58,186 bases of DNA from Myxococcaceae bacterium (GTDB lineage Bacteria; Myxococcota; Myxococcia; Myxococcales; Myxococcaceae), in NCBI GenBank assembly GCA_019694595.1, contig JAIBBQ010000016.1, positions 1 through 58,186 on the forward strand, given 5' to 3'. The translations under genes and the position numbers were made by a program. Shown in pieces: positions 1 to 58,186 of the stretch. The notes beneath the pieces are model-generated. The model had not been told where the DNA came from. It saw only the letters and a list, made by a program, of their open reading frames with translations, and did no database searches. Positions within the stretch are counted from its first letter, which is position 1. Every line of letters begins with the position of its first letter.

Positions 1-120
1 CGAACCGCCACCCGCCGAGCCGCCACCCGCCGAGCCACCACCTGCCGAGCCACCACCTGCCGAGCCACCACCTGCCGAACCGCCACCCGCCGAGCCGCCA
101 CCCGCGGAGCCGCCTCCGCC
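1..120. repeat. 15-bp tandem repeat, 8 units, in frame
   Basis: Eight consecutive 15-bp units of the form CGAGCCGCCACCCGC, with third-position variants (CGAGCCACCACCTGC, CGAACCGCCACCCGC). The period is a multiple of three and each unit encodes Gly-Gly-Gly-Ser-Ala on the minus strand, so copy-number changes would lengthen or shorten the linker without a frameshift. The array may continue beyond the left edge. Confidence 0.9.
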
Positions 121-213
121 ACCAGAGGCGCCGCCGCCTCCAGGAGCATCGCCACAGGCGAAGAGCATCGAGCAGGCGAGGACGGAGACGAGGGTCGAGC
201 GGAGTCGGAACAT
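1..213 (-). CDS. Gly/Ser-rich lipoprotein, N-terminal part only
   Basis: The ATG at 213 opens a frame that runs off the left edge without a stop. The first 20 residues are a signal peptide (Arg at positions 3 and 5, then a hydrophobic stretch) ending in a lipobox-like LFAC with Cys20 as the likely lipidated residue. After GDAP the chain becomes almost pure Gly with Ala and Ser in a five-residue period. Such linkers after a lipobox recur in this window (1297-3438, 5162-5710) and probably space a surface domain from the outer membrane. The functional domain lies outside the window, so no role can be given. It is divergent from the gene starting at 416. Confidence 0.75.
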   Translation of the reverse strand, partial: MFRLRSTLVSVLACSMLFACGDAPGGGGASGGGGGSAGGGSAGGGSAGGGSAGGGSAGGGSAGGGSAGGGS

Positions 214-415
214 GGTGTCGACTGGAGCAAGGCGTATGCCCCGCCGGCCGCCTCGCTCAGACCTGCGATGCGACTGGTCCGAGGGCGGGCCGCTGCCCTC
301 CCGGACAGGACACCTGGGGCATTTTTCATCGCCCCGGCGTGGGGCCATGTGCGCCGAGCGCGCGCCCTCATTCTCCGGACCGCGCGTTCACCATTCTGAG
401 GCAACATCGAGGGCC

Positions 416-1297
416 ATGCTCTCGATCGTGGTGGCGGCGGCAGCGCTCGCCCTCGGCCAGGCCGACGTGGTCTCGCTGGCAGCGCCCGACTTCAGTCTGG
501 TCAACGTGACCCCGCAGGTCTCGCAGCTCTGCAGCAGTCACCTCGGCGCGGAGCTGTCGCAGCGCGGCGTGCGCCTCATCACCAACCGCGAGATCAGCTC
601 GATGATCGGCCTCGAGCGTCAGAAGCAGCTCATCGGCTGCAGCGAGTCGTCGACCAGCTGCCAGGCCGAGCTCGCGGCGGCCCTCGGCACCGACGGCCTG
701 TTGCTCGGCGACCTCGGCAAGCTGGGCAAGCGCTTCCAGATCGTGCTCAAGGTGATCAACGCCAGCAGCGCCCAGGTCATCACCACCTGGACGCGCACCG
801 TCGACGACGAGGGCGACCTCCTGCCCGCGCTGAGTCAGGCGGCGAACGAGCTCGCGCCGCGCATCAAGTCCGCGCTGGGACATGGCACCCCGTCCGCGAA
901 GGTCAGCCCTGCCGCCGAGCCCGCCCCGGTCGCGGCGCCACCGTCGGCGGCGGCGACCGTCGAGACCAGGCGCGTGAACCGGCACTGGCCGCTGATCCCG
1001 ACGCTCGTCGCCGGCGGCCTCGCGCTCGTCGGAGGGGCCTGCTGGTCCGCGGCCGGCGGCGCCTACGGCGAGCTCACCAACACCGGAGCAGCGCCGGGCT
1101 CGGTCACCGACCCTGGCAGCATCGCCACCCGGGGCCAGGCGCTCCAGTGGGCGGCCCGCATCGGCCTCGTCGGCGCCGGAGTCGCCCTGGTGACCGCCAC
1201 CGTCCTCTTCTTCCTGTCCGGCGAGGAGGTCCCCGTCTCGGTCGGAGCGGCGCCCACGGCCGGCGGGCTCAGCTTCGCCCTCGGAGGGGCCTTCTGA
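416..1297 (+). CDS. exported CsgG/LpoB-like protein with two C-terminal membrane segments
   Basis: The start was set at 416 because the protein then begins with a signal-peptide-like MLSIVVAAAALALGQA; the upstream in-frame extension has no protein character. Residues ~20-160 resemble the CsgG/LpoB/TolB-N type alpha-beta domain of myxobacterial exported proteins: a motif of the LITNREISSMIG kind, then GTDGLLLGDLGKLGKRFQIVLKV, which is typical of a two-layer sandwich repeating 'level of output' strands. Residues ~165-190 are Ala/Pro-rich, followed by two hydrophobic segments (~198-222 and ~243-268). The stop overlaps the next start (TGATGA), so the two are translationally coupled. Function unknown; the fold assignment is by eye. 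Confidence 0.75.
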   Translation: MLSIVVAAAALALGQADVVSLAAPDFSLVNVTPQVSQLCSSHLGAELSQRGVRLITNREISSMIGLERQKQLIGCSESSTSCQAELAAALGTDGLLLGDLGKLGKRFQIVLKVINASSAQVITTWTRTVDDEGDLLPALSQAANELAPRIKSALGHGTPSAKVSPAAEPAPVAAPPSAAATVETRRVNRHWPLIPTLVAGGLALVGGACWSAAGGAYGELTNTGAAPGSVTDPGSIATRGQALQWAARIGLVGAGVALVTATVLFFLSGEEVPVSVGAAPTAGGLSFALGGAF

Positions 1298-3438
1298 TGA
1301 AGCCTTCGATCTGGCACGCCACGGCGCTGGTCCTCCTGGCGGGGTGCTACGACTTCGACCAGGCGCAGGCCACGTGCCGCGAGAGCGGCCCCTGCCGAAC
1401 CTCGTCCGGCGGAGGGAGCGGGGTCGCGGGAGGGAACGGCGGCAGCGGCGGTGGCACCACGCCAGGAGGCGGCCCCGGCGGCGGCAGCGAGGCCTCGGGC
1501 GGCGGAACCGCCAGCGCCGGGGGCGGCACCACGGTCGCCACGGGCGGAGGTACCGGAGGCGCAGGTGGTGGCAGCGGCGGCGGCCGCGTCGATGCGGGGC
1601 CTCCCGGGCCGCTGAACGCGCTCGGGCCCTGCTCTGCCGATGGCCTCACCTGCTGGGATCACCCCGCCACCGGTGAAGCCTTCGTGCACGCTTCGTGGAC
1701 CGACGGAAACCAGGTGTGGCTCGCTGGCGACTACGGCCTGCTGATGCGCTTCGACGGCACGCGCTGGCGCCAAGTGGTGCCCCTCGTCACCAACGCCGAC
1801 AACCTCGACTCGTTCGTCAGCTACACGTCGATGCTTCGGATCGACGGCGGCATCCTCCTCGGCGGCGGTCGCTGCCGGCTGACCTTCGCGCCGATCGACG
1901 GCTCCGACGCGGGCCTGGTCTCCAACATCATCCCCGGCTGCGTGGGTGAGCTGCAGCTTGCGCAGAACGCCGGGGGCATCACCGCCGTCAGCACCCAGGG
2001 CGTGGTGTACCAGGGACAGAACCCGCTGTTCTTGACCCAGACCACCACCTCCTCCGCGCAGCTGACCTCGGTCGCTGCCGACGACCCGAACGGCGTCTTT
2101 GCTGGGTCCATGACCGGCGTGGTCTCGAGGCTGTCCGGCAGCAGCTTGGGCCAGGTGTTCTCCGCGGCCTCCTCGCAGCAGGCCATCACCTCCATGTGCC
2201 TGACGGGGACTGGCGAGCTGTGGTTCGCCGACTACTCCCAGTCGGCCTCGCACGTGAGCCGCGGCCCCCTCGACGGTGGCGCTCCGGTCGCGGTCACGCT
2301 TCCCGCGGGGTTCACGGGGCCGACCCAGGCGATCGGGCTGCTCCCAAAGGGAGACCTGCTCGTCGGCGACGAATACAAGGGGGTCGCGCGTTGTCTGCCC
2401 GACGGGACCTGCCAGCCCGTGGTGGACACCACCAATCGCCACCTCGGAACGCTCGAGACCAGCACCGGCGATGGCGGTCACGACGCGGTCGCTGCGGGCA
2501 CCGGCTTCGTCTACTGGCGGGAAGGCCTCAACTTCGCCTGGCAGTCGCTCGTGCCGGCGCGCTCGCCCATCAACGACATCACCTCCCTCGCTGATGGCGG
2601 GCTGCTCGCCGTGGGCGACGACGACCTGGTGCTGGTGCGCACCGACACCGGCTGGTCAGCCACGAGCGAGTCACCGCCGGGCACCGGCACCCAGCAGCTC
2701 AACTCCGTGGTCGAGCTCCCGTCGCGAGACGTCTGGGTCTCCGGCTCCTTCGCGCCCACCCTGGGGCGGCTCACGCCGGGCCCTGGCCTCACCATCACGC
2801 CCGCCTTGCTCCTGGCCCGTGACGGCGGCGCGGTGGGCGGTACCGAGTCGGCCCGGCGCATCGTGCGTCTGCGCGCGTCGGGCAACACCGCGCTCGCCGT
2901 CGGCGACAAGGGGACCGTGCGACGCTGGGCCGGGGGGCTGCAGTGGGTGGTCATTCCCGGCATCTCGACCACGGTCGACGTGCGTGACGCCATGATCTTC
3001 CCCGACGGGGGCGCAATTCTCGTGGGGTCCGGGCCGACGACGTGGTCCTTGAGCGGCGATCAGCTCGCTCCCCTGACACTCACCAACCCACCCAACCTGA
3101 CCATCTCCGCCATCGCGGGGACCGGCAGCGATCTCTTCTGGGTGGCCGGCTCGAACGGGCCGTACGACTGCTCGGTCTGGCGCTGCAGCTCCGGCACCTG
3201 CCAGCAGGAGCCACAGCCCGCGGGAGCGCCGCCGTGCCATGACCTCCTGGTCCGCGGTCCGAACGACGTGTGGGTCGCCGGCAACGACGGCTACGTCGCG
3301 CACCGGGAGCAAGGGAACTGGGTGCGGCAGGCAACCTACGCTGCAGGAGGCGTGAACTTCTCCAGCATCCGCGAACTCCAGGGCCGCCTGTACTTCGTCG
3401 GCGACTGGGGCGCGGTGCTGGTGAAGGCCGTTCCCTGA
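1297..3438 (+). CDS. lipoprotein with Gly-rich linker and beta-propeller-like domain
   Basis: 713 residues from an ATG overlapping the previous stop by one base. The signal peptide ends in the lipobox LLAGC (Cys17). Residues ~35-105 form a Gly/Ser/Thr linker. The remainder is a chain of ~50-residue units of the 'W.AG..G...R..G..W' kind (for example VWLAGDYGLLMRFDGTRW near the start and VWVAGNDGYVAHREQGNW near the end), as in bacterial proteins with YCF48-like or Kelch-like propellers. Cys pairs occur in the first and last blades. A surface-exposed binding or scaffold role is likely, but no catalytic motif is visible. It is probably expressed with the CsgG/LpoB-like gene just upstream. Confidence 0.8.
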   Translation: MKPSIWHATALVLLAGCYDFDQAQATCRESGPCRTSSGGGSGVAGGNGGSGGGTTPGGGPGGGSEASGGGTASAGGGTTVATGGGTGGAGGGSGGGRVDAGPPGPLNALGPCSADGLTCWDHPATGEAFVHASWTDGNQVWLAGDYGLLMRFDGTRWRQVVPLVTNADNLDSFVSYTSMLRIDGGILLGGGRCRLTFAPIDGSDAGLVSNIIPGCVGELQLAQNAGGITAVSTQGVVYQGQNPLFLTQTTTSSAQLTSVAADDPNGVFAGSMTGVVSRLSGSSLGQVFSAASSQQAITSMCLTGTGELWFADYSQSASHVSRGPLDGGAPVAVTLPAGFTGPTQAIGLLPKGDLLVGDEYKGVARCLPDGTCQPVVDTTNRHLGTLETSTGDGGHDAVAAGTGFVYWREGLNFAWQSLVPARSPINDITSLADGGLLAVGDDDLVLVRTDTGWSATSESPPGTGTQQLNSVVELPSRDVWVSGSFAPTLGRLTPGPGLTITPALLLARDGGAVGGTESARRIVRLRASGNTALAVGDKGTVRRWAGGLQWVVIPGISTTVDVRDAMIFPDGGAILVGSGPTTWSLSGDQLAPLTLTNPPNLTISAIAGTGSDLFWVAGSNGPYDCSVWRCSSGTCQQEPQPAGAPPCHDLLVRGPNDVWVAGNDGYVAHREQGNWVRQATYAAGGVNFSSIRELQGRLYFVGDWGAVLVKAVP

Positions 3439-3481
3439 AGCGAACGGCTGCTCACTTCCACCACCGCGCCAGACTGGCGAG

Positions 3482-3553
<72 letters not shown>

Positions 3554-3574
3554 TAAGCTGCGAATGCGCGCGCA

Positions 3575-3602
3575 ATTAGCCATGCGAGATCATCCCTGTC
3601 AA
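3575..3602 (-). promoter_or_regulatory. sigma-70 type promoter of tRNA-Val
   Basis: On the minus strand a perfect -35 TTGACA (3597-3602) lies 16 bp from GCTAAT (3575-3580), which matches four of six bases of the -10 consensus. Transcription would start about 15 nt before the tRNA. The stretch just after the -10 is GCGCGCGC, a GC-rich discriminator of the kind that makes stable-RNA promoters sensitive to ppGpp. Confidence 0.7.
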
Positions 3603-3636
3603 CGGATGACGCCATCGAACACCCGGCGCTGACGCG

Positions 3637-4278
3637 ATGAGCCTCCTTCCCCACGACGCCACCTTCGAGGAACTGGTCCAGGACTGCTTCACCGCCTTCC
3701 GTGGGCGGGGGGTGATGCTGTCGGCCCTCGACGCCGAGCTGGTGCACGCCTGGGCCCTCCAGGCGGTGCCGTACGAGGTGGTCGCCCGGGGCATCAAGAA
3801 GGCCGCCGCCCGCCTGCAGTACGACGCCCGCCCCGACGAAGGCCTGCGCTCCCTGTCCGCGTGCCGCCGCGACGTCGAGCAGGAGATCGCCAAGTACCTG
3901 CGCACCTCCATCGGCCAGCACCAGCCCGCGCCGGCCAAGCCCAGGGCCACCGAGCCCCTCGAGGCGACCCGCGCCCGGAAGCTCAAGGCCGTGCTGCTGG
4001 ACCTCGCGGCTGCCCACCCGCGGCTCACTGGCCTCCAGGCCTTCGTGGAACGCCTCGCGCCAGCCCCGGACCTCGCCGCCGCCGATCGCCAGGAAGCCAG
4101 GGCGGTCGCCGCGGTGCTGCGCGCCCTGCCCTTCGCCGAGCGGTTTGCGCTCTTGCGCGAAGCCTCGCGACTCGTGCAGAACGCTCAGCCCATCACGGCG
4201 CAGGCGCGCCTGGACTCCCTTCGCTTCTTCCGCGCCTGGCAGCTCAGGCGACATCTCGACGTGCCGAGCTTCTGGTGA
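3637..4278 (+). CDS. unknown helical protein coupled to a DnaC-like ATPase
   Basis: 213 residues, predicted mostly alpha-helical, Ala/Leu/Arg-rich, without signal peptide or membrane segments. Residues 1-75 contain a patterned helical region (FEELVQDCFTAF, then VPYEVVARGIKKAA). That resembles the small winged-helix or DnaD/DnaT-like partners often encoded next to helicase loaders, but no family motif can be named with confidence. No clear Shine-Dalgarno sequence precedes the ATG. The stop overlaps the start of the next gene in TGATGA, so the products are made in step and probably act together. A primosome or helicase-loading accessory role is inferred only from this context. Confidence 0.7.
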   Translation: MSLLPHDATFEELVQDCFTAFRGRGVMLSALDAELVHAWALQAVPYEVVARGIKKAAARLQYDARPDEGLRSLSACRRDVEQEIAKYLRTSIGQHQPAPAKPRATEPLEATRARKLKAVLLDLAAAHPRLTGLQAFVERLAPAPDLAAADRQEARAVAAVLRALPFAERFALLREASRLVQNAQPITAQARLDSLRFFRAWQLRRHLDVPSFW

Positions 4279-5132
4279 TGACGACCTCCGCTTCCTGCCC
4301 AGTCCCCGCGTACACCATCACCCGCCACGGAGACCTCGCGCTCGCGTCCGTCCCCGGCAAGATGGACGACTGCACGCTCTGCCGCGGCACCGGGCTGTCG
4401 TTGAGCATCGTGGTGCGCGACGGCAAGGAATACGAGGTCGCCCACCCCTGCAATCGGCGCACGCTGGAAGCCCGGCTGGCCAAGTTCAACGCCGCCAACA
4501 TCCCCGCGGCGCTGTCCCACGCCACCTTCGAGAACTTCCGCCCCAAGGACCCCGAAGGCGACCGCGCCCGGCGCACCGCCCAGGCGTTCGCGCTGGGGTG
4601 GCCGGCGAGCCGGGGCTTCGTGCTCTCGGGCCCGGTGGGCACCGGCAAGTCGCACCTGCTCGCCGCAGCCCTGCGCGCGGTGACGCTGGAGCGCGGCGTG
4701 AGCGCGGCCTACGTGGAGATCTCGCTGCTGTTCCAGACCATTCGCCGCGGGTTCGACCAGGGCAAGAGCAGCGGGGAGATCATCGAGCCGCTCGCCAAGG
4801 TCGAGCTCCTGGCCATCGACGAGATCGGCAAGGGCCGCGGCAGCGTCTTCGAGCTGGAGACGCTCGATGAGCTGATCGCCCGCCGCTACAACGCCGGCCG
4901 GGTCACGCTCTTCGCCACCAACTACTCGCTCGTGCCCCCGGAGCTGCGCCCCGCGCGCACCGGCTACTCGAGCTCCGAGGATCGGAAGGAAGCGGGCCGC
5001 GAGTCGAGGCTGCTCTGCGACCGCGTCGGCGATCGCATCTACAGCCGCCTCTGCGAGCTCTGCGACTTCGTCGAGCTCCCGCTCGACACGCCGGACCACC
5101 GGCGGGTGAGTCAGGCCCAGCGCGCCCGCTGA
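4278..5132 (+). CDS. DnaC/DnaI/IstB-like AAA+ ATPase with N-terminal zinc motif
   Basis: 284 residues. Residues 32-58 hold a probable zinc-binding motif (Cys32-x2-Cys35 ... His56-Pro-Cys58), as in several DnaC/DnaI-type loaders. The AAA+ core shows Walker A GPVGTGKS (118-125), Walker B LLAIDE (177-182) and a sensor-1 Asn in LFATNYS (Asn215). The likely role is loading the replicative helicase DnaB onto DNA or onto a primosome. IstB-type transposition helpers share the fold, but no IstA or insertion-sequence ends are visible here and IstB normally lacks the N-terminal Cys motif. Translationally coupled to the helical protein upstream. Whether it is the housekeeping loader or a leftover of a mobile element next to the tRNA cannot be decided from sequence alone. 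Confidence 0.85.
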   Translation: MTTSASCPVPAYTITRHGDLALASVPGKMDDCTLCRGTGLSLSIVVRDGKEYEVAHPCNRRTLEARLAKFNAANIPAALSHATFENFRPKDPEGDRARRTAQAFALGWPASRGFVLSGPVGTGKSHLLAAALRAVTLERGVSAAYVEISLLFQTIRRGFDQGKSSGEIIEPLAKVELLAIDEIGKGRGSVFELETLDELIARRYNAGRVTLFATNYSLVPPELRPARTGYSSSEDRKEAGRESRLLCDRVGDRIYSRLCELCDFVELPLDTPDHRRVSQAQRAR

Positions 5133-5161
5133 CCGACGGGCGCGCTGCGCAACTGAAGTCG

Positions 5162-5710
5162 TTACTTGGTGGCGCCCGAGCAGATCCACGCCTTGAACTG
5201 GGCGATCTCCGCGTCGCTCAGCATGGTGCCGTCGTTGGGCATCGCGCCGCCCACGTTCTCGTTCTTCGGGCCCTTCACCTTGGGCGACCCGCCGTGCAGC
5301 TTGAGCCACATCGAGCTGTTGGCGAGGTTCTTGGGGTCGACGACCTTGAGGGTCGCGTTGGAGCCCGCGTACTTGGAGTTCGCGCCCACCGTCGCCGCGT
5401 GGAAGTTGTCCAGGTTGGTGTAGTCGCCGTACGCGAAGCCCGAGCCCGCGGCCATGCCGCCCGACGCGGGGAAGTGGCACTCCTTGCACTTCATGCCCGC
5501 GACGCCCGCGAAGAGCTGGGTGGTGGTCACCGTGCCAGCGTCGGCGTTGCAGGTGGTGTCGATCGACGACGTGCCACCGCCCGAGCCGCCGCCGGAACCG
5601 CCGCCGCCGCCGCTCCCGCCGCAGCCAGCTCCTCCGAGGGACCCCGCACCGATCGCACACAGGACAACCAGACCACCCGACGACAACGAGACCACCGCGC
5701 GCTTCAACAT
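5162..5710 (-). CDS. mono-haem c-type cytochrome lipoprotein
   Basis: 182 residues when begun at the ATG at 5710, which gives a clean signal peptide; an upstream in-frame ATG at 5740 would add ten residues before it. The lipobox GGAGC puts the lipidated Cys at residue 30, followed by a Gly/Ser linker to ~48. One haem-binding motif CKECH is at 75-79, and a distal Met in AMPNDGTMLSDAEI (~residue 160) can be the sixth ligand. The Ser-Asp-Ala-Glu-Ile...Ala-Trp-Ile end is typical of the last helix of class I cytochromes. It probably carries electrons at the periplasmic or cell surface. No oxidase or reductase partner is adjacent. Confidence 0.85.
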   Translation of the reverse strand: MLKRAVVSLSSGGLVVLCAIGAGSLGGAGCGGSGGGGGSGGGSGGGTSSIDTTCNADAGTVTTTQLFAGVAGMKCKECHFPASGGMAAGSGFAYGDYTNLDNFHAATVGANSKYAGSNATLKVVDPKNLANSSMWLKLHGGSPKVKGPKNENVGGAMPNDGTMLSDAEIAQFKAWICSGATK

Positions 5711-5878
5711 GGGCTGAATCCTTCCTCGAAAGATGAACAAGACTGCCGGCCTGGCGCGCTAACTGACTGATTTGCCGTTCGACCGCCAGCGAAACTTGAG
5801 CAGCGCGGCCGGCCTGGAACCCCGGTGTTTCCAGATCGTGCGCCGTTTGCGGGGAGCCCCCGTCTACCCTTCGGGCCT

Positions 5879-5891
5879 TTCCGTAACGGAA
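5879..5891. promoter_or_regulatory. small inverted repeat upstream of 5931 gene
   Basis: TTCCGT-A-ACGGAA, a 6+1+6 inverted repeat 39 nt before the GTG at 5931, in the 220-bp divergent spacer. It could be a regulator half-site pair or chance. No clear -35/-10 pair was found nearby. Confidence 0.25.
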
Positions 5892-5930
5892 GTGCTCGCC
5901 TCGCTGTTCCCTTCTGCGCTGGAGCCCTGC

Positions 5931-6917
5931 GTGCCCCTCACGTTCGCCGCCCTGCTCGCCGTCTCGCTCGCGGCCGCCCCCCCGAAGTGCGCCGAGTTCG
6001 ACGCGCAGCTCTCGAAGACCTACGGCTTCCGTCCCGCCAAGCTCTCGCCCGACGAGCGCAAGGCGAAGAACGCGGAGCTCGACGCCTTCTGGGCCGCCGC
6101 CAAGTCTCACGGCGCCGACTGGGTGCCCTGCCTGCGCGCGGCGCTCAAGAACCCCAAGCGCGACCACTTCTTCGCCTACGACGGCGCCCAGCTGCTGCGC
6201 TCGCTCTCGCAGGCGGCGGAAGATCAGCAGCTGCTCCTCGAGGCGTACCGCGACGCCGACTTCGACGACGTGCAGCTCCGCGAGTGGGTCGAGGGCCTGT
6301 CCCGGCTCGGCTTCCAGGGCGTCGACACCTCCAGCGCCGCCGCCCGCTGGTTCACCCTGCCCAAGCCCCAGTACAACGTGCCCGAGCACGCCCAGCTCAT
6401 GGGGCTCTCGGCCGGGGCGCTGTTCCTCTACGGCGCGATGGACGAGGCCGTCGCCACGCCGGCCCTGATCGCGCTCGCCAAGAAGAAGAACCCACTCGAG
6501 GTGCAGCGCACGCTCCTGTACCTGCTCGCCCGCCAGAACACTCCCGCCGCCACCGCCTTCCTCAAGGGCCTCACGTGCGAGAGCGAGCTGTGCCCCAAGG
6601 AAGCGGCGCCCGAGGTGCTCGCGCTGCGCAAGGGCGAAGGCCGCCTCACGCCCCGCGCGAGCCCAAAGGTCACCCGTGAGCGCTTCGTGGCGGCTTTCGA
6701 AGGCATCCTCAAGAAGGACTGGAAGGCCTTCGACGCCATCAACCACGAGCTGCCCGACGCCGAGCTCGACCTGGTGGCGGTGCTCGAGCCCGGGGACCTG
6801 CCGCTCCTGCGCAAGGTCCGCCGGCTCACCGCGTCGTACGCGAACCCGCACATGGCGAAGCTCTACGACGAGCTGTCCAGGGCGCTCTACACGCTCACCT
6901 TCGAGCGCGCGAAGTAG
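5931..6917 (+). CDS. exported protein of unknown function, helical-repeat-like
   Basis: A GTG start is chosen at 5931 because GGAG lies six bases upstream and the protein then opens with a signal peptide (PLTFAALLAVSLAAA) cleaved near residue 17; the longer open frame upstream is not signal-like. The 328-residue product has one Cys pair region near the N-terminus and another in LTCESELCP. The body is Leu/Ala-rich helices spaced about 35-40 residues apart, suggesting HEAT/TPR-like alpha-solenoid packing. No catalytic motif is recognised. It is convergent with groEL, separated by a strong hairpin. Confidence 0.7.
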   Translation: MPLTFAALLAVSLAAAPPKCAEFDAQLSKTYGFRPAKLSPDERKAKNAELDAFWAAAKSHGADWVPCLRAALKNPKRDHFFAYDGAQLLRSLSQAAEDQQLLLEAYRDADFDDVQLREWVEGLSRLGFQGVDTSSAAARWFTLPKPQYNVPEHAQLMGLSAGALFLYGAMDEAVATPALIALAKKKNPLEVQRTLLYLLARQNTPAATAFLKGLTCESELCPKEAAPEVLALRKGEGRLTPRASPKVTRERFVAAFEGILKKDWKAFDAINHELPDAELDLVAVLEPGDLPLLRKVRRLTASYANPHMAKLYDELSRALYTLTFERAK

Positions 6918-6936
6918 CGGGGCCCGAACGCAACGA

Positions 6937-6965
6937 CGCCCCGCGATCGAACCGATCGCGAGGCG
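6937..6965. terminator. hairpin between convergent genes
   Basis: CGCGATCG-AAC-CGATCGCG forms a perfect 8-bp stem (6942-6949 with 6953-6960), extended by four more pairs (CGCC/GGCG) after one C-A mismatch. It lies between the ends of the 5931 gene and groEL, where a bidirectional terminator is expected. No T-run follows on either strand, so it may act with Rho or as an RNA 3'-end stabiliser. Confidence 0.55.
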
Positions 6966-7003
6966 CCGTGCACTGCAGTGACTTCAGCGATCGCTCGCCG
7001 AAC

Positions 7004-8641
<1,638 letters not shown>

Positions 8642-8686
8642 GAATTGAACCTCCTGAAAAGACTGGGTTTTGATTCCGGGGAGCCG

Positions 8687-8713
8687 TTAGCACTCGACAA
8701 CTGCGAGCGCTAA
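8687..8713. promoter_or_regulatory. CIRCE operator (HrcA site) of groEL
   Basis: TTAGCACTC-N9-GAGCGCTAA, matching the CIRCE consensus TTAGCACTC-N9-GAGTGCTAA at 17 of 18 arm positions. It ends 45 bp before the groEL start codon and overlaps the probable -10 region, the usual arrangement for HrcA repression of heat-shock genes. Confidence 0.93.
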
Positions 8714-8732
8714 TTAAGCATTGCCCAGGGAA

Positions 8733-8738
8733 TGTCAA
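8733..8738 (-). promoter_or_regulatory. -35 box of the groEL promoter
   Basis: A perfect TTGACA on the minus strand. The A/T-rich TTAATTA at about 8710-8717, 15-17 bp downstream and touching the CIRCE arm, would serve as a weak -10. Repressor bound at CIRCE would block this promoter. Confidence 0.5.
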
Positions 8739-8769
8739 CCCAGCCCAGGAAGGGTCGGCCGCCCGGAAG

Positions 8770-9648
8770 CTACCCGGGGTCGGCGAGCCGGCGCTTGGTG
8801 AGCGCCAGGTACTCGGGGTTCATGTCCAGCCCCACGAAGCGGCAGCCCTTGCGCAGGGCGGCCACGCCGGTGGTGCCGGAGCCGCAGAACGGGTCGAGCA
8901 CCAGCGCGTCTTCGGGGGCACTGGCCTCGATGATGCGCTCGAGGAGCCGCACCGGCTTCTGGGTGGGGTGGCGCCCGTGGGTCTTCTCGCCGTTGCGCGG
9001 GGTGAGCTCGCTCCACAGCCGGCCGTGGCCGTCGTCGGACAGCTCGGCGTCGCCGGTCGGCGGCAGGGCCCACGCGTCGCGCATCTGCTTGCCGCCGTTC
9101 TCCTGCTTCATCGCCTGGTAGTTGAAGGTGTGCTTGAGCGGCCCCTTCCCCGTGGTCGGCGAGGCCCAGAGCAGGATCTCGGTCGAGTGGGTGAAGTAGC
9201 GGCAGGCGAGGTTCGGCGAGGCGTTGGGCTTGAACCAGGTGACGGTGTTGAGCAGCTTCATGCCGAGCTGCTGCATCGCGAACCCGACGCTGAAGATGAC
9301 GTGCTGGGTGCCCGAGACCCACAGGGTGCCCGTCGGCTTGAGCACGCGCTGGCAGGCCTTGAGCCAGGACTTGGTGAAGGCGTGATCTTCTTCCACGCCC
9401 TGGGAAGCGTCCCACCCGCCCTTGTCCACCTTCACCCGCTTGCCGCCCTGGCAGGTGAAGCCCCCGTTCGACAGGAAGTACGGCGGGTCGGCGAACACCA
9501 CGTCGAAGGTGTGCGGCTCGAAGGACTCCATCAGCGCGAGCGAGTCGCCGCGGTAGAGCACCCACTGCTTCGCGCGCGCGAACTCGGCATCCTTGAGCGA
9601 CGGCAGCGAGCGAAACGGAATGGATTCGGCGAGAGCTGAGCGCGGCAT
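8770..9648 (-). CDS. beta-class adenine-N6 DNA methyltransferase, DpnA-like, orphan
   Basis: 292 residues from the ATG at 9648 (GGAGG six bases upstream). The catalytic motif IV DPPY (54-57), within FADPPYFLSNGG, precedes the AdoMet-binding motif I FCGSG (253-257). That order defines beta-class methyltransferases. By recollection the order and wording of several blocks (FADPPYFLSNGG, LACRYFTHSTE, HPTQKP, DPF.GSGTTG) closely follow DpnA (M.DpnIIB) of Streptococcus, which methylates adenine in GATC and can act on single-stranded DNA. GATC is therefore the expected target, but this is inference. No restriction endonuclease gene is adjacent, so it is probably an orphan regulator of replication, repair or gene expression. 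Confidence 0.88.
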   Translation of the reverse strand: MPRSALAESIPFRSLPSLKDAEFARAKQWVLYRGDSLALMESFEPHTFDVVFADPPYFLSNGGFTCQGGKRVKVDKGGWDASQGVEEDHAFTKSWLKACQRVLKPTGTLWVSGTQHVIFSVGFAMQQLGMKLLNTVTWFKPNASPNLACRYFTHSTEILLWASPTTGKGPLKHTFNYQAMKQENGGKQMRDAWALPPTGDAELSDDGHGRLWSELTPRNGEKTHGRHPTQKPVRLLERIIEASAPEDALVLDPFCGSGTTGVAALRKGCRFVGLDMNPEYLALTKRRLADPG

Positions 9649-9668
9649 CGAGGCCTCCAGAAAGGAAT

Positions 9669-9686
9669 CGCCGCGAAGCCGCGGCG
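9669..9686 (-). promoter_or_regulatory. 5'-leader hairpin of the methyltransferase gene
   Basis: CGCCGCG-GCTT-CGCGGCG (minus strand) gives a 7-bp GC stem with a tetraloop, ending about 20 nt before the methyltransferase start codon and just ahead of its GGAGG. It could protect the mRNA 5' part or tune translation. Confidence 0.4.
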
Positions 9687-9701
9687 CCCCTTCACGGTAG
9701 G

Positions 9702-9737
9702 TGAGCGATCGATCGCGTCCAGTTTTCGGATCGCTCA
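9702..9737. promoter_or_regulatory. GATC cluster within an inverted repeat upstream of the methyltransferase
   Basis: TGAGCGATC (9702-9710) and GATCGCTCA (9729-9737) form a 9-bp inverted repeat that includes the stop codon of the upstream PBP4-like gene. It holds three GATC sites (9707, 9711, 9729) in 26 bp. It may be a terminator-like hairpin, or a methylation-sensitive control site for the DpnA-like gene. Confidence 0.4.
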
Positions 9738-11333
9738 GGCGTTGAGCGTGGCGAGCACGATGCCCATCGCGTCGACGAACGCGCGCCCCGTCTCGCGACC
9801 GGGAGCGCCCTTCTCGAGCCCGTTGAGCAACACCGAGAAGCCGAGCGGCCGCGGGCCGTCGAACCCCACCACGCCCGAGAGCGCGACGATGCGCCCCAGG
9901 GTGCCGGTCTTGGCGCGCAGGCTCCCTTCCGCGGGCGTCCCCAGCATGCGGGTGCCCAGCGTCGACCCCGGCTGCCCCGGGCGCGCCAGCCCATCGAAGA
10001 TCGGGCGGAAGCGCGGGTCCTGGGCATCCTTGCGGAGGATCTTGAGCACGTCGTCCGACGACAGCCGATTGGCGTTGCCGATGCCCGACGCGTTGTCGAA
10101 GCGGAACGACTCCAGCCCGACCTCGCGGTGGAGGAACGTGCCCAGCTCGGCCGTCGCCTGCTCGAGGCTGATGGTCGGGCTCCCGCGTTGCGCGCGCGCG
10201 GCGGCCAGCGCATACATCTCGTGGTCGAACGCGTTGGACTCGGCGATCGACGCCTTGAGGAGTTCCGCGAGCGGGGCCGAGCGCGAGGTGAACACCGTGC
10301 GCGCATCCGCCGGCGCCTTGCCGCTCAGCACCGGGCCCTTCACCTCGATGCCGGCCTGCTGAAGCGCGGCGAGCAGCTTGTCGGCGAAGCTCGCGACGGG
10401 GTCGGGCGACTTCATCTTGAGCGCCTTGCCCTTGGTGTACGAGCTGGCGATGTCGCCCGTGACGTCGATGATCGCCTGCCCCTTGGCGTTTCGCACCAGG
10501 GTGCCGTGCACGTCTTGCTCGTCGACGCGCAGGTGGAACTCCGACCCGCCGGGCAGCGTGGTGACGCCGTCGCGGATCTCGAAGGCCCCCTGGTCCACGC
10601 GGATGCGGCCCGCCTCGCCTTCCCGCTCGCCTGGCGTCACTTCCAGCCACACCAGGTTCTTGTCCACGCTCAGCGCTTCGGGCGGAGCGAGGAACTCCCA
10701 GTCGGCGTCGCCGGCCTCGGCGAAGTGCGCCGGAGTGCGCGTGCCTTCCAGCGCCGAATTGTCGAGCGTGACGCCGGCGAGCGTGTGCACCCCGCTCGCC
10801 TTGAGCGCCCTGGCCGCATCCAGCAGACGCGCTGGCGTGAGCGACGGGTCGAAGTTGCCCACCACGCAGAGGCGGCCAGCGCCGTCGAGCTGAAACGGGG
10901 TCTCGAAGCGGTGGTCGGCGCCGAGCACCGCCATGGCGAAGCTGGCGGTGGCGAGCTTGGAGTTCGACGCCGGGTTGAGATCGTCGCTCGCGCCCCGGGC
11001 GGCGATCACGGGGCCTCCGTGCAGCGCGGCCACCGAGACGGACAGCGAGGCCCCAGCGATGCTGGGGTCAGTGGCGAGCGCCTCGACCGCCTTGCGAATC
11101 GCCGCGTCGCCGGTGGTCCCCTTGGCGGCCTCCAGCGCCCGGCTCGCGAGCACCTGTGCTCTGCCCGACCAGGGCGCGCGCGGCCGCGTGTCGGGCCCCT
11201 GCGCGGCGGAGAAGGCCGAAGGCGCCGGTGCCTTCGCGGGCGGCGGCTTCAGGGTGTCGATGAGGCCGCGCTTGACCTCCACCGCGGCGGCGGTGGCCTG
11301 GGAGACGCGGGAGGTGACCGGCTTGAGCGCCAT
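9735..11333 (-). CDS. PBP4-type (peptidase S13) D-Ala-D-Ala carboxypeptidase-like protein
   Basis: 532 residues with S13 architecture. The nucleophile motif SxxK is Ser123-Asn-Ser-Lys126 inside NPASNSKL, and the KTG triad is at 475-477 (AKTGTLG). The intervening insertion (~residues 150-330) is characteristic of DacB/PBP4. The middle SxN motif is abnormal: the aligned block reads AESNAFDHEM (Glu365-Ser366-Asn367), as if a residue of the usual ESDN were lost. The N-terminus also lacks a signal peptide (polar residues, then a Pro/Ala-rich stretch), unlike periplasmic PBP4. It may be inactive, use a shifted Ser, or be exported by a non-Sec route. It precedes the methyltransferase gene on the same strand. 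Confidence 0.88.
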   Translation of the reverse strand: MALKPVTSRVSQATAAAVEVKRGLIDTLKPPPAKAPAPSAFSAAQGPDTRPRAPWSGRAQVLASRALEAAKGTTGDAAIRKAVEALATDPSIAGASLSVSVAALHGGPVIAARGASDDLNPASNSKLATASFAMAVLGADHRFETPFQLDGAGRLCVVGNFDPSLTPARLLDAARALKASGVHTLAGVTLDNSALEGTRTPAHFAEAGDADWEFLAPPEALSVDKNLVWLEVTPGEREGEAGRIRVDQGAFEIRDGVTTLPGGSEFHLRVDEQDVHGTLVRNAKGQAIIDVTGDIASSYTKGKALKMKSPDPVASFADKLLAALQQAGIEVKGPVLSGKAPADARTVFTSRSAPLAELLKASIAESNAFDHEMYALAAARAQRGSPTISLEQATAELGTFLHREVGLESFRFDNASGIGNANRLSSDDVLKILRKDAQDPRFRPIFDGLARPGQPGSTLGTRMLGTPAEGSLRAKTGTLGRIVALSGVVGFDGPRPLGFSVLLNGLEKGAPGRETGRAFVDAMGIVLATLNA

Positions 11334-11391
11334 CGTCAGCGGGAACGTTGCCCGCCCGGCGGGGGACTGTCCAGCCAGGGGCTTCGAGAAG

Positions 11392-12486
11392 TCACGCCGC
11401 CTGGGCCGCGGCGAAGTCCGGGTACAGCTTCACGCCGTCGGTCGCCCCGGGGCGGCCTTCTTCGCGGGCGAGCGCGCGGCCGAGCGACAGCAGCGCGACC
11501 TCGAGCTGGGCGTCGTCGGGCGGGCGGGTGGTGATGCCCTGGAGCCAGATGCCGGGCTTCATCGCCCAGGTGACGATCGCCGGGCACGAGGGGCGCGCCG
11601 ACAGCCGCTGCAGCTCGTAGGCGATGCCGGCGATGGGGAACGCCATCGGCAGCTTGATGAGCACCAGGAGCAGCTGGTTCACCAGCTCGTTCTCGTGGAG
11701 CCGGGGCAAGAGCGGCAGGAGCGCCACGTGCAGCGCCACCGCCACGCCCACCACGATGAACAGGAAGCTGGTGCCGCAGCGCGGGTGCCGGGTGGTGAAA
11801 GGCCGTGCGTTCTCGACGGTGAGCGCCTTCTGCGACTCGTACGTCCAGATCACCTTGTGCTCGGCGCCGTGGTACGCGAACAGCCGCTTGGCGTCCTCGG
11901 TGCGGGAGAGGATCGCGAGGTACCCCACCAGCACGACGATGCGGAAGCCGCCGTCGACCAGGTGGAACCACGGCGTGGTGGTGTCGAGCCCCGGGCCCAC
12001 CGCGCGGCCCAGCGCCCAGGTGAGCAGGTGCGGCAGCCCGATGAAGAACAGCATCATCACCACGGTCGCCACGCCCAGCATGTCCGACGACGAATCCTTC
12101 TTGGGCGCAGGGTCCGGCGAAGGGGTGACCGGGTCGGCGTCGGCGCCCGCGACCAGCGCGCCGAGCAGGAACGACAGGAGCTGCACCGGCGACGGCCGCC
12201 GTGGAGCGGCGCCGTCCTCGGGCATGCCGTGCTCGGCGCTGAACTTGAGCGCCGAGTAGCCGTTGTGGAGCGACTCGGCGAGCACCACCGCCCCGCGGAA
12301 GACGGGCCAGCGCAGAAAGCCGAGCTTGGGCCAGAGCGTCTCCCAGGCCTGCTCGCGCACGGCGACCCCACCTTCGGGGCGGCGCACGGCCACCACGAAG
12401 GACTTGGGGGACCGCATCATCACGCCTTCGATGACGGCCTGACCGCCGATGTACGGACGAGCGGGGCTGGGAGCCGGCGCAGCCAA
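11392..12486 (-). CDS. DUF1385/YqhQ-like membrane protein
   Basis: 364 residues. The N-terminal YIGGQAVIEGVMMR block and the central AYHGAEHKVIWTYE and FTTRHPRCGTSFL motifs are hallmarks of the DUF1385 (YqhQ) family. Hydrophobic segments lie at ~97-110, ~143-165, ~183-203, ~250-275 and ~285-315. The molecular function of the family is not settled. In many bacteria these genes lie beside rpmE and prfA, and here the start is 3 nt after the rpmE stop, so the two form an operon. A 30-residue Pro/Asp/Ser insertion (~115-140) interrupts the first membrane region. Confidence 0.92.
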   Translation of the reverse strand: MAAPAPSPARPYIGGQAVIEGVMMRSPKSFVVAVRRPEGGVAVREQAWETLWPKLGFLRWPVFRGAVVLAESLHNGYSALKFSAEHGMPEDGAAPRRPSPVQLLSFLLGALVAGADADPVTPSPDPAPKKDSSSDMLGVATVVMMLFFIGLPHLLTWALGRAVGPGLDTTTPWFHLVDGGFRIVVLVGYLAILSRTEDAKRLFAYHGAEHKVIWTYESQKALTVENARPFTTRHPRCGTSFLFIVVGVAVALHVALLPLLPRLHENELVNQLLLVLIKLPMAFPIAGIAYELQRLSARPSCPAIVTWAMKPGIWLQGITTRPPDDAQLEVALLSLGRALAREEGRPGATDGVKLYPDFAAAQAA

Positions 12487-12489
12487 GGC

Positions 12490-12711
12490 TTACGCCTTCG
12501 GCGCGGCAGCGTCCTTCTTGCCGTACTTCTTGCGGAAGCGCTCGACCTGACCCGCGGTGTCCATCAGCTTGAACTTGCCGGTGAAGAACGGGTGGCAGTT
12601 CGCGCAGATTTCCACCGTGAAGCTGCCGCGGGTGGAGCGGGTCTCGACGATGTTGCCGCAGGCGCAGGAGATGCGGCTGGGGGCGTACACCGGGTGCATG
12701 TCGGGCTTCAT
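12490..12711 (-). CDS. rpmE: 50S ribosomal protein L31, zinc-binding type
   Basis: 73 residues from the ATG at 12711, which gives the family start MKPDMHPVY; an in-frame upstream extension is not conserved-looking. The four zinc ligands are present (Cys16, Cys18, Cys36, Cys39), so this is the C+ form, followed by the basic end FRKKYGKK. First gene of a two-gene unit with the YqhQ-like protein. A short hairpin (CCGGGC-GACAT-GCCCGG, 12740-12756) sits in its leader. Confidence 0.97.
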
Positions 12712-12739
12712 GGCGGGGACATCCTTTGTTCGCCTTACC

Positions 12740-12756
12740 CCGGGCGACATGCCCGG
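12740..12756 (-). promoter_or_regulatory. hairpin in the rpmE leader
   Basis: A 6-bp GC stem with a 5-nt loop, 28 nt upstream of the rpmE start codon. Ribosomal-protein leaders often carry autoregulatory structures, but this one is short and resemblance to a known L31 leader was not established. Confidence 0.3.
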
Positions 12757-12811
12757 AGGACTGGCGGAGGGGTGACCCTTAACCACGGGAGTCGCCCGGC
12801 TGCAAGCAGAC

Positions 12812-13333
12812 CTACCGCAGCACGAACTTCCCGGCGGTGAGCAGCGGCGTGCGCTCGTCGAACTCGAAGTCGAGGTACTGGGCGCCGCCTTCCTTGGCGT
12901 CGACCTCCGCCTTGGCGCGGCCGACCTCCTTGTCCTCGGAGTCGAAGGCGCGCAGCTCGAGCGGCCCGGTGTAGGCCTTCTCCATGGTGACGTAGACCGT
13001 GACCACGTTGGTCTTGCCGGACTCCCGGCGGGCGGCGCGCGTGGCGCCCAGGCCCTTGGGGGCGAGCTCGGGGACGACCTCGAGCTTCACCTCGGTGAGC
13101 GACTTGTCGAAGCCCTTGCCCAGGCCCTTGAAGACCTCGCCTCCGCCCTCGGCGAGCTTCTCGGCGGCGGCCTTGCCTTCCTTCTTGAGCGCCTCGCCGC
13201 CGCCCTCGAGGAGCTTGGCCTTCTTGGCGACCAGCAGGTTGCCTTCGTCCTCCGCGGCCTTGAGCTGCTCTTCCCTGCTCTTGCAGCCCGCGAGCGCGAC
13301 CACCACCAGGCTGACCACCAGGAACCGAACCAT
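12812..13333 (-). CDS. small lipoprotein with helical N-terminal half
   Basis: 173 residues, preceded by a GGGGG-type ribosome-binding site. Signal peptide with lipobox ALAGC (Cys17). Residues 20-80 are Lys/Glu/Ala-rich and likely a coiled helix; residues ~85-173 look like a beta-sandwich (repeated VTVYV..., [26 protein letters not shown]). Myxobacterial genomes encode many such lipoproteins; no function is recognised. Divergent from the kinase at 13434. Confidence 0.75.
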
Positions 13334-13433
13334 GTGCGTGCCCCCTTCTTCAGGGCCGAGACGCTCTCACGTTCGTGTTCGTGCGCCCAGTGGGATATGA
13401 GCGCCCGCTCCTTCTCTTCACGAGGTCTTCACC

Positions 13434-14396
13434 GTGCGCATCGTCGTCACCGGCTCCCTGGCGTGGGACTACATCATGCAGTTCCCGGGCAAGTTCTCGG
13501 ACCACATCCTCCCGGACAAGGTCCACATGCTCACGGTGAGCTTCCTGGTGGACTCGATGAAGCGGCTGCGCGGCGGCGTGGCGGGCAACGTCGCGTACAC
13601 GCTGGCGCTCCTGGGCGACAAGCCGCTGGTGGTCTCGGCGGCGGGCCAGGACTTCCGCGACTACCGCGAGCTGATGCAGAAGGCGGGCATCGACCCGTCG
13701 GGCATCAAGGAAGTCGCCCACGAGTTCACCGCGAGCTGCTTCATCAACACCGACGCGGTGAACAACCAGATCGTCGCCTTCTACCCGGGCGCGGCGGTGC
13801 ACGCGCGCGAGCAGTCGCTCGAGGGGCTCAAGCTCACCAAGGAAGACTGGGTCATCATCTCGCCCACCGACCCGGACTCGATGGCGCGGCATGCGAACGA
13901 GTGCCTGAAGATGGGGCTGCGCTACGTGTTCGACCCGGGCAAGCAGACGCCCCGGCTCGACGCCAAGCAGATCATCACCGGGCTCGAGGGCGCGGCGGTG
14001 CTGGTGGCGAACGACTACGAGCTGTCGCTGATGGCGAAGGCGACGGGCTGGAGCGAAGCGAAGATCCTGGGGACCACGCCGATCAGCGCCATCACCAAGG
14101 GCGAGCACGGCGCGGTGATCCACGAGCGCGGCGGCACCTCGCACACCATTCCCGTCTGCCCGGTGAGCAAGGTGCTGGACCCGACGGGCGCGGGCGATGC
14201 CTTCATCGGCGGCCTGGTCTACGGCCTCTCGCGCAAGCTGCCTCTGCCGGTGACCGGCCGGCTGGCGGCGGTGTGCTCGGCCTACACCATCGAGCACAAG
14301 GGCTGTCAGGAGCACGGCTTCACCCGCCCCGAGCTGATCGCGCGCTACCGCGGTGCGTTCGGCGCGAGCGGCGAGCTCGACGCGGTCCTCCGGTGA
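13434..14396 (+). CDS. PfkB/ribokinase-family kinase, adenosine-kinase-like
   Basis: 320 residues from a GTG at 13434, with GAGG nine bases upstream. The PfkB signatures are GGVAGNVAYTLALLG near residue 45 and DPTGAGDAFIGG at 249-260, where Asp255 is the catalytic base and GAGD forms the anion hole. The opening block (GSLAWDYIMQFPGKF.DHILPDK.H.L) is the type seen in a widespread group of kinases often annotated as adenosine or sugar kinases. Substrate cannot be fixed from sequence; adenosine salvage is the favoured guess. Monocistronic or read into the Cys-rich genes that follow 31 nt later. Confidence 0.85.
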   Translation: MRIVVTGSLAWDYIMQFPGKFSDHILPDKVHMLTVSFLVDSMKRLRGGVAGNVAYTLALLGDKPLVVSAAGQDFRDYRELMQKAGIDPSGIKEVAHEFTASCFINTDAVNNQIVAFYPGAAVHAREQSLEGLKLTKEDWVIISPTDPDSMARHANECLKMGLRYVFDPGKQTPRLDAKQIITGLEGAAVLVANDYELSLMAKATGWSEAKILGTTPISAITKGEHGAVIHERGGTSHTIPVCPVSKVLDPTGAGDAFIGGLVYGLSRKLPLPVTGRLAAVCSAYTIEHKGCQEHGFTRPELIARYRGAFGASGELDAVLR

Positions 14397-14427
14397 ATAA
14401 ACCGGGGCGGGCTGCGTAAGAGGCGCC

Positions 14428-15150
14428 ATGCTCTCGCTCCTGGTGGTGGCGTTGGTGACTGGGCAACAGGCCCAGTGTCTTTCCAAGTACGGAAAGACGG
14501 TCTGCGGCTACGGCTGCGTGGCGGACTACGGCCTCATCAAGTGCGCGGAGACGCCGCAGGGCGTCTGCAAGGCCGACTCGGGCAAGATCACCTGCTGGGA
14601 CCCGCCGGGGTTCCGCGGTCAGCAGCCCTATGCGCCTGCCCTTCCCGAGCCGGGCCGCTTCGGCGGGGGCCGGCCGGCGGGGGCGAACTGCGTGACGGAG
14701 TACGGCAAGACTGCGTGTGGCTTCTCGTGCGTGGCGAACGCGGGCCAGGTGGCCTGTGCGCAGACGCCGTACGGGGCCTGCGTGTCGAACTACGGCAAGG
14801 TGCAGTGCTGGGACCCTCCGGCGTCGCACTGCGTGCAGGGCTCGGCGAAGGCGCAGTGCATCTCCGACTACGGAAAGCTCGCCTGTGGCTACGCGTGCGT
14901 GAGCGCGTACGGGCAGCTCGCCTGCGCGGAGTCTCCTCAGGGCGCCTGCCGCGCCGAGTACGGCAAGCTCGTCTGCTGGGATCCGCCGCACGCCTGGCCC
15001 GGAGCCCCCAAGGCATCCTGCGTGGCGGAATACGGGCGCATCGTCTGTGGCTACGGCTGCGTGGCGGACTACGGGCAGATCAAATGCGCCCAGACGCCGC
15101 GCGGGGTCTGCCAGTCCAACGCCGGCACGATCACCTGCTTCGATCCGTGA
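14428..15150 (+). CDS. secreted protein with four Cys-rich YGK repeats
   Basis: 240 residues; AGAGG upstream of the ATG. A short signal peptide (LSLLVVALVTGQQA) is followed by four repeats of ~43-45 residues, beginning near residues 16, 77, 138 and 193. Each repeat follows C-x3-YGK-x2-CG[YF]-x-CV-x3-G-x2-x-CA-x-[ST]P-x-G-x-C-x4-GK-x2-CWDPP, with six Cys, so three disulfides per unit are likely. Linkers are Pro/Ala-rich. The last repeat ends CFDP at the C-terminus. The family is not recognised; binding of a surface or cell-wall ligand is a reasonable guess. Its stop overlaps the GTG of a second Cys-rich gene. Confidence 0.85.
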   Translation: MLSLLVVALVTGQQAQCLSKYGKTVCGYGCVADYGLIKCAETPQGVCKADSGKITCWDPPGFRGQQPYAPALPEPGRFGGGRPAGANCVTEYGKTACGFSCVANAGQVACAQTPYGACVSNYGKVQCWDPPASHCVQGSAKAQCISDYGKLACGYACVSAYGQLACAESPQGACRAEYGKLVCWDPPHAWPGAPKASCVAEYGRIVCGYGCVADYGQIKCAQTPRGVCQSNAGTITCFDP

Positions 15151-15410
15151 CCGGTCTCCGCGGGCTGTTTCTCGTGCTGGTGGCGATGAGCGGCTGCTCC
15201 TGGCGTCGCCCGTGTTCGGGGCCGAGGCCGGCGACCTACGAGATCGTCTCCTGCTGTCTCCAGGGCCCGTGGGTGTGGACCGGCCACGGGTGCGCGCAGG
15301 CTCCAGTGAGTCCAGCTGACTGTGGCTGCAAGTGCTCGGGGCCCGGGTGTGCGGATCGCTTCGAGTCGAAACAAGCGTGCGAGGCGGCCTACCAGCACTG
15401 CGGTGCCTGA
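15147..15410 (+). CDS. small Cys-rich lipoprotein
   Basis: 87 residues from a GTG that overlaps the stop of the previous gene (GTGA). Signal peptide LFLVLVAMSGC with lipobox Cys17. The mature part has about ten Cys, including SCC, CGCKC and a final ..SKQACEAAYQHC, with a Kunitz-like spacing (F.SK..C...) at the end. It is probably co-expressed with the YGK-repeat protein and may act at the surface with it. No named family. Confidence 0.7.
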   Translation: MTGLRGLFLVLVAMSGCSWRRPCSGPRPATYEIVSCCLQGPWVWTGHGCAQAPVSPADCGCKCSGPGCADRFESKQACEAAYQHCGA

Positions 15411-15459
15411 GTTACTCCGGAACTCCCCCCTCCGCCCCCTCCTCCTCGGAACGCGCGAG

Positions 15460-15592
15460 GGCAACCGGGGGGCCGGGCTGGGGGCCCCCGTGAGCGGAGC
15501 GCAAAGCGCGGAGCCGAGCGGGGCACGCCCGAGCGGGGCCCCGGCTTGCCGTGATCATCCAAGAGCGCAGGCCACCCTGCACTCCCGATCCT
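15460..15592. repeat. GC-rich inverted-repeat element, copy 1
   Basis: A core of 91 bp (15460-15550) begins GGCAACCGGGGGGCC and ends GGGGCCCCGGCTTGCC, which are near-perfect inverted ends. Similarity to copy 2 at 44784 continues through GTGATCATCCAAGAGC to about 15592. The middle holds GAGCGGAGCGCAAAGCGCG and AGCCGAGCGGGG, shared by both copies at roughly 80% identity by eye. It lies between convergent genes (stop at 15410, and mlaD stop at 15593), so it may end transcripts or be a small non-autonomous mobile repeat. No ORF of credible codon use was found in it. Confidence 0.7.
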
Positions 15593-17155
15593 CTAGAGCT
15601 TCGGCACGCCCGTCACCGTCAAGAGCCCCTTGAGGTCCGAGTCGGTGAAGTAGATGCCGGCGCCGAAGAACAGGTCGCGCCCCGAGAGCAGCCGGTTGGT
15701 GAGCGCATCCCGGTTCGGCCGGTTGAGCACGTCGTCGACGCCCACGTTCACGTAGATGTGATCGAACGGGGTGAACCGCAGCGTGGCGCGCAGGCGCGGG
15801 TACTCGAGCGACTCGACCGAGAAGTTGAACGCGTCGACCTTGAGCACCAGCGCGTCCTCGATCCACTTCGAATAGTAGAAGAACTTGAGCGGGAAGCTCA
15901 GGTCGAGGCCCAGGCCGCCCGTCGACTCGATGATGCCGAAGCGCAGCGTGAGGAAGGAGTAGCGCTTGGCGAACTGCGCGCTCACCTTGATGGCGTCCTT
16001 GGTCACCGTCTGGCGCTGCACGGTCGGCGAGCCCGCGTTGGGCGGGTTGGTCTGCACGAAGATCGTCTCCACCGCGCCGCGCGGGTCGTCGACGAACTCC
16101 AGCAGGTAGTACTTGTCCGGCTTGGGGATGAGTCGAATACCGAGCACGTTCTTCGCCTGGCCCTGCGTCACCAGGTAGTCGCTCTTGATGCCCACCTCGG
16201 CCTGAAGGCCGGTGATCGACGAGGCGAGGTCGGCCACGTCGTCGACCGTCTCGCTCACCTTCTGGCCGATGCGGTTGTCGGCGACCAGGGCGCCCAGGGC
16301 CCCCTTGCCGTCCTTCACGTTACCGGTGATCTCCTCGACGTTCTTGAGCGAGTTGTCGAGCCGCTCCAGCGTGGTCTTGAGGCTCGCCACGCTCTCCTTG
16401 AGGTCGCCCTCGTTGGAGCCGATCACCTTCTTCACCGTCGCCAGCACCTCGCGGGTGTCGGTGGTGATGCCTTCGATGTTGTGGACGATCGAGCGCACCG
16501 TGCTCTCTTCGCCCGCGGTCAGCCGGCGCACGTCGCCCGACACCGCTTCCACGTTCGCCAGGATCTGATCGAGGCGGCCGGCGGTCTCGCGCACCGTCTT
16601 CTCGACCGACTCCGACAGCTTCACCATGTTGGCGACGATGGTCTCGATCGAGCCCTGGCCCTTGTCGCCGCCGAGCACGTTGCGCAGCGCGATCGTCACC
16701 TGCTGGATGTCCTGGGTGATCGCCGACAGGGTGTTGAAGACCTGCTCCATGCCCTGGGCGTCGATGACCCGCTTGATCTGATCGCCGTCGGCGAGCAGCG
16801 GCTGGTCCTCCGAACCGGGGATGAGGTCGATCATGTAGTCGCTCAGAACCAGCGACTCCGAGCGCTTGGTGATCGCCGCGTCTTGCCGGGCGCCCACGTC
16901 CTTGCGGATGCGCAGCCACACCTTGGCGCGCGTGCCGGTGAGCTCGATCTCCCCCACCTCGCCCACGGGGATACCGGCGATCTGCACCCGGCTCTTCTTG
17001 CCCAGGCCCGACGCGTCGCGGAAGTACGCGTAGACGCGAATGGACTCCTTCTCGCTCATCCCGCCCTTCTTCACGAAGTTCAGGAAGCCGAAGAGGATCG
17101 CGCCCGACCCGATCACCAACAGACCGACCCGGAACGGGGTGAGCAGCTTGCGCAC
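15593..17155 (-). CDS. mlaD: MlaD/MCE-domain lipid-binding protein
   Basis: 520 residues from a GTG. A signal-anchor helix (RVGLLVIGSGAILFGFLNFV, ~9-28) is followed by the MCE domain (~38-120, with VQIAGIPVGEVGEIEL and YMIDLIPGSEDQPL). A long helical region (~135-300) resembles coiled-coil tails, with repeated L..T...L..LN..L...N patterns. The last ~200 residues are strand-rich. It would sit in the inner membrane and pass phospholipids between the MlaEF transporter and the outer membrane. It is separated from mlaEF (19577-21135) by a GMC oxidoreductase and an opposite-strand gene, which is unusual. A C-terminal beta domain is an addition to the E. coli form. Confidence 0.9.
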   Translation of the reverse strand: MRKLLTPFRVGLLVIGSGAILFGFLNFVKKGGMSEKESIRVYAYFRDASGLGKKSRVQIAGIPVGEVGEIELTGTRAKVWLRIRKDVGARQDAAITKRSESLVLSDYMIDLIPGSEDQPLLADGDQIKRVIDAQGMEQVFNTLSAITQDIQQVTIALRNVLGGDKGQGSIETIVANMVKLSESVEKTVRETAGRLDQILANVEAVSGDVRRLTAGEESTVRSIVHNIEGITTDTREVLATVKKVIGSNEGDLKESVASLKTTLERLDNSLKNVEEITGNVKDGKGALGALVADNRIGQKVSETVDDVADLASSITGLQAEVGIKSDYLVTQGQAKNVLGIRLIPKPDKYYLLEFVDDPRGAVETIFVQTNPPNAGSPTVQRQTVTKDAIKVSAQFAKRYSFLTLRFGIIESTGGLGLDLSFPLKFFYYSKWIEDALVLKVDAFNFSVESLEYPRLRATLRFTPFDHIYVNVGVDDVLNRPNRDALTNRLLSGRDLFFGAGIYFTDSDLKGLLTVTGVPKL

Positions 17156-17212
17156 GAGGTGGGTGACTCTACGCCAAAGGGGCCCCGGGGGCCGCGCTCA
17201 ATCGACCACGGG

Positions 17213-18862
17213 TCAGAGGTTGCGCCGCTTCGCTTCCGCCACCGCGCGCTCGCAGGCCCGGGCGGTGATCGCCATCTCGGTGTGGGTCGGGTTCGCCCAG
17301 CCGGAGCTCACCCAGCAGGCCCCGTCGGTGACGAAGACGTTGGGCGCGTCCCACAGCTGGCCGTAGGGGTTGGTGACCGAGCTCTTGCGATCGGTCCCCA
17401 TGCGCGCGCCGCCGACCTCGTGCACGAACAGGCCCGGCACGGTGAGCAGCCACTCGTCTTCCATCTTCTTCATGAAGCCGCTGATGAACGGGGTGCGGAC
17501 CAGCTCGGTGAGCGGGGTCACCACGCCGCCCGAGGCCGCCACCATCTCCTCGCAGTCGGCCCGCATCGCCTTGGCGATCGCCACGTCGTTGTCGGTCCAC
17601 TTGCAGGCGATGTGCGGCACCGGCAGGCCCCAGGCGTCCTTCACCGTCTCGTCGAGCCGCACGTGGTTGTCGCGGTGCGGGAGCGTCTCCGCCATCGCCG
17701 CCAGGAAGCCGAACGGCATGCCCTTCACCTTCACCAGCGGCCCCGGGAACTTCAGCCGCGCCACCCCACCCCACAGCCCGAAGCCGCGCAGGAACGGCGC
17801 CTTGTCCTGGCCCACGTTGCGGTACCGGGGAATCAGGATCGCGTCGCTCCCGAGCAGCTCGTACTCGTCGCTCTCCGGGAAGCCCGGCATCGTGAAGTAC
17901 GTGTTCGAGACCACGTGGTCCATCAGGTACCGGCCGAGCACGCCGCTGCTCGAGCCCAGCCCTTCCGGGTGGGCCGCGGTCCTGGTGCTCATCAGGATGC
18001 GCAAGGTCTCGATGGTCGACGCGCAGAGGAACACCAGCGGCGCCTTCTCGCGGTGCAGCTCCTTGGTGCGGGTGTCGAGGAACTCCACGCCGGTCGCCTT
18101 GCCGGTGGCCTCGTCGATCTCCAGCCGCACCACCATCGCGTCGGAGCGCAGCGTCAGCTTTCCCGTCGCGTGCGCCGCGGTGAGCGTGGAGCCCGGGCTC
18201 GACAGCTTGGAGAAGGCACCGTCCTTCTCCGGCTGCCGGCGCCCGCGAATGCCGCGCGAGGGGATCACGCGCCGGCCGAACTTCGATTCGACCGTGGCCT
18301 TGAGCTTCTCTTCCGCCGGAGACAACGCGCAGGCCTCGAGGAACTCGCCGTCGGGCAGCTGCTCCAGCCCTTCCTTCGAGCCGTGCACCCCGAAGAAGGC
18401 CTCGACCTTCGCGTAGTACGGATCGAGGTCCTTGGTGGTGAGCGGCCAGTCCACCTCGTAGCCGTCGCGCTTCGCCGCCTGGAACTCGTAGTCCGAGAAG
18501 CGGAGCATCACCCCGCCCCAGGTGAGCGACCGCCCACCCACCTGCCGCCCGCGGATCCAGGCGTACGGCTGGCCTTCGGGCGTGGTGTACGGGTTCTTCG
18601 CGTCGTCGGTGTAGAGCCGGGGGTTGGTCTCCCAGTACCCGCCGTGGCGCTCCTGCACCTTCTGGGCGCCGGTGAACCAGCGCTGGGTGAGCTGCCGCGC
18701 GAGGTTCGACACCGGGTTGCCGTAGGCCTGCTTCACCGAGAGCTTGGGCCCTGCTTCCAGCACCAGCACCTTGAGCCCGGCCGCGGTCAGCTGCCACGCG
18801 GCGACGCCGCCGGTCGCCCCGGACCCCACCACGATGGCATCGAACTCCGCGTCACTCGCCAT
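17213..18862 (-). CDS. GMC-family FAD oxidoreductase
   Basis: 549 residues. The FAD Rossmann motif VGSGATGGVAAWQLT begins near residue 12, followed by VLVLEAGP. Further GMC signatures are the GGRSLTWGGVMLRF block (~108-122), FLCASTIETLRILMS (~285) and the C-terminal GGARMGTD and VTDGACWVSSGWANPTHTEMAI, whose His/Asn would be the catalytic pair. The substrate (sugar, alcohol or sterol) cannot be told. No gluconate-dehydrogenase-type small subunit or cytochrome is adjacent. Lies 57 bp upstream of mlaD on the same strand, so the two may be cotranscribed. Confidence 0.92.
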   Translation of the reverse strand: MASDAEFDAIVVGSGATGGVAAWQLTAAGLKVLVLEAGPKLSVKQAYGNPVSNLARQLTQRWFTGAQKVQERHGGYWETNPRLYTDDAKNPYTTPEGQPYAWIRGRQVGGRSLTWGGVMLRFSDYEFQAAKRDGYEVDWPLTTKDLDPYYAKVEAFFGVHGSKEGLEQLPDGEFLEACALSPAEEKLKATVESKFGRRVIPSRGIRGRRQPEKDGAFSKLSSPGSTLTAAHATGKLTLRSDAMVVRLEIDEATGKATGVEFLDTRTKELHREKAPLVFLCASTIETLRILMSTRTAAHPEGLGSSSGVLGRYLMDHVVSNTYFTMPGFPESDEYELLGSDAILIPRYRNVGQDKAPFLRGFGLWGGVARLKFPGPLVKVKGMPFGFLAAMAETLPHRDNHVRLDETVKDAWGLPVPHIACKWTDNDVAIAKAMRADCEEMVAASGGVVTPLTELVRTPFISGFMKKMEDEWLLTVPGLFVHEVGGARMGTDRKSSVTNPYGQLWDAPNVFVTDGACWVSSGWANPTHTEMAITARACERAVAEAKRRNL

Positions 18863-18938
18863 GGCGCTTCCTCTGCCACTTCGGCCGCTGCCTGGCGAAT
18901 GGAATTCCTCGGGCTACCATCGCGACCGGAAGGCCCCA

Positions 18939-19562
18939 ATGAACCCCTGTCACTGCCAGGAGCGCCACCAGCGCCAGCGGATCGTGGTCACCGGCGGCCC
19001 CGGCGCGGGCAAGACGGCGGTCCTCGAGCTGGTGCGACAGGCCTTCTGCGCCCACGTGATGGTGCTGCCGGAGGCCGCGAGCATCCTCTTCGGCGGCGGC
19101 TTCCCCCGCGCCCCGGGCGAAGGTGCGCGGCGCGCCGCCCAGCGGGCCATCTTCCAGGTGCAGCGCGAGCTCGAGGCGCTGGCGATGACCGAAGGCAACC
19201 CCGCGGTGGTGCTCTGCGACCGCGGCACCGTCGACGGCGTCGCCTACTGGCCCGGGCCGGGCGACTTCTGGGCCGAGCTCGGCACCACCGCGGCGCAGGA
19301 GCTCGCCCGCTATTCGCTGGTGATTCACCTGCGCACGCCGGAAGCGACCAACGGCTACAACCACCAGAACCCGCTGCGCCTCGAGTCGCCGCAGGAAGCC
19401 GCCGCCATCGATGCGCGCATCGCGGCCGCCTGGGAACGGCACCCCCGCCGGGTGGTGATCGAGAGCTCCGTCGACTTCCTCACCAAGGCCCACCGGGCCC
19501 TGGTGGCCGTTCGGGCCGAGGTGCCCGAGTGCTGCCGCAAGCACCTGCCGCCGCTGCCCTGA
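18939..19562 (+). CDS. P-loop ATPase/kinase-like protein (AAA_28 type)
   Basis: 207 residues, preceded by GGAAGG. The short start contains CHC (Cys4, Cys6), then Walker A GGPGAGKT at 19-26. VVLCDRGTVDGVAYWPG is a Walker-B-like block with the Asp-Arg of nucleoside-kinase-like folds, and residues ~123-134 (SLVIHLRTPEATNGY) follow the pattern of NadR/Ttd14-like AAA_28 proteins. A small-molecule kinase or NTPase role is likely; the substrate is unknown. It is transcribed against both flanking lipid-transport genes, divergent from the GMC gene and convergent with mlaF, 14 bp away. Confidence 0.8.
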   Translation: MNPCHCQERHQRQRIVVTGGPGAGKTAVLELVRQAFCAHVMVLPEAASILFGGGFPRAPGEGARRAAQRAIFQVQRELEALAMTEGNPAVVLCDRGTVDGVAYWPGPGDFWAELGTTAAQELARYSLVIHLRTPEATNGYNHQNPLRLESPQEAAAIDARIAAAWERHPRRVVIESSVDFLTKAHRALVAVRAEVPECCRKHLPPLP

Positions 19563-19576
19563 GGAAGGGCGCGCTG

Positions 19577-20311
19577 CTAGTTCTTCCCGAACCAGGTCTG
19601 CAGGAACACCTTCACCGCCGGGTGCTGCGAGTGGCGCAGCTTCGACGGGTGCCCCTGGTCGACGATCACGCCCTGCGAGAGGAAGGCGATGTTGTCCGCC
19701 ACCTTGAAGGCCGAGGCGATGTCGTGGCTGATGACCACCGACGTCACGCCGAGCTTCTGCTTCGCCTCGAGGATCATCTCGTCGACGTAGTCGGTGGTGA
19801 TCGGGTCGAGGCCGGTGGTCGGCTCGTCGTAGAGGACGATCTTGGGGTCGAGCACGATGGCGCGCGCCAGGCCGACGCGCTTGCGCATGCCGCCCGAGAG
19901 GTCGGCGGGGTACTTCTCCTCGACGTTCTTGAGGCCGACGATGTCGAGTTTCGACCGCACGATCTCCCGCATCTGCTCCTCGGGCATCTTGAGGTGCTCG
20001 CGCAGCGGGAAGCTCACGTTCTCGTAGACGGTCATCGAGTCGAAGAGCGCCGCGAACTGGAAGACCATGCCGAACTTGCGCCGCACCCGCTCGAGCTCCT
20101 GCGGGCCGAAGGGCACCAGGTCCTCGCCGTCGACCATCACCTTGCCCGAGTCGGGCTTGAGCAGCCCGATCATGTGCTTCATGCACACCGTCTTGCCGGA
20201 CCCCGAGCCCCCCAGGATCACCAGCGTGCTGCCCGCGGGCACCGTGAGGTTGATGCCGGTGAGCACCTTGTGCTCACCGAAGCTCTTGTGCAGGTCGATG
20301 ATCTCGATCAT
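19577..20311 (-). CDS. mlaF: Mla-type ABC transporter ATPase
   Basis: 244 residues with Walker A GGSGSGKT (34-41), the signature LSGGMRKRVGLARAI, Walker B IVLYDEPTTGLDP and the switch His in VVISHD. FQFAALFDSMTVYENVSFPLREH is typical of the MlaF/Ttg2A subfamily. It energises retrograde or anterograde phospholipid transport together with the permease encoded 23 bp upstream and the MCE protein at 15593. Confidence 0.95.
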   Translation of the reverse strand: MIEIIDLHKSFGEHKVLTGINLTVPAGSTLVILGGSGSGKTVCMKHMIGLLKPDSGKVMVDGEDLVPFGPQELERVRRKFGMVFQFAALFDSMTVYENVSFPLREHLKMPEEQMREIVRSKLDIVGLKNVEEKYPADLSGGMRKRVGLARAIVLDPKIVLYDEPTTGLDPITTDYVDEMILEAKQKLGVTSVVISHDIASAFKVADNIAFLSQGVIVDQGHPSKLRHSQHPAVKVFLQTWFGKN

Positions 20312-20334
20312 CGGCCGCGCGGGCCCACCCTCGC

Positions 20335-21135
20335 TCAATGGAAGAGGACTCCCACGAAGTAGTCGAGGATGAAGATGCCCAGCGCGCTGGAGACCATCGC
20401 CTGCGTGGTCGCCTGGCCGACGCCCTTCGCGCCGCCCGCGGCGTTGTAGCCCTTGAAGCACGCCACCAACGTCACGAAGAGCCCGAACACCGCGCCCTTG
20501 ATGAGCCCTTCGCCCAGATCTTCCGGGTCGAGCCACTGCTGGGTGCGGGTGAGGAACGTGCCGGCGGAGACGCCCTTCACCACCACCGCCACGAAGTACG
20601 CGCCCAGCATTCCGGCGAGGTTGAAGAGCATCACCAGCATGGGAACCATGATGAGCCCCGCCAGCACCCGCGGCACCAGCAGGTACTGCACCGGGTTCAC
20701 CGCCATCGTCTCCAGCGCGTCGACCTGCTCGGTCACCCGCATGGTGCCGAGCTCGGTGCACATGGCGCTGCCCGCGCGCATGGTGACCATCAGCGCCGAG
20801 AACACCGGCGCCAGCTCGCGGCTCAGGGTGAGCGCCACCGTCGGCGCGACCAGGCTCTCGGCGCCGAAGAGCTCGAAGGCGCGCGCGCTCTGGTGCGCGA
20901 AGACCATGCCCGAGAAGGTGCCGGTGAGCCCCACCAGGAAGACGCTGCCCACGCCCACGAAGTCGAGCTGCTGGGCGAAGTTCTGCAGGCGGTACGGCGG
21001 CCGCACCGACCAGCGCAGCACGTCGGTGAGCATCATCAGGAGCCCGCCGACGTCGTTGATGAAGTCGATGAGCGACCGGCCGACCGATTCCACGGTCTGC
21101 ACGGCGATCGACTGGCGCGACGACTCGGGAGTCAC
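20335..21135 (-). CDS. mlaE: Mla-type ABC transporter permease
   Basis: 266 residues from a GTG. Five to six membrane segments in the MlaE/YrbE pattern, with the conserved SRELAPVFSALMVTMRAGSAMCTELGTMRVTEQVDALETM block in the middle. Pairs with MlaF directly downstream. The start is 27 bp after the alr stop, so alr-mlaE-mlaF probably form one transcript, linking cell-wall precursor supply with envelope lipid transport at the level of expression only. Confidence 0.95.
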   Translation of the reverse strand: MTPESSRQSIAVQTVESVGRSLIDFINDVGGLLMMLTDVLRWSVRPPYRLQNFAQQLDFVGVGSVFLVGLTGTFSGMVFAHQSARAFELFGAESLVAPTVALTLSRELAPVFSALMVTMRAGSAMCTELGTMRVTEQVDALETMAVNPVQYLLVPRVLAGLIMVPMLVMLFNLAGMLGAYFVAVVVKGVSAGTFLTRTQQWLDPEDLGEGLIKGAVFGLFVTLVACFKGYNAAGGAKGVGQATTQAMVSSALGIFILDYFVGVLFH

Positions 21136-21162
21136 TGGCGAGGCGACTTAACGTCACCTCGC

Positions 21163-22329
21163 TCAGGGCACAAGCAACCGCGGCACCCGCGCACCGATGC
21201 GGCACAGCACCTCGTAGTGCAGCGTGTTGGCGATCGCCCCCAGCGCCTCGGCGCGGAGCTGCTCGGCCCCCTGCCCGCCCAGGAGCACCACCTCGTCGCC
21301 CACCCGCGTCCCCGGCAGGTCGGTGACGTCCGCCATGCACATGTCCATGGTCACCCGGCCGACGATCGGCGCCCGGCGCCCGCGCAGGAGCACTTCCCCC
21401 TTGGACGAGAAGTCCCGGCTGTAGCCGTCGGCGTAGCCGACCGGGAGCGTGGCCACCACGGTGTCGCGCGGCGCGGTCCAGATGCCGCCGTAGGAGACCG
21501 CGGTGCCCTTGGGCACGGTCTTCAGGTGAATGACGCCCGTCTTCCACGTCAGCACCGGCTCGAGCGGCTGCCGCCCGTCGAGCCAGGCGTCGGGGGTGAG
21601 GCCGTAGAGCATGAGCCCCGGGCGCACCAGGTTGATGTCCAGTCCGTCCGCGAGGCCCGGGAGCCCCAGCAGGCCGGCGGAGTTCGCCAGGTGGCGATAG
21701 CGGGGGTTGAAGCCGGCGTCGCGCACCTGCCGCAGCCCTTCGCGGAAGCGGGCCACCTGCCTCGGCGTCAGCGGGTCGTCCTCGAGGTCGGCGTTGGCGA
21801 AGTGCGACATGAAGCCTTCGAGCTCCACCGCGCCGCGCGCCGCCCGCAAGAGGCCCAGGAGCTCGCCGAGCTCGTCGGGCGAGACGCCCAGCCGGCTCAT
21901 GCCGGTGTCGAGCTTGAGGTGCGCGGTGGCCGCCACGCCTGCCGCGCGCGCCGCCTGCGCCAGGCCTTCCACGTGTTCGCGCCGGAAGAGCGTGGCGGTG
22001 AGCCGGTGCTCCACCATCAGCCCGTAGCCGCCGTCGTAGGAGCCCCCCATCACCAGGATGGGCGACTTCACGCCGGCGTGGCGGAGCTCGACGCCCTCTT
22101 CCACCAGGGCGACCCCGAAGAGCGTGGCGCCGGCGTCTTCCAGCACCCGGGCCACCTGCACGGCGCCGTGGCCATAGGCGTTGGCCTTCACCACCGCCAG
22201 CACCTGGGCCGGGCCGGCGGCCTCGGTGGCGCGGGCGAAGTTCCGGCGCAGGGCGCCCTCGGAGATCTCCACCCGGGTGGGCCGGATCGGCAGGTCGAGG
22301 GCGCGGCGTTTCGGTGCTGAAAAGGCCAT
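21163..22329 (-). CDS. alr: alanine racemase
   Basis: 388 residues from the ATG at 22329; an upstream in-frame ATG-rich extension antisense to the neighbouring gene is not protein-like. The PLP lysine is Lys48 in AVVKANAYGHGA. Other signatures are HLKLDTGMSRLG, NSAGLLGLPG and RPGLMLYG, the catalytic Tyr in VSYGGIW, and the C-terminal VGRVTMDMCMADVTDLPG. It makes D-alanine for peptidoglycan. Divergent from the zinc-ribbon gene at 22454 over 124 bp. A PBP4-like gene for D-Ala-D-Ala cleavage lies in the same window (9735). Confidence 0.97.
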   Translation of the reverse strand: MAFSAPKRRALDLPIRPTRVEISEGALRRNFARATEAAGPAQVLAVVKANAYGHGAVQVARVLEDAGATLFGVALVEEGVELRHAGVKSPILVMGGSYDGGYGLMVEHRLTATLFRREHVEGLAQAARAAGVAATAHLKLDTGMSRLGVSPDELGELLGLLRAARGAVELEGFMSHFANADLEDDPLTPRQVARFREGLRQVRDAGFNPRYRHLANSAGLLGLPGLADGLDINLVRPGLMLYGLTPDAWLDGRQPLEPVLTWKTGVIHLKTVPKGTAVSYGGIWTAPRDTVVATLPVGYADGYSRDFSSKGEVLLRGRRAPIVGRVTMDMCMADVTDLPGTRVGDEVVLLGGQGAEQLRAEALGAIANTLHYEVLCRIGARVPRLLVP

Positions 22330-22453
22330 GCGGTCGCTCGCCCACGAGGTGCGGCGCGGGGGCCGCGGGGACGTAGTGAGTCGCCCCGGGCGCGTCAAGG
22401 CATCGAGGTTGTGCTTTGGCTCCATGGGTTTGGCGCTTACAGTTTCCGCGCCA

Positions 22454-22996
22454 ATGTCCATGCCCAGCCTGAAGGTCGGTGGCGAAGTCGACACCAACTG
22501 CAACAAGTGCGAGCTCAACCTCGCGCACACGATCCTCGCCATGGTGGGAACCACCATCGCCAGGGTGAAGTGCAATACCTGCGGCAGCGAGCACAAGTTC
22601 CGGGGGGCTCAGCCCATGGCCCGCGCGAACTCGTTCTCGGCTCCCCGACGCACCTCGGAGCAGAAGGAGGCCGCGGCTGCCGCGAAGATCTCCGTCGGCT
22701 TCGAGGAGCGCCTGAAGAAGCACGACCTGTCGAAGGCGAAGAAGTACTCGCCCCAGACGGCGTTCGTGCTCGACGACGTGATGGATCACCCCACCTTCGG
22801 CATGGGAATGGTCACCGCGGTCCGCGCCGACAAGGTCGACGTGAGTTTCAAGACCTTCGAGAAGACGCTGCTCCACGCGCGCGGTGCCGGCGCGGCCGCG
22901 GCGAAGCCGGCCTTCCAGGGCGCGACCAAGTCCGAAGGCGGAGGCCACGCGGATAAGCCGCCTTCGGATTCCTCCTCGCAGTCGTCGGAGTCGTGA
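22454..22996 (+). CDS. zinc-ribbon protein with Tudor/DUF3553-like C-terminal motif
   Basis: 180 residues from the ATG at 22454. Cys16-x2-Cys19 and Cys40-x2-Cys43 form a zinc ribbon. After a Lys/Ala-rich linker, DHPTFGMGMVTAVRADKVDVSFKTFEKTLLHAR (~113-144; key residues HP..FG.G.V...K..V.F....K.LLH) follows the pattern of small Tudor-like nucleic-acid or protein-binding modules such as DUF3553 and helicase tails. The end is Ser/Pro-rich and disordered. Together this suggests an RNA polymerase- or ribosome-associated regulator, but that is inference. The stop overlaps the FKBP start (GTGATGA). Confidence 0.75.
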   Translation: MSMPSLKVGGEVDTNCNKCELNLAHTILAMVGTTIARVKCNTCGSEHKFRGAQPMARANSFSAPRRTSEQKEAAAAAKISVGFEERLKKHDLSKAKKYSPQTAFVLDDVMDHPTFGMGMVTAVRADKVDVSFKTFEKTLLHARGAGAAAAKPAFQGATKSEGGGHADKPPSDSSSQSSES

Positions 22997-23319
22997 TGAG
23001 CCTCAAGATCGAAGACCTCAAGGTGGGGACCGGCAAGGAAGCCAAGGCCGGCCAGCAGGTCACCGTGCACTACGTGGGCACGCTGACCAACGGGTCGAAG
23101 TTCGACAGCAGCCGCGACCGCGGTGAAGGCTTCGACTTCGCGCTCGGCGCGGGCGAGGTCATCAAGGGCTGGGACCAGGGCGTCGCCGGCATGAAGGTCG
23201 GCGGGCTGCGCAAGCTCACCATTCCGCCCGAGCTCGGCTACGGCGCCCGCGGCTTCCCGCCCGTGATCCCGCCCAACTCGACCCTGGTGTTCGAGGTCGA
23301 GCTGCTCGACGTCGGCTAA
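22996..23319 (+). CDS. FKBP-type peptidyl-prolyl cis-trans isomerase
   Basis: 107 residues, cytoplasmic (no signal peptide), coupled to the gene upstream by TGATGA. The FKBP signatures VHYVGTLTNGSKFDSS, EVIKGWDQGVAGMKVGGLRKLTIPPELGYG and IPPNSTLVFEVELL are intact, including the aromatic residues of the active pocket. It assists protein folding at prolyl bonds. Its stop codon overlaps the stop of the convergent CitE-like gene. Confidence 0.96.
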   Translation: MSLKIEDLKVGTGKEAKAGQQVTVHYVGTLTNGSKFDSSRDRGEGFDFALGAGEVIKGWDQGVAGMKVGGLRKLTIPPELGYGARGFPPVIPPNSTLVFEVELLDVG

Positions 23320-24218
23320 GCCGTCAGGCCAGCGCGCTGGGCCACGGCGAGGCGCCGTTCCTCGACCCGCAGCGTCGCGGCGTCCACCATCTCCCCGTCG
23401 ATCAACAGGGCGCCCTTCCCCGCGGCGTCGGAGCGGCGGTAGGCGTCGACGATGGTCTTCGCGCGCGCGAGCTGCTCGGGCGTGGGCGTGAACGCCGACT
23501 GGATCGGCGCGACCTGGCTGGGGTGAATCGCCCACTTGCCGTCGAAGCCCAGGCGGGCGGAGGCGGCCGCGTCCTTCGCCACCCGGGCCGGGTCCTTGAG
23601 CTCCACGGTGACCGAGTCGATGGCGTCGACCCCGGCGGTGCGCGCCGCGAGCAGGAGCTGCTGGCGCGCCCAGTCGAAGCTGCGGCCGTCGTTCTCCCGG
23701 AAGTCGCCGGCGCCCAGGTCGCCCGCGAAGTCCGCCACCCCGAAGATGAGCGACGCCACCCGGGGCGAGGCGCGGGCGATCTCCAGCGCGCGCGACAGCC
23801 CGGCGGCGGTCTCGATGAGCACCTCGAGCGCGATGGCACCTTCGGCGAAGCCCTTGGCACGCTCGATCTGGGTCACCAGGCGATCGACGAACGTCACCTC
23901 GTCGGGGCTCTTCACCTTGGGGATCACCACCACCTGCACGCGCGCGCCGGCCGGCTCGAGCACGTCCACCAGATCGCGGTAGCACCACGGCGTCTCGACC
24001 CCGTTGATGCGGTACGCGCGGACCTTGCCGCCGGTGAAGTCGAGCGTCTGCATCGCCTGGGCGATGGCGGCGCGCGCGCCGACCTTCTCCGGCACCGCGC
24101 AGGCGTCCTCGAGATCGAAGATCACCTCGTCGGCGTCGCTCGCCGCCGCCTTGGTCATCATCTTGAGCGAGTGCCCCGGGCAGGTGAGCTCGCTGCGGCG
24201 AATCGGCAGCGCGCTCAT
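23316..24218 (-). CDS. CitE-like CoA-ester lyase (HpcH/HpaI aldolase family)
   Basis: 300 residues. DADEVIFDLEDACAVPEK, the metal-site Glu in LEVLIETAAGLSRALEIA and the Asp in FGVADFAGDLGA fit the CitE/Mcl/CLYBL group; GKWAIHPSQV is the conserved C-terminal block. The reaction would be cleavage or synthesis of a malyl-, methylmalyl- or citramalyl-CoA type ester with Mg2+. No citrate lyase alpha or gamma subunits are adjacent, so it is not a citrate lyase component. Its start overlaps the stop of the small lipoprotein gene upstream (ATGA). Confidence 0.88.
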   Translation of the reverse strand: MSALPIRRSELTCPGHSLKMMTKAAASDADEVIFDLEDACAVPEKVGARAAIAQAMQTLDFTGGKVRAYRINGVETPWCYRDLVDVLEPAGARVQVVVIPKVKSPDEVTFVDRLVTQIERAKGFAEGAIALEVLIETAAGLSRALEIARASPRVASLIFGVADFAGDLGAGDFRENDGRSFDWARQQLLLAARTAGVDAIDSVTVELKDPARVAKDAAASARLGFDGKWAIHPSQVAPIQSAFTPTPEQLARAKTIVDAYRRSDAAGKGALLIDGEMVDAATLRVEERRLAVAQRAGLTA

Positions 24219-24514
24219 TCTCGCTTGGCCCCTTCGTCGAGCAGCGGGCAGTGCTCGATGCCCGCGCGCTTGACGGCTGCGGCGAAGCCCTTGTCCTTGT
24301 CCTCGGGGCTCGAGGCGCCCAGGGAGCGGATGAGGTCGAGCACCTCGGTGTTGGTGAGATCCTTCTGGATGACGGTGGCGATGGCCGTCGCCTTGTCCGC
24401 GGGCTCGAGCTTGGGGTCGACCTTGGTCGGAGCGTCGCAGACGACCTTCATGCCTTCGCTGAAGCTCTGACACCCGGCGAGGACCAGCACTGCCACCACG
24501 AGCGCGCGTCGCAT
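24215..24514 (-). CDS. small lipoprotein
   Basis: 99 residues with lipobox VLAGC (Cys15). Two further Cys (VVCDAP and IEHCPLLDE) may pair. The mature part is helical and charged. It overlaps the CitE-like gene by 4 nt, so it is translated ahead of it in the same unit. No recognised function. Confidence 0.75.
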   Translation of the reverse strand: MRRALVVAVLVLAGCQSFSEGMKVVCDAPTKVDPKLEPADKATAIATVIQKDLTNTEVLDLIRSLGASSPEDKDKGFAAAVKRAGIEHCPLLDEGAKRE

Positions 24515-24538
24515 GGGCGCTCGTCCTAGCAGCTTCCG

Positions 24539-26317
24539 TCAGAAGCTGAAGATCGCCGCCGCGCCGGTGACGTCGATGACCGCGCCGGCCTTGCCGTCGC
24601 CGCGCAGCGAGATCCCCCGCGCCGCGTCGGACCACGCCCAGGTCGGGTTGCCCCGCGCCGGAGGAGGCTTCACGCTCGGTCCGGTGCGGAACGGCCAGAC
24701 GCTGCCCCAGGCGTCGAGCACGTAGCCGCCGCCACCGGGCACCAGGACCACGCCGCGCATCAGATCGGTGCCCTTGAAGTACTGGTTCTCGCGCACCGCC
24801 CTCGGCATGGCCGCGGTGCCCACGGCGAAGGCGTGCAGCCCGCCCCACCCGTCGAGCACGTAGCCACCGGTGCCTTCGGCGTTCAGCACCACGCCGCGGG
24901 CGATGTCCCAGCCCTTCCAGTACGCGGCGCCGCGCGCCGGCCGCGGGGCGACGTGGTTGCCGAGCGCGAAGGGGTGCAGGCCGCCCCAGCCGTCGAGCAC
25001 GTAGCCGCCCGAGCCGTCGGGCAGCAGCGCGAAGCCGCGCGCGATGTCCCAGCCCGGCCAGCTGCCGCTCACCTGGCGCGGCGAAGGCGGCATGGGCGCG
25101 CTGCCGATGGCGAACGGGTGGATGCCGCCGTACCCGTCGAGCACGTAGCCGCCCTTGCCGTCGGGCAGCACCGCGATGGCGCGGGCGATGTCCCGGTTGG
25201 GCCAGTAGGCGCTGGCGCGCGCCGGCTCCACGAAGCCGAAGGAGCGCACCTCGCCCCACGAGTTGAGCGCCACGCCGCCGTAGCCGTTGGGCAGCATCGC
25301 CACCCCGCGCCCTTCGGGCCGCTTCACCAGCGCCGGGCGCCCAGCGCCGTCGATCACCACCGGCGTCGTCCACAGCTTGCGCGCTCCGCCGGCGCCGTAC
25401 CCGACCTTGCCCGCCTGCCACGCGTGGTACGCCATCCACAGGTGGCCCTTGGTGTCGCGGAAGAACTCCGCCCCGCCCGGCCCCGCGAGCCCGAAGACCG
25501 AGTGGAACCAGGGGCCGTCGGTGGTCTGCTTGGTGCACGGCCCGAGGGGCCCGCTGCAGGTCGCGTAGCCGGTGGCGTAGCGGTCCGACTCCCACCAGTT
25601 CGCGGAATAGAAGAGGAAGAGCCGGCCGCCTTCGCGCACCATCGCCGGTGCCTCGATGAGCGGGTTCTCCCAGGCGCGATCGTGCGTGAGCAACCGGGCG
25701 CGGTTGCCGATCAGCGTGAGCCCGTCGCCGGTGAGCTGCTGGCTCCACAGGTGCACGCCGAGGCCGCAGCAGTTGCCGTCGTTCTTCCACACCAGGAACA
25801 CGCGGCCGTCGTCGTCGACGAAGGGGCTGGCGTCGATGGAGCCGCCCATGTCGAGCTGACACACCAGCGGGACCGAGCCATGCGGCGCGTACGGGCCGCC
25901 AGCCTTGGGCGAGGTCGCCACGCCGACGCACTGCCGGCCCGACGCCCGGTGCCGGGCGGTGAAGTACAGCACGTAGCCGTTGCCGCGCTTCACCGCCGCG
26001 GGCGCCCAGGTGAACCCGGGCGCCGCCCAACCCGGGAGGTTCGGCAGCGCATCGGCGACCCGCGTCCACTTCGCGAGGTCGTTCGACTGCAGGTGGTTGA
26101 CGTTGGCGCCGCCCGCGTTGGTGGCGAACGCGTGGTACTCGTTGCCGTCGCGGAGGATGAAGGGGTCCGGGAAGTCGCCCGCGTAGGCCGGGTCCGACAA
26201 GGACAGCGGCTGCTCGCCGGTCGATTCCTGCGAGGTCGCCTCGTCTTCCGGCCCCTCTGCCGGGCCGCAGCCCGCCACCGCCAGACAGCACGCCGCGAAC
26301 ACCGCGCGAAGGCTCAT
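24539..26317 (-). CDS. GH43-type glycoside hydrolase lipoprotein with C-terminal GYVLDGWGG repeats
   Basis: 592 residues from the ATG at 26317, which places a signal peptide and lipobox AVAGC (Cys17) at the N-terminus. The GH43 five-blade propeller catalytic residues appear as Asp51 (DFPDPF), Asp162 (SIDASPF) and Glu222 (IEAPAM), the expected order of base, pKa modulator and acid. Residues ~315-592 are about six repeats of ~46 residues with DIARG....DG.GGYVLDGWGGLHPFA.G, a module otherwise familiar to me from actinobacterial surface proteins. A surface-bound enzyme for arabinan, xylan or a related glycan is likely. Downstream genes are on the same strand 24 bp away. Confidence 0.9.
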   Translation of the reverse strand: MSLRAVFAACCLAVAGCGPAEGPEDEATSQESTGEQPLSLSDPAYAGDFPDPFILRDGNEYHAFATNAGGANVNHLQSNDLAKWTRVADALPNLPGWAAPGFTWAPAAVKRGNGYVLYFTARHRASGRQCVGVATSPKAGGPYAPHGSVPLVCQLDMGGSIDASPFVDDDGRVFLVWKNDGNCCGLGVHLWSQQLTGDGLTLIGNRARLLTHDRAWENPLIEAPAMVREGGRLFLFYSANWWESDRYATGYATCSGPLGPCTKQTTDGPWFHSVFGLAGPGGAEFFRDTKGHLWMAYHAWQAGKVGYGAGGARKLWTTPVVIDGAGRPALVKRPEGRGVAMLPNGYGGVALNSWGEVRSFGFVEPARASAYWPNRDIARAIAVLPDGKGGYVLDGYGGIHPFAIGSAPMPPSPRQVSGSWPGWDIARGFALLPDGSGGYVLDGWGGLHPFALGNHVAPRPARGAAYWKGWDIARGVVLNAEGTGGYVLDGWGGLHAFAVGTAAMPRAVRENQYFKGTDLMRGVVLVPGGGGYVLDAWGSVWPFRTGPSVKPPPARGNPTWAWSDAARGISLRGDGKAGAVIDVTGAAAIFSF

Positions 26318-26402
26318 GCTTCCGTTCTCGGCAGGGAGGCGGAAGTGGTTGTGTGTATGCGGATTTGGCGTCACCCCGGGGCGTCACGCGACGCGTCAGG
26401 GG

Positions 26403-27113
26403 TCACTTCACCAGCGCTTCCACGCGCAGGCGGTGGGTCGACGTCGGCCATCGCTGGTTGAACGCCTCGGCGAGCCCGCGGGCTTCCTCGAGCGCGCCGA
26501 GCCCGACGAGGGCTTCGATCCGCAGCACCTCGCGCTCCTGTTCCAGGTCGCTGCGGGGGAAGCGCTGCGCGTGTCGATCGAGGAGCGCGCGGCCGCCCGA
26601 GAAGTCCTTCGACTGGATCGCGGTCATCGCCTGCTGCAAGAGCTCCAGCTCGCCGAGGTCCGCTTCGGGCGGTGCCGGCGCCACGGTCTTGGGCAGCGCT
26701 CGAAGTGGAGGCTTCGGCAGCGCCGGCATCACGGCAGGCACCGCTGGCGCCGGAGCGACGCTGGGTGGCGCCGAGCTCGGGGCGACCACGGGCGCCGGCG
26801 AGGTCGGGACCACCACGGGCGCCGGCGCGACCGGCACGACCGCGGCTGGCGCCGGCGACTCCACCGAGCGCCCGAGCTGGAACGCGGCCACCGCCATGAC
26901 GACGCCCACCGCGGCGCCGCCCACCCAGAGACCGCGCGGAACGCTCGCACCGCCGGGAGCGCCGCCCCCGCTCCCACCGGGCGGCCCGCTCACCACCTTG
27001 GCCCGCAGACGCGCGAGCTGCGCGGCGGAAGGACCGTCGTCGCGCGCGGCCTCGAGCAGCGCACGCCACCCGTCGGGGGCACCATCCTGGAGCCAGGGCT
27101 TGGGATCGCTCAT
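26403..27113 (-). CDS. putative anti-sigma factor with membrane helix and TPR-like end
   Basis: 236 residues. The cytoplasmic N-terminus (1-60) is short and helical; a single membrane helix spans ~61-80 (GLWVGGAAVGVVMAVAAFQL). A Pro/Ala/Val-rich stretch (~84-150) leads to a helical end (~155-236) with the spacing of tetratricopeptide-type bundles (FSGGRALLDRHAQRFPRSDLEQEREVLRIEALVGLG). The start overlaps the stop of the sigma factor gene (ATGA), the usual arrangement for an ECF sigma and its anti-sigma. No ZAS zinc motif (H-x3-C-x2-C) is seen, so the sigma-binding mode is inferred from context only. Confidence 0.72.
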   Translation of the reverse strand: MSDPKPWLQDGAPDGWRALLEAARDDGPSAAQLARLRAKVVSGPPGGSGGGAPGGASVPRGLWVGGAAVGVVMAVAAFQLGRSVESPAPAAVVPVAPAPVVVPTSPAPVVAPSSAPPSVAPAPAVPAVMPALPKPPLRALPKTVAPAPPEADLGELELLQQAMTAIQSKDFSGGRALLDRHAQRFPRSDLEQEREVLRIEALVGLGALEEARGLAEAFNQRWPTSTHRLRVEALVK

Positions 27114-27664
27114 GACCGGTGTGCCTCCTGTTGCCGCGAGACCCAGGCTTCGATCACGCGCCGGGCTGCGTAGAGCCGGGCGTAGGCGGTCTGCAGGGGG
27201 CAGCCGACCGCGTCGGCCACCGCCTGCATCGGAAGCTGCTCGAGCTCGAAGAGCACGAAGACCTCGCGCTTCTCCTGGTCCAGCTCGGCCAGCGCGAGGT
27301 CGAGCTGCGCGCGCGCCTGCTTGCGGGCGATCAGCTCGGTCGCCACGTCTCCCGACGTCGTGCGCTCGGGCGCTTCCTCGATGGTCGTCTCGCGCCGGAC
27401 GTGGGCGCGCTGGCGCCAGTCGGCGGCGACGCGCCGGGCGATCTCGAACAGCCACGTGCGCAGCGACGAACGCCCTTCGAACTCGGCGAGCCGCCGGTGA
27501 ATGACCACGAACACTTCCTGGGTGGCGTCTTCCACGTCGGCCTCGGGCACGCCCAGGCGCCGCACCGTGCGCCAGAGGAACTCCGCGTGCTCGTCGTAGA
27601 GCTCCCGCACCGACGGCAGCGGCGGCGGCGGCGAAGCTCCGCGCTCGGTGGCCAGGCCAGGCAT
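27110..27664 (-). CDS. ECF-family RNA polymerase sigma factor
   Basis: 184 residues. Region 2 lies at ~20-90 (LYDEHAEFLWRTVRRLG, DVEDATQEVFVVIHRRL and LRTWLFEIARRVAADWRQR), region 4 at ~125-175 with the helix-turn-helix LPMQAVADAVGCPLQTAYARLYAARRVIE. Region 3 is absent, as in ECF sigmas. It would redirect RNA polymerase to envelope- or stress-response promoters, held inactive by the coupled membrane protein at 26403. Divergent from the exported protein gene at 27752; the spacer is unusually A/T-rich. Confidence 0.93.
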   Translation of the reverse strand: MPGLATERGASPPPPLPSVRELYDEHAEFLWRTVRRLGVPEADVEDATQEVFVVIHRRLAEFEGRSSLRTWLFEIARRVAADWRQRAHVRRETTIEEAPERTTSGDVATELIARKQARAQLDLALAELDQEKREVFVLFELEQLPMQAVADAVGCPLQTAYARLYAARRVIEAWVSRQQEAHRS

Positions 27665-27751
27665 CTCACCGGGCGCTTAGCCACCTTTCGAAGATTGTTT
27701 CAAAAATTCCTATCCGGGCGCCCACCCAGCGTCACAGAAAGGACCATCGCC

Positions 27752-28723
27752 ATGCGCCTCGCCCCGCTGCTCACCGCCCTGCTGCTCGTCACTTCCCTGT
27801 CCGCCCGCGCCGAGGAGGCCACCTGGGGCCTGCGCTGGAAGGCGCCCGACGCGTGCATCGACTCGGCCTCGCTCGCGCGCGCCGTGGAGGCCCGGCTGGG
27901 CCACCACGTCTTCGGGCTCAAGCCGCAGTACCGCATCGACGGCGTGCTCGCGGCCGGGTCCTCCCCGAAGTGGAAGGCCACCCTGACGGTCACCGACTCC
28001 GGGGGCGACGTCGCCGGCTCGCGCGACGTGACGTCAGACGACGCCAGCTGCCACGCGATCGACGACAACCTGGCGTTCGTGATCGCGGTGATGATCGACC
28101 CCAAGGTCCGCCCGGCCGGTGAAGCCCCCAAGGCGATCACCGAGGTCGCCCCCAAGGCAGCGCCCCCCGCCGCCCCACGGGTCACCAACGCCGACGGCGT
28201 GTACCTGCACGTGGACGCGGACCGCACCAAGGTGCACCTGATGCGGCTCGCGGGCGTGGCCTCGGGCTACGCGTCGGGCACCAACGTGACCATCGTCTCC
28301 TTCTCCGACGAATGCACCGCGCCCTGCGACGAGGTGATCCCTCGGCCGCGCGACACCTTTCACTTCGAAGGCGAGAGCATGCCGCCCAGCCCGGCCTTCA
28401 CCCTGGAAGACCACGCGCCGGCCACCACCGTCACCGTGCACGGCGGCTCCGTCGGCATGGTCCTGGGCGGCATCATGATGGCCACCTTCGGCATCACCGG
28501 TGGCCTCACCGGCGGCATCCTCGGCGGCGTGGGCATCGGCGGGCTGTCCCGCGGAAGCAGCGGCCTGTTCCTCGCCGGGGCCATCATGCTCGGCGTGGGC
28601 ATCGTGCTGACCGCGGTCGGCATTCCCCTGGCTCGCGCGGGCGCCACCACGCTGGACTTCTCCGACCAGCCGGTCGGCCCCCAGTCGCCCGCCATGCCGC
28701 AGCCCCTGTCGGCGTCGCTCTAG
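27752..28723 (+). CDS. exported protein with C-terminal membrane region
   Basis: 323 residues, AAAGGA upstream of the ATG. Signal peptide cleaved after ARA near residue 20. Residues 22-110 form a domain with two conserved Cys (PDACIDSASL and DASCHAIDDNLAFVIAVMIDP), seen in myxobacterial exported proteins. Residues ~145-225 include a second Cys pair (ECTAPCDEV). Two Gly-rich hydrophobic segments (~229-262 and ~270-297) end the chain, arguing for membrane insertion. The same layout (sensing domain, then two Gly-rich helices) appears in the 416 gene. It faces the ECF sigma gene across 87 bp and may be in its regulon. Confidence 0.7.
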   Translation: MRLAPLLTALLLVTSLSARAEEATWGLRWKAPDACIDSASLARAVEARLGHHVFGLKPQYRIDGVLAAGSSPKWKATLTVTDSGGDVAGSRDVTSDDASCHAIDDNLAFVIAVMIDPKVRPAGEAPKAITEVAPKAAPPAAPRVTNADGVYLHVDADRTKVHLMRLAGVASGYASGTNVTIVSFSDECTAPCDEVIPRPRDTFHFEGESMPPSPAFTLEDHAPATTVTVHGGSVGMVLGGIMMATFGITGGLTGGILGGVGIGGLSRGSSGLFLAGAIMLGVGIVLTAVGIPLARAGATTLDFSDQPVGPQSPAMPQPLSASL

Positions 28724-28751
28724 AAGTCGCGCGTGCTAGAGCGTCCGGTCC

Positions 28752-30248
28752 ATGAACGAGACCGCGCTCAACGCCAACGTCGGCCACCGGCTGCGGGCGC
28801 TGCGCCTGTCCAAGGGCGTCAAGCAGGCCGACGCCGCGCGGGAGCTGGGCGTGAGCCCGGCGTACCTGAACCTCATCGAGAAGGGGAAGCGGGTCACCCC
28901 CTTCCCGCTCCTGTGGAAGGCGCTGCGGCTCTTCCAGGTCGACCCCGAGAAGTTCATGGGCGAGCTGGGCGAAGGCCGGGTCGACGAAGGCCTGGCGCGG
29001 CTGCTCGACGAGCCGCTGCTCAAGACGCTCGACCTCGACCAGGAATCGCTGCAGTCGCTCAGCGCCGAGCCCAAGCTCGCCGGCACCGTCGCCGCGCTCT
29101 TCAACCTCTACAAGAACACCCGCACCCAGCTCGAGAACGTGATGACCCAGCTGTCCGCCGGCGAGCGGACGCGGGCCCAGGGCGCCCACACCCAGCTCGA
29201 CTACTCGCCGTTCGACGAGGTGTCGGACTTCTTGCAGACCCAGCGGAACTTCTTCCCCGAGCTGGAAGCGGAAGCCGAGGCGATGCGGCAGGACTTCGCG
29301 CTCGGCCGCCAGGTGATCTCGAGTCAGCTGGAGCACCTGCTGCAGAAGCGCTTCGGCTACCAGGTCGTCTACCAGGACTCGCCGTCGGGCAGCTCCGTGG
29401 TGCGCCGCCTCGACCCCGAGAAGAAGACGCTCACCCTCTCGCCGTCGCTCACCGAGCAGCCGCTCAAGTTCCAGCTCGCGGCCTCGCTGGGGCTGCTCGT
29501 CATCGACAAGGTCCGCCTGCTCGACCGGGTGATCGGCGGCGCCACCCGCCACACCGAGACGCCGCGGCTCATCAAGGTGAACCTGGCGAACTACTTCGCC
29601 GGGGCGCTGATGCTGCCGTACGGCGACTTCTTCAAGGAAGTGCAGCGCACCCGGTACGACCTGGAGCTGCTCTCGAGCATCTACGGCACCACCTACGAGA
29701 CGGTCGCGCACCGGGTCTGCAACCTCGCCGACCCCAAGCGCCGCGGCGTGCCCTTCCACTTCCTGCGCGCCGACATCGCGGGGAACATCTCCAAGCGCTA
29801 CAGCGGCACCGGGCTCAAGTTCGCCTCCGGCGGGGGCAGCTGCGGCAAGTGGGCGGTGCACCTCGCCTTCCTGAACCCCTCGCAGCTCACCCGGCAGTAC
29901 TCGGTGATGCCCGACGGCACCACGTACTTCTGCTTCGCGCGGGTGCAGCTGCAGCCGGTCGAAGGCTCCATCGTCCGCGGCACCGCGTATTCCATCGGCC
30001 TCGGCACCCACGCCGAGAACGCCAAGCACCTCGCGTACGGGCTGCCGACCAACGACCTCAAGCGCGACGCGGTGCCCACCGGCATCTCCTGCCGCTTCTG
30101 CGAGCGCACCGACTGCAACCAGCGCTCGGCCGCGAGCTACCGCTTCGCCTTCGCCTTCGACGAGTACACCAAGAAGGACTGCTTCTTCTCGCCCCTGCTC
30201 ACCCACGAGGCGGCGAAGGAACCGGCGCGGTCCGCTCGCAAGAAGTGA
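28752..30248 (+). CDS. XRE-family regulator of the ScfR/RamB type
   Basis: 498 residues. An N-terminal helix-turn-helix (~12-66: LRALRLSKGVKQADAARELGVSPAYLNLIEKGKR) is followed by a long helical linker. A degenerate IrrE/ImmA-like region (~220-330) shows no HExxH metal site. A C-terminal region (~385-490) carries CRFCERTDCNQR, a Cys-rich signature of the short-chain fatty-acid regulator family (RamB of actinobacteria, ScfR of myxobacteria). It probably senses propionyl-CoA or related acyl-CoAs and controls their catabolism. An acyl-CoA dehydrogenase gene occurs in the window (43283), but no link to it is shown. Confidence 0.82.
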   Translation: MNETALNANVGHRLRALRLSKGVKQADAARELGVSPAYLNLIEKGKRVTPFPLLWKALRLFQVDPEKFMGELGEGRVDEGLARLLDEPLLKTLDLDQESLQSLSAEPKLAGTVAALFNLYKNTRTQLENVMTQLSAGERTRAQGAHTQLDYSPFDEVSDFLQTQRNFFPELEAEAEAMRQDFALGRQVISSQLEHLLQKRFGYQVVYQDSPSGSSVVRRLDPEKKTLTLSPSLTEQPLKFQLAASLGLLVIDKVRLLDRVIGGATRHTETPRLIKVNLANYFAGALMLPYGDFFKEVQRTRYDLELLSSIYGTTYETVAHRVCNLADPKRRGVPFHFLRADIAGNISKRYSGTGLKFASGGGSCGKWAVHLAFLNPSQLTRQYSVMPDGTTYFCFARVQLQPVEGSIVRGTAYSIGLGTHAENAKHLAYGLPTNDLKRDAVPTGISCRFCERTDCNQRSAASYRFAFAFDEYTKKDCFFSPLLTHEAAKEPARSARKK

Positions 30249-30277
30249 CGTTGACATTCCCGGGGTGCGCGCGCCCA

Positions 30278-31633
30278 ATGCGCGGCGTCATGCGCTCCCT
30301 GCTCGCCTTCTCGCTGCTGTGCGCCGCTTGCGGCCCCTACCCCAAGCAGCTCGAGTTCACCCCCAAGGCCTCGCTGCCGCCGCCGGTGACCACCGTGAAG
30401 CCGCCCCCGGGCCCCTTCAACGGCGAGGTGGAGCTCACCTTCACCACCGACCGTCCCGCCACGGTCTACGTGAGCACCGACGGCAGCGACCCGCGCTCGA
30501 CCTCCAAGAACCGCCTCCAGGGCGACTCGCCCTTCAAGGTGAAGCTGAACAAGACCGCGACCGTGAGCTACTTCGCCTCGGTCGACGGCAAGGACGAGGA
30601 CCTCCATACCGAGACGTGGACCCGCGCCGGCGGCCCGGTGGGCACCATCTCGGGCGTGGTCGTGGTGGGCGAGTTCGCCGTCGGCAAGGACGTGGGCGTG
30701 CTGCGCAATGCGGAGGCGCTCTCGCTCAAGAAGCCTGCGATGGCGGGCGAGATCCCCTTCGAGTTCAAGAACGTGATGACCGGCACCCACCGCCTCACCG
30801 CCCTCGCCGACCGCAACGGCGACGGCCAGCTGATCCCCTTCATCGACTTCCAGTCGGCCACCGAGACGGTGACCCTCGATCTCGCCGACCCCTTCAAGGC
30901 CTCGGCCGAGAACGTGCGCCTGTACCTGGGCACCTCGCCGCCCGAGCTGTGCACCATGAAGGGCACCATCACCCTGCCGCGGCCGCCCGCGGGCCAGATC
31001 CTCTCGGTGAACGTGCTCGGCGCCGACGCCTTCAGCGCCATCAGCGATCCCATGGCGCTGCTCAACCAGCTGCAGAACGGCTACCGCGTGGGCACCGCGG
31101 CCGGCCAGACCGACTACCCGTACGTGGTCACCGATCTGAAGCCCGGCACGTACATGGCGGTGCCGTCGCTGCTCGGCCTCGGCGCCGGCGGCCTGGCCAC
31201 CACCTTCATCTTCAACCCCCTGGGCGCGGTGAACTGCAAGGCGGGCGAGACCGCCACCGCCGACGTCACCTTCGGGCCCGCGGGTCTGAACGGGGCGGCC
31301 ACGCTCAACCCGCCGCTGGCGCCCGACGCCGGCTTCACCATCGGCGTGGTGGCCTCGCGAAACTCTTCCATCCAGACCGGCATCCAGGCGGTGCTGATGC
31401 CGGCGCCGTTCATTCGCGACCCGCAGACCGGCGAGCTGCGCGGAGGCTTCGCGGCCCAGGCGCTTCGCGCCAACACCAGCTTCCCCACCCGCGTCTTCGT
31501 GGCCAACGGACCCACCGCCAACCCGGTGACCGACGCGCTCCTCTGGGTGGTGAACCCCTTCGCGCCGCAGCCGCCGCACACCACCGTGCAGACCGGCACC
31601 GGCGACGCGACGGTGGACATCACCGTGCCCTGA
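30278..31633 (+). CDS. lipoprotein with chitobiase/beta-hexosaminidase C-terminal-like domain
   Basis: 451 residues. Two ATGs are possible (30278 and 30290); both give a signal peptide ending at Cys18/Cys14 in LLCAACG. Residues ~40-105 (FNGEVELTFTTDRPATVYVSTDGSDPR) match the CHB_HEX_C_1 type Ig-like domain found at the ends of hexosaminidases and on surface proteins. Residues ~115-200 and ~215-320 look like further beta domains (RLTALADRNGDGQLIPFIDF resembles a carboxypeptidase-regulatory-like motif). The role is unknown; surface display is likely. Confidence 0.78.
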   Translation: MRGVMRSLLAFSLLCAACGPYPKQLEFTPKASLPPPVTTVKPPPGPFNGEVELTFTTDRPATVYVSTDGSDPRSTSKNRLQGDSPFKVKLNKTATVSYFASVDGKDEDLHTETWTRAGGPVGTISGVVVVGEFAVGKDVGVLRNAEALSLKKPAMAGEIPFEFKNVMTGTHRLTALADRNGDGQLIPFIDFQSATETVTLDLADPFKASAENVRLYLGTSPPELCTMKGTITLPRPPAGQILSVNVLGADAFSAISDPMALLNQLQNGYRVGTAAGQTDYPYVVTDLKPGTYMAVPSLLGLGAGGLATTFIFNPLGAVNCKAGETATADVTFGPAGLNGAATLNPPLAPDAGFTIGVVASRNSSIQTGIQAVLMPAPFIRDPQTGELRGGFAAQALRANTSFPTRVFVANGPTANPVTDALLWVVNPFAPQPPHTTVQTGTGDATVDITVP

Positions 31634-31641
31634 CGCCGGGC

Positions 31642-32523
31642 TCAGGCGGCCCTGGGAGCGCCCGCCTCGGGGCACACCGCGAGCACCTTGCCCCGGCTGC
31701 GGGCCGAGAAGCTGCCGCGGCGAATCAGCCCGCCCAGCACCGTCAGCACCTCGCGGGTGTGGGTGAGCCCGTCTTCCACCGCGCGCCAGACGTCGACGCC
31801 GGGGCCGCGGAAGAGTTCCTGCTGCCCTTCGATGGCGCTGCCCAGGAGCTTGAGCCGCCCCAGCGGACTGCCCAGCGCGAGCGCCGCCAGGTACAGCCCG
31901 CGCATCCAGGAATCGACGTCGGCCTTCTGCGGCGCCTCGCCGAGCGCCTCCTGCGACGAGACGCGGATGAGCTCGTAGAAGCCGCGACCGATGCCCCAGG
32001 GCCCGGCTTCCTTGCGCACCAGCAGCTTGGTGCGCACCGCGGGGGTCCCCACCATGGTGGTGCCGTGCAGCTCCTGCAGCAGCGAGAGCGACCAGCTCCA
32101 CTCCAGGCGGGCCCGGAAGGCGCCATCGGACTCGTTGGGCTTGCGCGCGCGGGGCATCACCGTCGCCACCAGGGGCTCCAGCGAGCGACGCACGCAGAGC
32201 TGAGTGAAGTAGCCCGCCACGAAGGCCAGGCCCGCCTCGGTGCCCACCAGCGCCCCGTTGGCCACCAGCTCGGCCGCCTTGAGCCCGAAGCCCACCGGGG
32301 CGTGCTCCAGCAGCCGCCGGGCGAAGCGGGGCCGCTCCCCGCCCCCGAACCAGCTCCCCACGCCGTGCGCCCACCCACCCAGGGCCGGCAGCTCCGGGAG
32401 CGCCGCACCGAAGCGGGCGTATTCCAGGTCTTCGCCCAGCGCCTTGGAGAACTCCGGGGCCACCGTGGACACCTGGGCCGCCAGGCGCTCGACCGCGGTG
32501 ACGTGAAGCAGCAGTGCAGACAT
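31642..32523 (-). CDS. protein of the zinc-dependent phospholipase C fold, metal site apparently lost
   Basis: 293 residues. MSALLLHVTAVERL and YARFGAALPELPAL follow the opening of the Zn-dependent phospholipase C-like family (H7, then G..LP.LP). The usual metal-binding run GY..H...D...HP corresponds to GYFTQLCVRRSLEP (104-117). His, Asp and His are replaced by Gln108, Arg112 and Glu116, so catalysis as a lipase is doubtful. No signal peptide. It is divergent from pepA over 98 bp. The family link is by eye and moderately secure. Confidence 0.6.
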   Translation of the reverse strand: MSALLLHVTAVERLAAQVSTVAPEFSKALGEDLEYARFGAALPELPALGGWAHGVGSWFGGGERPRFARRLLEHAPVGFGLKAAELVANGALVGTEAGLAFVAGYFTQLCVRRSLEPLVATVMPRARKPNESDGAFRARLEWSWSLSLLQELHGTTMVGTPAVRTKLLVRKEAGPWGIGRGFYELIRVSSQEALGEAPQKADVDSWMRGLYLAALALGSPLGRLKLLGSAIEGQQELFRGPGVDVWRAVEDGLTHTREVLTVLGGLIRRGSFSARSRGKVLAVCPEAGAPRAA

Positions 32524-32621
32524 CGAGCGCCCAACCCTACCTTTCCTCTGGCCCAATCGCGCGCCTTCGGTACCATGCGCGCCCTCTTTCTCCCCTCGAA
32601 ACTCGCACCCGAAAGCACACC

Positions 32622-34175
32622 ATGAACTTCTCCTTCGGCACCGGCGACGCCACCAAGGCCAAGGCCGACGCACTCCTCATTCCCCTCTTCGACACCGAGG
32701 TCACCGACGCCAAGAAGCGCGCGCCGGCCCTGGCCCAGGCGGACAAGAAGCTCAAGGGGCTCCTGCTCAAGACCGCCGCCACCGAAGGGTTCAAGGGCAA
32801 GGCCGAGCAGTCGCTGTCCTTCCACTCCCACGGGAAGATCGGCGCCACTCGCATCGTGCTGCTCGGCCTCGGCAGCCGCGCCTCGTTCAACAACGAGACC
32901 CTGCGCCTCGCGGCCGGCCGCGCGGTGAAGGCCCTTGGGCGCTCGCGGGTGAAGTCGGTGGTGGTGGCGCTGCCGGTGCTCCGCGAGACCGACGCCGGTG
33001 TGCGCGCCCTGGTCGAAGGCTTCGAGCTCGGCGCGTACCGCTACGATCGCTGGCGCACCACCAACAAGGAAGAGAAGGCCGCGCCCAAGGTGGGCAGCGT
33101 GCAGCTGGTGCTCCCGGGCGATCTCAAGCGCACCAAGCAACTCGACGAGGCCGTCTCGCTCGGCCGCAAGGTCGCCGCGGCCACCAACTGGGCCCGTGAC
33201 CTGGTCAACGAGCCCGCCGGCACCATGACCCCCACCATCCTCGCGGAGCAGGCGCGCGCGATGGCGGAAGACGCCGGCCTCGAGATCTCGATCCACGAGA
33301 AGGAAGAGATCGAGAACCTCAAGATGGGCATGTTCCTCGGCGTGGCCCGCGGCAGCGTGGAGCCGCCCAAGCTGGTGCACCTGCGCTACATCCCCAAGGA
33401 CGAGGAAGCCGCGCGCCGCGCGCCGATCTGCATCGTCGGCAAGGCGATCACCTTCGACTCCGGCGGGCTCTCGCTCAAGCCGACCGACGGCATGCTGGAC
33501 ATGAAGACCGACATGGCCGGCTCCGCAGCCACCCTGGGCGCGATGAAGGTCATCGCCGCCATCGCCCCCCCGTTCCCGGTGCACGCCTACTTCGGCGCCT
33601 GCGAGAACATGCCGTCGGGTAACGCGTACCGCCTGGGTGACGTGCTGGTCTCCCGCCTCGGCAAGACGGTGGAGATCACCAACACCGACGCCGAAGGCCG
33701 CCTGGTGCTGGGCGACGTGCTCGCCTACGCCGCCGAGCAGAAGCCGGCCATCATGGTCGACCTGGCGACGCTCACCGGCGCATGCATGATCGCGCTCGGC
33801 CACTACATCGCCGGCGCCTTCGGCGACGACGACCGCGCCGCCTGGTCGGTGCTCGAGGCGGCCCGCGCCGCCGGCGAGGAAGTCTGGCGCCTGCCGATCA
33901 CCGAGCTCAACCGCGACGTGCTCAAGAGCGAGGTCGCCGACATGAAGAACTCCGGCGAGCGCTACGGCGGCGCGATCAACGCCGCGCTCTTCCTCAAGGA
34001 GTTCGTCGGCTCGACGCCCTGGGTGCACCTGGACATCGCCGGTCCGTCGCAGTCGCCCAAGGAGCGCGGCTACCACGGCCGCGGCGCCACCGGCTTCGGC
34101 GTGCGCACCCTGGTCGAGCTGGTCCGTCGCCGCACGCAGGAGATCAACGCTCCCGCGCCCGACGCGGCGGTCTGA
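32622..34175 (+). CDS. pepA: leucyl aminopeptidase (peptidase M17)
   Basis: 517 residues. The two-metal site is visible: Lys274 and Asp279 in GKAITFDSGG, Asp in DMKTDMAG, and Asp356/Glu358 in NTDAEGRL, with Arg360 as the catalytic bicarbonate-binding residue. The N-terminal macro-like domain (1-170) includes an ordinary hexamer-type fold. Cytosolic removal of N-terminal residues from peptides; in E. coli PepA also binds DNA. Convergent with the alpha-2-macroglobulin gene, 7 bp apart. Confidence 0.96.
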   Translation: MNFSFGTGDATKAKADALLIPLFDTEVTDAKKRAPALAQADKKLKGLLLKTAATEGFKGKAEQSLSFHSHGKIGATRIVLLGLGSRASFNNETLRLAAGRAVKALGRSRVKSVVVALPVLRETDAGVRALVEGFELGAYRYDRWRTTNKEEKAAPKVGSVQLVLPGDLKRTKQLDEAVSLGRKVAAATNWARDLVNEPAGTMTPTILAEQARAMAEDAGLEISIHEKEEIENLKMGMFLGVARGSVEPPKLVHLRYIPKDEEAARRAPICIVGKAITFDSGGLSLKPTDGMLDMKTDMAGSAATLGAMKVIAAIAPPFPVHAYFGACENMPSGNAYRLGDVLVSRLGKTVEITNTDAEGRLVLGDVLAYAAEQKPAIMVDLATLTGACMIALGHYIAGAFGDDDRAAWSVLEAARAAGEEVWRLPITELNRDVLKSEVADMKNSGERYGGAINAALFLKEFVGSTPWVHLDIAGPSQSPKERGYHGRGATGFGVRTLVELVRRRTQEINAPAPDAAV

Positions 34176-34182
34176 CCCTTCG

Positions 34183-37100
34183 TTACTTCCCGCCCGGGGC
34201 CACCGCCAGCACGTGGCCCTGGGAGTACGCGGTGAACTCCGGCGCGTACATCGACTGCACGGTCGCCGGGCCCACCCGGAAGGTGCCCGCGGTCGCCGCG
34301 CGCACCCGGTACTTGAAGGTGTACTGGCCGGGCGGCAGGTGCTCGAAGAAGAAGTTGGTGCCGCTGTCGCGGTACTCCTCGTAGCGCCCCACCCCGAGAT
34401 CCCAGCGGTAGCGCGAGACGGCGTTCTCCGGCTCGAACCCCGCGCCGCGCGGGTCGCGCAGGTGCACGAATTCCGCTTCTTGCTTGGCGGTGAGCGACAG
34501 CTGCACCTCGACCTCGTCACCGGGCTCGAGCTTGGCGCCGTCGGCCATGGGCTTGAGCACGGCCCCGCCCGGCCCCTTCTCGCGCTTGAAGTACTCGCGG
34601 GTCACCTTGAAGAAGTCGCCCCGCGCTTCCTTGGGCAGCGTGTCCGTCGAGAAGTGCCAGGTGGCGCTCGCGAACTGGAAGCCCTTGGTGCCCTTGGACA
34701 CCACCACCGAGGACATGGTCGCCGGCACGATGCTCGGGCCCGGAATGACGAGCTGGTTCTTCTTCCCGGTGTACTCGTCGGGCAGGAACACCAGGTCGCG
34801 GGTGACGTCGCCGACGACGACCTTCGACTCCTCGCGGATGCCGAGCGTCTTCTCGGCCTGCATGTACTTCACCAGCGAGTAGATGACCTCCGCGGTGGCG
34901 CGGGTCGACTTCCACTGGTTGAGCTTCTTGTTGAGTAGGAGCCACTGCACCAGCCCGCCGCGGCGCTCGTCCTTCGGCTTGAGCTCGGTGAGCGCGCGCA
35001 GCGCCATGGCGTGGCCTTCGATGGTGTCGCGGTACCACAGCCAGCTGCGGTCCTCCGCCTGCCAGAAGGTGCCTTCGTCCTGGGTGGTCTTGGCGGTGTC
35101 CATCACCGAGTCGAACACCAGCTGCCCGTCGGGGCCCCGGCCCATGCGCTTGAGCGTCAGCGCGAGCTGCGCCTTGGACATCGGGGCGAGCTTGCGCCAG
35201 TGCGTGAAGCTGTAGTCGAGCATCTCGGTGCGTTCGGCCGGCGTGAAGGCACCGCCGAGCCAGCTCTCGTCGGGGAAGCTCGAGGCCACGTAGTTGATGA
35301 AGGTGACGAGTTCGAAGCAGCCCCCGATCGTCATGCAGCGCTTGAGGTCGCCCCGGTACTCCGCCGCCACGTAGCGCCAGGCGCGTACGATCATGTCGCG
35401 CGGCACCTCGACCTGGAACTCGGAGGCCTTGGCGAAGCCCGACAGCAGATACACCGTCAGGTACTGCGACGGGTACCCACCGGGGAACCAGGGAAAGCCA
35501 CCTCCGGCCGTCTGCAGCTTCTGGAGCTTGAGCAGCGCCGATTCCCGCTCGGCCTTCACCACGCGGGGGTCGAGCAGGTTGATCCACTCGTCCTCGGCGC
35601 CCGGACGAGCGCCGCCCTTCGCATCGAGGAGCCAGGGCGTCTCTTCCAGCGCCAGCTTGCGGTTGGGGTCGACCGCGTCCCAGGTCTCGAGTGGCGTGGT
35701 GCGCGCGGCGAGCTTCTTGGCCATCGAGGCCACCGCCGGGTGATCGCGGAAGACGGAGCCCACGATGCCCGCGGACAGGAAGCGGTTCATCGTCTGCTCG
35801 CTGCACTCGTACGGGTAGCGCATCAGGTACGGCAGCGCCTGGAGCACGGTGGTGAAGAGCTGGGCGTCGACCGTGACCACCAGCTGCTCGTCGATGCGCG
35901 TGGGGTCGTCGTTCTTCTTCAGGTCCTCGAAGGTGAGCGTGCGCTTGTCGGCGTCCTTCAAGGTCACGAAGCGCGACTGGGCGAGGTGCATGCGCGACGG
36001 GAGCAGCGGCAGCGGCCGGCGCTCACCGTCGGAGAAGTCCCCGGCCTTGCCCACCACCTCGAACAGCAGCAGCGCCACGCGCCGCGGCGCCACCAGCGAG
36101 AAGGTCAGCGTGGTGCTGCCTCCCGCCGGGACCGAGAACGCCTGCGGCCCGGTGGGCGACAGCTTGAGCTCCGCGCCGACGTTCGCCTTGGTGTCGGGGT
36201 CCAGCACCTGGAAGGTGAGCTCGCCGCTCTTCGCGGCGGTGGAGGCGTTGTTCACCACCACCTTGATCTGCGCCTGGTCCCCTTCGCGCAGGAAGCGCGG
36301 GAGGTACGGCCGCACCATGAGCTCCTTCACCGAGCGGCTCTTCGCCTTCACCGAGCCGCCGCGCAGATCCGCGGTGAGCGCGTGCGCCCACACGTTCCAC
36401 GCCGTCACCGAGTCGGGCACCTGGAACTCGACCGTCGCGGTGCCGTCGGCGCCGGTGGTGAGCGACGGCGCGAAGAAGGCCGTCTCGGCGAAGTTCTCCC
36501 GCACCTGCACCGCGGGCGCGTCGGCGTGACCGTCGGGCGAGGGGGTCGTCGGCTGCGCCGGAGGCTCGAACGCCGCCGACTTCGAGAGGGCCCTCGCGGC
36601 CATCGGCGCCGAGTCCTTCTTCATCGGCGCCTCGGCCGAGAGAGCGTCGGCCACCTCCGCCCGCATCGCGCCGGGAGGTGCCGGAGCAGGCCGTGCCAGC
36701 GCCATCATGCCGCCCGTCGCGGCCCCGAAGCGGTTCCCCAGCCCGCCCATCAGGTACGGATCGAGGAACACCAGCCGGTCACCGGAATACGTCGGCCACC
36801 CGGGCACCGAGTACCACTGGTTGTACGAGAGCCAGAGCGGCGAGGTCTGACTGAAGGTGGTGCTCTGCCAGGGCACCCCCATGCGGTTCGCGTAGAGGCT
36901 CAGCGACGACGGCGGTGCATGGGCGGCGAAGATGTCGAGCGACTGGTCGTACATGTACGCCAGCACCTCGGCGGCGCCAGCGGCGACCGGGCGATCCTTC
37001 TCGCCCTTCACCGTGATCTTGAACGTCTCCTTCGCTCCGGGGCGCAGCGTGTCGCGGAAGGTCGAGAACTCCACCTTGAGCGCCTTGTCGTCCCACGGCA

Positions 37101-40100
37101 CGGTGACGTTCACCGCCGCCGACATCAGCTGCCAGTCGCGCACGGTGGAGATCTGCACCGAGAAGCCGCCGCGGTCCTCCACGGTCACCGGGCGATCGAC
37201 CAGCACCCGATCCTTGCCGGCGACGAGCACCTTGCGCACCACCGGCCGCCCCGCGCGGAACTCCTCGTACACCAGCGGCTGCCCGGCGAAGGCCGAGCCG
37301 ATCGCCAGGTGCAGCACTCCGCCCGCGCTCACCGAGGCGGTCTCGGCGCGGACCAGGAGCGGCAACGCCGGGACCCCCTGCCCCACCACCACCAGCTCGA
37401 AGGAAGCCTCGGCGACCGCGCCCTGGTCGTCCTTGGTGACGTAGCGGATGCGGTACGCGCCGGCAGGGAGAATGGGCAGCGCGAGCGCGCCTTCACCGGC
37501 CGCGTCCGCCGTCACCTCGCCGCGGGCCACCTCGTTGCCATCGGCCCACCCGCGCAAGGTCGCCTCGGGCGCATAGGGCGCCCAGCGCGGCTTCAGCTGA
37601 TCGCCTTCGGTCTGGAGCGTCCGCCGGTCGAAGGGTGAGCGCGGCCCCTGGGCCTCGTCCGACGGGAGCAGCGCTGCCTTCGGCTGCTTGAGCGCCAGCA
37701 CCTTCCAGGCGCCGGGACCGGGCCGCCCGTTGCCGTCGAGGTCGGTGCGCCGCACCTTCACGTGGGCGGCCTGGCCTTCGTGCACGAAGCCTTCCTCGGT
37801 GGTGATCGCCGCCTGCACCGCGACCACGCCCACGTTGAGGCCCTTGCTCGCCGACCGCGTCTCGCCGCCGTCGTCGGTGACGTCGGCCTCGATGGCGTAG
37901 TGGTAGGTGACGTCCTTCGACAGCGCCGGGTCTGCCGCGGGAACGAAGGACAGCGTGAAGGTGCCGTCGGCCCCCAGGCTCGTCACCCCGGCGGCCACCG
38001 TCTGCGCCCGGGCGCTGGGCGGGCTCCAGCCCCACCACGACCACCACCACGGGTACTGGGGCGTGCGCTGCACGCGCCACTTCACGCCGCCCGCGCTCAC
38101 CGGGAGCCCGAAGTAGTACTTGGCGGTGCCCTTCACCGTGACGGCCGCGTTGAGCCGCGCCGCCTTGCCGTCGTCCACCAGCGCGACCTCGAAGGTGGGC
38201 CGCTTGTACTCCTCGACCTGGATGCCGCTCGTCCCCCCGCCGGCGCGCACCTGCCAGCGCCCCAGCAGCCGCCCCCGGGGAATGGTGAACTCACCCGCCG
38301 CCGAGCCGAAGCCGTTGGTCCTGGTGGAGACGGTCTGCACCACCTGCCAGTTGGGATCGAGGAGCTCGACCACCAGCGGCAGCTGGGCGAGCGCGTTGAA
38401 GTTCGTCCGCTCCGCGTTGCCCTGGTACGGCACCGCCTTCCAGAACACCTTCTGCTCCGGCCGGTAGACGCTGCGGTCGGTGAACACCAGCGCGGCCCGC
38501 GGCGCGTTCGAGGTGCCCTTGTAGAACGAGACGCCCTGCAGCTCGGCGGCCTCGCTCTCGCCGCTCCGGGCGATCAGGTACATCTGGCCGTTGTTCGGCT
38601 TCACGGGCCCCTCGAAGCGCACCAGGCCGTCGGCGCCCGTCTTCTTCGTCTCCACCAGCGTGCCCTTGGCGTCGTAGCGGAAGCTCCACAGCTGCACGTC
38701 GACGCCCGGCAGCGGCGCCCCGCTGTCACCCTTGCGCACCTCCGCCTGCACCGCGCCCTCGAGGTGGCGGGTCATCATGGTGATGTCGGAGACCACCAGG
38801 TTGACGCCGGTGAGCCGGTTCGCAGTGTCGGCGAAGTCGGCCCGCGCCGAGGCCACCACCATGTACAGGCCCGGCCCCTTCACCGGAGGGATGACGTACG
38901 TCACGTGCGACTGCAGGTCGGGCGTGGCGGGCAGCTTCACCGACCACTGCGCTGCGGGCGAGGCCGACCCCTGCACGAGCCGCCGCATCTCTTCGCCCGA
39001 CGGCAGCAGCTGCTCGTTGTTGGGGCGCTTGGCACGGTCCGCGAACGTGGTCCGGTACGCGCGGAAGTACAGCGTCTCCAGGTTGCGCGACGTCACCTGT
39101 ACCGAGCGGCGCCCGACACCGTCGAGCTCCATGCCCGCGAGCTGGTAGTCGGGCCCGGTGAGCGAGGCGATGAGGGACTGGCACCGCTGCGCCCCAGGGC
39201 TCCTCGGGTACGCCTCGACGCCGAGCTTCGCGGCGGCGACCGCGGCCACCGGGTCACCTTCGCCGTTCAGCCATTCGGCGAGGTGCGCCTGGCCCATCGA
39301 CCACCAGGCCACCTGGCGGAACCCTGGGAGAAACGCTTCCAGCGCCAGGCGGATCCGCTTCTGCTCCGCGGCGCTGGTGAAGTGCCGGCGGAGCAGCTCC
39401 AGCCGGGCGAGGCGCGCCTCGAGCACCGACTCGGGCGAGCCCTTGCTCTGCCGCCAGGCTTCGAGGTCGTCGAGCACCGCCACCGCGCGGGCGAGCGGGT
39501 GCCCGCCCTCGGTGAGCACCGCCTTGGGCTGCCCCGGCTTCATCAGCGCGTCGAGCTCGAGCCGGAACACCTCGTTCGACTGCTCGGGGGTCCACGCGCC
39601 CGAGTCGGCGAGCGCCTCGGCGTAGAGGTAGCTCACCGCGTCGCGCACCGTGTCGCGCAGGCCCTTGGGGTACGTGTTGGGGCTCACCGCGCGCGCGAGC
39701 ACGCCGAGCGGCTTGTCGCCCAGCTCCTCGCGCTTGGCGAAGACGCCGGCGAAGGCCTTGAACGCCTCGGCCTCGATCTGCTCCGCGGTCCAGGCCTTGA
39801 GGTCGACCGGCCCCTTGGCGTCGATGCGCTCGCGCTGGTTGATCTCCCAGCGGCAGGAGTTGACGTACTGGCGCAGCGTGCCGCCGAAGTAGAGCCCGAC
39901 CACCGAGGCACCGGTGACGCCCTTGGGCCACGGGCGCTCCTGGAAGATCCGCACCGCCTTCTCGGCGCCCCCGACGCCGGCGCGCAGGCGGACGAACTCG
40001 ATCAGCGCCCGGGCGTGCTCGTCCTCGTCGCTGCCCTTCTGGGCGGCGTCGAGGCGCTTCTCGACGGCCTGGGCGGCCGACTCGAGCTTCTGGTCCTTCT

Positions 40101-40170
40101 GGAGCTGCTCGATCTGCTGCCAGGTTGGCAGCTGGGCGACCACCGCGAGGGCGACGAGGGGAGCGAACAT
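34183..40170 (-). CDS. alpha-2-macroglobulin family protein, 1995 residues
   Basis: Signal peptide MFAPLVALAVVAQLPT, then macroglobulin-type beta domains from ~350. The MG2-like block (GVDVQLWSFRYDAKG, TGADGLVRFEGP) is followed by a Pro/Ala-rich stretch at ~1145-1215, in the place of the protease-baiting segment. The MG7-type block lies before the thioester motif: YECSEQT carries Cys1456 and Gln1459, so the reactive thioester can form. The end shows a TED alpha-barrel and a C-terminal receptor-like beta domain. Bacterial members trap proteases of competitors or hosts in the periplasm or at the surface. No pbpC (PBP1C), its usual partner in Gammaproteobacteria, is adjacent. rlmE starts upstream, 45 bp away. 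Confidence 0.93.
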   Translation of the reverse strand: MFAPLVALAVVAQLPTWQQIEQLQKDQKLESAAQAVEKRLDAAQKGSDEDEHARALIEFVRLRAGVGGAEKAVRIFQERPWPKGVTGASVVGLYFGGTLRQYVNSCRWEINQRERIDAKGPVDLKAWTAEQIEAEAFKAFAGVFAKREELGDKPLGVLARAVSPNTYPKGLRDTVRDAVSYLYAEALADSGAWTPEQSNEVFRLELDALMKPGQPKAVLTEGGHPLARAVAVLDDLEAWRQSKGSPESVLEARLARLELLRRHFTSAAEQKRIRLALEAFLPGFRQVAWWSMGQAHLAEWLNGEGDPVAAVAAAKLGVEAYPRSPGAQRCQSLIASLTGPDYQLAGMELDGVGRRSVQVTSRNLETLYFRAYRTTFADRAKRPNNEQLLPSGEEMRRLVQGSASPAAQWSVKLPATPDLQSHVTYVIPPVKGPGLYMVVASARADFADTANRLTGVNLVVSDITMMTRHLEGAVQAEVRKGDSGAPLPGVDVQLWSFRYDAKGTLVETKKTGADGLVRFEGPVKPNNGQMYLIARSGESEAAELQGVSFYKGTSNAPRAALVFTDRSVYRPEQKVFWKAVPYQGNAERTNFNALAQLPLVVELLDPNWQVVQTVSTRTNGFGSAAGEFTIPRGRLLGRWQVRAGGGTSGIQVEEYKRPTFEVALVDDGKAARLNAAVTVKGTAKYYFGLPVSAGGVKWRVQRTPQYPWWWSWWGWSPPSARAQTVAAGVTSLGADGTFTLSFVPAADPALSKDVTYHYAIEADVTDDGGETRSASKGLNVGVVAVQAAITTEEGFVHEGQAAHVKVRRTDLDGNGRPGPGAWKVLALKQPKAALLPSDEAQGPRSPFDRRTLQTEGDQLKPRWAPYAPEATLRGWADGNEVARGEVTADAAGEGALALPILPAGAYRIRYVTKDDQGAVAEASFELVVVGQGVPALPLLVRAETASVSAGGVLHLAIGSAFAGQPLVYEEFRAGRPVVRKVLVAGKDRVLVDRPVTVEDRGGFSVQISTVRDWQLMSAAVNVTVPWDDKALKVEFSTFRDTLRPGAKETFKITVKGEKDRPVAAGAAEVLAYMYDQSLDIFAAHAPPSSLSLYANRMGVPWQSTTFSQTSPLWLSYNQWYSVPGWPTYSGDRLVFLDPYLMGGLGNRFGAATGGMMALARPAPAPPGAMRAEVADALSAEAPMKKDSAPMAARALSKSAAFEPPAQPTTPSPDGHADAPAVQVRENFAETAFFAPSLTTGADGTATVEFQVPDSVTAWNVWAHALTADLRGGSVKAKSRSVKELMVRPYLPRFLREGDQAQIKVVVNNASTAAKSGELTFQVLDPDTKANVGAELKLSPTGPQAFSVPAGGSTTLTFSLVAPRRVALLLFEVVGKAGDFSDGERRPLPLLPSRMHLAQSRFVTLKDADKRTLTFEDLKKNDDPTRIDEQLVVTVDAQLFTTVLQALPYLMRYPYECSEQTMNRFLSAGIVGSVFRDHPAVASMAKKLAARTTPLETWDAVDPNRKLALEETPWLLDAKGGARPGAEDEWINLLDPRVVKAERESALLKLQKLQTAGGGFPWFPGGYPSQYLTVYLLSGFAKASEFQVEVPRDMIVRAWRYVAAEYRGDLKRCMTIGGCFELVTFINYVASSFPDESWLGGAFTPAERTEMLDYSFTHWRKLAPMSKAQLALTLKRMGRGPDGQLVFDSVMDTAKTTQDEGTFWQAEDRSWLWYRDTIEGHAMALRALTELKPKDERRGGLVQWLLLNKKLNQWKSTRATAEVIYSLVKYMQAEKTLGIREESKVVVGDVTRDLVFLPDEYTGKKNQLVIPGPSIVPATMSSVVVSKGTKGFQFASATWHFSTDTLPKEARGDFFKVTREYFKREKGPGGAVLKPMADGAKLEPGDEVEVQLSLTAKQEAEFVHLRDPRGAGFEPENAVSRYRWDLGVGRYEEYRDSGTNFFFEHLPPGQYTFKYRVRAATAGTFRVGPATVQSMYAPEFTAYSQGHVLAVAPGGK

Positions 40171-40215
40171 GGGCGGACCATAGACACCCCGAGGGGGGCC
40201 AAAGGTCCGCTTTCG

Positions 40216-40815
40216 TCAGCGTCGGCGCAGCCCCACCAGGTAGACCTCCATGCTGGCGCCGCGGGTGGCCTCGGGGCGCACCACCTTCACCTCGTCGAAG
40301 AGCGCGCGCAGCTCGGCGCGGAACTTCTCGAAGTCGCCGCCCATGAAGAGCTTGGCGATGAAGTGGCCCTGGGGCTTGCCCTTGCGGCGCGAGACCGAGA
40401 GCGCCACGCCGGCCAGCGCGAGCGAGCGCGCCTCGTCGGTGGAGCGGATGCCGCTGGTCTTGGGCGCGAGATCGGAGACCACCACGTCGAACGCGCCCGG
40501 GTGGAGCGCGTCGAGCTGGGCGTCGAAGTCCTGGGCCAGCACGTCGAGCACCGCGGTGCGCACCTGCGGCTTGCCGAGCGGGGTGATGGCGGCGAGGTCG
40601 ATGCCCACCACCGAGCCGTTTGGGCCCACCTGGTCGGCGATGATCTGGAGGAAGCCGCCGGGCGCGGCGCCCAGGTCGAGCACCGCCTGACCCTTCCTGA
40701 AGATGGAGAAGCGGGCGGCGATCTCGTCGATCTTGAAGGCGCTGCGCGCGCGCAGCCCTTCCTGCTTCGCCTTGCGGAAGTAGTGATCCTTGGGGCGGTA
40801 CGGACCCTTCGACAC
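40216..40815 (-). CDS. rlmE: 23S rRNA (uridine-2'-O)-methyltransferase RlmE/FtsJ
   Basis: 199 residues, GTG start. The catalytic tetrad Lys28-Asp115-Lys155-Glu190 is intact (ARSAFK, VVSDLAP, FIAKLF and MEVYLV), and the AdoMet motif DLGAAPGG lies at 47-54. It methylates U2552 of the 23S A-loop, late in 50S assembly. Starts one base after the stop of the exported-protein gene upstream, so both share a transcript. Confidence 0.96.
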   Translation of the reverse strand: MSKGPYRPKDHYFRKAKQEGLRARSAFKIDEIAARFSIFRKGQAVLDLGAAPGGFLQIIADQVGPNGSVVGIDLAAITPLGKPQVRTAVLDVLAQDFDAQLDALHPGAFDVVVSDLAPKTSGIRSTDEARSLALAGVALSVSRRKGKPQGHFIAKLFMGGDFEKFRAELRALFDEVKVVRPEATRGASMEVYLVGLRRR

Positions 40816-40816
40816 G

Positions 40817-41464
40817 TCAGGGCTTCGCGGCCGGGGTCGCGCCGGTCTCGGCGGACAGATCGTCGCCGTTGGCCACGCTCTTGAGCTTCTCGAACAGGCG
40901 CACGTAGCGGGTCTCCGCGAAGTCCTTGGCCTTCACCGGGTCGATGCGGCCCGCCGAGCTCGACGAGATGAGCGCCTGGAACACGCGCCGCTTGGGGTTC
41001 GCCGCGTCCTGCGCCCAGACCTGGATGCTGGAGAGGATCGAGCACGAAGGCCCCGCGGTGCCGGCGATGACGCTGGCCTCGTAGCTGAGCTTCTCCTGCG
41101 CCTCGTTCGACCACTGGATGTAGGCGACCGCGTGCGGCTCGGAGGCGTCGACCTCGACCTTGAGGATGCGCGGCTTGAGGTCGGTGGCGTCGAGCACTTC
41201 CTTGAGGTTCGCCTCGCACTTCGCCTTGAGGTCGCCCGCCGCCTCGCCCTTGGCCACGGTGGCCTTGAGCTTCTTGAGGTCGAACTTGGCGTCCTTGGCG
41301 ATGGCCGGCAGCCGCGCGTCGGGCTTCATCGCCTGCACGCGCGAGTCTTCCAGCGCATTCAGGTAGTGGCGGTACATCTTGAACTCGTCCACCGAGAGCC
41401 CCACCGGCTCGCTCGCGAGCACCAGGGTCGGCAGGAGGAAGGCGGCGCAGGTCCAACGGTTCAC
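40817..41464 (-). CDS. exported protein of unknown function
   Basis: 215 residues. GTG start chosen because AAAGGAGGT at 41471-41479 sits six bases upstream and a signal peptide (NRWTCAAFLLPTLVLA) follows; longer open frame upstream antisense to the zinc-ribbon gene is rejected. Mature protein has an N-terminal helical part and a C-terminal part rich in strands; two Cys (CEANL, PSCSIL) could pair. No family recognised. Divergent from the zinc-ribbon gene 41507 over 42 bp. Confidence 0.75.
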   Translation of the reverse strand: MNRWTCAAFLLPTLVLASEPVGLSVDEFKMYRHYLNALEDSRVQAMKPDARLPAIAKDAKFDLKKLKATVAKGEAAGDLKAKCEANLKEVLDATDLKPRILKVEVDASEPHAVAYIQWSNEAQEKLSYEASVIAGTAGPSCSILSSIQVWAQDAANPKRRVFQALISSSSAGRIDPVKAKDFAETRYVRLFEKLKSVANGDDLSAETGATPAAKP

Positions 41465-41470
41465 GAGGTG

Positions 41471-41479
41471 ACCTCCTTT
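41471..41479 (-). promoter_or_regulatory. strong ribosome-binding site
   Basis: AAAGGAGGT on the minus strand, near-perfect complement to the 16S 3' end, six bases before the GTG at 41464. It decides the start of that gene, since the open frame continues upstream. Confidence 0.85.
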
Positions 41480-41506
41480 GTGGCGGCGGCGGGTTATACC
41501 TGCCCC

Positions 41507-41797
41507 ATGGCTGGCTGTGGAGCGTGTGGCGTCAAACTGCCGATCATCGGCAACCAGGTCGGGCGGCGCGATGAGTGCCCGTCGTGTGGCGCGGAGCTGC
41601 ATGCCTGCATTCATTGCCGCCACTTCGACGAGACGGTGGCCAAGGAATGCAAGGAGCCCTTCGCCGAGGTCCCCGACGACAAGGAAAGCGCGAATTTCTG
41701 TGAGCTTTTCCAGATCGGCGACGGCGGCAAGCGGGGCTCGGGCGTCGACAAGGCAGGCGCCCTGAGCGCGGCCGAGGCCCTCTTCAAGAAGCGCTGA
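41507..41797 (+). CDS. small Cys-rich zinc-ribbon-type protein
   Basis: 96 residues. Cys4, Cys7, Cys24, Cys27 (DECPSCGAELHACIHC adds Cys34 and Cys37), Cys48 and Cys65. The pairs CxxC at 4-7, 24-27 and 34-37 suggest two zinc sites. C-terminal acidic region (AEVPDDKESANFCELF) and a short basic end. This is a widely found, uncharacterised small protein type; no enzymatic motif. The stop overlaps the 3' end of the M6 protease gene by 14 bp (convergent). Confidence 0.8.
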   Translation: MAGCGACGVKLPIIGNQVGRRDECPSCGAELHACIHCRHFDETVAKECKEPFAEVPDDKESANFCELFQIGDGGKRGSGVDKAGALSAAEALFKKR

Positions 41798-43262
41798 CCC
41801 GGCGGCGGCGGGCCCAGACCAGGGCGGCCACGGCCAGCGGCGGCAGCAGCACCGTGCCACACCCCGACCTGGGGGGCGTGGTGGCGGGCGCCTGGCAGCT
41901 CACCGGGGCGCAGCCGTCGCCCTGGTCGCACAGCCGCTCGTCGCACTGGCCGTCGGCGGGAGCCTCGAAGGTGACCTCGATGGCGCCGTCGGGGCGCACC
42001 TTCACGTCGTGCAAGCCGAGGCCGGTCTTCGCCCCGGCGTAAGTGTTGCTCGAGAAGACCGCGTGGGTGCCGCTGAAGGGGGCGGTGTCGTCGCTGGGGC
42101 CCCAGCTGTCGCCGTCGCGGAAGAGGTCGAACTCCCAGTCGGGCGGGCTGTCGTGCTGCACGTGGAAGGCGCCGTCGGCCTGCACCCACATGATGTACGA
42201 GCGCCAGGGGTCGTCGTTGACGGGGTTGAGGCTGCGGTCCTGGAAGCGACCTTCCTCGCCGGCGAGCTTCACGGTGCGGTCGACGTGAAAGAGCGCCAGG
42301 CCGCGCGACGTCACCAGTCCGTCGAAGACGCCGGGGCCGCGGTTCTCGACGAGCCAGTATTCCTGGCCGGTGCCCAGGCGCCACACCTCGCCGCTCGTCT
42401 CGGCGGGCTGCACGACGACGGTGCGGGTGCCGGCGACCTGGTGCCAGTTCCCCCAGCGCAGGCGGTAGCGGGTCTCGGCGTCGGGGAGCGGGATGCGATC
42501 GTCGTACGGCCAGCTGCCCATGACCGAGAGGTCGAGGCCGCGATACGTGTCGCTCTCGGCGTAGAGGTCGGTGAGCCCGAGGAGGTGACCGAACTCGTGC
42601 ACCAGCACGTGGGCGTTGCCGGAGCCGCCGATGGCCACGTGGCCGACGCGGGTGCCGTCGAGGATCATCGGCCCCCCGGTGCCGCCGTTGAGGTTGTCGC
42701 CGGTGTTGTAGAAGCCGAAGGGCAGCGCGATGCCGCCGAACGGCGAGTTGGTGAGGATCATCACCCCGTCGGCCCACCCGTCGCTCTTGCCGGCGACGCC
42801 GTTGACGTCGAGCTGCCCGAAGGTGAAGCCGCCCAGGGCGCGGGCCCGGCGCATCACCTCGCGGATCATCTCCAGCCCGGGCAGCAACGCGCCCAGGTCG
42901 GCGCGCTGCACGGCACACCCGGGGAACTGCGCCTCGGGGAGCGGGCAGGTGTCGAAGACCACGGTCTGCGCGACGGTGACGTGGGGGTGGTAGCGGTGGA
43001 GCGAGGCGGTCTCGTAGTACTGCACGAACCCCTTGGGATCGTCGGCGGAGAAGAAGCGCTCCAGGGCGGCGCGGTCGAAGGGCCTGAAGCCCTTCACCTC
43101 CACGGGAATGACGAGCAGCTCCGCCTTGCCGAGCGACGGGGCCTTGTGGGGGCCCACGTCGTCGCGGACCACGAAGTGGTCCATGTAGTCGGCGCGGGCT
43201 CCCTGACCGGGGAGCGCGAGCGCGAGCAGCGCCAGTCGGACGACATTGCGCTGCCACCGCAT
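41784..43262 (-). CDS. M6-like secreted metalloprotease with MYXO-CTERM
   Basis: 492 residues, signal peptide ending near GARA. The zinc motif HEFGHLLGLTD gives His222, Glu223, His226 and Asp232 (HExxHxxGxxD), as in M6/immune-inhibitor-A type proteases. A beta-sandwich C-terminal half (~290-440) follows. Near the end a Cys-rich stretch (QCDERLCDQGDGCAPVSC) leads to the sorting tail: Gly-Cys468, hydrophobic helix, then ARRRR. MYXO-CTERM tails direct anchoring to the myxobacterial surface. Overlaps the zinc-ribbon gene at the stop. Confidence 0.92.
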   Translation of the reverse strand: MRWQRNVVRLALLALALPGQGARADYMDHFVVRDDVGPHKAPSLGKAELLVIPVEVKGFRPFDRAALERFFSADDPKGFVQYYETASLHRYHPHVTVAQTVVFDTCPLPEAQFPGCAVQRADLGALLPGLEMIREVMRRARALGGFTFGQLDVNGVAGKSDGWADGVMILTNSPFGGIALPFGFYNTGDNLNGGTGGPMILDGTRVGHVAIGGSGNAHVLVHEFGHLLGLTDLYAESDTYRGLDLSVMGSWPYDDRIPLPDAETRYRLRWGNWHQVAGTRTVVVQPAETSGEVWRLGTGQEYWLVENRGPGVFDGLVTSRGLALFHVDRTVKLAGEEGRFQDRSLNPVNDDPWRSYIMWVQADGAFHVQHDSPPDWEFDLFRDGDSWGPSDDTAPFSGTHAVFSSNTYAGAKTGLGLHDVKVRPDGAIEVTFEAPADGQCDERLCDQGDGCAPVSCQAPATTPPRSGCGTVLLPPLAVAALVWARRRRVSAS

Positions 43263-43282
43263 CGAAGGACCCCTTTGGCCGG

Positions 43283-44422
43283 CTAGAAGCCGACCAGCTT
43301 GGAGATGATCTCCTTCATGATCTCCGAAGTCCCGCCTCCGATGGTAATCAACCGGATGTCGCGCCAGGCCCGGGCGATGGCGGTCTCCTCGATGTACCCC
43401 ATGCCGCCGTAGAACTGCTGGCAGTCGTAGGCGACCTTCTGGGCGAGATCGCCGGCCACCAGCTTGGCCATGGAGATCTCCTTCACCGGGCTCTCCTTGG
43501 CGTCGTACAGCTCGCTCGCGTGGTACGTGAGCCGCTTGGCGGCCTCGATGTTGGCGAGGTGCTCGACGAACTTGTGCCGCCACACCTGGAACTTGATGAG
43601 CGGCTTGCCGAAGGCCTGGCGCTCGTTGCCGTAGCGCACCGCCTGCTCGACCATCTGCTCCATCGCGGCGACGGTGGTCAGGGCGCCGGTGAGCCGCTCG
43701 CCCTGGAAGTTGGTCATGATGTGGTAGAAACCTTCGTTCTCTTCCCCGAGCACGTACCGGGCGGGCACCTTGCAGTCCTCGAAGAAGAGGATCGCGGTGT
43801 CGGACGAGAGGTTCCCCACCTTGTCGAGCTTCTTGGACACCGAGAAGCCCTTCACGTCGGTGGGGAAGGTCAAGAGCGAGATGCCGCCGTAGCCTTCGCC
43901 GCCGGTGCGCACGCCCAGGGTGATGAAGTCGGCGCGGGTCCCGTTGGTGATCCACATCTTGGAGCCGTTGATGACGTAGTCGTCGCCCACGCGCTTGGCG
44001 GTGGTCTTGATGTTGGCGACGTCGCTGCCCATGCCGGGCTCGCTGACGCCCAGGGCGGCGATCTTCTCGCCGGCGAGCGCGGGGGCGAGGAACTCGCGCT
44101 TCTGCTCGTCGGTGCCGATCTCGTTGATGATCGGCGTGGCCATCTGGCTCTGCACCAGCAGCGCCATGTTGACGCCGGCGTTGGTGCTGCGCACGAGCTC
44201 TTCGCAGAAGGCGACCACGTACCAGAAGTCGAGGCCGCTCCCGCCGTACTTGGCGTCGTGGTTGATGCCCAGGAAGCCGAGCTCGCCGGCCTGCTTGAAG
44301 ACTTCCTTGGGGAAGATGCCGGCGCGGTCCCAGTCGAGCGCGTGCGGGGTCAGCTCCTTCTCGACCCACGCTCGAACGGACTTGCGGAACGCTTCGTGCT
44401 CGGCGGTGAAGAAGTTGGGCAT
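43283..44422 (-). CDS. acyl-CoA dehydrogenase
   Basis: 379 residues. FAD/substrate signatures GVSEPGMGSD, WITNGTRAD, GERLTGA and the C-terminal RDIRLITIGGGTSEIMKEII are all intact; the catalytic base would be the Glu in GMGYIEE, as in short/medium-chain types. It makes trans-2-enoyl-CoA in fatty- or amino-acid catabolism, passing electrons to ETF. Next upstream is a perfect 18-bp palindrome, probable operator. 20 bp upstream of the M6 protease start, so the two may be one transcript. Confidence 0.96.
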   Translation of the reverse strand: MPNFFTAEHEAFRKSVRAWVEKELTPHALDWDRAGIFPKEVFKQAGELGFLGINHDAKYGGSGLDFWYVVAFCEELVRSTNAGVNMALLVQSQMATPIINEIGTDEQKREFLAPALAGEKIAALGVSEPGMGSDVANIKTTAKRVGDDYVINGSKMWITNGTRADFITLGVRTGGEGYGGISLLTFPTDVKGFSVSKKLDKVGNLSSDTAILFFEDCKVPARYVLGEENEGFYHIMTNFQGERLTGALTTVAAMEQMVEQAVRYGNERQAFGKPLIKFQVWRHKFVEHLANIEAAKRLTYHASELYDAKESPVKEISMAKLVAGDLAQKVAYDCQQFYGGMGYIEETAIARAWRDIRLITIGGGTSEIMKEIISKLVGF

Positions 44423-44448
44423 GGGGGGCTTTCGCGAGGCGGGTGAAG

Positions 44449-44466
44449 ATTGATTTCGAAATCAAT
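44449..44466. promoter_or_regulatory. 18-bp perfect palindrome, likely operator
   Basis: ATTGATTTCGAAATCAAT, identical to its own reverse complement, 26-44 bp upstream of the acyl-CoA dehydrogenase start and strikingly A/T-rich against its surroundings. The form suits a dimeric regulator (TetR-, MarR- or MerR-like) that responds to acyl-CoA. Identity of the regulator is unknown. Confidence 0.7.
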
Positions 44467-44783
44467 ACCAGGGGCAGGAAGGGTGGGCAATCGAGGTGTT
44501 CACGGGAATGGGGCCCCGCTGACCGTTCCCCGGAAGGCTCATGCGGAAACCGGAGGTCGCCGCCGATGGGCCGCCCATGATCGCGAGGTGCCACGTGGTG
44601 GCCCGATCCCGGGTCCCGCATTTCGCTTCCAGGGCCCCCAGGTCAGCCCCCCATTCCCCTCGTGCCCTCCGAACACCCTCGCCTCTTCAGAACACCCTTC
44701 CAGCCTCCTCTCTCTCTTCGACGAGCGAGGGTCGTCTTCCTGGGAGTCCGAGGTGCGCTTCCTCGCAACAAGGATGATCTGAG
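44467..44783. other. intergenic region, no gene seen
   Basis: No ORF with convincing codon use, start or signal peptide is found here. It is GC-rich, with pyrimidine-rich stretches near 44680-44720. It would hold the promoter of the acyl-CoA dehydrogenase operon; no clear -35/-10 pair was seen besides the palindrome. Confidence 0.5.
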
Positions 44784-44917
44784 GGCAATCGGGGGGCGGC
44801 CCAGGGGGACCCCGCGAGCGGAGGCGCGAAGCGCGAAGCCGAGCGGGGTTCGGGCCAGCGGGGCCCCGAGTTGCCGTGATCCTCCGAGAGCTCAGCGCGC
44901 CCTCGGTCCCGCATCCT
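44784..44917. repeat. GC-rich inverted-repeat element, copy 2
   Basis: Core 44784-44875, beginning GGCAATCGGGGGGC and ending GGGGCCCCGAGTTGCC, inverted ends matching those of copy 1 at 15460. Inside, GAGCGGAGGCGCGAAGCGCG and AGCCGAGCGGGG recur, and GTGATCCTCCGAGAGC after the core matches GTGATCATCCAAGAGC in copy 1. It stops 17 bp before the 3' end of the 44935 gene, the same position copy 1 holds relative to mlaD. Confidence 0.7.
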
Positions 44918-44934
44918 GAAAGCGCCGCCCTCGC

Positions 44935-46251
44935 CTACTGCGGCTGGCAGTAGCCGTACTTCGGCGGCGCGGCGTTGATCTGCACGCACGTCTGCGCCTT
45001 CGGCACCTGGGTGCACCCGGCCGTCATCGCGTCGACGTCGCAGTACGCCCGGCAGATGCCCGACTGCCCGAGCGCCAGGCCGTTGCAGTGCAGCGCCTTC
45101 GCCGGGTTCATCTTGAAGCACGCCGTCGCCGTCGCGCAGGCCGAGTCCTCGTCCTTGTTGTCCGTCGGCGCCGCGCAGTACGACGCGGGCGTCGCGGCCG
45201 AGGAGTCGAAGAAGCAGTACGTGCCGTTCGCGCAGTCCGGCGAACGCACGTCACAGGGCCGCCGGCACGACTGCTGGATCGGGTTGGCGATGCAGATCTC
45301 CGCCGGCTCCGTCGCCGTGGCCGACTTGCAGGCCGTGCCGCCACGCCCACCGCACTTGCACACCCCGTCCTCGGGGTCGCAGCTGGTGCCGCCTTCGCAG
45401 AGCTTCGAGCCGCCGTCGGCCAGCGTGCACTGCTGACCACCCTGGCACTGCGCCGGAGGCCCCAGCGCACAGATCTGGTTCGACGCGCACACCGGGCCGC
45501 CCGGACCACCGCACTTGCACTGGCCGTCGACCGGGTCGCACGTCGTCTGGCCGGGGCAGGTCTTCCCGGCGCACGCGCTGCCGGGCCGGCAGGTCCGCGC
45601 CGTGTCCTGGCAGGCACCACCGTCGGCGCTCGCCCCGCAGCTGCACGCCTCGCCGCTCTGGCACACCGCGCCGTTGCACTTGCAGTACCCGTCAGACGGG
45701 TCGCAGGTCGTCGCCCCGCTGCAGCGCACGCCCGCGCAGAGGTCGTCGACGCAGGTCCGGCCGGCGTCCGCCCCCAGCGAGCAGAACTGCCCCACCATGC
45801 ACGAGCTGCCGCCACAGGCGCACTTGCCGCTCACCGTGTCGCAGGTCTGGTTCTTCGGGCAGGCCACCTGGCGGCAGTCCACCGTCGGCACGCACTCCCG
45901 CGCGTTGGGGTTGCAGACGAAGCCCTTGTCGCAGGCCTTGCCACCCGTGCCGCCGCACTTGCAGACGCCGTCGAAGACGTCGCAGCTGGTGCCGGGCTGG
46001 CCCGAGCAGTCCACCGCCGCGCACTTGCTCGACGTGCAGGTGTTCTTCACCGGGTCGCAGCTGAAGCCGTCGGGGCAGAGCACCCCGCCCCGGCCGCCGC
46101 ACTTGCACACCCCGTCCGACGGATCACACGTCAGCGCGCCGTCGCACTTGATGTTGCGGTCGAGGCAGATGTTCTTCGCCCCGCCACCACACGACGCCAA
46201 CAGCCCCAGCGTGAAGCCCACCGCGCCGACCAACCACAGATTGCGATTCAT
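44935..46251 (-). CDS. Cys-rich repeat lipoprotein
   Basis: 438 residues with lipobox LLASC (Cys21). About eight repeats of ~40 residues carry the core TCDPSDGVCKCGG (variants SCDVFDGVCKCGG, TCDPVDGQCKCGG, SCDPEDGVCKCGG), usually with C-x-[GN]-x2-C before it, reminiscent of EGF- or TIL-like disulfide modules. The last third (~300-438) has a different Cys pattern (CRRPCDVRSPDCANGTYCFF). Last gene of a three-gene surface-protein cluster (52552, 46279, 44935), 27 bp after the polyprotein stop. A surface or predation-related binding role is guessed. Confidence 0.85.
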   Translation of the reverse strand: MNRNLWLVGAVGFTLGLLASCGGGAKNICLDRNIKCDGALTCDPSDGVCKCGGRGGVLCPDGFSCDPVKNTCTSSKCAAVDCSGQPGTSCDVFDGVCKCGGTGGKACDKGFVCNPNARECVPTVDCRQVACPKNQTCDTVSGKCACGGSSCMVGQFCSLGADAGRTCVDDLCAGVRCSGATTCDPSDGYCKCNGAVCQSGEACSCGASADGGACQDTARTCRPGSACAGKTCPGQTTCDPVDGQCKCGGPGGPVCASNQICALGPPAQCQGGQQCTLADGGSKLCEGGTSCDPEDGVCKCGGRGGTACKSATATEPAEICIANPIQQSCRRPCDVRSPDCANGTYCFFDSSAATPASYCAAPTDNKDEDSACATATACFKMNPAKALHCNGLALGQSGICRAYCDVDAMTAGCTQVPKAQTCVQINAAPPKYGYCQPQ

Positions 46252-46278
46252 TGTCGTTGTGCCCGTTGAGGAAAGTGT

Positions 46279-49200
46279 TCAGCGCCCACGACGGCGGCGC
46301 AGCAGCGCGCTCGCCGCCAGCGCGGCCAGGAGCGACGGCCCCAGCGCCAGCGCCGAGCAGCCGCTCTTCGTGTCGGTGTAGTTCTCGCGCACCCGGATCG
46401 CGAGGCCGCGCACGTCGCGCCGCCCCTGCTCGTCTCGTAGCTCCACCAGGAAGCTGTAGACGCCCGGCGCCGCCGTGGTCTGCCCACTCAGCGTGCCGTC
46501 CGCCGCCAGCGTGATGCCCGCGGGCAAGGTCTCGGTCTCCGAGGTCGGCGCACACGCGAACTCGCCCGGGTGCACCACCTGCTTCACGCAGGTCAGCGCG
46601 AAGACGAGGTTCGTCGCTTCCGCCGCCGGGAGGTTGTGGCTCAGGCGCGCCTGGTAGTTGCGGCCCGAGAACGCGTCGGGCAGCGCGGTGGTGGTGATCG
46701 CCACCGCCTCGTCGTACGCGATCTGCAGCAGGTACTGCGCGGTGTCCTCGCTGCCGTTCCCGTCCACCACCTTGAGCGTGAGCACGTACGCGCCCGCCTT
46801 CTTCGGCGTGCCGCGCAGGTAGTCGAGCCCGTTGCCCCCGTCCTCGATCGCCAGGCCCGTGAGCGTGGTCAGGTTCGTCTTGTCGTCGAAGGTGGTGATC
46901 ACCGGCCCCGGCGCATCGGTCGGGCTCTCGGCGAGCTGCTGGAACTTCACCAGGAACCAGTCGTAGCCCGGCTTGCCACCCACCGCCTGCAGCGGCTGCA
47001 GGTAGCTGTGCAGCAGCGAGCCGCGCGCGAGCCCGGTGGTCGCGATGTGCAGCGAGCCCGGCGTCACCACGCTCAGCTCCAGGTCCTTCGCCGCCTTCAC
47101 GCCGGCCGAGTCCTGCACCTCCACCGAGAACATGAAGGTGCCCGACTCCGCCGCCCGGCCCTCGATGGTGCCGTCGGTCGCCAGCCCCAGGCCCGCAGGC
47201 AGGTTCGAGTTCTCCTTCAAGCTCCACACGTACGGAGGCTTGCCGCCCACCGCCACCAGGCCCGCCTCGTAGGCGCGCGAGAACTCAGCGGCCGGCAGCT
47301 CCTGATCGACGATCGCCAGCGGCAGGTTCGCCACCGCCACCTGCAGCGAGAGCGCCTGCGTCTTCTCCGCGCCCGCGCTCGAGACCTTCACCTCGAACGA
47401 GTACGCCCCCGCCTTCGCCGGGTTGCCGGCCAGGTCGCCCTGCGCCGACAGCGCCATGCCCTGCGGCAACGCGCCGCCCGACAGCGTCCACGCGTAGCTG
47501 CCGTCGCCGCCGAGCGCCTGCAGCCGCAGACCGTACGGCGAGTACTGCGCCGCGCCCGGCAGGCTGGTGGTGGCGATGGTCAGCGCCCCGCTGCTGATCA
47601 CGATCGGCTGCGCCGCGGTGGCGCAGTTGTTCACCCGGCTGATCTCGTCGATGCCGAACTGCGGCATCGCCATGGGGTCGTAGTTCACGCACACGCCCAG
47701 CCAGTACTTGCCCGCTCCCAGGCTCGACGGGAGCGTCATGCTGTCGGTCATGGTGTCGGTCTGGTTCGACGTCAGGCCACCGGCCACCGAGCCCACGAAG
47801 ATGCTGGGGTCGCTGATCGTCGCCACCGAGTTGTCGGAGATGACCCACGTGTACTTGAAGGCCGCCGCCGCCGCGTTGCCGCCGTTGAGCAGCGTGCGCG
47901 CCGGCATGATGGTGCCGCCCGGAGTGCCCGTCGCCGGCGAGGTGATCGACGCCACCGACAGGTCCGCCGTCGGCGATCCCACCTGGAACTTGAACGGCGT
48001 GCCCACGTTGTTGGTCTCGTCCGACTCCAGCACGGTGCCGTCGGGGTCCACCTTGGCGATCAGGAAGTAGTTGCCCGGCGTGGTGTTCGCCGGGATCGGC
48101 GCCCCCGAGGTGACCAGCACGTCTTCCACCGTGCCGAGCTCCACCGGCATCGCATCGCCGATCTTCACGTCGGCCCCGTCCAGCGTGGCGTCCGTCGACA
48201 GGAAGAAGCGCACCACGACGTTCGACGCGCTCCGGCCACCGCGGTTGCGCAGCAGCGCGGACGCCCGGTACGTCACGCCCGCGTAGCCCGTCTGGTCGCC
48301 GGTCACGCTCGCCAGCGCCGCGTCAGGCGGCAGGTAGAAGTCGATCACCGAGTTGGTGGGGAAGCTGCCCGTGGTGCAGGCACCCGAGGTGGTGGTGGTG
48401 CACGAGAGCGCCGCGATGCCCGTGTTCGGCACCTTCTGGATGCCGACCGACGCGCTGCCGGTGCCCGGCGCCGTCGGGCCGTACGCGAAGCGAATCTGGT
48501 TGGTGCCTTCGTACAGCACCGCCTGGAAGCTGAAGCGCGCCGCCGTGCTCGACGGCGTCACGTTGCCCCACTCGATCACCGCGTACCGCCGCGGCGCCAC
48601 GTCGAACGTCTGGTACTTCACCGTGCAGGTCGGCGCGGTGCAGGAGATGAACGAGTCCCACCACGGCGCGATCAGCGTCTGCGGGTAGAAGGTCGAGGTG
48701 CTGCTGTTCGGAATGCCCTGGTTGCTCGAGTAGGTCGCCGACCCCGAGAACGACAGGTAGCCGTAGTGCGAGATGGCCACCGAGTTGGTCGTCGTGCCGT
48801 AGAAGGTGAAGTTGAACGGCAGGGTCACCGTCTGACCGTTGGTCACCGCCGTGCCCGCCGCCAGCGGGCGGAAGGTCAGCGGCTTGGGGCCGTCGAGCGA
48901 GTAGTCCTGCGCCGACGCCGTGCCCGCCACCAGCAGCGCGATGGCCGCGGGCGCCAGCAGCGCCGCCCGCGCCCGGCGCCGCAGCAGGAGCGGCAGGAGC
49001 CCGGCGAGAATCCACAGCCCACCGAGGTTGCCCGCCGCCGAGCAGCCGCCGGTCTTCACCTCGCGGCGCACGTCGACCGCGAACACGCCCAGGCCGGTCG
49101 CGCCGGAGTCGTCACGCCCTTCGATCACGAAGGTGTAGCTGCCTTCGGACTTGTCGGCCGGCACCAGGCCCTTCACCACGCCCTCGCGGCTCATGGTGAG

Positions 49201-52200
49201 CCCCGGCGGCAGCGAGCCCGAGTAGACCGAGAAGGTCGCCGGGGCGACGCCGGTCGACGAGAAGGAGAAGTTGGCCTCTTCACCCGGGCGGATGACGTCG
49301 GGCAGACCGGTCTGCTTGATCGAGAAGCGCGCCGGGTAGACCCGCACCGTGAACTCCGCGGTGTCGCTGCGCCCCTTGCCGTCGGTCACCGTCAGGCTGA
49401 ACACGAAGGTCCCGGCCTTGGTCGGCTTGCCTTCGAGCAGCGCGAGGCCGCTCTGGAACGAGAGGTTGAGGCCATCGGGCACCGAGCCCGCGGGCACGAA
49501 GCTCACCGGCGCCATCAGCATGGTGCCGTCCATGTTCGCGACCGAGATGTCCGTCTGGTAGCTCGCGCCCACCAGGCCGTCGGGCAGCGAGGGGGTCGAG
49601 AAGACGATCGAACCGGGGGCGACCACGCGCATCGTCAGCTCCTTGCGCGCGCTCGAGCCGAGCGAGTCCTTCACCTCGACCGTCACCTTGCTCGAGCCTT
49701 CGGGCAGGCCGACGCGCGGGTTGCCGGAGATCACCCCGTCGGTCGACAGCGCCAGGTTCTGCGGCAGCGCTCCGTCGACCACGGTCCACACGTACGGCTT
49801 CACGCCGCCCGCGGCGCCGAGGCCGAACTCGTACTTCTGCGCCGCGGAGTTGATGACCGGGGGCACCGAGGTGGTCGTGATCTCGACCTGCGAGGTGGTC
49901 GGCAGCACGCGGAGCACCAGTCGGGCCGCCGCCTGGCGGCCGCCGTTGGTCACCACCGCGGTCACCGTGCTCACCACCGCCGTGGTCGGCGTGCCACTGA
50001 TGAGGCCGTCGTTGGCCATGGTCAACCCCATGGGCAGCGCGCCCTGGGTGGCGTCGATGGCCCAGGTCGAGGCGCCCTGCTCGCCCGCCGCCGCGAGGCG
50101 GAAGGCGTACGGGCGGTCCACCACCGCGTCGGGCAGCTGCGCAGTGCTCACGCGCAGCGAGGAGGCGGCGACTTGCACCGTGTTCGAAGCCAGCGCGTTG
50201 TTGGTCTCGTCGAGCTCCACCACAGCGTCGGCGGTGTCGATGATCGCGCCCAGGTAGTACGTGCCCGGCGCCATGGTGGGCGGCAGCCGCACCAGCTCCG
50301 TCTGAGTGTCCACCGCGCCGACCGCCAGGGTCACCGAGCCGTCGTTCGCGGTCATCGTGCCGGACACGATGGTCAGCGGCACGTCGTCAGGGGTGATGAT
50401 CGCGTTCGCCGAGGCGACGTAGCGGTACTTCACCGCGGGCGCGTCGAGCACGCCGATGTTCTTGAAGGTGCGCAGCACCGGGATCACCTCGCCCACCGCC
50501 GCGCTCGCCGGAGACTCGACCCGCGTCACCACCAGGTCCGCCGCGGGGGCACGCAGGCGCACCGTGCCGCCGACCGACAGGTTGTTGTTGCCTTCGTTGA
50601 GCTCGGTCACCACCCCGCCCACGTCGGCGAGGAAGAAGATGAAGTAGTTGCCGGTCGCGAAGTTCATCGCGTTCCGGTCCTTCAGCGGAATGTTGAAGGT
50701 GAAGTCGTACGTCTGCATCGTGCCGGCCGTCAGCGGCGCCGGGACCGCGTACTGGGCGATCAGCGTGTCGTTGAGCAGCGACAGCGTCTGATCGGAAGAG
50801 ATCACCACGCCGATCTTGAAGTTCTTCGCGTCGGCGCCGCCCGTGTTGGACAGGGACACGCGCGCGCGGCCGAGCTGGCCGAAGTCACCCACACGGGTCG
50901 ACGCGCCGGTCACCGCGTCGACGAAGTCGACCTGGGTGTTGGCGAGGTCCGCCTGGCGAATGGTCACCTTGCTGGTGGAGGCGACCACGTTGTTGGTCTC
51001 GCTCGCCTCGTTGATGGCGTTCGCCGGGTCGACCTGCAGCAGGTAGGAGAAGTCGCCGCCCGGCACGTTGTCCGGCATCACCACCGGCACCATGATGTCC
51101 ACCGTCTCCGCGCCGGTCACGGTGCGCGAGTCGGTGTACAGCACGAAGTCGTTCGAGCTCGCCACGTTGTCGGTCGACAGCAGCACGCGGTAGCCGACCG
51201 TGCCCGCGCTGTTGGTGCCCTGGTTGAAGAAGCGGATGCCGAGGTTGATCGAGTTGCCCGGGCCCGAGTTCGCCGGGCCGGTCACCGACGTCGCCACCAG
51301 GTCGAGGCCGTTGACGAAGTAGTTCAGCGTCGAGCCGACGTTGTTGGTCTCCAGCGCCTCCGCCACCGCGTTGGTGGTGTCCGCCTCGACCAGCACGAAG
51401 TACTGGCCCGGCCCCGGGGGCGTCGTGGTGGCCGCGTTGCCGCTCGTGGTGAGCTCCGCGCCCATGCCGGCCACCGAGATGGCCGAGCCCGACGTGTAGA
51501 TGAGCACGTCGCTCGCGTCCTTCAGCTTGTCCTTCGAGAGGTACGCCTTCCAGAAGAAGTTGTTCGCCGGCATCTGGCCGAAGTTCTTGAAGGTCGGCGC
51601 GACGGTCAGCGAGAGGTTCGTGTCGCCCAGCACCACCAGGTTCGACACGTTCACCGCGGTGACCACCAGGTCCGGCTGCACCGGCTGGCCGACCGTCACC
51701 AGGGTGTCGGTGGGGAAGTTGGTCGACTGGCAGGCGTTGCTCGTCGCCGAGCAGGTGAGGATCGCCGCGCCGTTGGCGCCGGTCGAGTCCTCGAAGCCCA
51801 CGGTCACGCCGCTGGTGGTGGAGCTGATCGAGGTGATCGGCCCGTAGTGGACCTGGAAGAGGCCAGACGCGGTGAGCTTCACCTTCACCGTGTACGCGTA
51901 GTACCCGGAGTACTTGTACCAACCCGACCACTCGATCTCCATCTCACCCGAGCCCTGCTTGTAGTGGATCGAGCCGGGCACCGGCGTGGTGGTGGGCGGG
52001 TTGGTGGTCCCGAACGGCCAGCTAGTGGGGGCGCCTTCGTGGTCGCCCCACCAGGGCGCGATGACGTTGTGCGGCGTCCGCGTGGTGCTGGGGATCTTCG
52101 AGCCCGAGTAGCAGGCGAACCCGGTGTGGCAGGTCGACGTCGCCGTGGGGTTGGTCTCGAACATCAGGAAGCCGTTCGAGTCCACGTGCACCGACGTGTA

Positions 52201-52425
52201 GTTGGTGCCGTAGTAGTTGAAGGTGAAGCCGAGCGGCAGGTCGATGTAGCCCTCGTCCTCGGGGTCGAAGCTCGAGCTGCGCGCGACCAGCGTGGCGGTC
52301 TGCACCCCGGCGCCGGCGAGCGGCTGGTACGCCAGGGGCGACTGCTGGACCACGTAGTTCTGCGCCAGCGCCGACTGCGCCGCCAGCGCCGCGACCACAC
52401 CGATCATCAAGGACGTCGTCTTCAT
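46279..52425 (-). CDS. tandem surface polyprotein: two CARDB/Ig-like proteins with internal MYXO-CTERM and internal signal peptide
   Basis: 2048 residues from the ATG at 52425 (GGAAGG nine bases upstream). Signal peptide to ~22, an N-terminal beta domain (FTFNYYGTNYTSVHVDSNGFL), CARDB-type repeats (~210-720, each with LVVT...N and a LETNN-type end) and He_PIG-like domains (~760-1100). Then Gly-Cys1128, a hydrophobic helix and RRRARA: a complete MYXO-CTERM. Right after it, ALLAPAAIALLVAGTASA is a full signal-peptide core with cleavage at Ala1172-Gln1173. The second half repeats the order (FTFYGTTTNSVAISHYGYL, CARDB, He_PIG domains) and ends in its own MYXO-CTERM with Cys2023. No stop or good start codon separates the halves. 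Confidence 0.9.
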   Translation of the reverse strand: MKTTSLMIGVVAALAAQSALAQNYVVQQSPLAYQPLAGAGVQTATLVARSSSFDPEDEGYIDLPLGFTFNYYGTNYTSVHVDSNGFLMFETNPTATSTCHTGFACYSGSKIPSTTRTPHNVIAPWWGDHEGAPTSWPFGTTNPPTTTPVPGSIHYKQGSGEMEIEWSGWYKYSGYYAYTVKVKLTASGLFQVHYGPITSISSTTSGVTVGFEDSTGANGAAILTCSATSNACQSTNFPTDTLVTVGQPVQPDLVVTAVNVSNLVVLGDTNLSLTVAPTFKNFGQMPANNFFWKAYLSKDKLKDASDVLIYTSGSAISVAGMGAELTTSGNAATTTPPGPGQYFVLVEADTTNAVAEALETNNVGSTLNYFVNGLDLVATSVTGPANSGPGNSINLGIRFFNQGTNSAGTVGYRVLLSTDNVASSNDFVLYTDSRTVTGAETVDIMVPVVMPDNVPGGDFSYLLQVDPANAINEASETNNVVASTSKVTIRQADLANTQVDFVDAVTGASTRVGDFGQLGRARVSLSNTGGADAKNFKIGVVISSDQTLSLLNDTLIAQYAVPAPLTAGTMQTYDFTFNIPLKDRNAMNFATGNYFIFFLADVGGVVTELNEGNNNLSVGGTVRLRAPAADLVVTRVESPASAAVGEVIPVLRTFKNIGVLDAPAVKYRYVASANAIITPDDVPLTIVSGTMTANDGSVTLAVGAVDTQTELVRLPPTMAPGTYYLGAIIDTADAVVELDETNNALASNTVQVAASSLRVSTAQLPDAVVDRPYAFRLAAAGEQGASTWAIDATQGALPMGLTMANDGLISGTPTTAVVSTVTAVVTNGGRQAAARLVLRVLPTTSQVEITTTSVPPVINSAAQKYEFGLGAAGGVKPYVWTVVDGALPQNLALSTDGVISGNPRVGLPEGSSKVTVEVKDSLGSSARKELTMRVVAPGSIVFSTPSLPDGLVGASYQTDISVANMDGTMLMAPVSFVPAGSVPDGLNLSFQSGLALLEGKPTKAGTFVFSLTVTDGKGRSDTAEFTVRVYPARFSIKQTGLPDVIRPGEEANFSFSSTGVAPATFSVYSGSLPPGLTMSREGVVKGLVPADKSEGSYTFVIEGRDDSGATGLGVFAVDVRREVKTGGCSAAGNLGGLWILAGLLPLLLRRRARAALLAPAAIALLVAGTASAQDYSLDGPKPLTFRPLAAGTAVTNGQTVTLPFNFTFYGTTTNSVAISHYGYLSFSGSATYSSNQGIPNSSTSTFYPQTLIAPWWDSFISCTAPTCTVKYQTFDVAPRRYAVIEWGNVTPSSTAARFSFQAVLYEGTNQIRFAYGPTAPGTGSASVGIQKVPNTGIAALSCTTTTSGACTTGSFPTNSVIDFYLPPDAALASVTGDQTGYAGVTYRASALLRNRGGRSASNVVVRFFLSTDATLDGADVKIGDAMPVELGTVEDVLVTSGAPIPANTTPGNYFLIAKVDPDGTVLESDETNNVGTPFKFQVGSPTADLSVASITSPATGTPGGTIMPARTLLNGGNAAAAAFKYTWVISDNSVATISDPSIFVGSVAGGLTSNQTDTMTDSMTLPSSLGAGKYWLGVCVNYDPMAMPQFGIDEISRVNNCATAAQPIVISSGALTIATTSLPGAAQYSPYGLRLQALGGDGSYAWTLSGGALPQGMALSAQGDLAGNPAKAGAYSFEVKVSSAGAEKTQALSLQVAVANLPLAIVDQELPAAEFSRAYEAGLVAVGGKPPYVWSLKENSNLPAGLGLATDGTIEGRAAESGTFMFSVEVQDSAGVKAAKDLELSVVTPGSLHIATTGLARGSLLHSYLQPLQAVGGKPGYDWFLVKFQQLAESPTDAPGPVITTFDDKTNLTTLTGLAIEDGGNGLDYLRGTPKKAGAYVLTLKVVDGNGSEDTAQYLLQIAYDEAVAITTTALPDAFSGRNYQARLSHNLPAAEATNLVFALTCVKQVVHPGEFACAPTSETETLPAGITLAADGTLSGQTTAAPGVYSFLVELRDEQGRRDVRGLAIRVRENYTDTKSGCSALALGPSLLAALAASALLRRRRGR

Positions 52426-52465
52426 CTTCATCACCTTCCGAAAAATTCAGTGCCCAACAACGCCA

Positions 52466-52497
52466 CGCGAAGGACCAGCGCTCGCCGGCCCTTCGCG
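52466..52497 (-). terminator. hairpin between vWA lipoprotein and polyprotein genes
   Basis: CGCGAAGG (52466-52473) and CCTTCGCG (52490-52497) give an 8-bp perfect stem with a 16-nt loop, extendable by CCAC/GTGG with one bulge. It sits in the 126-bp spacer and may be a partial terminator or mRNA-processing site that sets the ratio of the two products. No T-run follows. Confidence 0.45.
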
Positions 52498-52551
52498 GTG
52501 GGGTTCGTCATGTCTCGTCGACTGCGGCCCTCTCGTCCCCTTGGCTTCCGA

Positions 52552-55500
52552 TCAGGGGATGCAGGACACGTAATACGTGATCTTCAGCGTGCTGCCCGGG
52601 TCCGGCACGTAGCTCGGCTCGAAGTTCACCGAGTTCGACGCGGCGTCATACGTCCAGATCTTGCCCAGGCCGTTCGGGTCGTCGGTCGGCACCACCTTGC
52701 CGTCGACTTCCACCGAGATCACCTTGCCGCCGCTCAGGTCGGGGTTCGACGTGAGGAAGAAGTTGGTGCGGTAGCCGAACGCGTTCTTGCCGACCTGCTC
52801 CAGCGTCTTCGACCAGTCGGGCGTGCAGATTTCTTCCTTCACGCCGTTGGTCTGGGTGACCGCGAACGGGTAGCGCGGGTCGCTGCCCGGCGAGCCGTCG
52901 TACGTGCAGCCCGACGGCGAGGTCGACAGCGTGCCGCCGATCACGTTGAAGGTGAACTGGCTCGCGCGCTGGGCGCCCTTCACGTTGATCAGCTGGTTCA
53001 GGTAGTAGGCGACCGGCTGCGGCGACTGGTCGGGCGCGTCGGACACCACCACCACCGCGAGCACCGCGTCCTGGCGGATGAAGCCCGCGTTGTCGGTGGT
53101 GATCAGCGGAGCGGTCAGCGCCGCCGCGGCGGGCGCGAGGCCCATCTCGGTCGCGCTGCCGTTGGTGCCGACGTTCACCTTCGCCTTGAACTTGTTCTCC
53201 ACGTCGACCGTGGTCGGCTTGAGGATCTTCTCCGGGTGACCGGTGCCCGAGATCAGGCGGCCGGCTTCCACGTCCATGTCGGTGGTGGTGACGCCGATCT
53301 GGTAGTCGACCTGCGCGGTGTTGGCGTACTTGATGAACGAGGTGAAGTTGCTCGCCAGCGCCTGCTGCTTGTCGGACATCGAGCAGGAGTTGTCGATCAC
53401 CAGGAGGATGTCGGCCTTCGGCTTGGCGTCCTGCTTGAAGACGTCGACGTTGAGACCCAGGGTGTCGCCGGTGCCGCGGAGCGTGACCAGGTAGTCCACC
53501 GCCTGCGAGTTCTGGGTGACGTTGATCAGGAACGCGCCGGTGTCCGCGCCGTAGTTGATCGGGCGGTACCGCAGCGAGAACGTCACCATCGCGGTGGGCA
53601 TCAGCGTCGAGCCCGGCGCGATGCCCGAGGTGTTCACGGGGATGAACTCGGGGCACGCCGAGGTGCCCGGGCAGTTCGGGCCGCCCGCGGGCTCACCCGC
53701 CGGCGCCGCCATCGAGAAGGAGTTCACCTTCACGTTGGTCGAGCACGTGTTGTAGACGGTGAAGGTCCGCACCGAGGAGTTGCAGTCCTTCTGCACCGTG
53801 CCGAAGTTGAGGTCGTCGGGCGCGATCGACAGGCAGCTCTGGGCGATCGACGCGTTGAGCGTCACGTTGCCGACCGGGTTGATCGGGCTCGAGATGCTGA
53901 ACTCCACCTGACCGGTGACGTTCTGCACCGCCGCCGGTACCGTGCCCTGCGGCCACGCGCGCACCGGGACCGAGATGCTCTGGCCGGGCTGGATCTCGAC
54001 GTTGTCCAGCGCGCCCGCGGGCAGCGAGAAGATGGGGTCGGAGCCGGACTTCATGTCCAGGGTCGAGACCAGGCAGATCTCGTTCGACGCCACGCCGTTG
54101 TTCTTGATGCTGAACGAGAGGTCCTTGTAGTCGGGCGGCGTCAGCAGGCCGAAGTTCAAGGACGGCGGCGCGATGGTGTAGTTGCACGGCGGGAGGATGA
54201 CCGCCTCCGCGCGCACGGTGACCTCGTAGGACGCCTCGTCGGCATCATTCGAGTAGATGATCACCTTCCACTCGCGCTGGCCGACGCTCTTGGGCGTCAC
54301 CCGCACCGGCACGTCGAGGATCGCGCGGGTGCCCGCCGCCTCGAGGCCGAGCTGCGGATCGTACGCGCCCTGCCCCGTGGTCGCCGGGGCGTAGGTGCAC
54401 TTGCCGCTGGTGTCGAAGGCGCCGACGCAGAGCTCGGCCGGGTCAGCGCCGCCCACGCCCTGCACCTCGAAGTACGGCGCGCCGTTGCCGGCCTTCCCCA
54501 GGCGGAGGTTCGCCTTCGGGTCCGGCGGCGTCGGGCGGGTGCCGACGTTGGTGATGGTCATCTTGCGCTGCGCGTAGCTCGCAGGCGACGCGTTGGCGAA
54601 GTACGCCACGCGGCCGAAGTTGAGGATCGGCGACGGCTTGACGTCGATGTCCGGGCCACCGCCGTAGCCCTGCAGCGGCGCGTTGCCGTTCATCTGCTTC
54701 GCGAGGTTGGTGACGAAGCTCAGCTGGCTGTTGCGGGGCCCGAGGTTCTTGGGCGTGAACTTGATGGTCACCACCGCGGTCGACGGCACCACGGCGCCGG
54801 TCATGTCGCGGTTCACCTTGCCGTCAGCGCCCTCGATCGAGGCCACGGTCAGCTTGCCGGTGGTGGGCGCGACGACCTCGTAGTCGTTGAGCAGCGGCTT
54901 CAGCATCGAGATGTCGACCTGCTTGCGGCCGAAGTTCGAGAAGGTCAGGTCGAGCGTCTGGCTGAGGCCCGGGGTGATGTACCCGAAGTTCAGCGGCGAC
55001 GGCGCCCAGGTCAGCGCGTTGGTGACGCCGGTGCCGATGAGCTTCACCGTCACGTCGGGGCAGCCGTCGGCCGCGCGCATGGTGACCAGCGCGAGGTAGT
55101 CGGCGGCCTGGGTGGGCGCGAACGTGATGCCGATGGTCTTCTTCTTCCCCGCGGGAATGACGAAGTCGCCCTTCGGGGTCTCGGGGGTGAAGCTGAAGTT
55201 CTTGTCGTCGCCGCGGCTCGAGGTGAAGTTGCCCACGAACGCCGGCGAGTCGATGGGGCGCGCCGAGTTGTCGAAGACGATGGTGCTGTCGCTGTACGTG
55301 TCGCCGACCGCCACCGCGCCGAAGTCCAGCGGGCTCTTGATGTCGCACTCGCCGGAGATCGAGGTGCCCTTCACCTCGACGTTGGCGGTCGCGATCGACG
55401 AGTTGTCCGCGCGGAGGATGAGCTTGGCGTCGTGCTTCACCTGCTTCGCCGTGCTGTCGAAGAGCGAGTCGAAGGTGATGGTGAACTCGGCGGACTCACC

Positions 55501-55851
55501 AGCGCCGAGAGACTTGCCCTCGAGGCCTTCGAAAGTGAAGACCGGGTTGGTCTCCGAGTTGTCGCCGATCTTCACCGCGTCACCACTCTGCTTCTCGAGC
55601 TTGGTGAGGGTCAGGGCGCCAGAGCCAGTGTTCTTCACGCCGAGCTTGAGCGCGGCCTGCTTGCCCATCGCCACCGAACCGAAGTCGTACACCGCGTCCT
55701 GGCCGGTCACGGTGTTGCCCTCGCTCATGTAAACGAGGGTCAGTTCGCCAGTCGCGTTACTAATGGGGCCGCTTCCGCAGCGGCATCCAGCGGCCGACAT
55801 GACCAGTGCGCAGGCGGCGACGGCGAAGCGAAGGGAGACAGGCTTCAGCAT
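52552..55851 (-). CDS. lipoprotein with ASH/HYDIN-like repeats and a von Willebrand A domain
   Basis: 1099 residues, lipobox SAAGC (Cys23). Residues ~45-790 hold several ~100-120 residue ASH/'choice-of-anchor D' Ig-like units (YDFGSVAMGKQAALKLGVKNTGSGALTLTKL, LDFGAVAVGDTYSDSTIVFDNSAR, LNFGYITPGLSQTLDLTFSNFG, LNFGTVQKDCNSSVRTFTVYN). A vWA domain at ~812-1020 has a complete MIDAS (Asp820-x-Ser822-x-Ser824 in DNSCS) and VVVVSDAPDQSP. A Cys-containing end follows. Such proteins commonly bind other surface proteins or matrix. First gene of the surface cluster; divergent from the MutS-like gene over 198 bp. Confidence 0.9.
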   Translation of the reverse strand: MLKPVSLRFAVAACALVMSAAGCRCGSGPISNATGELTLVYMSEGNTVTGQDAVYDFGSVAMGKQAALKLGVKNTGSGALTLTKLEKQSGDAVKIGDNSETNPVFTFEGLEGKSLGAGESAEFTITFDSLFDSTAKQVKHDAKLILRADNSSIATANVEVKGTSISGECDIKSPLDFGAVAVGDTYSDSTIVFDNSARPIDSPAFVGNFTSSRGDDKNFSFTPETPKGDFVIPAGKKKTIGITFAPTQAADYLALVTMRAADGCPDVTVKLIGTGVTNALTWAPSPLNFGYITPGLSQTLDLTFSNFGRKQVDISMLKPLLNDYEVVAPTTGKLTVASIEGADGKVNRDMTGAVVPSTAVVTIKFTPKNLGPRNSQLSFVTNLAKQMNGNAPLQGYGGGPDIDVKPSPILNFGRVAYFANASPASYAQRKMTITNVGTRPTPPDPKANLRLGKAGNGAPYFEVQGVGGADPAELCVGAFDTSGKCTYAPATTGQGAYDPQLGLEAAGTRAILDVPVRVTPKSVGQREWKVIIYSNDADEASYEVTVRAEAVILPPCNYTIAPPSLNFGLLTPPDYKDLSFSIKNNGVASNEICLVSTLDMKSGSDPIFSLPAGALDNVEIQPGQSISVPVRAWPQGTVPAAVQNVTGQVEFSISSPINPVGNVTLNASIAQSCLSIAPDDLNFGTVQKDCNSSVRTFTVYNTCSTNVKVNSFSMAAPAGEPAGGPNCPGTSACPEFIPVNTSGIAPGSTLMPTAMVTFSLRYRPINYGADTGAFLINVTQNSQAVDYLVTLRGTGDTLGLNVDVFKQDAKPKADILLVIDNSCSMSDKQQALASNFTSFIKYANTAQVDYQIGVTTTDMDVEAGRLISGTGHPEKILKPTTVDVENKFKAKVNVGTNGSATEMGLAPAAAALTAPLITTDNAGFIRQDAVLAVVVVSDAPDQSPQPVAYYLNQLINVKGAQRASQFTFNVIGGTLSTSPSGCTYDGSPGSDPRYPFAVTQTNGVKEEICTPDWSKTLEQVGKNAFGYRTNFFLTSNPDLSGGKVISVEVDGKVVPTDDPNGLGKIWTYDAASNSVNFEPSYVPDPGSTLKITYYVSCIP

Positions 55852-56049
55852 GGGGTGTCCTCGTCCAGGGTACGAATGTCGCGGGCAAACGCCTGGCGCG
55901 GCCAACCAGGCAAAAAGCGGGCGCAATGTGCCGATCGCGCCCGGGAAAAGCAAGCGACCACCATCAACTACATGGGACCACCATGTGTGATTGTCGGGCC
56001 TACCAGTGGAAGGTTGCGGCCAGCCCGCCTCAGGTGCGAAGCCTGCGGC

Positions 56050-57843
56050 GTGCAACCGGCTGATCCCAGGTCGCGAATTCAGGCCCGGACCGAGGCGTTG
56101 AAGCAGGTCCTGGAAGCGTTGGACGCCCGCTCGGCGCGCCTGGCGAACGCCCGCCTGGCGGTGTTCCTGATCAGCGCGGCCCTGGCCGTCGGCGCCATCG
56201 CCCGGCTGCTGCCGGCGAGCGCCCTCTCCGCCGCCCTGGTGGGGGGCCTGGGATTCGTCGTGCTGGTGGTCCGGCACGCGCGGGTGGCGGAGGTGCAGGC
56301 GCGCCAGGAAGCCGCCCAGGCGCTCAACGACAAGGCCCGGACGCGGATGATCGGCGGGTGGCGAGGCTTCCCCGCGACCGGCCTCGAGCTCGCGCCGGCG
56401 AACCACCCGTATGCAGTCGACCTCGACGTGGTCGGCCAAGCGTCGCTCTTCGCGCGGCTCGACGACACCCAGACCCGCGGTGGGGAGCGGAGGCTCGCGC
56501 AGCTGTTGCTCGAGCTGGCTCCGGCCCCCGAAGCGTTGGAGCGGCAAGCGGCGGTGCGCGAGCTCGCCCCTCGGCTCGAGGAGCGCCAGCGGCTGCTCGC
56601 CGAGCTGCGCGACGTCGCCAAGGCCAAGCCCGACCCAGAGGCCCTGCTGTCGTGGATCGAATCGGGCACTGCCCTCGAGAAGATCACCTGGGCCTTCCCG
56701 CTCGCGCACCTGCTGCCGCCGATCACGCTGACGCTCCTCGTGCTCACGAGCCTCGAGGTGCTCGCGCCGTGGGCCGCGGCGCCGCTGGTGCTCGCGCAGC
56801 TCGCCATCGTCGGGCTCACCCGCGGGGCGGTGCAGCGCACCTTCGCCCAGCTGATGGCGGGCGAGCAGGACCTCGGGCGCTACGCGCGTGCCTTCAAGGA
56901 GCTCGACGCGTGGAAGGTCGAGTCACCGCGACTCTCCGCACTGCACGGCAGCGTGAGCGCCTCCGGGCCCAAGGTGTCGCAACGCCTCGCGGGCTTCGAT
57001 CGCCTGTTCGGGCTCGCCGCGCTGCGCGCGTCGAAGGAAGTGCACTGGCTCATCAACGTCCTCTTCCTGTGGGACGTGCACTGGTTCGTCCGTCTCGAGA
57101 AGTGGCGGGCGAAGGAGGCCCAGGGCGCGCGCGCCTGGCTCACCGCACTGGCGGAGATCGAAGCGCTCTGCTGCCTCGCCCAGCACGCCTTCGAGCACCC
57201 GGCCGACGCGTGGCCCACGGTGGAGGACGGCGCCTTCGCGCTCGAGCTCGGCGGGCTGCGACACCCGCTCCTCGACGCCGCGGTGGCCAACGACGTCGCC
57301 CTGCCCGGCCCTGGCGAGGCGCTCATCGTCACCGGCTCCAACATGTCGGGGAAGACGACGCTCCTGCGCGCGATGGGGCTGGCGGTGGTGATGGCGCGCG
57401 CCGGGTTGCCGGTCGCCGCGGAGCGGGCGCGGATCCGCGTGCAAGCCGTGGTGACCAGCATGCGGGTGAAGGACTCGCTGGAGCGCGGCGTTTCGTACTT
57501 CTACGCCGAGGTGCAGCGCATCAAGTCGATCCTCGACGTGGCGCAGGGCACCAAGAACGGCACGCTGTTCCTGCTCGACGAGCTCTTCCTGGGGACCAAC
57601 ACCCGCGAGCGGCAGATCGCCTCGCGCGCGCTCCTCGAGCACCTGCTCGCGTCCGGAGCTTCCGGCGCCATCACCACGCACGACCTCGCGCTCACCGAGC
57701 TGCCGGGCGCGAAGATCCGCAACGTCCACCTGCGCGACGAGCTGAAGGACGGGGAGATGACGTTCGACTACCGGCTCCGCGAAGGCGTGGTGCAAGGCTC
57801 GAACGCGCTCGAGATCCTCCGGCGCGCCGGAGTGCCCGTCTAG
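56050..57843 (+). CDS. MutS-like ATPase with membrane segments
   Basis: 597 residues if begun at the GTG at 56050; an upstream ATG at 55971 is possible but gives an unlikely N-terminus. Two hydrophobic segments lie at ~33-75 and two more at ~218-255. The MutS core follows: the clamp-like helical region (~100-390), Walker A TGSNMSGKTT (~427-437), Walker B LFLLDELFLGTNTRERQ, and the ITTHD signature. No MutS mismatch-binding domain I is present. It resembles the uncharacterised MutS-related proteins with membrane segments that occur in some bacteria. A role in membrane-tethered DNA or RNA transactions is inferred; a mismatch-repair role is doubtful. Confidence 0.85.
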   Translation: MQPADPRSRIQARTEALKQVLEALDARSARLANARLAVFLISAALAVGAIARLLPASALSAALVGGLGFVVLVVRHARVAEVQARQEAAQALNDKARTRMIGGWRGFPATGLELAPANHPYAVDLDVVGQASLFARLDDTQTRGGERRLAQLLLELAPAPEALERQAAVRELAPRLEERQRLLAELRDVAKAKPDPEALLSWIESGTALEKITWAFPLAHLLPPITLTLLVLTSLEVLAPWAAAPLVLAQLAIVGLTRGAVQRTFAQLMAGEQDLGRYARAFKELDAWKVESPRLSALHGSVSASGPKVSQRLAGFDRLFGLAALRASKEVHWLINVLFLWDVHWFVRLEKWRAKEAQGARAWLTALAEIEALCCLAQHAFEHPADAWPTVEDGAFALELGGLRHPLLDAAVANDVALPGPGEALIVTGSNMSGKTTLLRAMGLAVVMARAGLPVAAERARIRVQAVVTSMRVKDSLERGVSYFYAEVQRIKSILDVAQGTKNGTLFLLDELFLGTNTRERQIASRALLEHLLASGASGAITTHDLALTELPGAKIRNVHLRDELKDGEMTFDYRLREGVVQGSNALEILRRAGVPV

Positions 57844-58038
57844 GAGCGCGGGACGCGCTTCATTTCGGCGAGCCCCTTCGTTGCTTCTCGGGAATCGGGA
57901 AAAGCTTGCGAATGCGGCGCCCTCTCCCAGTTTCTGAGCGGAACGCCGTGAATGACGCCTTCCCGGTGGGCATGGCCACGTGCAACCCCTGACCCGCGGT
58001 GGCCGCCCGCCAAGTCCCCCGAGGGGAAAGTACTGAGG
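57844..58038. other. spacer between MutS-like gene and tandem repeat
   Basis: No gene is visible here. No clear promoter, terminator hairpin or repeat copy was found. Confidence 0.5.
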
Positions 58039-58186
58039 CACCCGGTCGACCCACGCACCCGGTCGACCCACGTACCCGGTCGACCCACGTACCCGGTCGA
58101 CCCACGTACCCGGTCGACCCACGTACCCGGTCGACCCACGTACCCGGTCGACCCACGTACCCGGTCGACCCACGTACCCGGTCGAC
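58039..58186. repeat. 17-bp tandem repeat, about 8.7 units, cut by window end
   Basis: Direct repeats of TACCCGGTCGACCCACG without gaps; the first two units have C for the initial T, the rest are identical. Each unit carries the palindrome GGTCGACC. The period is not a multiple of three and no stop codon occurs in any of the six frames, so open frames across it are an artefact of composition. The full length is unknown. Confidence 0.95.

Follow-up and report, generated by a model that had tools for sequence, protein, structure and literature searches.

The 58,186-nucleotide stretch of Myxococcaceae bacterium DNA analysed here (the window) carries on its minus strand a single long open reading frame, U1-U2 (46279-52434), which begins with a GTG at 52434 or an ATG at 52425 and encodes a product of 2048-2051 amino acids. 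Residues are numbered from the ATG, as in the initial annotation. Translation of 46279-52434 showed no internal stop codon ahead of the terminal stop at 46279-46281. The frame opens with an N-terminal signal peptide, MKTTSLMIGVVAALAAQSALA followed by Q22 (52363-52425), and continues into mature U1 (residues 22-1127; 49045-52362), in which Pfam and sequence alignment identified an N-terminal beta domain, CARDB repeats and He_PIG Ig-like domains. U1 is followed by an internal MYXO-CTERM (residues 1128-1148; 48982-49044), recognized from the sequence, alignment and profile scans, which consists of Cys1128 and transmembrane helix 1. Directly behind it lie an RRRAR cluster (residues 1149-1153; 48967-48981), which is the predicted cytoplasmic tail of the MYXO-CTERM and, judged by its position in the junction alignment, also the n-region of a further signal peptide, and then the h- and c-region of that signal peptide, AALLAPAAIALLVAGTASA (residues 1154-1172; 48910-48966). 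Read from Cys1128, the complete junction is CSAAGNLGGLWILAGLLPLLL-RRRAR-AALLAPAAIALLVAGTASA-Q1173DYS, with cleavage predicted between ASA and Q1173. Mature U2 (residues 1173-2022; 46360-48909) repeats the domain order of U1 and ends in a MYXO-CTERM of its own, in which Cys2023 and a helix are followed by RRRRGR and the stop codon (46282-46359).

Together the two units contain six CARDB and seven He_PIG domains (Pfam), and they are paralogues that share 27-31% identity. Only the second MYXO-CTERM copy, that of Cys2023, sits at the extreme C-terminus, since 876 in-frame residues of U2 follow the hinge. The N-terminal domain of U2 was modelled with good scores (pLDDT 84.5, pTM 0.85), and because a Foldseek search of the model against the PDB returned no match below E 0.5, its fold provides no functional clue. 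These results bear out the initial annotation, which had described one uninterrupted frame running from a MYXO-CTERM straight into a signal peptide, behind which comes another complete surface protein with the same domain order and its own MYXO-CTERM. U1-U2 is flanked by two lipoprotein genes on the same strand. LP, a Cys-rich lipoprotein gene with the lipobox LLASC, lies 27 bp downstream (44935-46251) and is fused to the frame in some relatives, while the upstream gene (52552-55851) encodes choice-of-anchor D repeats and a MIDAS-type segment and is syntenic upstream of U1-U2 in relatives.

The same junction, in frame and free of stop codons, was found at 34 places in 32 Myxococcota genomes, which are distributed throughout the order and include further families of the phylum, and the fused-frame homologues share roughly 30-58% identity among the 34 junctions of these 32 species. 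All 34 junctions retain the Cys, the first helix, the basic cluster, the second helix and a (-3,-1) cleavage site with small residues at both positions, and Cys1128 is invariant in a 12-sequence alignment. Even one acidic residue occurs in the hinge of only three of the 34. Among the 34 junctions, the median peak hydropathy of the h-region of the internal signal peptide is 2.48 over 12 residues, and a comparable hydrophobic stretch was present in only 26 of 1964 control windows placed within mature domains. With its basic n-region, hydrophobic h-region and small -3/-1 residues, the internal copy thus has the features expected of a Sec signal peptide cleaved by signal peptidase I. Several apparent departures from the fused state did not hold up: the seemingly split U1 and U2 genes in three genomes (G016, G039 and G144) lie where contigs end, and the single TAG counted in G010 is the codon that terminates the frame. 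Outside the genomes, the plasmid collection yielded nothing beyond generic Ig-domain matches to U1-U2, and the phage collection contained no match.

Profile scans gave a graded picture of the internal MYXO-CTERM. Among the NCBIfam models, TIGR03901 matched the internal tail in the window best, scoring 16.2-19.4 bits against a curated cut-off of 20, and TIGR03382 reached 17.2 bits against a cut-off of 15.85, a threshold passed only when the tail was scanned alone. Orthologous junctions scored 29-30 bits, and TIGR03901 matched 20 of the 23 junctions tested, with several internal ones above the cut-off. The enzyme expected to act on such tails is encoded in every genome checked for it. The window genome carries a myxosortase gene, mrtX (NF040593; C265:16770-17447, 306 bits against a cut-off of 180), and mrtX was detected in 15 of 15 genomes checked, 13 of them above the curated cut-off (14 of 14 and 12, respectively, when the window genome is set aside). 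According to PMC11980579, MrtX cleaves the MYXO-CTERM of TraA despite a C-terminal FLAG tag, and cleavage of MYXO-CTERM by MrtX also occurs in E. coli.

The junction is not confined to U1-U2. At least seven further junctions of this kind occur in the window genome in unrelated proteins, including matrixin-family, disintegrin-domain and OmpA proteins, and the junction of the OmpA-type members leads into a barrel/OmpA protein. A junction profile searched against 189 sampled genomes, all within the phylum, gave 86 full-length, stop-free matches in 49 of them, and spot checks were right in seven of seven cases. TIGR03901 has 30 matches in the window genome, six of which we identified as clearly internal; an in-frame signal peptide follows all six, immediately in five cases and after about 80 residues in the remaining one (C77). 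The last of these had been a candidate exception without a signal peptide, which was rejected when a lipobox signal (ALVLLTAC) was recognized at that distance.

Comparison of LP among relatives showed that the number of modules in the chain varies. LP is the third module of one 2534-residue open reading frame in G058 (L114:1304-8905) and of two frames in G164 (L217, 1926 residues, and L218), and in these genomes it is always preceded by a second internal MYXO-CTERM and then a lipobox signal peptide. In G060, U2 is joined to LP in frame. At each of these junctions the h-region is followed by a lipobox Cys (TLGTGC in G058, GFASGC in G164 and MVAAGC in G060), the feature expected of a signal peptidase II substrate. 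Conversely, the units of G062 follow one another unfused, every one ending in a MYXO-CTERM and a stop codon of its own, and a single stand-alone unit is also present in the window genome (L002). Since LP is a separate gene in the window and an in-frame third module in some relatives, operon and polyprotein interchange. The U2-LP boundary offers a clean natural comparison of the same module in the fused and unfused state, useful for asking what fusion gains over an operon.

In a soil myxobacterium and many of its relatives, two complete cell-surface proteins, and in some relatives three, are translated as a single chain, linked by a short predicted membrane hairpin with two putative protease sites, and the U1-U2 frame, which holds several complete mature proteins, is conserved as such. 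We infer the following route. The ribosome would yield one chain of signal peptide, U1, MYXO-CTERM, signal peptide, U2 and MYXO-CTERM. U1 would be exported by Sec until helix 1 of the internal MYXO-CTERM halted transfer, leaving the Arg cluster in the cytoplasm, where it would double as MYXO-CTERM tail and n-region, and helix 2 would restart transfer so that U2 is exported as well. Signal peptidase I would then cut after AxA ahead of U2, and MrtX would cut beyond the probably lipidated Cys with which U1 ends, so that a 44-residue hairpin would be discarded. With U2 completed at its own C-terminal MYXO-CTERM, the predicted outcome is a pair of separately anchored surface proteins whose ratio is fixed at 1:1; where a relative has a lipobox junction, the same chain may yield a third lipoprotein processed by signal peptidase II. 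The hairpin cut by myxosortase and signal peptidase that the initial annotation predicted is compatible with all of the findings and is supported, and we consider it likely that U1-U2 is a bacterial polyprotein processed in this way into separately anchored products.

The alternatives differ in how much of this processing would take place. Signal peptidase might cut before U2 while the internal MYXO-CTERM is no substrate for myxosortase, so that the hairpin would hold U1 in the inner membrane. The score of the window motif slightly under the curated TIGR03901 cut-off would fit such half-processing, but the invariant Cys, the matches in most junctions tested and the tolerance of MrtX for the FLAG extension on TraA render it unlikely. 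Somewhat less probable still is a fusion that is never cleaved, in which the two helices of the hairpin would anchor the chain permanently in the inner membrane and U1 and U2 would work as one tethered protein. A conserved two-helix hinge with a basic loop would also suit a permanent membrane domain; however, the (-3,-1) site is kept in every junction, the lipobox Cys at some junctions is sensible only if the chain is cut and acylated, the barrel/OmpA part of the OmpA-type members would need to leave the inner membrane, and LP exists both fused and as a separate gene.

It is also very improbable that U2 is made, additionally or mainly, from its own start codon within the junction. At least one in-frame ATG, GTG or TTG lies between the Cys and 14 residues before the cut in 29 of the 34 junctions, with an ATG or GTG near the Arg cluster in some homologues, but no start codon usable for the internal signal peptide exists in the window species and four others, neither codon nor position is conserved, and a Shine-Dalgarno-like sequence precedes very few. 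Moreover, U1 lacks a stop codon, and the fused chain would therefore be made even if internal initiation occurred. Finally, the initial annotation had allowed that tandem paralogues were recently fused when a stop codon was lost, or that the junction contains a sequencing error. The paralogy of U1 and U2 and the stand-alone units in the window genome and G062 are in keeping with such a fusion, but U1-U2 itself is fused in 32 independently assembled genomes and no genome examined has a stop at the boundary. A fused frame conserved throughout the order, and outside it as well, excludes recent stop-codon loss, and error or recent fusion can be set aside with near certainty.

Division of a polyprotein at built-in sites typifies viruses, as well as certain eukaryotic precursors, and bacterial polyproteins are generally regarded as exceptional. 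Far from being a single odd protein, U1-U2 is one member of a widespread class, in which chains of two and of three proteins occur. With rather more reserve than for U1-U2 itself, we favour the view that polyproteins are a regular route to cell-envelope proteins in Myxococcota: a reusable junction of about 45 residues, in which the Arg tail of a MYXO-CTERM also serves as n-region for the signal peptide behind it, of type I or type II, would turn operons into single open reading frames. Together with myxosortase, signal peptidase I or II would divide each product into two or three proteins, every one with its own anchor and all in fixed ratio. Should these cuts take place, surface proteins would be delivered in fixed stoichiometry throughout a phylum by a compact two-protease module, the annotation of MYXO-CTERM proteins would have to include internal tails and hidden second proteins, and a possible requirement of myxosortase for a free C-terminus could be tested directly.

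Structural polyproteins of eukaryotic viruses and the Bradyrhizobium cytochrome b/c1 precursor FbcH are likewise single chains, in which signal peptidase cuts internal signal sequences that come behind a stop-transfer helix. They have no site at which a sorting enzyme would anchor the upstream product, whereas each unit of U1-U2 carries its own lipid-type anchor signal. The midcut-by-XrtH proteins (NF033207), to judge by the name, would be cut in mid-protein by an exosortase, an enzyme of another family than MrtX; this profile matched one of 23 junctions, weakly, and our literature search found no paper on the family and none describing Myxococcota polyproteins. In Haloferax volcanii, HVO_0405 is cleaved in vivo at a central archaeosortase ArtA site (PMC7157517) and so resembles U1-U2 in placing a sorting-type tripartite signal mid-protein. 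Unlike U1-U2, whose fusion is conserved across many genera, it is an archaeal PGF-CTERM/ArtA protein described as a strain-specific domain fusion (PMC7157517). Known MYXO-CTERM/MrtX substrates (TIGR03901, TIGR03382; PMC11980579) share with each U1-U2 unit the invariant Cys, the helix, the Arg-rich cytoplasmic tail and the signal peptide, with mrtX in the genome, but the first tail of U1-U2 lies within the chain, where its Arg cluster passes without a break into another signal peptide and another complete protein.

A bacterial precedent is MXAN_5598 of Myxococcus xanthus, in which an internal MYXO-CTERM ahead of an outer-membrane beta-barrel/OmpA part was noted in 2025 (PMC11980579); together with HVO_0405, it makes the statement in the initial annotation that no bacterial protein built this way had been described too strong. 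That account calls the layout rare, atypical and possibly two fused genes, and the passages of it consulted here say nothing of a signal peptide where the two parts meet (PMC11980579). MXAN_5598 is also listed in an outer-membrane-vesicle proteome (PMC4158809). As in U1-U2, a further protein follows its internal MYXO-CTERM, but that second part is an OmpA protein, whereas U2 is a paralogue of U1, consisting of CARDB and He_PIG domains and its own MYXO-CTERM with no OmpA match in Pfam. One candidate orthologue (G022 L194) was rejected because it lies away from ftsZ. In both G022 and G048, the gene beside ftsZ is the likely orthologue of MXAN_5598 and contains the same MYXO-CTERM-to-signal-peptide junction as U1-U2 (GRGCSTSG...GRFRR...ARPAVAQ).

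Reading of the open reading frames in the window bore out the initial annotation's claim that two complete surface proteins share one unbroken frame, with positions 46279-52434 on the reverse strand forming a real, uninterrupted frame whose residues are counted from the ATG at 52425. The first unit, U1, opens with an N-terminal signal peptide (predicted cut before Q22) and continues with a beta N-domain, CARDB and He_PIG Ig-like domains. At the junction, Cys1128, a helix and the basic cluster RRRAR, together an internal MYXO-CTERM, run into a second hydrophobic helix with a TASA end and then Q1173. The second unit, U2, repeats the domain order of U1 and closes with Cys2023, a helix, RRRRGR and the stop codon. 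The two units are paralogues with 27-31% identity. A Cys-rich lipoprotein (LP; 44935-46251) is encoded 27 bases downstream of the polyprotein frame, and the gene upstream (52552-55851, reverse strand) encodes a lipoprotein that combines choice-of-anchor D repeats with a MIDAS-type segment; relatives keep this order of upstream lipoprotein, U1-U2 and LP.

Several further features surround these genes. An antisense open frame of striking length (3757 codons; 46570-57843, forward strand) lies opposite the polyprotein and upstream lipoprotein genes and continues stop-free into a genuine gene for a MutS-family ATPase (about 56358-57992); GC-rich codon bias is the most likely reason for the long frame. 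A large bacterial alpha-2-macroglobulin with MG2, A2M and bMG10 domains occupies 34183-40170 on the reverse strand. On the same strand, a weak match to an M6-type metalloprotease (E 0.07; 41784 to about 43262) ends in its own MYXO-CTERM (SGCGTVLLPP...RRRRVSAS), and its listed ORF reaches upstream into an unrelated frame. In several relatives, homologues of this match sit downstream of LP.

Comparison with relatives, which the initial annotation had proposed as a check, revealed the fused U1-U2 frame in many genera among the 98 relatives searched. An order-wide search gave strong matches in 31 of 145 genomes, and relatives also occur elsewhere in the class and phylum, in other families. We read 34 junctions individually, from 32 genomes, and none of them contained a stop codon. 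Cys, helix 1, basic cluster, helix 2 and a small-x-small cleavage site were present in all 34, with a single acidic residue within the hinge in only three. Mean pairwise identity was 35% in the hinge compared to 40-44% in the mature domains, indicating that the conserved trait is layout, not sequence, a pattern as expected for a discarded spacer carrying cleavage signals. In the window species we found no usable start codon for the internal signal peptide. Judged from these comparisons, the U1-U2 fusion is not an accident.

Fused and separate states of LP occur in different genomes and provide a natural experiment. In the family of the window LP is a separate gene, whereas U2 is joined to LP in one relative (G060), and in another (G058) U1, U2 and LP all lie in a single ORF of 2534 aa. 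Where U2 meets LP in this ORF, a second MYXO-CTERM inside the chain leads into a signal peptide with a lipobox (RRRKLAQVTVALAFIATLGTGC/GKK). The three-part ORF is present twice in a further genome, G164 (loci L217 and L218). One relative, G062, carries three tandem single-unit genes (locus L113, 3383-11081), separate and each ending in a MYXO-CTERM and a stop codon of its own, possibly an unfused state of the family. Since such units are fused in some genomes and separate in others, the junction behaves as a substitute for the stop and start that would otherwise divide the genes of envelope proteins.

Judging by their CARDB, Ig-like, Cys-rich and MIDAS-type modules, U1, U2, LP and the lipoprotein encoded upstream seem to belong to a single adhesin-like assembly at the cell surface, and adhesion as their role is a guess from these domain types. 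Structure modelling confidently predicted the U2 N-terminal domain to be a beta domain, for which a structure search of the PDB returned no match.

In addition, we built a profile from the junction and used it to search the window genome and a sample of the phylum. The window genome contained seven further MYXO-CTERM-to-signal-peptide junctions in unrelated protein families, including a matrixin-family protein (L184, contig C292), a disintegrin-domain protein (L188, C393), a giant DUF4215 protein with OmpA behind it (L189, C335) and a double MYXO-CTERM protein (L185, C394), together with L183 (C46), L186 (C145) and L187 (C228). TIGR03901, the MYXO-CTERM family model, matched 30 times in this genome; for all six matches identified as clearly internal, a signal peptide lay further along the same frame, immediately after the match in five and about 80 residues on in one. 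Across the phylum sample, the profile threshold used gave at least 86 full-length, stop-free junctions, spread over at least 49 of the 189 genomes. Spot checks were of the expected type in seven of seven cases, mostly a MYXO-CTERM, a signal peptide and then an OmpA-type protein. By the profile evidence, the junction is a general device, not confined to U1-U2.

Polyproteins with an adhesin-like part, MYXO-CTERM, signal peptide and outer-membrane/OmpA part were seen across many families of the phylum (L190-L195, L292, L293 and L295-L298). At L198 (genome G010, contig C65), a MYXO-CTERM leads in a single frame to a signal peptide with a lipobox and to an RHS-like module.

We propose that helix 1 would act as a Sec stop-transfer segment and helix 2 would direct re-insertion. 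Signal peptidase I (or II) would cut at the internal signal peptide, and Cys1128 would be lipidated and the chain cut there by the myxosortase MrtX. Both cuts would release the hairpin and the products would reach the surface 1:1. The variants with a lipobox or an OmpA part are a strong argument that the chain must be cut, because neither product could reach its mature form while still attached to a hairpin in the inner membrane. Each of the 15 genomes examined contains mrtX, with a score under the curated cut-off in two.

Finally, Guo, Haft and Wall (PMC11980579) demonstrated MYXO-CTERM cleavage by MrtX, noted rare cases of internal motifs and named MXAN_5598 of Myxococcus xanthus as a possible gene fusion, with processing of its N-terminal portion possible. 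In two Myxococcus-like genomes, ftsZ-adjacent genes, likely MXAN_5598 orthologues, encode a signal peptide directly after the internal motif, a feature unmentioned in the available text of that paper. The proteins listed for an outer-membrane-vesicle proteome (PMC4158809) include MXAN_5598, and the Haloferax protein HVO_0405 carries a central archaeosortase site that is cleaved (PMC7157517).
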